From positions 1 to 35,787 of the forward strand of contig JAHJDG010000146.1 of assembly GCA_018812265.1 (NCBI GenBank): a stretch of DNA of 35,787 bases, written 5' to 3'. This DNA is from a bacterium. GTDB taxonomy: Bacteria; Electryoneota; RPQS01. This document shows, piece by piece, positions 1-35,787 of this stretch. The position numbers were made by a program, and so were the translations under genes. Under the pieces are notes generated by a model. The model did no database searches. It saw nothing but the letters and a program-made list of their open reading frames with translations, and had not been told where the DNA came from. The stretch's first letter is position 1. Each line of letters starts with the position of its first letter.

Positions 1-186
1 CGAAGGTTTGGATGCATGTTGGGCGATTCGGGGCGACGGCACCGGCGCCGAACGTTGGGCTGGGCGTGAGTGCGCACAGCCTAAGAAGATCAGCATGGCA
101 ACGAAAAGAAGCGCCACCGTACCGGTCCGCATACCGCGCATTCGGTGAGAGCATTCCCCGCCGATTCGTAAGAGAATCCGTTGCAT
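1..186 (-). CDS. Probable lipoprotein, N-terminal part only (cut by window edge)
   Basis: The reading frame is open from an ATG at 186 to the left edge, giving 62 codons. The N-terminus has several arginines, a hydrophobic stretch (VALLFVAMLIFLGC) and a cysteine in a lipobox-like FLGC, so an outer- or inner-membrane lipoprotein is likely. After the cysteine the sequence is rich in Pro, Ala and Arg, a typical tether. The start codon overlaps the stop of the upstream single-TM gene as TGATG, which indicates translational coupling in the same operon. Internal ATG codons nearer the hydrophobic stretch are possible alternative starts. The mature domain lies outside the window, so no function can be given. 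Confidence 0.6.
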   Translation of the reverse strand, partial: MQRILLRIGGECSHRMRGMRTGTVALLFVAMLIFLGCAHSRPAQRSAPVPSPRIAQHASKPS

Positions 187-1226
187 CAGCGTTCCTTTGC
201 CTGTGTCTGACTCCACCATGCGTTGAACACGTTCATCATTTGTTTCGCCTTAGCATCCCCCGGCGGCAGATCATTAAGTTGGGGCACCAGATCATCATTC
301 TTACTCCAGACGGAACCATGTTTGAAAAGAGCGCTCACACTCTTGATTCCCTGATCCACCAACAGGGTGCCCTTGCCGCCCTTGACGAGGAAGATGTTGA
401 TCAGCGGAGGAACACCTCGTCGACCAAGAAGATACAGCGTGTATTTGTTCCCTTCGCCGTCCTCGAAACCCAACCAGGTCGTGACGTCGCCGGGCTTCTG
501 ATCAAGATTTTCCTGACCGCGAAGCGTATAGGGCAGAGCCTTCTGATGTTTTTCGATCCAGTCAATGATCGCGGCATTGTCGGGTCGGCGGGTGGATCCG
601 CCGGTTTCACGCGGAATGATGATCACGTTGCTGACCTGATCGCCGCTTCCGGTCAACGAGGGAACCGAACCTCCGCCGGGCGCAAGCGCGGAGCCAACGA
701 CTGCGCCGCGATCGCGGCCGACACCTCTTTCCCCCGGACTAATGCTCCCCCCGACGTCTCGCCCATTGCCGCCCCCAATATCCTCGACGTTCACCGTACG
801 GACGTTTAATCCCTCCACCGCTCCCGGCGCAATGTCGGTTCGCACGGAAACGTCCCGCAGTTCGGTGGTTCGGCCCTGACGCCGGGGAGAGCGATCCGAC
901 AGCAATACGGAGGGCATGTTTTGGCTTGTCTCGGGAAGCGATTGAGTTCGAACGGTGGTTCGGACGGAACGGGTGCGTGCAGCGACGGTGCGGACGGGAC
1001 GGGGTTTCTCGACCGGTTGCGGCTCGACCTTTTTCTCCTGTTTCGCTTTCTTCTCAACCAGCGACAATTCTTCCGCCCGCTCCAGGAGCCAATCCGAAAT
1101 GACCGTGTACTCCATTTTCATCAAGGGCAGGATAATTCGGAACAACAGAAGCAGCCCGACCGTTCCACCGACGGAGATCAGACGGATTCTTCGCGCCGTG
1201 CGCTGACGTTCAATTCTCGAATTCAT
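186..1226 (-). CDS. Single-TM periplasmic protein following ExbB/ExbD (TonB/TolA-like position)
   Basis: A 346-residue protein. The start is the ATG at 1226, which overlaps the stop of the upstream ExbD-like gene as ATGA; longer upstream starts in this frame would run through that gene. The N-terminus is basic and followed by one membrane segment (VGGTVGLLLLFRIILPLM, about residues 16-34). A long low-complexity linker follows, rich in Lys, Pro, Arg and Thr with repeated RTV/RSV words, then Gly/Ser-rich sequence. The C-terminal domain of about 110 residues has no motif I recognise. Anchor, long periplasmic linker and terminal domain, directly downstream of ExbB-ExbD-ExbD, is the architecture of TonB or TolA, but I do not see a TonB C-terminal signature. 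A role in carrying ExbBD energy to the outer membrane is inferred from position and architecture only. Confidence 0.7.
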   Translation of the reverse strand: MNSRIERQRTARRIRLISVGGTVGLLLLFRIILPLMKMEYTVISDWLLERAEELSLVEKKAKQEKKVEPQPVEKPRPVRTVAARTRSVRTTVRTQSLPETSQNMPSVLLSDRSPRRQGRTTELRDVSVRTDIAPGAVEGLNVRTVNVEDIGGGNGRDVGGSISPGERGVGRDRGAVVGSALAPGGGSVPSLTGSGDQVSNVIIIPRETGGSTRRPDNAAIIDWIEKHQKALPYTLRGQENLDQKPGDVTTWLGFEDGEGNKYTLYLLGRRGVPPLINIFLVKGGKGTLLVDQGIKSVSALFKHGSVWSKNDDLVPQLNDLPPGDAKAKQMMNVFNAWWSQTQAKER

Positions 1227-1708
1227 GGGGCTTCGGACATTCCCAGGTCTATGGCGGGAACCGGCAATTGCAGGTTCTTGCAGACGTCGTATACGTGGAT
1301 GTAGCCGTCGAGCCTTGACTTGTCGTCCGGAAAGGCGGCGATCTCTTTGACGACGGCATATTTTGAATGAACGGTTCCCAGTTCGGCGGCAAGGTCGCGT
1401 TCGGGAATGCCGGGAACCTCGAACGTGTTGCCATCCATTTCCCACACCAGCCGGTAAACGCTTAGGGGAACGGTGTAAATGTCCTTGTCTCCGCTTCCAT
1501 CGCGGAGATCGCGAATCACGTCTATGACTTGGCGGTCCGCTTCGATATGAACTTCCAGAAGCGGGAGCGTCTGCGCGGTCTCCGCTTCGCCCCCCGAGGT
1601 GGGAAGATCAAGCTGAACCTTGAAACTCCGGTCCGTAATCAGAATGAAGCCGATGAGAATATTGAAACAGACATCAATGAGCCGCAGGATCATGCCGCCG
1701 CGAAACAT
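1223..1708 (-). CDS. ExbD/TolR-like protein, second copy
   Basis: A 161-residue protein with an N-terminal membrane segment beginning almost at once (MILRLIDVCFNILIGFILIT). The LID motif places an Asp at the start of the membrane helix, as in ExbD/TolR, where this Asp takes part in proton flow. The rest is a periplasmic domain with the alternating beta pattern of ExbD (LPLLEVHIEADRQVIDV). The cytoplasmic tail before the helix is shorter than in classical ExbD. The start at 1708 has AAAGGA seven bases upstream. It lies 17 nt after a first ExbD-like gene and overlaps the next gene by 4 nt. The two ExbD-like proteins probably form a heterodimer with ExbB in the inner membrane. Family assignment is fairly sure; the partner system is inferred. 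Confidence 0.75.
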   Translation of the reverse strand: MFRGGMILRLIDVCFNILIGFILITDRSFKVQLDLPTSGGEAETAQTLPLLEVHIEADRQVIDVIRDLRDGSGDKDIYTVPLSVYRLVWEMDGNTFEVPGIPERDLAAELGTVHSKYAVVKEIAAFPDDKSRLDGYIHVYDVCKNLQLPVPAIDLGMSEAP

Positions 1709-1725
1709 ACGCCGGTCCTTTCCGT

Positions 1726-2106
1726 CTATTCTTCTTCATCGCGCACCACCACCAAAGATGCGTCAATATTCCGCTCCTTGCACAAGCGGTACAGCCTTTT
1801 AATGGCAGCCATCGGAGCGTCGCGATCGGCGCGAATGAGCACGCGCACTTCCCGCCCCTCCCATTTCACCGCTTCATCATCGAGATAGATTGCGATTTCA
1901 CTCGTATCGCTGGGCGAGAATCTGCCGGGCAGATACAGATCGCCAAGGATATCCACGGATACGATCAGACGCTCCTCGACTTTCAGGGGAATGGGAGGGA
2001 TCTCGCTCGATTGAGGCAGCATGACCTTAGTCTGATCCTCGAGTTTGGAAACGCTGACGAAACCAAACAGGACCAGCAGGACAATGTCAATCAGCCGAAT
2101 AATCAT
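1726..2106 (-). CDS. ExbD/TolR-like protein, first copy
   Basis: A 126-residue protein close to the usual ExbD length. The membrane helix starts at the N-terminus (MIIRLIDIVLLVLFGFVSV) with the conserved helix Asp in LID, the residue linked to proton translocation in ExbD/TolR. The periplasmic part ends with a pattern (VRVLIRADRDAPMAAIKRL) that matches the ExbD C-terminal domain, in which VxIxADxxxxYxxV is common. The start ATG overlaps the ExbB stop by 4 nt (ATGA), so the proteins are translationally coupled. With ExbB and the second ExbD copy it should form a proton-driven motor in the cytoplasmic membrane. The very short cytoplasmic tail is shared with its neighbour and sets the pair apart from enterobacterial ExbD. 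Confidence 0.8.
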   Translation of the reverse strand: MIIRLIDIVLLVLFGFVSVSKLEDQTKVMLPQSSEIPPIPLKVEERLIVSVDILGDLYLPGRFSPSDTSEIAIYLDDEAVKWEGREVRVLIRADRDAPMAAIKRLYRLCKERNIDASLVVVRDEEE

Positions 2107-2855
2107 GAGACCAGCGCTCCGGCGGCCGTCTGATCCTGCTCCACCCTGTGGAGTCCCTTCAGGACGTGACGAAGCTCATCCGCCTTTTCGCGGGTTTTTT
2201 CCATTTGTCGGTCGAACACGTGGGAAAGGAAGGTAAGAAACAGGCCGAGTATCAGACTGATGACCAAGCCGACGATGGTGGTTGCCAGAGCAATCGCCAT
2301 TCCGTGGAGAATGCGTGTCTCCTGGAGTTTTCCGCCGAAAAAAGTCATGTACATACCGACCACCGTACCCAGGAGACCCAGAGCGCCGGCCGCATCGGAC
2401 AGAAATTGCGTCCACGCTCGATAGGTGTTGAATTGATCCCGCCTCATGCCGGTGGCGTGGGCAATCTCCGCGTGGTAGAGGTCGTCGTTGCCTTCATCCC
2501 GCCGTGCCTTCGCAAACATCAAATGCAGCAATTGTCCCATCTCGCTGCGCTGTCCCCACTCGCGCAGGAGTTGGCCGATTTGTCCGACGCTAGTCTCGGC
2601 GAACGGCGTGCAGTAGAGAATTCGTGAACGACGATCTTCGACCCATAGCATCCCCAACTTGTAGAGCGAGAGCACGAGGCCGAAAAAGAGCGTGGCCAGC
2701 AGTGGATACAGAAAAGCCGAACACTGTCTCAGAACCTGAACCCAGTCGAGAGTCTCCTTGGTAACCTGCGTGCCCATACCCTCCGGCGACTGCGCAAAAA
2801 CGGAGGTCGCCGCGAGTCCAAGGCTCAGCAGAAGTGGAATCCAAGTTCGTTTCAT
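2103..2855 (-). CDS. MotA/TolQ/ExbB-family proton channel protein
   Basis: A 250-residue protein. An N-terminal signal-like segment (residues 1-21, ending SVFAQ) precedes a first membrane helix (FLYPLLATLFFGLVLSLYKL), a cytoplasmic loop of about 90 residues, and two more helices with the family hallmarks GALGLLGTVVGMYMTFF and AIALATTIVGLVISL. The Gly- and Thr-rich motifs in helices 2 and 3 are what define TolQ/ExbB channel proteins. The leader before the first helix is also found in longer ExbB variants. The C-terminus is charged and probably coiled (RQMEKTREKADELRHVLKG). It is the first of ExbB-ExbD-ExbD and follows an outer-membrane barrel gene, so the motor probably serves the envelope system encoded upstream. 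Confidence 0.88.
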   Translation of the reverse strand: MKRTWIPLLLSLGLAATSVFAQSPEGMGTQVTKETLDWVQVLRQCSAFLYPLLATLFFGLVLSLYKLGMLWVEDRRSRILYCTPFAETSVGQIGQLLREWGQRSEMGQLLHLMFAKARRDEGNDDLYHAEIAHATGMRRDQFNTYRAWTQFLSDAAGALGLLGTVVGMYMTFFGGKLQETRILHGMAIALATTIVGLVISLILGLFLTFLSHVFDRQMEKTREKADELRHVLKGLHRVEQDQTAAGALVS

Positions 2856-2931
2856 GTTTGCTCCATGCTATGGTTCTTATCCATGTTGTCTTTGCAGTTT
2901 GCAGCGGCGGCGCTCGCCGAAGAAGTCCGTT

Positions 2932-4764
2932 CTACGGGGCCGGAGGATTTTCAGCGGGCAGCGGCGGTGCCGTTCCGTGAGAACCCACAATAATCACGTA
3001 GCGGTCGGCTTCTTTGTCTCCGATCCGGGGCTTCCGGGTAACGTCAATGGCCAGCGAGCGGTGTTCGTACGAAACGCGTAGCTGGCCGCGCTGACTGAAG
3101 TCGGTCTCCCCTTGGCCGTTCACGATCCGCAGAAGATAGGTGTAGATGCCCGGGGCGATGACGCTGTCGTTCTGGTCGCGCCAATCCCACGCCAATGAAT
3201 CGGGCAGTTCATTGCGTCCGTAAAACGAGTTCACGATTTCCTCGCGGGCGTTGCGAATCTCCAGCCACCACTGCGAGCCGCGCAGGGTGCGAAAAACGGC
3301 GGCGGGATAGAAGGTGACGTGGTCGGGATAGAGAAGCTCTTGGACTTCTTGGGCGGTGGAAGTCACGCTCTCCAGCTCCGCCAAGCTCATCGGATGCCAT
3401 TCCGCCTCGTAGAGCGGAACGTGAGCCTTGACCGCGATTCGATCGCCGGTCATCACGTTCACCAGCGCGTTGGCCCGGCGTTCCCCACCCGAGAACGTGA
3501 GCAGCTCGGCCCGCGGCGGAACATCGGCCTGTGTCATCAGCAGACCGATCCCCTCGACGGCTCCCCGGTAACCGGGAGTGTACAGACCTTCGAGTCGAAG
3601 GGTGGGATCGCGCACATCCAACAAGTCGAGTTCCGTCAGCCGAGTCGGGTTCATGGACGCCCGGAGATTTCCCAAGTCTTCCGGAAATAGAAGGGCGAGA
3701 TGTCGAGGATGGATTCCCTCTTCAATGGAACGGCGAATGTTCATTCGCATCTTGCTGACCGAGTCGGTACTCGCACGCACGACCGTGAATCCGCGCGGAA
3801 CGGCCGGAAGAGGACGGATTTCGACTTGTACGGGCGGCAACGCAGGCATAAGCGGATAGCTGGACAAGACGGGCATGCGATCGAGGTCAACGAAGAATCC
3901 CAGGCGATGCGTCCCGCTGGAGGCGATTTGCAGCGCTGAGACGGGGTAGGAATACCGGTAGTTGACGAAGATGCTCCCGTAGACGGGCGCCTCCGCCTCA
4001 ACCGTAGCATTGCTGGCATCGGTAGAAGCGCGAATCGAAGCCCGCTCGATGGGAATCTGGATTCCGGCCTGCGCGGCGGAAGGCAGACGATCGGTTGTCC
4101 CCGAGAGATCGTCAATCCGAACCGGTTGCAGCATCGAGAGTCCGTTCACTTTTCTTCCCGCCCACTTGATCCCCGCCTAAAACATCATGGGTTGGTGGAA
4201 GGGCGTGGAACCCATCGCCAAGTCGGGGCGGTTCAAGTGCTCGAAGCTGACGCCGATGGTCAGCGACCGGCTGGCTCGAAAGGCCACGCCAAAACCCAGG
4301 GAAATTCCCATTTTGGAATCGCCGTTGCGGAACACGGGATCGCGATCATCGAACTGCACGAATTTCGAGCGGTCAAAGGAGCGGCTGAAGACGTCGAAAT
4401 TCGCGCCGACCGCCAGCGGCGGAAGAACGGCGCGACCATAGGAGAATCGGACGGTGTTTTGTGAATACATTCCGGCGTTCAGGAACTGCACGCCCACGCC
4501 CAGTCCGCGAACCATCCACGGAAAGCTATACGACACAAAACCGCTCTTCACATTGAAAAAACCGCCGGCCACGCCCACGTGATACGTGGTCAGCGCGCAG
4601 GCGACACGATCTTTCACGAAGGAGTTCAGCGCTGGATTGCTGAATGCGGACTCCAACAAGTCCGGATCGGCCGGATTGCCGCCATAGATGTTTTGCGCCC
4701 GCGCTCCGGAAAGAAGAGCGGACAGCGCAAACAGGATCGGGATTACTTTCGTTGCGCGCACCAC
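2932..4764 (-). pseudogene. PorV/UPF0164-like outer-membrane barrel with C-terminal FlgD-like domain, interrupted by in-frame TAG
   Basis: One frame of 611 codons is broken by a single TAG at 4177-4179 (codon 196). The first part starts at a GTG at 4764 with a signal peptide (ending SGARAQ) followed by amphipathic beta strands of the PorV/UPF0164 type, such as YHVGVAGGFF and KMGISLGFGVAF. Immediately after the TAG the same frame continues with AGIKWAGRKVNG and then strand pairs such as SIFVNYRYSYPVSAL and HRLGFFVDL, which resemble the closing strands of these barrels. The C-terminal part has a FlgD-like turn (AWDWRDQNDSVIAPGIYTYL). A GTG at 4149 could restart translation, but no strong ribosome site is seen. 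The TAG may be a real nonsense mutation, a base-calling or assembly error, or readthrough. PorV-type proteins act at the outer membrane in type IX secretion; that role here is inferred. Confidence 0.65.
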
Positions 4765-7700
4765 TCACCTCGCGATATAGACAAGACCTGACGCCACTTT
4801 TTTTCCGCCCGCCGAAAACGTGTAGAAATATGCGCCCGGCACGCAATCGGCGGAAGTGCGATCGCGGCCATTCCACGGGATGGCCTTATTCTCTCCGTCC
4901 ACTCGATCGAGTCTCACCAGATGTCGGCCGTTCAGATCAAACACATTCACCTCGGGAGAGTTGTAGCGTTCATCTCCGAAGTCAAACCAGAGAGTGTCGT
5001 TGATGCCGTCGCCGTTGGGAGTGAAAGGCAGCGGATGAACGTGGAAGGGATCGCCGATAACGGTGACATCCATGCAGACGTAGTTGTTCTGCGCGTTTCC
5101 ATCCTGATTCGGCGGAGGGAAAATCTCCAGACACAGCGAGTGATCGCCCAGAACGCCCGTCTGCCAGGAAGCATCCAGTTCGACCGTATCACCTCCAGCC
5201 ACAGAAGCGATCATCGTGTCCAGAATGGGAACAGAGCCATCGCGGATCAGTGTGCGAAACTCCGAATCAACTGTAATACCGTTGATTTCCGCGACCAGGG
5301 CGGTAATGTCAAATGGCTGGTACTTTCGTACCTGAGCGGGTGCTGAAATGCTAACGGCCTTAAGCTCGGGGCAGCGGACGGAAGCGCAGGCGGTCGCGGA
5401 ATTGTTGGACGGATTGTAGTCATTCCCGGCAGCATTGAAACCAGTGAGTGCAACCCGGAAACAATTGGTTCCACATACTCCCAGCGAAGGAGAGTCACAG
5501 GAATCGCGAACGATTCCGCCGGCCGGAAATCCCTGCGAGAAATCGTCCGTACAGAGAGTATCCCACGTTCCCGAAGGGGGTTCGTGAATCACATACACGC
5601 GGAACGGAAACTCCACGGGACAACCGGCCGGATTCGCGATGGCATAGCGGATCCAGACATTCTGATTTCTGTCTACGGTTGATGCGGACAGAGTCAAGGA
5701 TTCCACTCGCGGATCCGGAAGTGAGTCCAAAACATGAATCAATACGGCACTGCTGTCACGGCTGGCGGCATCTTGTTTTTCCCAAGCCACCAGCCCCAAA
5801 CCGTAAAGACCGGCTGAACCGTAGTCGGGAATCCAATCTATGAAAAACCGATTTGATATCGTGTCGTAGCGGCCGGCAACCGGTGGGTAGAGATAGCCAG
5901 ATAGTGGGTGGGTTCTCCCATCGAGCCGATCTCGCTCCTCATCGGTTACATATGCGAGCGGACGATTGCGAAGATCAGCAAGTTCCGGGATTTCGATCAT
6001 CTCTGAGGCATGGATCACCGGACTGTCATCTATGGCGTTGATGACTACGGGGCATTCCTTCAGAACAAATCGTTCGGGAAATTGTCTATCGCGCAATTCA
6101 AAGCGCAATGTACATATCTCGCCTCCCGGCGGAACGCTATCGCTCACAGTATAGGGAAGGTGAAAAGAATCCCGCAACACGGGTTGAAGGTCTGGCAGTG
6201 TATCGATGGAAAGTGATGTCCCGGTCGTATGCCCAAGATACATGCACCAAAGGGAGTCCCCGCTCTGATCGTTCGGATCGGCTACGTCAAGATGAAAAGT
6301 CCCCGTTTCGCCCTCATTCACCGTCGGAGGGCAAGCCATATCCGGCAGTTGATTGACAAGAACACACGCTGTCACAACGATGGTGTCGCTGTCGGCAATC
6401 GCCAGGTTGCGAGGGAAAGTTGTTGAATCCGCCCATTGGAAGAGTGAGTCGCGAGCAATCAACGTATCCGTGAACCATCCGGTAGTGCTGCTCGGCGCAT
6501 GGAAAACAAGCGAACGAAAGCGGCCGCGGTTGCGAGGAATGATTGTTTCACTGTCGGTATCGGCAACAAAGGGCGGAGTCAGTGATCGAATGCGGACGTC
6601 CAGAGGATAGTTGCCGTGATTCCGGTACCAGAACAGGGTATCGAGCGTACTGTCCGGTTCGACGTAGCCGAGCCAGAGCGTGCTATGAGTCGTTACGGGT
6701 GGAAGTTCCATCATCCCCAGCCATGACCGCCCGCCTTCCCCCGAGATGACGATGGTACGCGACAGGCTGCCTCCCAAGTCGCCCAAAAACTCCAGTCTCA
6801 CGCTCGATGGGTACCACACCCAGTCCTGAGGACGGAAACGGAATCTCAGCTCGATGGTCTCTCCAATCTCAATCCGTCGCGGAAGTGTCTCGGGCGTCTG
6901 CCCGCCGGGCGCAAACACTCCCAAGAAATCATATACGGGATGCAGGCTCTGCGTGTTCACGTTCACAAGCGTGCGGGGGTAGAGGTCCTGGTTGACGTAG
7001 TAGAATCCGCTCGTATCGGTCCGGCCATCAATGGGAACAAGGCCGAAATCCAGAGTGTCCGATGGACCCGGAGGACTGTCCGGATTCATGAAGTAAACGA
7101 TCCGTTCGTCGCCCTCCCTTAGGTCAATGACCACCAAGTCCAGATCGCCATCGAGATCGAGGTCGCCGGCTTCGGTGAGGAAAGGTCTCGGCAATTCGAA
7201 GGGCACAGGGGAAACAGGATTTCGATCCTGATCGTACCAGAACAGGCTGGAATCCGCTTGGAGGATTCCGGCGATTACCCAATCTCTGTCACCCCCGGGG
7301 AGTGCGCTGGAACGGTCCAAGTCGGCGCACGTCACACTCAACACCTGCGCATCGTTCGGCCAATTCGGGAACGGATTGGGAGCGGTTACAAAGGTACGAT
7401 TGCCGCTGTTTTCGAAAAGATAGAGATACGGATTTTCATCCAATGCTCGACGACCACTTCCGAGATTGCCCGCATGCGATCCCGAACTCCATACGGCAAG
7501 GTCGAGAAGTTCACCCCTGTCATCAACAAATTGTCTGAAAATATTGCCGATCACAAAGCCATCCGGTCCGGCCGGCAAAGCGGTTCCGCCCAGAACGGTC
7601 ACTCGATCATATTGAAGAGGATCGAGAGTATCACCGAAGAGAATATCAATGGATTGCGCCGCGATGCAGCTCACGACAATATCGAGGCTGTGGTTGAGAT

Positions 7701-8619
7701 CGAGGTCGGCCACATCCAGCGCGGACGGGCCGTTGCTCACCCACACGCCGCGGCGTTGACCAAACTGGATATCCTGCTGACTGGTGGTGGTGTTGAGCAA
7801 AATGATCAGACTATCCGTTTGAGGATAGCTCCCGATTACCAGGAGATCGAGCTTTCCATCTCCGCTCACGTCGGCCAGTCGAAAGTCGGCCGGATGGGTA
7901 ACGGGAAGCGGGAAAGATTCCTCAACGCCGAACTGAATATTTTGGGGTGCCGACTCGTTTCTGTACAGGTTAAGCGTACTGGTGGCATGGGTTAGCGTAA
8001 CGATGTCCATGCGACCATCGCTATTGAGATCACCACACCTGATCACCCGCCGTTCATCGCCCGCCGTTTCGGGAAATGACCACGAAAGCATTGTGGGATG
8101 AAAAAGAACTCCCCCGCCGTCGAACAAGCGACTTCGCGCGACTCCCACCCGGTCTCTGAAAAGCGCGGCGATATCCAGCGCACCGTCATTGTCAAAGTCG
8201 GCCAGTGCCATTGCGCAGGGAACACTCCCATAACGCAAGTCCTGGCTGAAAATCCAACCGTCAGGCGCGGGAAAAAGTCCGAGCGGCGCTCGCACCCAGA
8301 AGCTGAACGCGTAGGGCGGGAGCAGCGATGAGTGAATCGTCACGGTCACCCGGTCCCCCACAAAAAACGGTAGAAACGGGCGCACGCGAACCACGCGATC
8401 CTGAACGTCAAGCCATCCGATCCCGTAGGCCGCCTGCCGCCCGTGAATGAAGATGTCGTTTGCGGTAATCCCCGCCGCCGGACCATCAAAGACGATCCAC
8501 AGGGTATCGGAAGGCAAGAAAAGCTCCGTATTCGGTAATGGATTCGTCCCCTCGATTCCGAGCCCATAGGCCATTCCGCTGAAGGTCAGCAGAAACAGAA
8601 ATGGAATACACCAACGCAT
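4765..8619 (-). CDS. Large secreted FG-GAP/VCBS-repeat protein with gliding-motility-type C-terminal domain
   Basis: A 1284-residue protein. I chose the ATG at 8619 because AAGGTG lies six bases upstream and a signal peptide follows directly (ending FSGMAYG). Residues of about 120-600 hold FG-GAP/VCBS repeats with Asp-rich calcium-loop motifs: DFDNDGALDIA, DLNSDGRMDIV, DVSGDGKLDLL, DLDLNHSLDIV and DLDLDGDLDLV. The middle is a series of Ig/cadherin-like beta segments. The last 100 residues carry TPNGDGINDTLWF, VNVFDLNGR, WNGRD, GAYFYTF and SGLVYIAR, the signature of FlgD-like/gliding-associated C-terminal domains used as sorting signals in T9SS bacteria. It ends one base before the barrel gene. 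An exported, probably surface-bound adhesin or structural protein is likely; the exact role is unknown. Confidence 0.85.
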   Translation of the reverse strand: MRWCIPFLFLLTFSGMAYGLGIEGTNPLPNTELFLPSDTLWIVFDGPAAGITANDIFIHGRQAAYGIGWLDVQDRVVRVRPFLPFFVGDRVTVTIHSSLLPPYAFSFWVRAPLGLFPAPDGWIFSQDLRYGSVPCAMALADFDNDGALDIAALFRDRVGVARSRLFDGGGVLFHPTMLSWSFPETAGDERRVIRCGDLNSDGRMDIVTLTHATSTLNLYRNESAPQNIQFGVEESFPLPVTHPADFRLADVSGDGKLDLLVIGSYPQTDSLIILLNTTTSQQDIQFGQRRGVWVSNGPSALDVADLDLNHSLDIVVSCIAAQSIDILFGDTLDPLQYDRVTVLGGTALPAGPDGFVIGNIFRQFVDDRGELLDLAVWSSGSHAGNLGSGRRALDENPYLYLFENSGNRTFVTAPNPFPNWPNDAQVLSVTCADLDRSSALPGGDRDWVIAGILQADSSLFWYDQDRNPVSPVPFELPRPFLTEAGDLDLDGDLDLVVIDLREGDERIVYFMNPDSPPGPSDTLDFGLVPIDGRTDTSGFYYVNQDLYPRTLVNVNTQSLHPVYDFLGVFAPGGQTPETLPRRIEIGETIELRFRFRPQDWVWYPSSVRLEFLGDLGGSLSRTIVISGEGGRSWLGMMELPPVTTHSTLWLGYVEPDSTLDTLFWYRNHGNYPLDVRIRSLTPPFVADTDSETIIPRNRGRFRSLVFHAPSSTTGWFTDTLIARDSLFQWADSTTFPRNLAIADSDTIVVTACVLVNQLPDMACPPTVNEGETGTFHLDVADPNDQSGDSLWCMYLGHTTGTSLSIDTLPDLQPVLRDSFHLPYTVSDSVPPGGEICTLRFELRDRQFPERFVLKECPVVINAIDDSPVIHASEMIEIPELADLRNRPLAYVTDEERDRLDGRTHPLSGYLYPPVAGRYDTISNRFFIDWIPDYGSAGLYGLGLVAWEKQDAASRDSSAVLIHVLDSLPDPRVESLTLSASTVDRNQNVWIRYAIANPAGCPVEFPFRVYVIHEPPSGTWDTLCTDDFSQGFPAGGIVRDSCDSPSLGVCGTNCFRVALTGFNAAGNDYNPSNNSATACASVRCPELKAVSISAPAQVRKYQPFDITALVAEINGITVDSEFRTLIRDGSVPILDTMIASVAGGDTVELDASWQTGVLGDHSLCLEIFPPPNQDGNAQNNYVCMDVTVIGDPFHVHPLPFTPNGDGINDTLWFDFGDERYNSPEVNVFDLNGRHLVRLDRVDGENKAIPWNGRDRTSADCVPGAYFYTFSAGGKKVASGLVYIAR

Positions 8620-8623
8620 TCTT

Positions 8624-9775
8624 TCACCTTGTTGGCTCTTGATTCTTGTCGAGGCCGCCATCTTTCGATTCGTCGGTTTTCGATTTTACGCTGTCAGTGA
8701 CCATGCTACTCGCGGCTTCGGTAAAAGCCGCTCGAGCCGCAATGTCATCTCCAAGCTTCCCGTAGCATGCTCCCAATGCCCGCAGGATCTCGGGATCCGA
8801 CGGACGCAGCCGCGACGCCTGCTGGTATCGTTGAAGGGCGGATTCGTAATCGCCCGCTTGATAACAACACTCGGCGACGATGATGAGCAGGGAATCGTTT
8901 TTCGACTCGCCCGCTTCCAAAGTCCGTTGCAGATGCTCGCGGGCGGGCTGCCAGTCCTGCATGTTGTACAGCAGCAGCCCGATATTTCGCTCCAGAAGTG
9001 AATGACGAATGTTGCCTGAGCGCGCGTCCCGGTAGGCGTTCAGCGTCTCGGTTCCTTTGCCGGACTCGGCGAGCGCCTGAGCGCGCAGAGCGAGTGCGTT
9101 TGAATGACCCGGTGATTTGGACAATATCGTCTCGCAGGTCGCCACGCAACGATCGTGTTTCCCCATGTGATAATAGGCCGTGGCCAGTCGCTCCAAGAGC
9201 GCCACGTCTTCTTTCCACTTGTCGGAAAGACTCTCGAGGTACGTTTGCGCCTGTGGATAATCTTTGAGACGCAGCGCGGCCGCCGCCGCCAGGGATTTGA
9301 TGCGCTCGCGCGTCTCGACGATATCACGCTTCATTTTTTCATCAATCGCTTCGCTGAAAACGAGCGCCTGACTGAACTCGCGGATGGCGTCCAGATCGCT
9401 CTTGTTCTGGAAGGCTTTCACGGCTCCGCGGAGTTGCTCGATGAAGGCCTGTTGAAGATAATACGAGAGCCACGGCCTGAATTCTTGCGACATCGCCAGG
9501 GAATGAGTGGCCGCGTCGGCCAGCGCCGGATAGTCCTTTTCGTAGAAGCTACAGGTGGCGAGCAAGGCCCAGCCTTGGGCGTCGCGCGGGCCCACCGACG
9601 CCAATTCCCGGCGGGCCAAGTCGTATTGTTCCTGCCGGATGTACCGTTTGGCCAGCGAATATCTCGCACTTCCGCACCCGTCGCAGAGCAAGGCGACGAC
9701 GAGTCCGACGAATAGGATGCACGCCCGGCCGGCCGGACCGGTGCTTCGTCCGGCGTGAAGAAACACACGCTTCAT
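8624..9775 (-). CDS. TPR-repeat protein with N-terminal export or lipoprotein signal
   Basis: A 383-residue protein. The N-terminus is basic followed by a hydrophobic segment (ACILFVGLVVALLCDGC); the last Cys may be lipidated, though the lipobox (CDGC) is not canonical. The rest is helical, with several tetratricopeptide repeats, for example YHMGKHDRCVATCETILSKS, GLLLYNMQDWQPAREHLQ and YQAGDYESALQRYQQASRL. GAGGAA lies eight bases before the ATG at 9775. It ends four bases before the large FG-GAP protein gene and sits 75 nt after the PEGA-repeat gene. TPR lipoproteins commonly act as scaffolds in outer-membrane and secretion assemblies; a scaffold role here is inferred. The C-terminal tail is charged and probably disordered. 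Confidence 0.82.
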   Translation of the reverse strand: MKRVFLHAGRSTGPAGRACILFVGLVVALLCDGCGSARYSLAKRYIRQEQYDLARRELASVGPRDAQGWALLATCSFYEKDYPALADAATHSLAMSQEFRPWLSYYLQQAFIEQLRGAVKAFQNKSDLDAIREFSQALVFSEAIDEKMKRDIVETRERIKSLAAAAALRLKDYPQAQTYLESLSDKWKEDVALLERLATAYYHMGKHDRCVATCETILSKSPGHSNALALRAQALAESGKGTETLNAYRDARSGNIRHSLLERNIGLLLYNMQDWQPAREHLQRTLEAGESKNDSLLIIVAECCYQAGDYESALQRYQQASRLRPSDPEILRALGACYGKLGDDIAARAAFTEAASSMVTDSVKSKTDESKDGGLDKNQEPTR

Positions 9776-9850
9776 TATCCGCGTTCCTCAGCCGTTGTTC
9801 GGCGCTGAATCACTTGATGAGACATGCAAGGAAAAGGCAGGGAGCTCCAT

Positions 9851-11623
9851 TCATCGCACCAATTGAGGTTGAACCGTAAGAGTTTTGTTTTCCTCGATGG
9901 TCAGCACGGTGCGATAGTATCCCGCGCCCTTTTTCTTCACTGTGAGAGTGTACGTGCCGGTTGGCACTTCATGGATGTAGAACGGGCTATTCTCGGGTGG
10001 ATAGGTTTTCTCGATTGAAACCTCGCCCTTGAGGTAGATCTGCGTCCCGAAACCGTCTTCCAGAGTGATGACCAGCGACCCCGTCTTGCGAGTCAAATCT
10101 ACCAGCGTGTCAACGAATGCACTTGCTTGAACAAAGATGGTGTCGCTTTTCTCAATGTAGTCTTTCAGAGAGTAATGTATGATGTACTGTCCCGAAAGGA
10201 CCTTCAGCTTAGACGTGGGGGTTACGAGTCGCCGGCCGATCAACTCGGGGCTGGGGCCGTCCAGGGTCACGGAAGCGCGATGGGGCCAACTGTCAACCCT
10301 CAGGTATCCGTAGTATTGGTCCAGCAAGATGTTTGTGACGAACGGTTGGTGAAGATTTGCGGACAGTTCGATAGTCTTGTCACTGTACCTCATTTTACGG
10401 AGGCGGACAGAGTGCTGACCGGTCGCGAGCGAATCTTCAATCGGGGTGTTACTCCAATAGGAACCATCCACGAAGACTTCGGCATCCGTGGGAACCGACT
10501 CAATTTTCACCTGCCCCATGTGACGGGCAAGACGGCATGTCAGGGCAATCGTCGTGTCCGGAACCATGGTGATGGCTTTCATCAGAGTGTGGTGATCGGG
10601 CAACTCCAACCGCAGGCGATGCTGGCCGGGATTCAATTCCATACCGTCAATCGGCGTGGGTCCTTTTTCAACGCCATTCAGAAAGACCATAGCACCCTCC
10701 GGCACCGAAGTAACGCGGAGATTGCCGAAACGCGGAATCAACGGATAGGCAGGAAGATCCAACAACCGAGAATCATCGGGCAAACTTCCGGAAGTGGATT
10801 CCACATCGAAGCCGAAGGTCATGGGAATATGACGATCCAAGATGAGCGAGACCTGATAGTGCCCTGGGGCTACACCGCTCAGCTCAACGGGAGAAATCCC
10901 CACCACGGCATCGTTCATGATTACTTCCGCCCCGGGCGGATCAGAGGCGATCTTCACTATGGCAAGCGCTTCCGGTCGCTCCGCCTTCGACTTCGGAGCG
11001 GACCACTCCACGGTTTGTTCGATGCGCCGGCTGGTTTCGCTAAGAGTGATCCAACTTTCCCAACCGCCCCACGATCCCGCGAGCCGGACATGATGAGTAC
11101 CCAAAGGCGGCTCAAGAAGCGCGTGTCCGGCCGGACAATTCAGGTAGAGCGGGCGACCGTCAATTGCTCCGGTAACGCCCGAGACTCCCTCGGGCAACGA
11201 CATTCGCAGAAGAATCTGCGGAGGATCCGCGTCGGTTTGCGGGGCAATTCCTTCACTGATTCGGAATTGCTGCACCTGCAACTCCCCGCGTCCCGCCACC
11301 GTAATGGGGAACCGAAGCGCTTCAAAACCGTCCGCCACCAGGGTCACCACGTGACGCCCCGTTCCCAGCTCCCAGATGAACACCCCCGGCGTGGAGAAGT
11401 CCGAACCCAGCACCGGTCCGGTTGACTGACGCAGAGTAATCCTGGGGATGCTTGATTCGACGACCAAGAGTCCATAGGATGTGCTGGCCACCACGTAGGA
11501 CTTCATCTCATGGGACGGCAATGGAGAAATCACCAGCGTTCCCAGCCGTTCGATTTCAGAAGCTCGAAGACCCGGAAGAGCCAGCAGAACTTGAAGAAGA
11601 AGAGTGACGACGACTCGTTTCAA
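9851..11623 (-). CDS. Secreted PEGA-repeat protein
   Basis: A 590-residue protein. The best start is a TTG at 11623 that overlaps the upstream stop codon as TTGA and directly precedes a signal peptide (KRVVVTLLLQVLLALPGLRA). Longer starts in this frame would run through the upstream gene. From about residue 230 there are at least four PEGA-type repeats, recognisable by SxPxGAxVxxNG cores followed by a turn and a GxHxVxL strand: VKIASDPPGAEVIMND, LRVTSVPEGAMVFLNG, VKIESVPTDAEVFVDG and LRVDSWPHRASVTLDG. The N-terminal part is beta-rich without a named domain. PEGA domains are common in surface and periplasmic proteins and probably bind proteins or peptidoglycan. Its partner is likely encoded in the same operon. 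Confidence 0.83.
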   Translation of the reverse strand: MKRVVVTLLLQVLLALPGLRASEIERLGTLVISPLPSHEMKSYVVASTSYGLLVVESSIPRITLRQSTGPVLGSDFSTPGVFIWELGTGRHVVTLVADGFEALRFPITVAGRGELQVQQFRISEGIAPQTDADPPQILLRMSLPEGVSGVTGAIDGRPLYLNCPAGHALLEPPLGTHHVRLAGSWGGWESWITLSETSRRIEQTVEWSAPKSKAERPEALAIVKIASDPPGAEVIMNDAVVGISPVELSGVAPGHYQVSLILDRHIPMTFGFDVESTSGSLPDDSRLLDLPAYPLIPRFGNLRVTSVPEGAMVFLNGVEKGPTPIDGMELNPGQHRLRLELPDHHTLMKAITMVPDTTIALTCRLARHMGQVKIESVPTDAEVFVDGSYWSNTPIEDSLATGQHSVRLRKMRYSDKTIELSANLHQPFVTNILLDQYYGYLRVDSWPHRASVTLDGPSPELIGRRLVTPTSKLKVLSGQYIIHYSLKDYIEKSDTIFVQASAFVDTLVDLTRKTGSLVITLEDGFGTQIYLKGEVSIEKTYPPENSPFYIHEVPTGTYTLTVKKKGAGYYRTVLTIEENKTLTVQPQLVR

Positions 11624-12360
11624 CGATACAGAGGAGGAAATGGCGGATTGAAGAGTGTATCCACTACCGATTGCCAGGCGGTTCCGTACAGGGTACGAAG
11701 ATTGTCGGTTCGAACAAACGGATAGAGGTGCGCCGCATAGGCCGTCAGCTGAATGGCATTCCCGGACTCCCGATACTCTTCGTGAAGAACGAAAAGATGA
11801 TGCCGGCTGAGGCCCGTGGCTACAATGATGACGTAGAATTGCATCGCGAAATGCGATGCTTCTTCGTGAAACGAAACCAATCCCGAATACACGAAGTTTC
11901 CTCGCGCCAGCCACCGAAGCGCTCCATAAAATCCTGCGGTGGTCGGAAACAGCAATGAGTCCGCGTCCCGTCCGTAGATCACGAGGGTAACGGGGACCGC
12001 CTCGCGGCACTCGCGCGGAGCAAAAGCGGAAGGCAGACCCAGCGACCGGTACAGATGAAAACGATTCGTCAACGTTTGAACGGCCGAATGCGACAAAGAA
12101 AGTCTCCCTTCCGATCGGACGAGCGTGGAATCATAGACAATTCCCTCGCTCGACTCGCGGAACGGAGAACAGAATTCTACCTCCAATCGGCCGCTGTCTT
12201 CGATGGAATACTGATACTGGAGCTCGGTGGAAAAGACTTGCAGATAGGTTGGAAGGCTCGCCCGTATGAAGCAATCGCCCAACGAATCTTCCCATATTCG
12301 ATACTCATACTCGCGGAAAACGTTCTCGAGTCTTACATCGCACTCTGCATCGGCGGTCAC
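11620..12360 (-). CDS. Unrecognised envelope protein; true start probably upstream, likely lipoprotein
   Basis: The conventional start is the GTG at 12360 (246 residues). The same frame stays open for about 180 nt further upstream and encodes a convincing lipoprotein signal, SSAVLYCAFVGLLAACIS, with a perfect LAAC lipobox, followed by QEYDLYDANRDLATWL. No ATG, GTG or TTG precedes that signal after the in-frame TGA near 12560; the candidates are a GTC at 12519 or an ATC at 12513, near GAGG-like sequence. Either a non-standard start or a sequence error is possible. The mature protein is mostly beta with several aromatic residues, and no domain was recognised. Its stop overlaps the TTG start of the PEGA gene, and the probable N-terminus lies just after the preceding gene. 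Confidence 0.65.
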   Translation of the reverse strand: MTADAECDVRLENVFREYEYRIWEDSLGDCFIRASLPTYLQVFSTELQYQYSIEDSGRLEVEFCSPFRESSEGIVYDSTLVRSEGRLSLSHSAVQTLTNRFHLYRSLGLPSAFAPRECREAVPVTLVIYGRDADSLLFPTTAGFYGALRWLARGNFVYSGLVSFHEEASHFAMQFYVIIVATGLSRHHLFVLHEEYRESGNAIQLTAYAAHLYPFVRTDNLRTLYGTAWQSVVDTLFNPPFPPLYR

Positions 12361-12536
12361 GTTAAGCGGATGATCTCGCTGTTCCCGGAGCCACGTTGCG
12401 AGGTCTCGGTTGGCATCGTAGAGATCGTACTCTTGGTCAACGAATTGTGCCGGGCATGAAATACACGCCGCCAGCAGCCCGACAAACGCGCAATATAGAA
12501 CCGCTGAACTGATCCTGACCTCGTCCTTCGATCGAG

Positions 12537-13598
12537 CTACTGCTTGTTTTCGCTGCCTTCAGGCAATCCGACTTTATTGGTATCGGTGGACGCATCGGAC
12601 GCCCCCACAATGATGAAGTCCCCCAGGCTGATGACACTGCCGTCCTCGAATTTCACGGGCTGCCAACTTCTCACGTGAACGAGCGGATTTCTTTCATCGG
12701 AGAAGTCAAACATCAGGAACAGGTAGCCATGGTCGGAGTAATTTGAAGATTTCCACGACTGCTCCAAGTTGACTCCGAATATCCGGGGATTGAGATGATG
12801 TTGAAGCACGCCGACTTCTTCGAACTCGACGGATATATATTCATTGGCCGTGAAGGCGCGACTCAGCTGCTCAACGTATTGCTTCTTGCTTCGGCGAACG
12901 AACTGTATCTGTTCGCCGGTCAGGGAAGTGCGTGTCAGAAAATCGTCTCCTTTCGGAGCGTCTTTCACGACGCGACCGACGATAATCAAGGCGCTGTCGC
13001 TGTAGACCTTCGTGATGTAGTCGAGGTCTTTGCGATTGTAGGCCGTTCGGAATACTTCCAGAAAGTTGTAGATCTTGTTGTAGGCGATCGCATCCTCCAA
13101 ATCACGTCCTTCACGAATGATTTCCGGATACAGGTGCGATTCAAGGGCAAATCTCACGTCATCAATGATTCCTTGCCGCGAGAAAGTGAAGATGAGGTGT
13201 TGAATTTTGTGTTTGGGTTCCGCCTGCGAACCCAGTTCGACCCGAATATCTCTCACCTCATATTCTCCATCGGGGTCTTCCAAGAGATTGGTCTTGTAGA
13301 GCACTTCGGTCGGCCGGCACGCCGTATTGCGTGCGAGTTGTTTGGCAGCCTGAAGGCCATCCGTGGAAAAGAAGCGGGAAAGCTCTTCCAGCTCGCCACC
13401 GTTCCAAGCCGTCAGAACTTGGGACAAACGATCTTCCAGAGCACGAAGAAACGTTTCGGACGCCGTCCCGGAAAGCTTGACTTCAACCGGGGTTGCCATC
13501 GCACGCGGCACCACTGTGAGAAGGCATAATATCCATGGCATGATCCACAGGAAACCGCGCGCAATACGTATTGACATCGGAAGGGAACAGCCGATCAT
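12537..13598 (-). CDS. Secreted protein with NTF2-like features
   Basis: A 353-residue protein. The ATG at 13598 has AAGGAG eight bases upstream, and a signal peptide follows (GFLWIMPWILCLLTVVPRAMA). The mature part has a helix-rich segment (FLRALEDRLSQVLTAWNGGE) followed by beta strands, then a second similar unit around residue 185 (FLEVFRTAYNRKDLDYI, then YSDSALIIVGRVV). This second unit resembles the start of NTF2/SnoaL-like folds, which often bind small ligands or act as scaffolds in secretion. The two similar starts suggest internal duplication. The C-terminus is acidic and probably disordered. It is separated by 57 nt from the upstream single-TM gene. Its function is not known; secretion is well supported, and the NTF2 reading is tentative. 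Confidence 0.72.
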   Translation of the reverse strand: MIGCSLPMSIRIARGFLWIMPWILCLLTVVPRAMATPVEVKLSGTASETFLRALEDRLSQVLTAWNGGELEELSRFFSTDGLQAAKQLARNTACRPTEVLYKTNLLEDPDGEYEVRDIRVELGSQAEPKHKIQHLIFTFSRQGIIDDVRFALESHLYPEIIREGRDLEDAIAYNKIYNFLEVFRTAYNRKDLDYITKVYSDSALIIVGRVVKDAPKGDDFLTRTSLTGEQIQFVRRSKKQYVEQLSRAFTANEYISVEFEEVGVLQHHLNPRIFGVNLEQSWKSSNYSDHGYLFLMFDFSDERNPLVHVRSWQPVKFEDGSVISLGDFIIVGASDASTDTNKVGLPEGSENKQ

Positions 13599-13655
13599 TT
13601 CCTGATCTCCTTGGACTACTTGTTACCTACCTGCCGGGCGGTGAAAGCCAATGGG

Positions 13656-14426
13656 TTATCGTTTGCCGCCGGTTCTCGCAGAAGAAGCTCGAAACCAAAG
13701 GCCTCTTTTTCCGCGCAGATCATCAAGCCGATATGTTTTTCCGGAGAGCCGGCTCATGAACACATCGCCGTCATAACGAACGAGATCCTTAAGTTCATCC
13801 CCTTCGAAAAAGGCCCCATGCGATCCGGTCTGAATAGACTTCGTCTTCTCCATTACGCCGATCTCAATGAATTGGCTGAGCGTCCGGCTGAAGTCTTTGA
13901 AGGATCTCTTCGTCTTGAGCACGTTCACTCCATCATCGAAAGTGAGCGCGGATCGTACCCCTCCGCCAGAAACAGAATCTGAGACTGCGATTGTGTCTGG
14001 GGATTGAGGACTCGGGTGGGATTGAGAAGAAAGTGCCGACGGGGGAATTTCAAGGCCTGTATGAGGGTGAACCGAGGGAGTTGAAGACGAATCCGGTTCA
14101 TCCTGATCTCGACGTGCCGACGACGAGGTCGCTTCGACCGACGGCTCGCGCACACTATCGGAAGAATATCCGTCGTCGTAGTCATCCTGCTTGCCTGCTT
14201 GCCGTTGAGCAGCCCGCTCATCTGAAGGTGATTCCGGTGAGGAGCGCATCGTAAGGATTGCCACTACACAGATGAGTGCGGCTACAAACAGGACAACCGT
14301 CAGCGCCAGCAACCGATTGCCCTTTCGCCTTCTATGAGCGGCACTGCCACCCATTCGGGATGAATGCGGAATTGACGGCCTTGACGGTCCGGCAGATGAG
14401 TCCGCCGAATCCTCCTTGATTGTCAT
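13656..14426 (-). CDS. Single-TM protein with long disordered linker
   Basis: A 256-residue protein with a cytoplasmic tail of about 38 residues rich in Ser, Pro and Arg, then one membrane helix (LLALTVVLFVAALICVVAILTM), then about 100 residues of Ser/Pro/Asp-rich low complexity. A small folded C-terminal domain follows (ALTFDDGVNVLKTKRSF through MEKTKSIQTG to the end). GAGGG lies six bases before the ATG at 14426. It is the first gene of the left-hand operon in transcription order and has a long, more AT-rich region upstream. The topology suggests an inner-membrane protein reaching into the periplasm, possibly an anchor or sensor for the envelope system. No family was recognised. Confidence 0.68.
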   Translation of the reverse strand: MTIKEDSADSSAGPSRPSIPHSSRMGGSAAHRRRKGNRLLALTVVLFVAALICVVAILTMRSSPESPSDERAAQRQAGKQDDYDDGYSSDSVREPSVEATSSSARRDQDEPDSSSTPSVHPHTGLEIPPSALSSQSHPSPQSPDTIAVSDSVSGGGVRSALTFDDGVNVLKTKRSFKDFSRTLSQFIEIGVMEKTKSIQTGSHGAFFEGDELKDLVRYDGDVFMSRLSGKTYRLDDLRGKRGLWFRASSARTGGKR

Positions 14427-15043
14427 GGCTGGCCCTCATTCGAGACTTTCTCGGAACCGGCAGGGAAGGATTCTAATCCGTGGCTGTGAAAAACAGCCTT
14501 CTGGGAGAGGCTAAAGTGAAGGTAGCTTTCGAGTGAGAAGTGACGGAACCGACCGTAGACTAAGGAAAAGGAATTCGAGGCCGGACTTTGCTGATTATTA
14601 TTCAACAACTTGCACTTTTGGTATGATGTCCGCATAGTGCATGGTAATATGGTGTCATATCTCATAATTAAATACTTTCCACCGAAAAATCAAGCGGTCG
14701 CCTTGTCAGGCAGTTCACATCTGGATTGACCCAGTGGATGTAAATGGGCCGTGATTCTCGTCACGGGATGTCACCGGCTCCGGGAAGCACTTCCGGGGAC
14801 CAATTCGAAGGCAAACCGCTTGGCACTCGATGAGTGTGACATTCTTAGGAAAGAAGTGTGTCGAGAAGCGTGCAACGGAAACAGGGCAAGAAGCAGGCGA
14901 TGTCGAAGAAGCGGGATTCAGCAAACTGACAAACCCCGCCCTTTTCGGCAGGATTTGTTTTGGCGCATTATAGGTTGTCGCTGGATTCAGAGCGATTAAT
15001 ACGGTAGGATCCGGACGGCATTAGGATCGGCGAGTTGTTCCCG
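14427..15043 (-). other. 617-nt region without a supported gene
   Basis: This stretch lies between the last gene of the Hdr cluster (hdrB) and the first gene of the envelope array. Short frames exist on both strands, but none has a ribosome site, a recognisable product or neighbour-like codon use. The part around 14640-14690 is AT-rich and is the likeliest place for the envelope-operon promoter. I found no convincing terminator for the Hdr operon; only weak dyads such as the one around 14777-14800 were seen. A TATAAT hexamer is present on the minus strand near 14967 but has no matching -35. Confidence 0.5.
14665..14693 (-). promoter_or_regulatory. Possible promoter of the envelope operon
   Basis: On the minus strand TTGATT (14688-14693) is followed after 17 nt by TAATTA (14665-14670) in an AT-rich patch. 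The -35 is reasonable and the -10 is a weak match. It would give a leader of about 230 nt before the first gene. Low confidence. Confidence 0.25.
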
Positions 15044-15934
15044 CTACGCGGCAATCTCCAGTTTTTCGAGCATGGCGGTGGGGCGAATCTTGTGGCGGTC
15101 GAGTCCGACTTCCTGAGGGGAAAGACCCTGGGCGAGGCCGAGAAGCTGGAAGTAGTAGACGGGCGGAACCATTTGCTGATCCTCGGCCGAGTCTTTGTAC
15201 TTGCGGGCGATCAGCACCTGGCCGAGATCAAAGGACGAGAAACAGGACGGACAAATCATGCCCATGCAATCGGCCTCCATCTTCCGCACGGAATTGAGCA
15301 CGCAACGCGTCATGTCCTCGCGCAGCGAATCGCTGTGACAGGCTTTTCCGCAACACAGATACCATTCGCTGTGCCGACAGGTGGTGCCGCCGATCGCTCG
15401 AATCAGCTTGTCCATCACGCGGGGATCGTCGGGATCGTCTACGTTCATGAAGCGTTGCGGTTTGAGCAGATGACAACCGTAGTGAATCGCGACCATCAGG
15501 CCTTTGAGCGGTTTGCGGATCGTCTCGGCGATTCGTTCCATACCGACGTCGTCGCGCAGCACCGTGACGATGTGGCTGACTCTTACCGTTCCCTGGTATT
15601 CCTTTCCCGCCTTGGCCAGCCGCTGGTTGACACGATTGCGAAGATCTTGGTCTTCATTTAAGAGAAAAGCGGCTTCGGAGAGAGTCTCGGTGCAGCCTGA
15701 GCAAATCGTGAAAATATTGAGTCCGGCCTGCTCGGCCACACAGAGATTCCGCGCGGCGATCAGCAGCCAGCCGAAGTTGTCGGTGGCTTTGTAATGAATG
15801 GGATCGGGACAACACGTGAAGCCGGGCAGATCCACGATGTCAATACCGAGCGGCGGCAACGTCTTGCGGATCGCCGTCTCCATGAACGGATACTTGACGG
15901 GAATCAGACAGCCGGGAAAAAACGCGAACTTCAC
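15044..15934 (-). CDS. hdrB: Heterodisulfide reductase subunit B (HdrB)
   Basis: A 296-residue protein, the usual HdrB length. It starts at GTG 15934, overlapping the hdrC stop as GTGA, with GAGGAG upstream; the frame extends further but would run through hdrC. It has two CCG domains. In the first, Cys9, Cys41-Cys42 and the CSGC pair at 78-81 fit the canonical C-X31-39-CC-X35-36-CxxC pattern. The second contains HYGCHL, LCCGKAC and CPSC. In HdrB these cysteines hold two non-cubane 4Fe-4S clusters that reduce a disulfide. Which disulfide or thiol is used by this bacterium is unknown, since bacteria lack the methanogen CoM-CoB substrate. With HdrC and the HdrA-MvhD fusion it forms the soluble Hdr module. 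Confidence 0.92.
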   Translation of the reverse strand: MKFAFFPGCLIPVKYPFMETAIRKTLPPLGIDIVDLPGFTCCPDPIHYKATDNFGWLLIAARNLCVAEQAGLNIFTICSGCTETLSEAAFLLNEDQDLRNRVNQRLAKAGKEYQGTVRVSHIVTVLRDDVGMERIAETIRKPLKGLMVAIHYGCHLLKPQRFMNVDDPDDPRVMDKLIRAIGGTTCRHSEWYLCCGKACHSDSLREDMTRCVLNSVRKMEADCMGMICPSCFSSFDLGQVLIARKYKDSAEDQQMVPPVYYFQLLGLAQGLSPQEVGLDRHKIRPTAMLEKLEIAA

Positions 15935-16428
15935 GAGCCGGACTCCTCTTCCTGCTGCGGAAGTATTTTCTTCAGATCGGATACGTCCAACTCTTCCAGC
16001 GGCGGGAGTCCCAGGTCCTGGCGCATCCGGTTGATAGACGGCATGACCGGGACGCTGCGACCGGTTTCCCGCACTCGCTTGGACACCTCCACGATTTCGC
16101 CTGAGATATGTCCCTGCTTCACGCAGAGGTTTTTCAGCGCAATAATCACTTCGACCGGACGCACGTCCTGCGGACAGCGTTCGTAACAGTTGTAGCAGTT
16201 CGAGCACAGCCAGATGACCGATTCGGGCTGCAGCAGGTCGTCGAGATCGCCGAGCAGTGCCTGAAGCATGATCGTGCGCGGATTAAACGTGCCGTGAAAT
16301 CTCGCCGTCGGGCAGTCTCCCACGCACGCGCCGCACTGATAACAATAACCAACGTGCCCCGCGCCCAAGACGCTTTCCAGTTCGCGACGGCGCGCAAAGT
16401 CTACTTGTATTTCGCCGTTCCGGGCCAT
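15931..16428 (-). CDS. hdrC: Heterodisulfide reductase subunit C (HdrC)
   Basis: A 165-residue iron-sulfur protein. It has two ferredoxin-type 4Fe-4S sites, CYQCGACVGDCP (about residues 29-40) and CSNCYNCYERCP (about 75-86), the defining pair of HdrC. HdrC passes electrons from HdrA to the HdrB active site. The ATG at 16428 is preceded by AAGAGGA, and the gene begins ten bases after the stop of the HdrA-MvhD fusion. Its stop overlaps the hdrB start, so HdrC and HdrB are made together. The length is slightly less than typical archaeal HdrC, and no extra domain is present. Confidence 0.92.
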   Translation of the reverse strand: MARNGEIQVDFARRRELESVLGAGHVGYCYQCGACVGDCPTARFHGTFNPRTIMLQALLGDLDDLLQPESVIWLCSNCYNCYERCPQDVRPVEVIIALKNLCVKQGHISGEIVEVSKRVRETGRSVPVMPSINRMRQDLGLPPLEELDVSDLKKILPQQEEESGS

Positions 16429-16437
16429 ATCATCCTC

Positions 16438-19095
16438 TTAGGCGGCGGCTTCCGCCTCTGCTTTTACCGTCTTCGACTCCGGCTGGAGACGGCGGATGCT
16501 GTTGCTCTTGCACTCGGAGAGCGGACACGACCATTCGGTCAGTTCGGCGCTGGGGCTGAACTTCTGAGCGTACAGATGTCCACAACTCATGCACTGGAAC
16601 CAGCTCTCGCTGTCGGGCAGCGGGGCAAGTTCGGGCTTTTCCAGCGGACGCGGCGGTTTCAAGCCGACCATCGCCTCCTTTTTCTCGGGACCTTTCAGTT
16701 TCTGCGCTTCCAGCACTTTCATAGTGTAGTCAACTTCTTCCGCCGTGACCTGCTTCCGCATCACGTCCAGTTTACGCATCACGCTCGCGAATTTTTGTCC
16801 TTCGGCGGCGCTGATCCATTCCAGTTGCAGACGTTCAGGGCGGATATCCAGTTTCTCGAGCCGGTCCCACAGCCGGAGCACACGGCGGACGGTGGCGCGA
16901 TTGGCATTGATGTAGTGACAGTCTGCGAAGTGACAGCCGGACACGAGCACCATCGGCGCGCCGCGCAGGAAAGCGTGCTCGACGAATTCCTCGCTCACGC
17001 GCGCGCTGCACATGGTACGGATCAGTCGAGTATGCACGGGATACTGCAAGCGCGAGATGCCGGCGAAGTCGCCGCCCGCGTAGCTGCACCAGTTGCAGGC
17101 AAACGTCACCAGTTTGTCCATCGCGTTCTTTTCGAGCAGCGCGTCTATTTGCGCGACGAGCTGATGATCGGTGAAATGGCGCATGGTGATCGCGCCGAAA
17201 TTGCACTCGGCACCGCACGCGCCGCAGCCCGCGCAGGCGGCTTCGATGACCTGCGGCACCTCGCCCTTCTCCCACTTGATCGCACCGTACGGGCAGACCG
17301 ACGAGCAGCGCGTTCCGCAACGTTTGCAGAGTCCGGAATCAATCCGCGAGGTGATGGCTTCGATCTTCACCTTGCCGGCATTAAGAAGAATCTGAGCCTT
17401 GGCGGCGGCGGCTCCGGCCTGCGTCACGCTGTCTTTGATGTCTTTCGGCGATTCCACGCATCCCGCATAGAACACGCCCTTGGTGGGCGCGTCCACCGGT
17501 TTGAGCTTGGGATGAGCCTCGAGCATGAATCCGTCCGCCGAGGTGGACAGCGTCATCAGCTTGCGAACGACGGGAGCATCATCCTGCGGTTTCACGCCCA
17601 CCGACAGAACGACCATGTCGAGTTCATACTCCTCCACCCTTCCGGTCATCGTGTTCTCGACGACCACCGTCAGGTTTTTCGTAGTGGGGCTGTTATGAAT
17701 CTCGCCGGGGATGCCGCGAATGTATCGCACGCCTTCCTGTTTGGAACGTTGATACATGTCCTCGAAACCTTTGCCGAAGGCTCGAATGTCCATGTAGAAA
17801 ACGTAGTTTTCGGTGTCGGGATAGTGATCGCGGAGCAGCAGCGTATCCTTGATCGTATTCATGCAGCAGATGTTCGAGCAATAGGGCGAGCCGTATTTCT
17901 TCGAGCGCGACCCCACGCACTGAATGAATCCGATGCGCTTGGGCCGCGTGCGATCGCTGGGCCGGATGAAGTGTCCTTCGGTGGGGCCGCCGGCGCAGAT
18001 CAACCGCTCGAACTCCATACTGGTAATCACATTTTCGTACTTGCCGTAGCCGTACTCCTCGATTTCGGTGGGATCGTACACGCCCATTCCGGTGGCCACA
18101 ACGATGGCACCGACGTCCAGAGTGACGAACTGGTCTTTCATATCGAAACTGATGCACTGCTTCTCGCAGACGTCGGAACACTTGCCGCAGACGATGGGAT
18201 TATTGCCGAGGCACGTCTTCATGTCAATGAGATAGGCGGACGGCACGGCCTGCGGATACTGAATGTAGACGGCCTTGCGCGAGGAGAAACCTTGCTGATA
18301 CTCATCGGGAACGACCGAGGGACAGACTCGGGCGCACTCGCCGCAGGCGTTGCAGAGGGTGGGATCTACATAGCGGGCTTTTTTACGAACGGTGACTTTG
18401 AAGTTACCGACGTATCCTGAGACGTCCACCACTTCGCTGTAGGTCATCAGATTGATGTTGGGATGTCGACCGACATCCATGGCCTTCGGCCCAAGAATTC
18501 ATATGCTACAGTCCATGGTGGGATAGGTCTTGTCGAGCGCGGCCATGATCCCACCGATGGACGGATCTTTCTCCACCAGATAGACCTTATGACCTCCGTC
18601 GGCCAAGTCGAGGGCCGCCTGAATTCCGGCCACACCTCCGCCGACCACCAAAGCCGCGCGGGTCACGGGAACGGTCATCTCATCCTGCGGTTCGAGGAAG
18701 CGCGCGCGGGCGACGGCGCTCTTGACCAGATCCTTCGCCTTGTCCGTCGCACCCGGCCGGTCATTGGCGTGTACCCAACTGCAGTGCTCGCGGAGATTGG
18801 CCATCTCCATCAGATACGGATTCAAGCCCACGTCCCACACGCATCCGCGGAAAGTCGGCTCGTGCATGCGCGGCGAGCAGGACGCGACCACGACGCGGGT
18901 CAGCTTGTGATCGAATACGGCCTTTTTGATTTCGTTCTGTCCCGGATCGGCGCAGGTGTACTTGTTGCGGACGACGCATACGACGCCCGGCAGCTTGGCC
19001 GCGTACTCCGCGACGGCCGCCGTGTCCACCGCGCCCGCGATGTTCAGGCCGCAGTCGCAGACGAAGACTCCGATTCGCACATCTCCGAGGGACAT
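16438..19095 (-). CDS. hdrA: HdrA-MvhD fusion, selenoprotein (UGA at codon 199 read as Sec)
   Basis: Read through one UGA (18499-18501), this is an 885-residue protein. The ATG at 19095 has AAGGAGG five bases upstream. Domain order: N-terminal HdrA domain (VGVFVCDCG form, residues 1-140); FAD-binding motif [13 protein letters not shown] (149-161); the motif PTMDCSI-U-ILGPK with Sec199 where relatives have Cys; a 4Fe-4S site [12 protein letters not shown] (about 252); a second flavoprotein half; two more ferredoxin sites ([24 protein letters not shown], about 590-640); an MvhD domain starting [10 protein letters not shown] (about 665); and a C-terminal zinc-ribbon-like CMSC...CPLSEC (about 835-870). 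HdrA carries the bifurcating FAD. The HdrA+MvhD fusion resembles QmoB of sulfate reducers. Without recoding, the gene would appear as two ORFs. Confidence 0.9.
18461..18478 (-). promoter_or_regulatory. Candidate bacterial SECIS stem-loop of hdrA (fusion gene)
   Basis: The mRNA reads GGAUGUC-GGUC-GACAUCC, a perfect 7-bp stem with a GGUC tetraloop, 20 nt after the in-frame UGA. Bacterial SECIS elements sit just downstream of the UGA, inside the coding sequence, with a small apical loop often containing GU. The same element in the other hdrA gene has the same loop and spacing. Confidence 0.65.
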
Positions 19096-19135
19096 GACAT
19101 CCTCCTTCGGTTCACAAAAGGAAATTTCGCGGCCT

Positions 19136-20284
19136 TTACTCGAGGCAGGAAGCCGTGAATTCCCACAGATCTTGAATCTTGAGCGACTCGCCGATTGCAC
19201 CGTCATCTCCACTCAGGGAACAAGTCAGGTGAATGAGACATTTCGGACAGGCGGTGAGAAGAACATCGCTACCGGTCGCAGTGGCTTCAGCGAGTCGCTG
19301 TTTCTGCATTTGTTTCGTTCCACCGTCGCAGCCGATCCAGGCGGTATTTCCGCAGCAAATGGCGCGCTGGCGGTTGTGCTCCATTTCACGCAGCTCGAAC
19401 TGGGGAATCGCGCCCACGACTTTACGGGGCTCTTCATAGTGATTCGAATAGCGTCCGAGTCGGCAGGGATCTTGGTACGTGGCGCACCGTTTTGTCTCGC
19501 GGAACGGCAGCGCGCTGAGCTTGCCGGACAGGACGTCCGAAATGTGAAGCAGCTCGACGTTCCACTTGCCCACTACGCTCGGGTGATCATCGCGAAGAGT
19601 TGAAAAACACTCGGGACAAGTGAATACGACGCGCTTGACGCCGTTCGCTTGAATCTGTTCCTTGACCATTCCGGCCAGTGTCTCAAAGAGTTCCACCTCG
19701 CCCCGCAACAGGGCATCGTGACCGCAACAGCGCTCATTGGCAAGGACGAGCGGCTCGATACCGACTTTGTTCATGAGCTTCACGGCGGCGCGTAGTGAAC
19801 CCAGCAGATGCTCGGCGTACGGCTCGCCGAAATAAGCGGCGAAATAGGGCGAGCAACCGGTGAAGAACAGTGTATCTCCGCCCTTTTGCTTGACCTTCAG
19901 ATCTTTCGTCACCCAACCGAGACGATTTTGCTCGAGGCCGGGGCGCGTCATGAGCGACGTAATCTGCTCAAAGACTCCGCCATGCGTACAGGTTTGTTTG
20001 ACGCCGAGCCCGCGCAACAGAGCACGCATAGAGCGATTGGCGGCGGAATAAGGAATCTCGGCCGGACAGACAAGCTCGCAGCGGCGGCAGGTCAAACAAG
20101 CCCAGACGGAAGTATCGGACGCCAGAGTGGACGCACTATTCGATATGGCAAAGGAGAGCGAACGGCGCGGGGAGAACGCGTGCGTCTTGGCAACCGGGCA
20201 CACCGCGGTGCAGCGACCGCATTCGAGACATTCGTTGATACGATAGCGCTTAAGATCAATCTGGATTTGTGCCGTCTCCGCCAT
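19136..20284 (-). CDS. HdrD-like iron-sulfur protein (HdrC-HdrB type fusion)
   Basis: A 382-residue protein starting at ATG 20284, which overlaps the mvhD stop as TGATG; longer starts run through mvhD. The N-terminus has two 4Fe-4S sites, [12 protein letters not shown] (about residues 17-28) and [12 protein letters not shown] (about 70). Two CCG domains follow: GCSPYF, then ERCCGHD, then CPECFSTL; and DPCRLGRY, then AICCGN, then CPKCLIHL. This layout is that of HdrD, GlpC and related proteins that join HdrC and HdrB functions. It is likely a second disulfide- or thiol-active site in the complex, or a link to an electron carrier. No membrane segment is present. The exact substrate cannot be told from the sequence. 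Confidence 0.85.
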
Positions 20285-20736
20285 CAGCGTCCGTTCCTCT
20301 TGACGAGTGGGCTGGGACCGAGTGTGCGTATTGTTTCGACAAAATCGTTGATCACTTTCGCGAATCGCGGCCCCTCCGCCGCAGAAATCCATTCGAGCGC
20401 AATTCGATCCGGCTCGAGTCCGATCAGTTCCACGAGTGATTTCAGCTTTCCGTACTGCTCTTGAGCTTTGTAGTTGCCGAACATGTAGAGGCAATCTCCG
20501 AAGTGGCAACCGGAAACGATCACGCCGTCACTGCCTTCGACAAACGCTTTAAGAACGAACGAGGGATGCACGCGGCCGGAGCACATCACGCGCAGGAGCC
20601 GCACGTTGGGACTGTATTCCAAGCGGCTGACGCCGGCCGTGTCGGCTCCCGCGTAGGAACACCAATTACAGGCGAAGACCAGAACCTTCGGCTCGAATTC
20701 CTTCTCGGACTTCTTGACCGATGCCGCCTTAGACAT
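20284..20736 (-). CDS. mvhD: MvhD-family electron-transfer subunit
   Basis: A 150-residue protein with the MvhD/FlpD signature [15 protein letters not shown] near residue 24 and further conserved motifs RLLRVMCSGRV, SGCHFGDC and [11 protein letters not shown]. The cysteines bind a [2Fe-2S] cluster that, in characterised complexes, relays electrons between HdrA and a hydrogenase or formate dehydrogenase. The start at 20736 has GAGGAA four bases upstream and overlaps the hdrA stop by 8 nt, so the two are co-translated. It is close in sequence to the MvhD domain fused to the other HdrA, so the cluster carries two MvhD units. Confidence 0.93.
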   Translation of the reverse strand: MSKAASVKKSEKEFEPKVLVFACNWCSYAGADTAGVSRLEYSPNVRLLRVMCSGRVHPSFVLKAFVEGSDGVIVSGCHFGDCLYMFGNYKAQEQYGKLKSLVELIGLEPDRIALEWISAAEGPRFAKVINDFVETIRTLGPSPLVKRNGR

Positions 20737-23700
20737 GGTATTCCTCGAACAGAGTCTCGATCATGGAGGTGATCTGCGCATCGGTGAAATGGCAGGCGCG
20801 AATCGCCGTCGTGGGACACCACACCGCGCACGTCCCGCAGCCTTTGCACAGCGCTCGGTTGATCTGCGCCACCTGCCGGCCGGTTTCATCCACGGTCATC
20901 TGTAGCGCGTGGTACTCGCAAATCTCCACGCACTCTCCGCAAGCACGGCAGAGCTCGGGCTGAACCTCGCAGACGACGGGTTCCAGGTAGATTGTTTCGC
21001 GACTGAGCAGCTCGGCAACTTTTCCAGCGGACGCTGAAGCCTGCACAACCGAATCCGAAATGTCCTTCGGTCCTTGAATCGTACCACACAAGAACACACC
21101 ATCAATGCAGGTTTCGACGGGTCCGAGCTCGGGATGACGCTCGAGGAAAAAACCGTCGCTGCCGCGCGGAATTTTCAGTAGTGTGCGCAGTTCCTCTGAA
21201 TATTCTATTGGATTCTCCATTCCGACAGCCAAGATCACTAAGTCTGCCGGAATGGAAACCGTCTTGTCGAGCAGCGTATCGGTGAAGGTCACCTTTTCCA
21301 CGCAACCATCACCGATCAGCTCGGGCGGATGTTTTGGATCATAGCGGAGGAAGAGCACGCCGTCATGTCGGACCTCTCGGTAGTACTCCTCGGCCCCATG
21401 CCCGACCATGCGCATGTCCCGATAGAGGACCACCGAGTCTATGCCGCGTGCCTTGAGTTCGGAGGCTTGCTTGCAGGTGGCGGGGCAGCAGTAGCGTGAG
21501 CAACCGCTGTAGCCGTGCTCGGGATGCCGCGAACCCACGCATTGCAGGAAGACCGCGCGCTTGGCACCCGCGAGCACTTTGTCGGGATCGCCGTCCTTCA
21601 GAATTCTCTCCAGATCCATCGAGCTGATCACGTTGGGTGCTTCGCCGTAGCGCCACTCTTTACCGGGAACGTGAAGAGCCGAGCCGATAGCGACAATGAT
21701 CGCGCCCGCCTTAACGGGGGGAATACCGTCGCCTTTGCCGCTCGGGTCGAGATGCACTTCGAAACTGCCGACATAACCGGTTACGGCCTTTACTTTCGTA
21801 TTCAGGAGAACGCGAATCTTGGATTTTTTCAGCGCTTCAAGGAGCTCGCTTGCGGGAGTTGCGCTTGATCTATTTGAGGGAAACGTGGCGTGCAAGGCGT
21901 GAACCCGTCCGCCGAGCTTGTCCGATGATTCGATGAGCGTTACACCGATTCCGAGACGATCCAGGTCAATCGCGGCTCGCAGACCGGCGATGCCGCCGCC
22001 GATGACCACCGCATGTTTAGTGATTTCGACGCCGATCACCTCCAGCGGCTGAAGCTGCTTGGAACGGGCGACGGCCATGCGTACCAAGTCGAGAGCCTTG
22101 CCGTAGGCTTTATCACGGGACTTGGAATGCACCCACGAACATTGATCGCGAATGTTGGCCATTTCGAGCAAATAGGGATTGAGTCCCGCTCCCAAACAGG
22201 CTTGGCGAAAAACGGGCTCGTGGGTGCGGGGTGTGCAAGCGGCGACAACCACGCGGTTGATCTTGTACTCGGCGATCTTCTCCTGAATGGATTTTTGTCC
22301 AGTGTCGGCACAGGCAAAGAGTTCCACCGATGCATGGACGACACCGGGGAGCTTGGCGGCTTCCTCAGCGAGTTGCTCGGTTTGAATGATCCGTCCGATA
22401 TTGGCGCCGCAGCGGCAGACGAACACTCCGACGCGCGGAGGAGCGGCCGGATCAATCGGCTCGGGTTCGGGCGGACGGATCTCCGGCATCTCGAAACCGC
22501 GGACATAACAGGCCGCCTTGGCCGCCGCCGCTGACGCCTGCGCAACACACTCGGGGATAACATGCGGCCCGCCGGCGCTGCCGCAGAGAAAAACTCCTTC
22601 GCGATTGGTTTCCACCGGGTGATCGGCGGAAGCCGCCGCGAAGAAACCGATGGCATTCGTTTGCACTCCCAGAGCGTTCGCCAGATCGGCGGTCTCATCG
22701 CGCGGGACGCCCGCGCAACTGAGCACCACCATATCAGACCGCAATCGTAACTGACGACGAATCTCCGTGTCTTCGACGAAAATCTCGATGTCGTCGTTCT
22801 CCACTTCCATGAGCTTGCTGGGTCGGCCGCGCACGAAGTGAATGTAATCCTCGCCCTCGGCGCGCTCGACGAATGCATCGAATCCCTTGCCGAAGGCGCG
22901 AATGTCGGTGTAGAGAATGGTGCAGGATTCGACTTCGGGTTGATGCTGGCGGTAGAGGAGTGCGTCTTTAACGGCATTCATGCAGCAATAGCGCGAGCAA
23001 TTGGGGCGACCGCCCTCGCCGCGGGCGCCGACGCACTGAATGAACGCAAGGTTTTTCGGTTCCTTCCGATCGGAAGGACGAATCACATGCCCTTGAGTCG
23101 GACCGGAAGCATTCAGCAATCGCTCGAATTCGAGACTGGTCATTACGTTCTGCCACACGCCGTAGCCGTAGCTCTTCATGACGTGCGGATGGAACTCATC
23201 GAAGCCGGTGGCGACGATTACCGAACCCACGTTCAAACGGCGAGTCGTCGGCTGCATATCGTGTTCGATAGCCTCGCGCTTGCAGACGCGGCGGCAGCGT
23301 TCGCAGACGAGATGGGTGGGCGTATTCAGGCAGGTGGAGATGTCAATGACGTAGGCGGAAGGAACCGCCTGAGGATAGGGGCGATAGATGGCCTTGCGGG
23401 CGGCGAGTCCGAGATCCCATTCGTTACGGCTGGTTTGCGGGCAGGCCATCGCGCAATCTCCGCAACCGGTGCAGCGATCCAGTTTCACGAATCGCGGCTG
23501 CGAGACGACGGTCGCGCGAAAATCACCGGCCCGGCCGGAGAGGCCCGTGACCTGCGACAGCGTGAGGATCTCGATATTCGGATGCCGACCGGCGTCCATG
23601 GCCCGCGGGCCGAGGATTCATATCGAGCAGTCCATCGTGGGGAAGGTCTTGTCGAGTTGAGCCATCCTTCCCCCGATCGCCGGATCTTTCTCAATCAGAT

Positions 23701-23788
23701 AGACCTTGTATCCGGCATTGGCCAAGTCCAGCGAGGCTTGAATGCCCGCGATGCCGCCGCCGATAACAAGCACGCCCTTTTCCATCAT
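20729..23788 (-). CDS. hdrA: Double-length HdrA, selenoprotein (UGA at codon 57 read as Sec)
   Basis: Read through one UGA (23618-23620), the gene encodes 1019 residues from tandem ATGs at 23788/23785. No strong ribosome site is seen. The first half starts directly with the FAD motif [14 protein letters not shown], then PTMDCSI-U-ILGPR with Sec57, then a 4Fe-4S site [13 protein letters not shown] second HdrA unit starts near residue 450 with [13 protein letters not shown] and has its own FAD motif [14 protein letters not shown] (about 596). At the place of the CSxU motif it instead reads [14 protein letters not shown], so the redox Cys/Sec is lost. The C-terminus has two ferredoxin sites ([11 protein letters not shown] and [12 protein letters not shown]). 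It overlaps mvhD by 8 nt. The protein probably holds two FADs, only one next to an intact Sec/Cys cluster site. Confidence 0.9.
23580..23597 (-). promoter_or_regulatory. Candidate bacterial SECIS stem-loop of hdrA (double gene)
   Basis: The mRNA reads GGACGCC-GGUC-GGCAUCC, 20 nt after the in-frame UGA. The 7-bp stem has one C-A mismatch. Compared with the other hdrA, the U-A pair next to the closing pair is replaced by C-G, a compensated change, while the GGUC loop and distance are identical. Confidence 0.6.
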
Positions 23789-23822
23789 ACCGTCTCGGGA
23801 AGTTGAGAGAAATTCTCGCGGG

Positions 23823-24443
23823 TCACTTCGTCTGATCCTTCGCTTCAGCCGCTTTCGGCTTGGATTTTGGTTTCGGTTTCGACTCCGTCTTCTTTGCCGG
23901 AATCTCGAAAGCCAGGCCGAAATTCAGAGCGTCGGCGTTGAGTTTTTCGGTTCCCCGGGGAGCGACATTGGCCACCGCCGTCTGAATCGCGCCTTTGGTA
24001 ACCACGCCGGTAACCGAAGCAAGAAAGCCCAGCATCATAATGTTGGTCACGATGCGCTTTCCGATTTCCTTTTCCGCCAGCCTCGTAGCGGGAATGCGAT
24101 AGATGGGGTAGCGGCTCTCGAAGTCCGGCGGAAGTCCACTAAGGTCCACGAGGTCTTCGTCAATCAGCACGATGCCGTCCTTGGCCATGCTGTTCACGAA
24201 TTTATCAAATCCCTCCTGAGACATGGCACACAAGACATCCTGCTGCTTGATGAAGGGATTGAGAATCGGAAGATCGGAGATCACGATCTGCGCGCTGCAG
24301 GCGCTGCCGCGGGCTTCGGGACCGTAGGATTGCGTGAAGATCGCATGACGGTCGTCATGAACGGAGGCGGCCTGACCAAGGATGTATCCGGCCATGATGA
24401 CGCCCTGACCGCCGAAACCGGTGATACGCACTCTGGCATCCAT
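23823..24443 (-). CDS. korC: 2-oxoacid:ferredoxin oxidoreductase gamma subunit (KorC type)
   Basis: A 206-residue protein from the ATG at 24443, which has GGAGG about ten bases upstream; a GTG at 24452 overlapping the korB stop is also possible but lies too close to that ribosome site. The N-terminal [18 protein letters not shown] is the standard start of the gamma domain of this family, and [20 protein letters not shown] and [15 protein letters not shown] are also typical. In KorABCD this subunit forms part of the core that binds CoA. The usual domain of about 180 residues is followed by a Lys/Pro/Ala-rich tail (about 25 residues) not found in most homologues and probably disordered. Confidence 0.9.
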
Positions 24444-24448
24444 GCCGC

Positions 24449-25279
24449 TCACACCTCCTCTCGGTTCTCTTCCAGCAGATCGCGGAAGGTCGGCTTCTCA
24501 ATTGTAAGAAAATTACCGCAGACGATCTTTCCCTGATAATCCAGACCGACGTCGGCCAGATTCGCTTCGTGGTTGATCTCGCAATGGTCGTGGTAATAAC
24601 TAAGCATGTTGGTGCCGGTTCCCAAACGGTTCTTCCGCGCACACAGCGTGGAACAGGGCGCGATGACTTCCACGAACGAGAAACCGCGGTGCAGAATGGC
24701 GTCCTTCATCGCTCGCGTGAGCCGTTTGATGTGCAGCACGGTCCAGCGAGAGACGTAGGTCGCACCGCAGGCAGAGACCACGTGAGGCAGACTCATCGGG
24801 TATTCGAAGTTGCCGTAAGGCGAAGTCGTGGTACGGGCGGTTTGCGGAGTGGTGGGAGCGAGCTGGCCGCCGGTCATGCCATAGATGAAGTTGTTTACGC
24901 AGATGACCGTAATATCCATGTTCCGGCGCGCAGTGTGGATGAGATGATTGCCGCCGATACAGGAAATGTCACCATCGCCCGAAAACACGATCACCTTCAT
25001 GTCGGGTTTGGCTAGATGGAGCCCGACCGCAAACGGAATGGCCCGCCCGTGGGTGGTATGAAACGAATCGAGCCGGATGTAACCGGCCACACGGCCCGTA
25101 CAACCGATTCCCGAGACCACAGCAAACTGTTTCTCGTCAATACCCGTCGCCCGGATCGCGTCAATGAAGCAGCTCACCGCCGTGCCAATTCCGCACGTGG
25201 GACACCAGATGTGCGGAAAGCGATCCACCCGCAGCAGCGTATCTTTCGGGTGGGTAGTGGCTTCCTGAATTACGGTCAT
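24449..25279 (-). CDS. korB: 2-oxoacid:ferredoxin oxidoreductase beta subunit (KorB type)
   Basis: A 276-residue subunit carrying thiamine pyrophosphate and an iron-sulfur cluster. Seen in order: HIWCPTCGIGTAVS (about residues 23-36) with cluster cysteines; GIGCTGRVAGY; THGRAIPFAVGLHLAKP; and the TPP/Mg motif GDGDISCIGGNHLIHTAR followed by VNNFIYGMTGGQLAPTT. The pattern fits 2-oxoglutarate-type (Kor) enzymes rather than pyruvate enzymes, although substrate prediction from sequence is uncertain. The ATG overlaps the korA stop by 4 nt. The reaction is 2-oxoacid + CoA + oxidised ferredoxin giving acyl-CoA, CO2 and reduced ferredoxin, or the reverse carboxylation. Confidence 0.92.
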   Translation of the reverse strand: MTVIQEATTHPKDTLLRVDRFPHIWCPTCGIGTAVSCFIDAIRATGIDEKQFAVVSGIGCTGRVAGYIRLDSFHTTHGRAIPFAVGLHLAKPDMKVIVFSGDGDISCIGGNHLIHTARRNMDITVICVNNFIYGMTGGQLAPTTPQTARTTTSPYGNFEYPMSLPHVVSACGATYVSRWTVLHIKRLTRAMKDAILHRGFSFVEVIAPCSTLCARKNRLGTGTNMLSYYHDHCEINHEANLADVGLDYQGKIVCGNFLTIEKPTFRDLLEENREEV

Positions 25280-26436
25280 CGTAGGATCTCCTCGACCAGC
25301 GAAGTGACCTCTTCCGTTTCATGCACTCGCCCGCCGGCGTTAGGCGCCAGTTTCACCTGACATCTACCGGCCACGACCCGTTCCACTTCACGAACCATCT
25401 GACCGAGGTTCGTCTCGACCACAACGATTCCCTTCACTTGCTCGGCGATCTGTCGCACGCGCGGCTCAGGAAACGGCCAGGCGGTAATGAGCCGGAAAAA
25501 GCCGACCTTTCGTCCCCGTTCGCGCAACTGGAACGTAGCCCATTTGGCGATTCGCGAGGCGCAACCGAAGGACAACACCACCACTTCTGCGTCGTCCATC
25601 CGATCTTCTTCATACATATAGATTTTCGGGGCGTTCCGCTTGATCTTCTCCACCAATCGGGGAACCATTATTCCTTGAGTTTCGGCATTCACGGCCGGAT
25701 ATCCGCGTTCATCGTGGGTGAGTCCGGTCACGTGCAGGCGGAAACCCTCGCCAGCCAAGCCCATCGGCGGGATATAACTTTCCTCGTCAATCGCATAAGG
25801 CAGGTATCCGTTGGCTCCGGGTTTGGGTCGCGGTCGCGTGACCAGTTCGATGTCTTCTTCGAGAGGCACAATCACTTTTTCGTACATGTGACCGACTACC
25901 TCATCGGTCATCAGAAGAACCGGCACCCGGTACATTTCGGAGAAGTTGAACGCCTGAATGGTGAGATCGAAACACTCCTGCGGGGAATTGGGACAGAGAG
26001 CGATGATCTCGTAGTCGCCGTGGGATCCCCACCGCGCCTGCATCATGTCCTGTTGTCCGACCAGCGTGGGAAGGCCCGTCGAGGGACCGCCACGTTGAAC
26101 GTTGGCAATCACACACGGGGTTTCCAGCATGATTCCCAAGCCGAGATTCTCCATCATGAGGCTGAATCCCGGACCCGAGGTGGACGTCATCGCCTTCATT
26201 CCTCCCCACGACGCACCCAGCAGGGCGTTCATCGAGGCGATCTCATCCTCCATCTGGATGAACACTCCATTCTCGAGCGCGGGTAATCGCTCCGACATTC
26301 GTTCGGCCACTTCGGTGGCGGGAGTGATCGGATAGCCAGCAAAAAAGCGGCATCCTGCTGCGATGCCGCCTTCTGCGACCGCGATATCCCCGCTCCAGAA
26401 GTGCTTGCCCGTCAAGACTGCCGCCTTCTCCTCCAT
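25276..26436 (-). CDS. korA: 2-oxoacid:ferredoxin oxidoreductase alpha subunit (KorA type)
   Basis: A 386-residue protein. It has the alpha-subunit motifs GCRFFAGYPITPATEVAERM near residue 30, FIQMEDEIASMNALLGASW, and TSTSGPGFSLMMENLGLG, and the substrate-side segment NVQRGGPSTGLPT. These form the pyrimidine-binding side of the TPP site together with KorB. Length and content match the two-domain alpha subunit of four-subunit 2-oxoglutarate oxidoreductases. The gene starts 22 nt after the KorD-type ferredoxin gene and overlaps korB at ATGA. The co-occurrence with Hdr genes suggests that ferredoxin made or used by this enzyme exchanges electrons with the HdrA flavins. Confidence 0.92.
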   Translation of the reverse strand: MEEKAAVLTGKHFWSGDIAVAEGGIAAGCRFFAGYPITPATEVAERMSERLPALENGVFIQMEDEIASMNALLGASWGGMKAMTSTSGPGFSLMMENLGLGIMLETPCVIANVQRGGPSTGLPTLVGQQDMMQARWGSHGDYEIIALCPNSPQECFDLTIQAFNFSEMYRVPVLLMTDEVVGHMYEKVIVPLEEDIELVTRPRPKPGANGYLPYAIDEESYIPPMGLAGEGFRLHVTGLTHDERGYPAVNAETQGIMVPRLVEKIKRNAPKIYMYEEDRMDDAEVVVLSFGCASRIAKWATFQLRERGRKVGFFRLITAWPFPEPRVRQIAEQVKGIVVVETNLGQMVREVERVVAGRCQVKLAPNAGGRVHETEEVTSLVEEILR

Positions 26437-26458
26437 GGTACCACTCCCAAAGGTAGGA

Positions 26459-26728
26459 TCAGCTCACGTCCATCTCCACCTCTTCGGTGAAGATGGCGAA
26501 CTCAGGACATATATTTGCGCATAGACTACAGTTTACGCAATGACCTTCCTTCACAGTTTCGGGGTAGTGATACCCCTTCTTGTTGAACCGGTCGGACATG
26601 ACCAGCACGTCCTTGGGACAGTACTCGATGCAGAAGCTACAGCCTTTGCATCGTTCGATGATGATCCGAACGGTTCCCTGGGGCCTTTTGATCTTGTCCG
26701 CGTCGAGAGGCGTTCGCCACAGCTTCAT
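26459..26728 (-). CDS. korD: KorD-type 2x[4Fe-4S] ferredoxin subunit
   Basis: An 89-residue protein with two ferredoxin motifs, CKGCSFCIEYCP (about residues 27-38) and CVNCSLCANICP (about 64-75), and a typical GYHYPETV segment between them. It is the delta (ferredoxin-like) subunit of the Kor enzyme, conducting electrons from the TPP site to free ferredoxin. AAGGAG lies seven bases upstream of the ATG. It is the first gene of the Kor-Hdr operon, so the promoter should lie in the AT-rich region just upstream. Confidence 0.9.
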   Translation of the reverse strand: MKLWRTPLDADKIKRPQGTVRIIIERCKGCSFCIEYCPKDVLVMSDRFNKKGYHYPETVKEGHCVNCSLCANICPEFAIFTEEVEMDVS

Positions 26729-26842
26729 CGCCGCTCTCCTTAGGAATCTACTCTTATACTGGTATTGAGTAGTGGAAACAGAAGGTGTTATTTCACGGAA
26801 GTTTTTCCAACAAATGGATCATTATCAAACAGTAAAAATGAA

Positions 26843-26895
26843 ATATCCTTCACGATATCTTGATAAGTTCATCACAATATCGCAACTAAGCGATA
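26843..26895. repeat. Two small inverted repeats upstream of korD, possible operator
   Basis: Two dyads lie in the AT-rich leader: ATATC-N6-GATAT at 26843-26858 and TATCGC-N6-GCGATA at 26878-26895. Both contain GATA/TATC words and both lie 115-170 bp before the korD start, where a redox or metabolite regulator could bind. Chance occurrence in AT-rich DNA cannot be excluded. Confidence 0.3.
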
Positions 26896-27032
26896 CTACC
26901 TGAAATCCCTGTAGTAATTTTAACAATTCACGGTGCGGTAGTCAAGGGTTCTTCCAACTTTTTTCCGACTTTTCCGTATTTCGGGCCTCTCCATTTCTCT
27001 CCCAGTCGGTCATGAATCGTTCCAAGCCGCCA

Positions 27033-27077
27033 TAAAAGATCACGAGCTCCACTTTGCCTCCGGGAGGCAAGTGGAGC
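27033..27077 (-). terminator. Terminator-like hairpin after the acetyltransferase gene
   Basis: The segment 27046-27077 folds into a long stem: GCTCCACTT pairs with AAGTGGAGC, then one bulged T, then GCCTC pairs with GAGGC around a CGG loop (14 bp in all). On the minus strand it is followed within a few bases by ATCTTTTAT. It lies 60 nt past the acetyltransferase stop. A rho-independent terminator is likely. An outer pair, ACGAGCTC at 27042-27049 with GAGCTCGT at 27088-27095, overlaps the stem and could compete with it. Confidence 0.65.
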
Positions 27078-27136
27078 CTGTGAAAATGAGCTCGTCCTCT
27101 GACTACTCTTCGTGGCAGAAAGGGAGATGGTTGTCG

Positions 27137-27736
27137 CTATCCGCAGTAATCATGGAAACTGGACAGCAGATCCTCCATCTTGCGCGCGGCGGCCTGTATG
27201 TCTATTGCGTAGACTCGTATGTCGTGATAAGAACCGTACTTGTCTTTCACATGATCGCGGAGGGTCGCCTCGCGGTGAAATCCGAACTGCTTCGCCAGAT
27301 TGATCGCGCCTTGCTGGGCGGGCATGATATGCATGTAGAGCTTTTCAATGCCGTATTCCTGAGCATAGGGGATACATTCCTCCATCAATACCAAGGCTAC
27401 ACCGTGACGCCGGTAGTCCGGGTGGACAATCACCCGCATGCCGGTCGTGTGACGCATCCACCTCCGGCGGTTGCGGTGCATTGCCACTGATGCGATGATC
27501 TTCCCTTTATGCCATGCCACTAAACGATATACGTGTTCGTCGGTAATCTGCCGTTTAATCTCCGATTCATAGTGTGGATCGAGGACATCCTCGCGGAGAA
27601 GCGCGCGCTCCGATTCGCTCAGCGCTCGATGTAGTTCGCGAAGGACGGCAATGTCCTCCACGAGTAGGGGCTTGACCTCGATGGCCAGGCCCTGACGGCA
27701 GGTAATCCGCCGTGGGAAGCGTGAGTTGTTGGCCAT
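27137..27736 (-). CDS. GNAT-family N-acetyltransferase
   Basis: A 199-residue protein with the GNAT fold signature. The acetyl-CoA-binding motif A is MRVIVHPDYRRHGVALVLM (about residues 100-118), where RRHGVA corresponds to the pyrophosphate loop Q/R-x-x-G-x-G/A. Motif B follows (INLAKQFGFHREATLRDHV). The N-terminal region (VKPLLVEDIAVLRELH) fits the substrate-binding start of the fold. AGGGAG lies eight bases before the ATG. The gene has its own strong promoter and a terminator-like hairpin, so it is transcribed alone. The acetyl acceptor is unknown; members of this group modify proteins or small amines. Confidence 0.85.
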   Translation of the reverse strand: MANNSRFPRRITCRQGLAIEVKPLLVEDIAVLRELHRALSESERALLREDVLDPHYESEIKRQITDEHVYRLVAWHKGKIIASVAMHRNRRRWMRHTTGMRVIVHPDYRRHGVALVLMEECIPYAQEYGIEKLYMHIMPAQQGAINLAKQFGFHREATLRDHVKDKYGSYHDIRVYAIDIQAAARKMEDLLSSFHDYCG

Positions 27737-27767
27737 GATTCTTTCTCCCTTGTGACCTTCTTGTCAT

Positions 27768-27797
27768 ATAATAGCTCCAAAAACTCATGTTTGTCAA
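27768..27797 (-). promoter_or_regulatory. Sigma-70-type promoter of the acetyltransferase gene
   Basis: On the minus strand a perfect TTGACA (27792-27797) is followed after 18 nt by TATTAT (27768-27773), five of six matches to the consensus. Transcription would start near 27761, about 25 nt before the start codon. Confidence 0.65.
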
Positions 27798-27968
27798 TAT
27801 GTCCGTATACAATCTGGCAGAAAAACCGCACAAAATCCGAAAGTAATGAGGATTGCGATGTCCGGTTTTGAGAAAAATGTCATTCCAAGTAATCCGTGAA
27901 CCTCCAAATCATTGGTTAGAATAGACACAACACGCAGTATGTGATTTAATGAACTTCTCTGCCAGGTA

Positions 27969-27997
27969 TTGTCATATAACAACTTCCAGTGTATATT
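27969..27997 (+). promoter_or_regulatory. Sigma-70-type promoter of the protease operon
   Basis: TTGTCA (27969-27974) and TATATT (27992-27997) are separated by 17 nt, each with five of six consensus matches. The predicted leader to the first gene is about 108 nt. Confidence 0.6.
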
Positions 27998-28111
27998 ACA
28001 GCATTCGCCGATTTTGGCAACCATTGTTCAATTCGGCGAAAACGTATGAACACAGCATTCGGGCTGCACCTCGATCAGAGGAAAATAGTATCCAAGCAAA
28101 AGGAGAATCGT

Positions 28112-28525
28112 ATGTTGCGAATGATGACCACGCTGTTTGTCCTGCTACTCATCGCCCTGCCGACCTGGCCGCAGAGTCCGGAAGCGCTGAAGGCAAGCCC
28201 CACCGACTTCCAAGCGCGTATCGTCGAAGCAGAGGCAAACACCCATCTTCAAATCGAGGCCCTGACGGCCGGCATGGAGACACTTGATCCCGCGCAGCGG
28301 GAGGCCCTTGACCGCCAATGCGTCGAGATCAAGAGGCAGGGAGAAATCCAACGGTTGGAAATTCTGCTCGAGTGGGCACAGGCTGAAGGCGACGAAGTCA
28401 AGGTCACCGAAGTCCGGCAGGCTCTTGAAACTTGGCGGAATCCTCCGGAGGGTCAGGTCCTCCCTCAAATCCCGCGAGATGAAACACCCGGAGCTCGAAC
28501 CAACGATAATTCTCGCAACCAGTAA
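28112..28525 (+). CDS. Small secreted helical protein preceding the S8 protease
   Basis: A 137-residue protein. I chose the ATG at 28112 because AAGGAG lies seven bases upstream and a signal peptide follows directly (MMTTLFVLLLIALPTWPQ); an upstream in-frame ATG has neither. The mature protein is charged and helical (ARIVEAEANTHLQIEALTAG, then EIKRQGEIQRLEILLEWAQA) and likely a coiled coil, ending in a Pro/Asn-rich tail. It lies 20 nt before the large protease gene. No family was recognised. A chaperone, inhibitor or partner of the protease is a guess from gene order and small size. Confidence 0.72.
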   Translation: MLRMMTTLFVLLLIALPTWPQSPEALKASPTDFQARIVEAEANTHLQIEALTAGMETLDPAQREALDRQCVEIKRQGEIQRLEILLEWAQAEGDEVKVTEVRQALETWRNPPEGQVLPQIPRDETPGARTNDNSRNQ

Positions 28526-28545
28526 CCGCACGAAAGGAGCCGATT

Positions 28546-31500
28546 ATGAAGACGTACACACGACTCGGTTTCGTGCTGCTGCTGGCGATCCTCGGCACGC
28601 TTGTTCTATTAGCGGCTGACGGGCCTGCCGATTCGAGATCGTTTGATGGCATGTCCTCCGATCCCTACGGACCCCCACCCAGCGTCAACGAATCCGCCGG
28701 AGTGCCCGGCCATTCGGTCGAGCTGCCAGCGCCCCTCCTCACTCCCACGGCCAATGATCGCCTGTTCTCCGATCGTGCAGTGGAGAGCTACACGCCTCCG
28801 ATGTTCGTTACGCCGCATGAGGGACTTCTGGCACCGCGCCGCATCACCGAGAAGGATTTCTATCTCAACCTTGTTGATGTGTCCAATACCGAGCGGATGG
28901 TCATCAAGTTCACGGAGGAATCGAGGATTCGCTGGAGTGGAGCACCCTATTCGAAAACTGGTGCGAATGTCAAGCCGCTGCTCGACTTATTGGCGCGATA
29001 TCCACAACATGAGTTCCATCGCCAGACCATGCAGCTCTCCGAGGAAGTGTTCGACTACTGGGAGGCCAACGGCGAGCGCAACACCGGTCAAGACCTCGCC
29101 AACTTGAACAACTTCTACGTGTGGGAGACGGAAGACAATCCCGATCCGATGGGCTTGATCCTGGACGTCATTGCATTGGACGTCGTGGAGACGGCCTTCT
29201 ACGAGCCGATTGCCAAGCCCGCCTGCACCGACATCGCCCCGGCGACTCCGAATTGGGTAGCCAATCAGGACTACTTGGAAGCCGCGCCCACCGGAGTGGA
29301 CGCGCAATATGCGGGTACTTACCACTCCGGCGGTCGTGGCCATCCGGGAGCCTGGTGCATTGACATCGAGTGGAACTGGACGGAAGATCACGAGGACTTT
29401 CCGACTGCTTTTGCCGTGCTGGGCGGAGGTGATCTGGGAAATCCGGCGGATCACGGAGATGCTTGCGTCAGCATCGTGGCCGCCTGCAACACCGGGAACT
29501 ATGGTGTTCAGGGTGTCAGCTATAACGTGTACCCGAAAGCCATCTCGCATCCGGTGCAGGGTGGCTGGGTGCCCGCCTTCAATCTTGCCAGTAGCTATCT
29601 GTTTGCTGGCGAATCGTACTGGATTGAGATTCATGCCGAAGGTCCTAATCCGGGATACCCGTGCGACGTAGGCTGCGGCAATTGCGATCAGTTCCGCTAT
29701 ATCGCCGTCGAATACTGGGACGACGCCTTTACCGCCATTCAGACCCATACCGCCAACGGACGAATCGTGTATGAAGCGGCGGGAAACGGACAGATGGACC
29801 TCGACAATGCCGTCTATGCCAACAAGTTCCAGCGTTGGTTCCGCGATTCGGGAGCCATTCTCTGTGGAGCGGCTGTTCCGGGCACGCGAGCCGCGGAATG
29901 CTGGTCCAACTACGGATCCCGTCTTGACCTTCAGGGGTGGGGTTCACAGATTTACGCGGCGGGGTATGGAAGTCTCTACAATCCAACCGGGAACCGCAAT
30001 CAGATGTACACTTCGAGCTTCGGAGGTACCTCGGGTGCGACGCCCATTGTGACGGGAGCCGGAAACTGCCTGCAGGGAATCTCGCAGGACAAATACGGGA
30101 TCACGCTGACTCCGGCCAACATGCGCAGCTACATGTCCGTTACCGGCACGGCGTGGACGGGAACCCGCGACGTGGGCGAACGACCGAATCTGGTAAACGC
30201 GATCAACTGGATCGAGCCCGACGTCGCTCCCTACACTCGAGCCGGCTGGTATCACTCACTCACTCCGCGCAATGCGGCGGGAGCGACCGGAGCCTCCTGT
30301 CCGATCACATCCACCCTCACCGGCAACTCCGCCGCGACCTACTGGAACGTGTCAGGTCGCAATTGGGGCTATTCGCCTGCTCCCTATGAAACAGCTTCGG
30401 GCGAGGTGTGGTCGGAATTGTATCTCGACGACGTGTACATTCGCTGGTTCCACTGGACGCCGCACGTGGATCCGCTAACGGACTTCTACTATGTAGATGC
30501 CGGGCCGGACAATGTGCGCGGAGGTCGTCACAGCGTGCAGTGGTACTTGGATCCAGCCGATGCTTTTGCGGAATACAGCGAGACCAACAACAGCACGACC
30601 CGGCAGTTCGTGTGGTCTCCGTATCAAATGGCGGCGGTGGGAGGAGGATACGAGCGTTCGGCTCCGCCGCTCAAGAACTGGGGCAGCCCGACCTATTACA
30701 ACGGCGACGGCTTGCGGGCACAATCGTCGTCGTGGTGGCTGGGCGTGGCCGTGCAACCGCAGTCGGGCAACGACATGGATCTGTACTCGTACGCCGACGG
30801 CTACACGAGTACGAGTGGATTCGATGCGGCTCAGGCCAGCAGCGCACGCGGAACCGGTTACACCGACCTGATTCTGGTCAACGGCAACGTGGTGGGCAAT
30901 GATCCGGTCCGCTGTTTCCAGGCCATTCGATACAGCGACGCCTCGACCAGCGACTACCGTGTGGAGGCCGATTCGGCGAATACGAATTCCTGGTATCCGC
31001 CCTATACATCCACGGTGTATCTGGGCAGTAACGAGGTATTGGATCTTTACGAAGTCCGTTTGTACGCCGGTAGTCAGTACTTCTTCGGCATCAAGGACGT
31101 GGGCGCCAACGTGGATTTGACGTTGCTGTTGTTCGATCAGGGGCGCGACTACTACGACTACTACGATTACCTGTTCCGCTCCGAGCAACAGGGACACGGC
31201 GGAAACGAGTACATCGTTTGGACGTGCGACACAACCGGCTGGTACGCAGTGGTGGTGCTCAAGAACGGTTATGAGAGTTACGGTGACGGCGGCTGGTACA
31301 CTATCATGATCGAAACCCCCGGAATCGCCGATCTGCAAACCGGCGCGGGTCGGACCGGTTGGGGCGGCGCGATTGTTCCGCGAAATGCCGCCGACGCCAT
31401 CGAGACGAATTGCCCGCTACCGGCCGCCGTGCAGGGAAACACCACCAATTACCTGAATATGACGTGGTACAACGATGGGACCGCCTCTGCGTCAGGCCAC

Positions 31501-32682
31501 CGCAATTCCTTCTTTCTCGATGAAGCACTTCTGGTCAACTGGTTTCCAGCGTTGCTCAATCCGTGGTCGTACGATGAGTACCTGAACTACAACTCCGGTA
31601 CCATTCGAGGTGGACGACACACGATCAAGACCACGCTGGACAATCTGAATGCGGTCAGCGAGTCGGACGAAACCGACAACGAGATCTCGATTCAGTACGT
31701 GTGGAGTCCGTTGAATCTGCCGGCCGATGCGGGTCAGACCCGATCCTATCCGCCGGAGCGCGGAACGGGAGCGTTCCCGAACGCCGACGGCTTTCAGATC
31801 AACATGCCCACCAACGTCGCTTCGGGACTTATCATGCTGGCGTTCACGACCACGGCCGACTACGACGTGCGATTGTACTCCGACTATTCGGGAACAACGT
31901 CCGGATACTCGACTCTGTTGACTTCGTCAGCGTACGTGTCGGGTGCTCCCGACTATGTGATCGTTCCGTACCGCCGCTACTACACTCAGACGAGCTGGTA
32001 CCCGTGCGTGATCGAGTACAACGACGCGACGGACCAGATGCGCGTAGAATTCGACCATACCCTGAACGGCGGAATCTTCACGGACGGTCCGTGGTCGTTG
32101 AGTGATCCCGATACGATCAGCTCCACAGGGATTTGGAATCTCTACGAAATTCAACTCTCCGCCGGAACGACATACCGGATTCTCTGCGACGTTCTGTCGG
32201 GCACGGCGGACGTGGAACTCCGGCTGCATCGCGATTCGCTTGATTACCAGTCGCGAAGCATGGCTATCGCGACTGCCAACACGGGCGGTGGAGGAGTGGA
32301 CGAAGAACTGGTATATACGCCCACCGTGAGCGATTGGTACATTCTCGTCGTCAGCAAGGACAACGCGACCGAGATCAGCAACTCCTCCATCTACAATCTG
32401 TCGGGCGGTCCGGCCTACGGCAATCCGCTGCCGGTGGATGATCTCGTCGCACAGTGGTGGAACTCGCCGCTGGGCATTCGGTTGTTGTGGAGGCACGTGA
32501 CTCAGGACGTTAACGGCAATCCGTTGCCAAGCCGGAGATACGTGATCCATCGGAACACGACTCCGGGCTTTGTTCCCTCGTCAGCCGATTCCATCGGCGG
32601 CACGACCGACAGTCTCTATGTGGATCCGAATCCCTTCGCTACCGAGAAGTACATCTACAAGGTCGTGGTCAAGACCAATTAG
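28546..32682 (+). CDS. Secreted subtilisin-like (S8) serine protease with CARDB-like and PPC-like domains
   Basis: A 1378-residue protein with AAAGGAG six bases before its ATG and a signal peptide (LGFVLLLAILGTLVLLA). The S8 triad is visible: Asp in WCIDIEWNW (about residue 272), His in DHGDACVSIVAAC (about 302) and Ser in GGTSGATPIVTGA (about 495), plus the oxyanion Asn in YEAAGNGQ. Between His and Ser is an insert with cysteines (CDVGCGNCD). After the catalytic domain there are two similar CARDB-like modules (around 560-700 and 925-1055; both begin near a PRNAA motif and end in ETNN/ETDN-type turns), each followed by a beta-rich PPC-like region, and a final fibronectin-like segment. No gliding-type C-terminal sorting signal was seen. 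It probably degrades extracellular protein. Confidence 0.88.
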   Translation: MKTYTRLGFVLLLAILGTLVLLAADGPADSRSFDGMSSDPYGPPPSVNESAGVPGHSVELPAPLLTPTANDRLFSDRAVESYTPPMFVTPHEGLLAPRRITEKDFYLNLVDVSNTERMVIKFTEESRIRWSGAPYSKTGANVKPLLDLLARYPQHEFHRQTMQLSEEVFDYWEANGERNTGQDLANLNNFYVWETEDNPDPMGLILDVIALDVVETAFYEPIAKPACTDIAPATPNWVANQDYLEAAPTGVDAQYAGTYHSGGRGHPGAWCIDIEWNWTEDHEDFPTAFAVLGGGDLGNPADHGDACVSIVAACNTGNYGVQGVSYNVYPKAISHPVQGGWVPAFNLASSYLFAGESYWIEIHAEGPNPGYPCDVGCGNCDQFRYIAVEYWDDAFTAIQTHTANGRIVYEAAGNGQMDLDNAVYANKFQRWFRDSGAILCGAAVPGTRAAECWSNYGSRLDLQGWGSQIYAAGYGSLYNPTGNRNQMYTSSFGGTSGATPIVTGAGNCLQGISQDKYGITLTPANMRSYMSVTGTAWTGTRDVGERPNLVNAINWIEPDVAPYTRAGWYHSLTPRNAAGATGASCPITSTLTGNSAATYWNVSGRNWGYSPAPYETASGEVWSELYLDDVYIRWFHWTPHVDPLTDFYYVDAGPDNVRGGRHSVQWYLDPADAFAEYSETNNSTTRQFVWSPYQMAAVGGGYERSAPPLKNWGSPTYYNGDGLRAQSSSWWLGVAVQPQSGNDMDLYSYADGYTSTSGFDAAQASSARGTGYTDLILVNGNVVGNDPVRCFQAIRYSDASTSDYRVEADSANTNSWYPPYTSTVYLGSNEVLDLYEVRLYAGSQYFFGIKDVGANVDLTLLLFDQGRDYYDYYDYLFRSEQQGHGGNEYIVWTCDTTGWYAVVVLKNGYESYGDGGWYTIMIETPGIADLQTGAGRTGWGGAIVPRNAADAIETNCPLPAAVQGNTTNYLNMTWYNDGTASASGHRNSFFLDEALLVNWFPALLNPWSYDEYLNYNSGTIRGGRHTIKTTLDNLNAVSESDETDNEISIQYVWSPLNLPADAGQTRSYPPERGTGAFPNADGFQINMPTNVASGLIMLAFTTTADYDVRLYSDYSGTTSGYSTLLTSSAYVSGAPDYVIVPYRRYYTQTSWYPCVIEYNDATDQMRVEFDHTLNGGIFTDGPWSLSDPDTISSTGIWNLYEIQLSAGTTYRILCDVLSGTADVELRLHRDSLDYQSRSMAIATANTGGGGVDEELVYTPTVSDWYILVVSKDNATEISNSSIYNLSGGPAYGNPLPVDDLVAQWWNSPLGIRLLWRHVTQDVNGNPLPSRRYVIHRNTTPGFVPSSADSIGGTTDSLYVDPNPFATEKYIYKVVVKTN

Positions 32683-32714
32683 TGAATGCCTGACCGAGGG
32701 AAGGGTATCCCTTG

Positions 32715-32756
32715 CAGAGGCCTTCGGTTTGTCCGGGGGCCTCTGTTCTCTCTTTG
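32715..32756 (+). terminator. Rho-independent terminator of the protease operon
   Basis: CAGAGGCC (32715-32722) pairs perfectly with GGCCTCTG (32738-32745) and is followed by TTCTCTCTTT. It lies 33 nt after the protease stop codon. The 8-bp GC-rich stem and pyrimidine tail fit a terminator well. Confidence 0.85.
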
Positions 32757-32813
32757 GTTCATTTGCACTAAACGGCCCGTTTTTTGTAGTATAAGAAATT
32801 GTTTAGCCGAAAT

Positions 32814-32830
32814 TGTGCAGATATTGCACA
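32814..32830. repeat. 17-bp palindrome, possible operator
   Basis: TGTGCA-GATAT-TGCACA is a perfect dyad of 6-bp arms with a 5-bp centre, about 150 bp before the predicted promoter of the lipoprotein/sigma-54-activator operon. Its size and symmetry fit a dimeric regulator site, but no regulator is assigned. Confidence 0.35.
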
Positions 32831-32951
32831 TGTGCCACAAACTCGGACTGGTTTCGGAACAACCCAGTTTCCCAAAATGACAACAGGAGAGCTTGAAAAA
32901 GTGATTCCGTCCCGCCGACGAGAATTCTCTCCCATCGTTCGTTCCATGCTT

Positions 32952-32981
32952 GTTCAATTGAATGTAACCTATTGATAAAAT
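32952..32981 (+). promoter_or_regulatory. Promoter that may produce a leaderless transcript
   Basis: TTCAAT (32953-32958) and TAAAAT (32976-32981) are spaced by 17 nt. The -10 overlaps the first possible ATG (32980), so the start of transcription would fall near 32988-32989, at the second in-frame ATG (32989). No Shine-Dalgarno sequence precedes either ATG, unlike most genes here. Confidence 0.45.
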
Positions 32982-33753
32982 GTCTATTATGAGAGTTGCT
33001 AAGCCGTCTTTTTGGACAATTTTTCTGCTTGGACTAGGCTCGATCCTGCTAATCGGCTGTCCCCCTCCACATGTCAATCCACTGGATCCCGAGTCTGCAC
33101 ACTACATCCTCCCTGACCATTCTGAGCCTCCCCCCGGTTTCTGCGCACGTGTGCGATCGGTGCACACTTCACGCAACATTCCTTCGATAGACACTTACTC
33201 GTTGCTTTGCGAAGCCTGGTCGGATGAGCCGGGGCAGATTGATACGGCCTGGGTGGGCTATCGCGACTGGCCTCCGGCGGGAATGCGTTTGAGTACCCAA
33301 AGTGTATGGTCGGCGCTGTTAGCCTCGTCGTATTTCAGTGATCCGCAATTGGGCTCGGTGGTTGGACAGCCATTTACTTTCTTCTTTCAGGCGTCCAACG
33401 ATAGCATATATATGGCGGGACCGGTGTACCTGTTTCGGGTTATCGAGGCGACACCGACCTTGACGAGTCCGCGAAACGGGGAGCAAGTTGGACCGCGGCC
33501 CGTTTTGAGGTGGAACGCCTTCACAGCAAGTTATCCGTTTACGCTTCGGGTGACGGTCATTCTGACGGCGGGAGAATATGAGGCAGTAGTGTGGTCGCGG
33601 GACGGGCTATCCGCCTCGCCAAGTGAAGTCACGGTATCGGACTCTCTGGAAAACGGAAGCTACTACTGGACGCTGCACGTCGTGGATTCCTTCGAGAACA
33701 CGTCGCGATCGAAAGAAGGGCTGTTCAGAGTGAACGCGGAGGTGAATCTGTGA
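32980..33753 (+). CDS. Lipoprotein with Ig/FN3-like fold
   Basis: A 257-residue protein (254 if the ATG at 32989 is used). The N-terminus is basic and hydrophobic and ends in a clear lipobox, LLIGC (FLLGLGSILLIGCPPPH). The C-terminal 100 residues have a beta-sandwich pattern (TSPRNGEQVGPRPVLRWNAF, then YYWTLHVVDSFENTS) that resembles fibronectin type III or Ig-like modules found in sensory or cell-surface proteins. The stop overlaps the next gene's GTG as GTGA, coupling it to a sigma-54-type regulator and a protein kinase. This context suggests a signal-related outer envelope protein, but no ligand can be named. Confidence 0.78.
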   Translation: MSIMRVAKPSFWTIFLLGLGSILLIGCPPPHVNPLDPESAHYILPDHSEPPPGFCARVRSVHTSRNIPSIDTYSLLCEAWSDEPGQIDTAWVGYRDWPPAGMRLSTQSVWSALLASSYFSDPQLGSVVGQPFTFFFQASNDSIYMAGPVYLFRVIEATPTLTSPRNGEQVGPRPVLRWNAFTASYPFTLRVTVILTAGEYEAVVWSRDGLSASPSEVTVSDSLENGSYYWTLHVVDSFENTSRSKEGLFRVNAEVNL

Positions 33754-35264
33754 CGGCGAAACCGGGTCTTCTCTCGATGGAACACGTCTTGAGCGTGGGC
33801 CGCAAGATTCTCGAATTGCGCCCGCTCAACGAAGTGCTGCGCGCGGTGACGGACGCCGTGTACGAATCCATGCAGGCGGAGAACGCATTGGTTATTCTGC
33901 GCGACGAGACGACCGACCGCCATACGGTGGAGGCGTCGCGTCGAGCGGACGGAGAGCATCCGCTTGGTTTACAGGACCTCTCGCAAACGCTTTTGCAGGA
34001 GGCAATGACAAGCCGGAAGCCGATTCTGACGGAAAGCGCCGTGGAGGATCCGCGTTTCTCGGGGCAGAGCTCAGTCATTTTGCAGCATATTCAGGCGGCG
34101 GTAATTGTGCCGCTGGTGGGACGCGACCGCGTGGAAGGAGCCATCTACGCGGACAGCCGCACGGATCGAGCCAGCTTCCGCGAAGAGAATCTGGGTATGC
34201 TGGCTACGCTGGCGGCGTTCTGCGCGTTGGCCATCGAAAATGCCAAACGATACGATTCCACCCGACGCGAACTGAATCAACTTAAAAAGAGCGGCGAGCC
34301 TCGACGAGGACGTTTGATCGGATCGTCACCGGTGATGCAGCAACTTTATTCTCTGATAGACCGAGTGGCGGCAACCGATCTGCCGGTTTTCATCAGCGGA
34401 GAATCGGGAACCGGCAAGGAGTTGGTCGCACGGGAAATCCACGACGCGTCATCGCGAGCCGGTAAGCCGTTCGTTGCGCTGTATTGCGGCAACGTCTCGA
34501 CGGAGATTTTCGAAAGCGAATTGTTCGGACACAAAGTGGGATCATTCACGGGAGCGGTGGCGGACAAGCCCGGCCTTGTGGAAGCGGCGGCCAAAGGGAC
34601 GTTGTTCCTCGATGAGATCGCGGACATTTCCATGCCGTTGCAGGCCAAGCTGCTTCGCTTTCTTCAGGATTGGCAGTTTCGTCGGGTGGGCGAGACCTCG
34701 ATGCGGCAGGCCGACGTGCGAGTCATCGCGGCGACCAACAAGGACCTTCCGCAGCAAGTCGCCGAAGGACGATTTCGTGAGGATCTGTACTACCGATTGT
34801 ATATTCTCCCTATTGTCGTCCCGCCGCTGCGCGAACGGGTTGCCGACATCCCGCATCTGGTTCGACATTTTCTGGGCAAAAACCGCAAAACGCACAGCGG
34901 GCCGACGGGGATTGCTCCCGAAGCGCTGCGGCAATGGATGAATTATCCGTGGCCGGGAAACGTGCGTGAGCTGGAAAATGCAGTGGCGCGAGCGCAAGTT
35001 ATCGCATCGGGAGATCGCGTTGAAGTGAGCGATTTGGTTGACGTTCGCCCGAATCCGCCGATCGCCGCGAAAAGAGATTTGAGCTGGAGTGCGGCGGAAC
35101 GGCGGCACGTTCTGGAAGTACTGGCAGTGTGCGACGGAAACAAGAGCCGGGCCGCCAAGGTATTGGGCGTTTCCCGACGCTATCTCTACTACAAGCTCGA
35201 AGAGTGGGCGAAACTGGATTCGGGAAACGACGCCGAGCAGACCGCGAGGAAGGCGGCCCGATGA
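33750..35264 (+). CDS. GAF-domain sigma-54-type transcriptional activator
   Basis: A 504-residue regulator starting with GTG at 33750 (GGAGG seven bases upstream, GTGA overlap with the lipoprotein gene). Residues of about 10-165 form a GAF sensor domain. The AAA+ domain (about 190-420) has Walker A GESGTGKELVAREIH, the loop-1 motif ELFGHKVGSFTGA (usual GAFTGA, here GSFTGA), Walker B GTLFLDEI, and YYRLYILPIVVPPLRER. The C-terminus holds a Fis-type helix-turn-helix (NKSRAAKVLGVSRRYLYYKL). Such proteins bind enhancer sites and remodel sigma-54 RNA polymerase by ATP hydrolysis; the GAF domain senses a small molecule or protein. There is no phosphoacceptor receiver domain, so control may come from the linked kinase or a GAF ligand. 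Confidence 0.92.
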   Translation: MTAKPGLLSMEHVLSVGRKILELRPLNEVLRAVTDAVYESMQAENALVILRDETTDRHTVEASRRADGEHPLGLQDLSQTLLQEAMTSRKPILTESAVEDPRFSGQSSVILQHIQAAVIVPLVGRDRVEGAIYADSRTDRASFREENLGMLATLAAFCALAIENAKRYDSTRRELNQLKKSGEPRRGRLIGSSPVMQQLYSLIDRVAATDLPVFISGESGTGKELVAREIHDASSRAGKPFVALYCGNVSTEIFESELFGHKVGSFTGAVADKPGLVEAAAKGTLFLDEIADISMPLQAKLLRFLQDWQFRRVGETSMRQADVRVIAATNKDLPQQVAEGRFREDLYYRLYILPIVVPPLRERVADIPHLVRHFLGKNRKTHSGPTGIAPEALRQWMNYPWPGNVRELENAVARAQVIASGDRVEVSDLVDVRPNPPIAAKRDLSWSAAERRHVLEVLAVCDGNKSRAAKVLGVSRRYLYYKLEEWAKLDSGNDAEQTARKAAR

Positions 35265-35787
35265 AAGCCCTGTCCGAACGCTTGACGGACATGAAGCCGG
35301 TTTCGCGCGGAGCGCTCGCAACCTGCTACCGCGCTCGCGAGATCGCTCTCGACCGCCCGGTGTTTCTCAAGGTGCTACACCCTGAAATCGGAGCGGATGC
35401 GGACTTGCGGGCCCGGTTCGCACGAGAAGCGCGGGCACTGGCGAGGCTCGATCATCCGCACGTGGTCAGGCTCTACGAATTCGGAGAAGATCCGCAGTTT
35501 GGCTTCTACATGCTGCTCGAGTACGTGGAGGGAACGACTCTGGCCGCCCGCCTTCTCGAAGGCGGCAAACCGGATCCGCACGAGGTTTTTGAGTTGGCCG
35601 CGCAGGTGCTCAGCGGCTTGATCGCATTGCATGAGGCGAGCATTCTTCATCGCGATCTGAAGCCGCAGAATATCCTCGTTCGCAACGACGGCGTATACAA
35701 GATTACGGACTTCAGTCTGGCCGCGCTGCGCGATGAGCCGAAGCTGACGCATCATCACGCTATCGTCGGCACACCCGCCTACATGTC
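35261..35787 (+). CDS. Serine/threonine protein kinase, N-terminal 175 residues (cut by window edge)
   Basis: The ATG at 35261 overlaps the stop of the activator gene as ATGA. The frame is open to the right edge. Hanks-type motifs are seen: beta-3 lysine in VFLKVLHP (Lys37), helix-C Glu in FAREARAL (Glu56), HRDLKPQN (Asp132), and the activation-loop end VGTPAYM. Two motifs deviate: the glycine loop reads RGALATCYRA with one glycine, and the metal-binding DFG reads DFS (Asp150-Ser152). Catalytic Lys, Asp132 and Asp150 are kept, so activity is likely. Gene order suggests it may phosphorylate the linked activator or act on the same signal. C-terminal domains are outside the window. Confidence 0.9.
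   Translation, partial: MKALSERLTDMKPVSRGALATCYRAREIALDRPVFLKVLHPEIGADADLRARFAREARALARLDHPHVVRLYEFGEDPQFGFYMLLEYVEGTTLAARLLEGGKPDPHEVFELAAQVLSGLIALHEASILHRDLKPQNILVRNDGVYKITDFSLAALRDEPKLTHHHAIVGTPAYM

Follow-up and report, generated by a model that had tools for sequence, protein, structure and literature searches.

A conserved ExbB-ExbD-ExbD operon encodes a probable proton-driven envelope machine of the type IX secretion/gliding kind

Introduction

What does a proton-channel motor do in an operon that also encodes an outer-membrane barrel and a large sorting-domain surface protein? The type IX secretion system (T9SS) and the gliding of Bacteroidota are described as powered by GldLM/PorLM (PMC10202324, PMC12635249). 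A preliminary description of the locus, covering positions 1-14426, had proposed an undescribed proton-driven envelope machine, either a variant of type IX secretion/gliding or a separate system. Here, we analysed the window, i.e. the whole of contig C146 (35,787 bp), in the context of its genome (3.5 Mb, 235 contigs, 97% complete) and of related genomes. The idea that the locus encodes a proton-driven variant of type IX secretion/gliding has good support from the recurring gene order, the T9SS-type parts, the presence of SprA and a PorV-type protein and the failure to detect GldL or GldM. The general proposal stood on its gene order, parts and SprA, whilst its details regarding the barrel, GldK and the extent of the locus did not. 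The word 'undescribed' is supported to the extent that searches of open-access literature found no description of the operon.

Results

Operon layout and extent

The minus-strand genes from 9775 to 186 form a compact operon in the order TPR lipoprotein, FG-GAP/type-B protein, PorP/SprF barrel, ExbB, ExbD, ExbD and single-TM transducer, and the contig ends inside the next gene, LIPO. The features of the operon and of its upstream neighbours are as follows.

13656..14426, minus strand: single-TM protein, 256 aa, no family
12537..13598, minus strand: NTF2-like protein, 353 aa (PF24125 0.002, under cut-off)
11620..12558, minus strand: protein without assigned function, open frame of up to 312 aa
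9851..11623, minus strand: PEGA-repeat protein, 590 aa, upstream neighbour of the operon (PF08308 4.3e-49)
8624..9775, minus strand: TPR lipoprotein, 383 aa, opening the conserved operon (TPR_19 8.5e-19)
4765..8619, minus strand: surface protein, 1284 aa, with signal peptide, FG-GAP repeats and type-B sorting domain (CHU_C)
2932..4764, minus strand: PorP/SprF-family outer-membrane barrel plus C-terminal extension (PF11751 6.3e-8, TIGR03519 6.4e-10)
4177..4179, minus strand: in-frame TAG inside the PorP gene, where 6/7 aligned relatives have Ser or Asn
2103..2855, minus strand: ExbB-like proton channel subunit, 250 aa (PF01618 1.1e-12)
1726..2106, minus strand: first ExbD-like subunit, 126 aa (PF02472 1.2e-8)
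1223..1708, minus strand: second ExbD-like subunit, 161 aa (PF02472 weak, 0.025)
186..1226, minus strand: putative force transducer in the TonB position, 346 aa, no Pfam or NCBIfam match
1..186, minus strand: LIPO (TPR outer-membrane lipoprotein), first 62 codons, lipobox IFLGC

Several neighbouring starts and stops, as read from the sequence, overlap by a few bases, making a single transcription unit plausible, and the operon genes would fit one. The LIPO start and the transducer stop overlap, and LIPO also comes after the transducer in relatives. LIPO continues on contig G000:C124 (L117:3-1547): the end of C146 and the start of C124 have 29 bp in common with one mismatch, and the LIPO reading runs on, a join based on this short overlap plus gene content. 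Beyond LIPO, C124 encodes a periplasmic protein (UNK) and then three FGE-fold proteins. By this reading, the operon is judged to run past the end of C146 onto C124. Instead of 1-14426, the conserved unit thus covers 9775 to 1 together with about 7.3 kb of C124.

At the upstream end, the TPR lipoprotein gene holds the same position in L015/L072, L016, L017, L057 and L061. One TPR protein gave a weak match to GltE (5.6e-6, far under cut-off), of the sort TPR proteins give. For none of the four genes at 9851-14426 did the fetched flanks of relatives show a homologue next to the operon, and for this reason they were left out of the conserved unit; the PEGA, NTF2-like and single-TM genes, which the originally proposed locus took in, lay beside the operon in no relative examined, and this part of the original proposal was dropped.

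The first FGE protein matched GldK best (TIGR03525, 1.2e-33), its score of 117 bits standing 33 above that of the next family (84 bits) and below the strict (equivalog) cut-off of 350. In a single-sequence search, solved PorK and true FGE enzymes matched it about equally; the fold of PorK is itself a repurposed FGE fold (PMC12421860). When the first, second and third FGE families were compared as profiles with GldK from three Bacteroidota-type genomes, the probabilities were 99.8, 98.5 and 95.9, respectively. That no GldK could be recognised, as stated in the preliminary description, is correct for C146 only, as a GldK-like FGE protein lies just past the contig end on C124. Neither a GldN-like protein nor a GldM- or GldL-like protein was recognised among the operon proteins. 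UNK had no recognised relative, its structure model was of low confidence (mean pLDDT 48), and profile comparison found no likeness to GldN, for which it had been a candidate.

Motor and transducer

Family matches and sequence bore out the ExbB, the two ExbDs with minimal tails and the single-TM protein in the TonB position that had first drawn attention to the locus. PF01618 (ExbB) and PF02472 (first ExbD) matched above cut-off, and the channel residues of the ExbB/TolQ family were present: ExbB retains both channel-lining Thr motifs (GLLGTV, ALATTIVG), and both ExbDs retain the channel (TM) Asp with only about 5-11 residues ahead of the membrane segment (N-termini MIIRLIDIV... and MFRGGMILRLIDV...). 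The second ExbD is related to the first (profile comparison, probability 98.0). The solved structures nearest to the window ExbB were ExbB and TolQ; it was also compared, as a profile, with GldL and showed no similarity. Operon ExbBs were placed apart from the classical and TolQ-like ExbBs of the same genome in a tree in which one fork has weak support and the outgroup branches are long. The concern that the ExbBD proteins might pair with a classical TonB elsewhere was not borne out, as the classical TonB (TonB_C 5.9e-19) has its own ExbB-ExbD-ExbD, in a separate set on contig C138.

The transducer was modelled as a TM plus long helix (residues 3-66), a disordered linker (about 73-211) and a C-domain (217-345) consisting of a helix, six strands and a helix. 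This C-domain was confident in the model and is conserved. Searches of the PDB returned no match to the transducer by fold (E <= 1e-3) or by sequence, and profile comparison with GldM, another candidate, showed no similarity. Domain scans found no TonB_C in either the window transducer or that of a related genome, G008. The S-x3-H membrane motif is absent from the dedicated transducers and present in both the classical TonB and the G008 transducer.

G008 (20 contigs) carries the operon without ExbB/ExbD/ExbD, the transducer following about 65 bp after PorP, and a dedicated ExbB was found nowhere in this genome at 1e-20. The first 60 residues of its transducer aligned to the classical TonB N-terminus with a score of 121, compared with 22 +/- 4 for shuffled controls and 20 for the N-terminus of the window transducer. 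The simplest reading is that a classical-TonB membrane segment was swapped onto the same C-domain after the dedicated motor was lost. This apparent natural domain swap is the best evidence that the TonB-position protein acts as a force transducer, passing force from an ExbBD motor. It also provides a ready design for probing what the transducer C-domain pulls on.

Barrel and surface protein

The large FG-GAP protein with a gliding-type sorting end was confirmed at 1284 residues (PF13517 4e-18; CHU_C/type-B domain, PF13585 9e-8; TIGR04131 1.7e-5). The barrel had been called PorV-like; this was rejected, as the PF11751 and TIGR03519 matches point to PorP/SprF. The barrel occupies approximately the first 300 residues of the gene product, and the extension ends in a FlgD-like Ig domain. 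A PorP/SprF gene clustered with one for a CHU_C/TIGR04131 protein was present, with PF11751 and PF13585 above Pfam cut-offs and TIGR03519 and TIGR04131 under their stricter cut-offs, and the same adjacency was seen in relatives. Type-B CTD proteins depend on and bind their clustered PorP/SprF protein (PMC10202324, PMC9143113). CHU_C by itself was rejected as a marker of the system, being too widespread (37/39 phylum genomes), a breadth probably due to other T9SS-type C-terminal domains also matching.

A disulfide link of the SprF-GldK type was rejected, the cysteines being absent. No Cys-X-Cys occurred in the C-tails of the PorP proteins, in a check that leaves out L014, and no Arg-Gly-Cys-Phe in the C-terminal parts examined of the genome's own FGE1 and FGE2.

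In relatives, the PorP gene is a single uninterrupted frame. Recoding of the in-frame TAG is unlikely, TAG being an ordinary stop in this window, and the codon may reflect either nonsense mutation or an error in the assembly. Should it be real, the operon in the window's genome may be impaired.

Conservation across genomes

Conservation of gene order, on which the original proposal depended, was found in relatives and in several phyla. Seven further home-phylum genomes share most of the order, which reads there TPR - CHU_C - PorP - ExbB - ExbD - ExbD - transducer - LIPO - UNK - FGE. The same order occurs in five (G006, G024, G028, G030 and G033), partly spread over two or three contigs; G008 keeps the order without the three motor genes and G036 keeps it between transducer and FGE. 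Scanning public genomes added eight further MAGs with ExbB, ExbD and transducer, which also carry PorP, CHU_C, LIPO and UNK wherever the contig extends that far. Four of these are KSB1-type (L074-L077) and four Krumholzibacteriota-type (L078-L081), with the order CHU_C - PorP - ExbB - ExbD(-ExbD) - transducer - LIPO - UNK. The KSB1-type ExbB is longer (about 530 residues), with Big_1-like domains in the only copy scanned, and the Krumholzibacteriota-type operons yielded a single ExbD. Where a KSB1 or Krumholzibacteriota operon could be followed throughout, no GldK-like genes were matched in it. At least three lineages keep the order despite protein identities down to about 25-30%, which places the arrangement beyond chance. 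PorP-CHU_C pairs also occur without a matching motor in the fetched flanks (L054, L055, L056 and L058), and a paralogous set (ExbB-ExbD-transducer-LIPO-UNK fused to a barrel, e.g. L022) is found elsewhere.

T9SS context of the genomes

The preliminary description had pointed to sprA elsewhere in the genome as informative. SprA was found on contig C200 (TIGR04189, 1.7e-238, 795 bits versus a cut-off of 200), together with a PorV/PorQ-family protein (NF033709, 2.9e-35) and a type-A sorting domain (TIGR04183, 1.3e-10) in the same genome, both above cut-off. SprA occurred in 35/39 home-phylum genomes and 7/8 KSB1/Krumholzibacteriota-type genomes, and was not detected in the cluster-bearing G006 and G024 of the home phylum or in one Krumholzibacteriota-type genome. 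Being so common in the phylum, its co-occurrence with the operon proves little. GldM was detected in 0/39 phylum genomes by a search that was positive in three other genomes (1e-78 to 1e-118); GldL was likewise detected in 0/39, a weaker negative as that search gave no strong match anywhere. At the sensitivity used, 16 of the 35 SprA-positive genomes had the operon or the paralogous set and 19 had neither, including complete genomes such as G014. SprA is therefore not generally dependent on the operon.

Discussion

Proposed machine

We consider it probable that the operon encodes a dedicated machine of the T9SS/gliding kind, driven by the proton motive force through an ExbBD engine and serving its own PorP-anchored, SprA-exported surface protein. 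ExbB and the two different ExbDs would form an inner-membrane proton motor, on which the TM helix of the transducer would dock. Its disordered linker would cross the periplasm, and its C-domain, unlike that of TonB, would act on an outer-membrane-side assembly of LIPO and UNK plus, in the home phylum, the GldK-like FGE proteins. This assembly would engage the periplasmic extension of the PorP/SprF barrel, which in turn would carry the neighbouring type-B CTD surface protein, itself exported through the genome's SprA translocon. The machine would then serve its own surface protein as GldLM, GldJKN and SprF serve SprB. We infer that the parts assemble into a single complex, that SprA is the exit route of the surface protein and that the force drives its export, movement or anchoring; we slightly favour surface movement or loading, as most SprA-bearing relatives lack the operon.

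We conclude that the operon works like a T9SS/gliding energy chain. It is not filed as a T9SS member in the strict sense, because the GldL-GldM motor that defines that system was looked for and not found. A further-reaching reading, which we hold tentatively and regard as possible though doubtful, is that FCB candidate phyla possess a trans-envelope machine of a separate class, which combines a dedicated ExbB-ExbD-ExbD motor and periplasmic receptor with a transducer domain whose fold is new, and which mechanically moves a PorP-held surface protein. This would amount to an undescribed gliding or surface-conveyor system whose ExbBD engine was acquired independently of GldLM.

Alternative explanations

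The parallel between the make-up of the operon and porP-porK-porL-porM-porN, together with a SprA that is nearly universal in a phylum in which GldM and GldL went undetected, would also suit a general engine of SprA-type secretion that has fully replaced GldLM in these bacteria. This reading is weakened by the 19/35 SprA-positive genomes, complete G014 included, that possess neither operon nor paralogue, and we regard it as unlikely. ExbBD motors usually power TonB-dependent import, and a Fibrobacter succinogenes ExbB-ExbD-ExbD-TonB operon (FSU_2400-2403), induced by cellulose, has been read as a cellodextrin importer (PMC6851124). The motor and transducer could likewise energise a nutrient import receptor, with the T9SS-like neighbours as substrate-capturing surface parts, and the classical TonB membrane segment borrowed by the G008 transducer is in keeping with this. 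However, as the preliminary description had remarked of classical TonB receptors, no receptor or plug domain was present among the operon proteins scanned; the transducer has no TonB_C domain, the barrel belongs to a family of carriers of type-B T9SS substrates, and a classical TonB set is encoded separately in the genome. Taken together, these points make nutrient uptake quite improbable.

A static anchoring assembly resembling PorE-PorP-PG1035 of Porphyromonas gingivalis, to which the ExbBD genes would be mere neighbours, draws on the published anchoring set of PorP, TPR lipoprotein and type-B protein (PMC9143113) and on the PorP-CHU_C pairs of four loci whose fetched flanks held no matching motor. 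Against it, the motor stays between PorP and LIPO/UNK across several lineages, and in G008, where that motor is lost, a transducer with the membrane segment of another motor would keep the set energised. We consider static anchoring highly improbable. Under the preferred reading, a dedicated machine of the T9SS/gliding kind, these uncultured relatives of Bacteroidota may run a well-known bacterial machine on another engine. If so, the engine of the T9SS would be exchangeable, and the roles of ExbBD-class motors would reach beyond import and envelope upkeep.

Comparison with known systems

PorE-PorP-PG1035 resembles the operon in combining PorP, a type-B CTD protein and a TPR-bearing lipoprotein, but that complex has no motor, and the beta-propeller and OmpA-like peptidoglycan-binding domains of PorE were not found here. 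The vWA force transducers that were recently proposed to be driven by TolQ and two TolR-like subunits (PMC12204202) share with the operon a TolQ-like subunit alongside two different TolR-like ones, a TPR gene and a TM-tethered transducer whose C-domain is not that of TonB. In contrast to these, the C-domain here is a helix-six strands-helix unit with no family match, and the operon is linked to PorP, CHU_C and GldK-like genes, whereas the vWA set is linked to the TPR gene alone. Classical ExbB-ExbD-TonB systems have the same ExbB/ExbD channel residues and a transducer with the same TM-linker-globular plan, and in G008 even the membrane segment is that of classical TonB. They differ in that the C-domain of the operon transducer is unrelated to TonB_C, the dedicated transducers lack S-x3-H, the two small ExbDs here have almost no cytoplasmic tail and the operon holds no receptor.

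In Flavobacterium, GldLM drives a moving track in which a disulfide joins SprF to GldK (PMC12635249). PorW, a TPR lipoprotein, connects the PorKN ring with Sov (PMC8754138). From this T9SS/gliding chain the operon departs in its motor, which is ExbB-ExbD-ExbD plus a linker protein rather than GldL-GldM, in having several FGE proteins and no recognised GldN, and in a PorP with a FlgD-like extension instead of the Cys-X-Cys tail of SprF. Nevertheless, a PorP/SprF barrel stands beside a large type-B CTD protein, the FGE proteins are closest to GldK, a TPR lipoprotein and a proton-channel motor are encoded with them, and SprA and a PorV-type protein are present in the genome. For the carrier and its cargo, the FGE protein, the TPR lipoprotein and the motor of the T9SS/gliding machinery, the operon thus has a counterpart by family or by position.

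Variant and partial loci

Within the window, the gene for the PorP/SprF-family outer-membrane barrel was interrupted by an in-frame TAG (window 4177-4179) that was not seen in relatives and represents either an assembly error or a nonsense mutation. Beyond the operon, a heterodisulfide-reductase-like gene cluster (CCG, FlpD, HdrA-like) is followed by 2-oxoacid:ferredoxin oxidoreductase subunits (window 15044-26436), and a 1378-aa protein combining a CARDB domain with a subtilase-like stretch (window 28546-32682) had no match in NCBIfam.

At fetched loci L054, L055, L056 and L058, a ~1550 aa CHU_C protein adjoins a PorP-like barrel (that of L056 detected by genome search only), and no matching motor was found in the fetched flanks of these pairs. 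The transducer at L057:12567-13796, counterpart of the window's single-TM protein in the TonB position, is a natural chimera; it carries a classical TonB membrane segment and the dedicated ExbB/ExbD/ExbD are absent beside it.

Other loci included a KSB1 ExbB of ~530 aa with Big_1/invasin-like domains C-terminal to the channel domain (L075:9839-11440), and a short ORF (L020:12786-13085) repeating the C-terminal part of a TolQ-like protein (L020:11221-11928).

A paralogous motor set was identified as follows:

L022:6199-12044, ExbB, ExbD, a transducer-like protein, a LIPO-like protein (lipoprotein) and, as a fusion to an outer-membrane barrel, UNK (periplasmic protein)

Equivalents occurred in L062, L063 and L064, of the same family and order.
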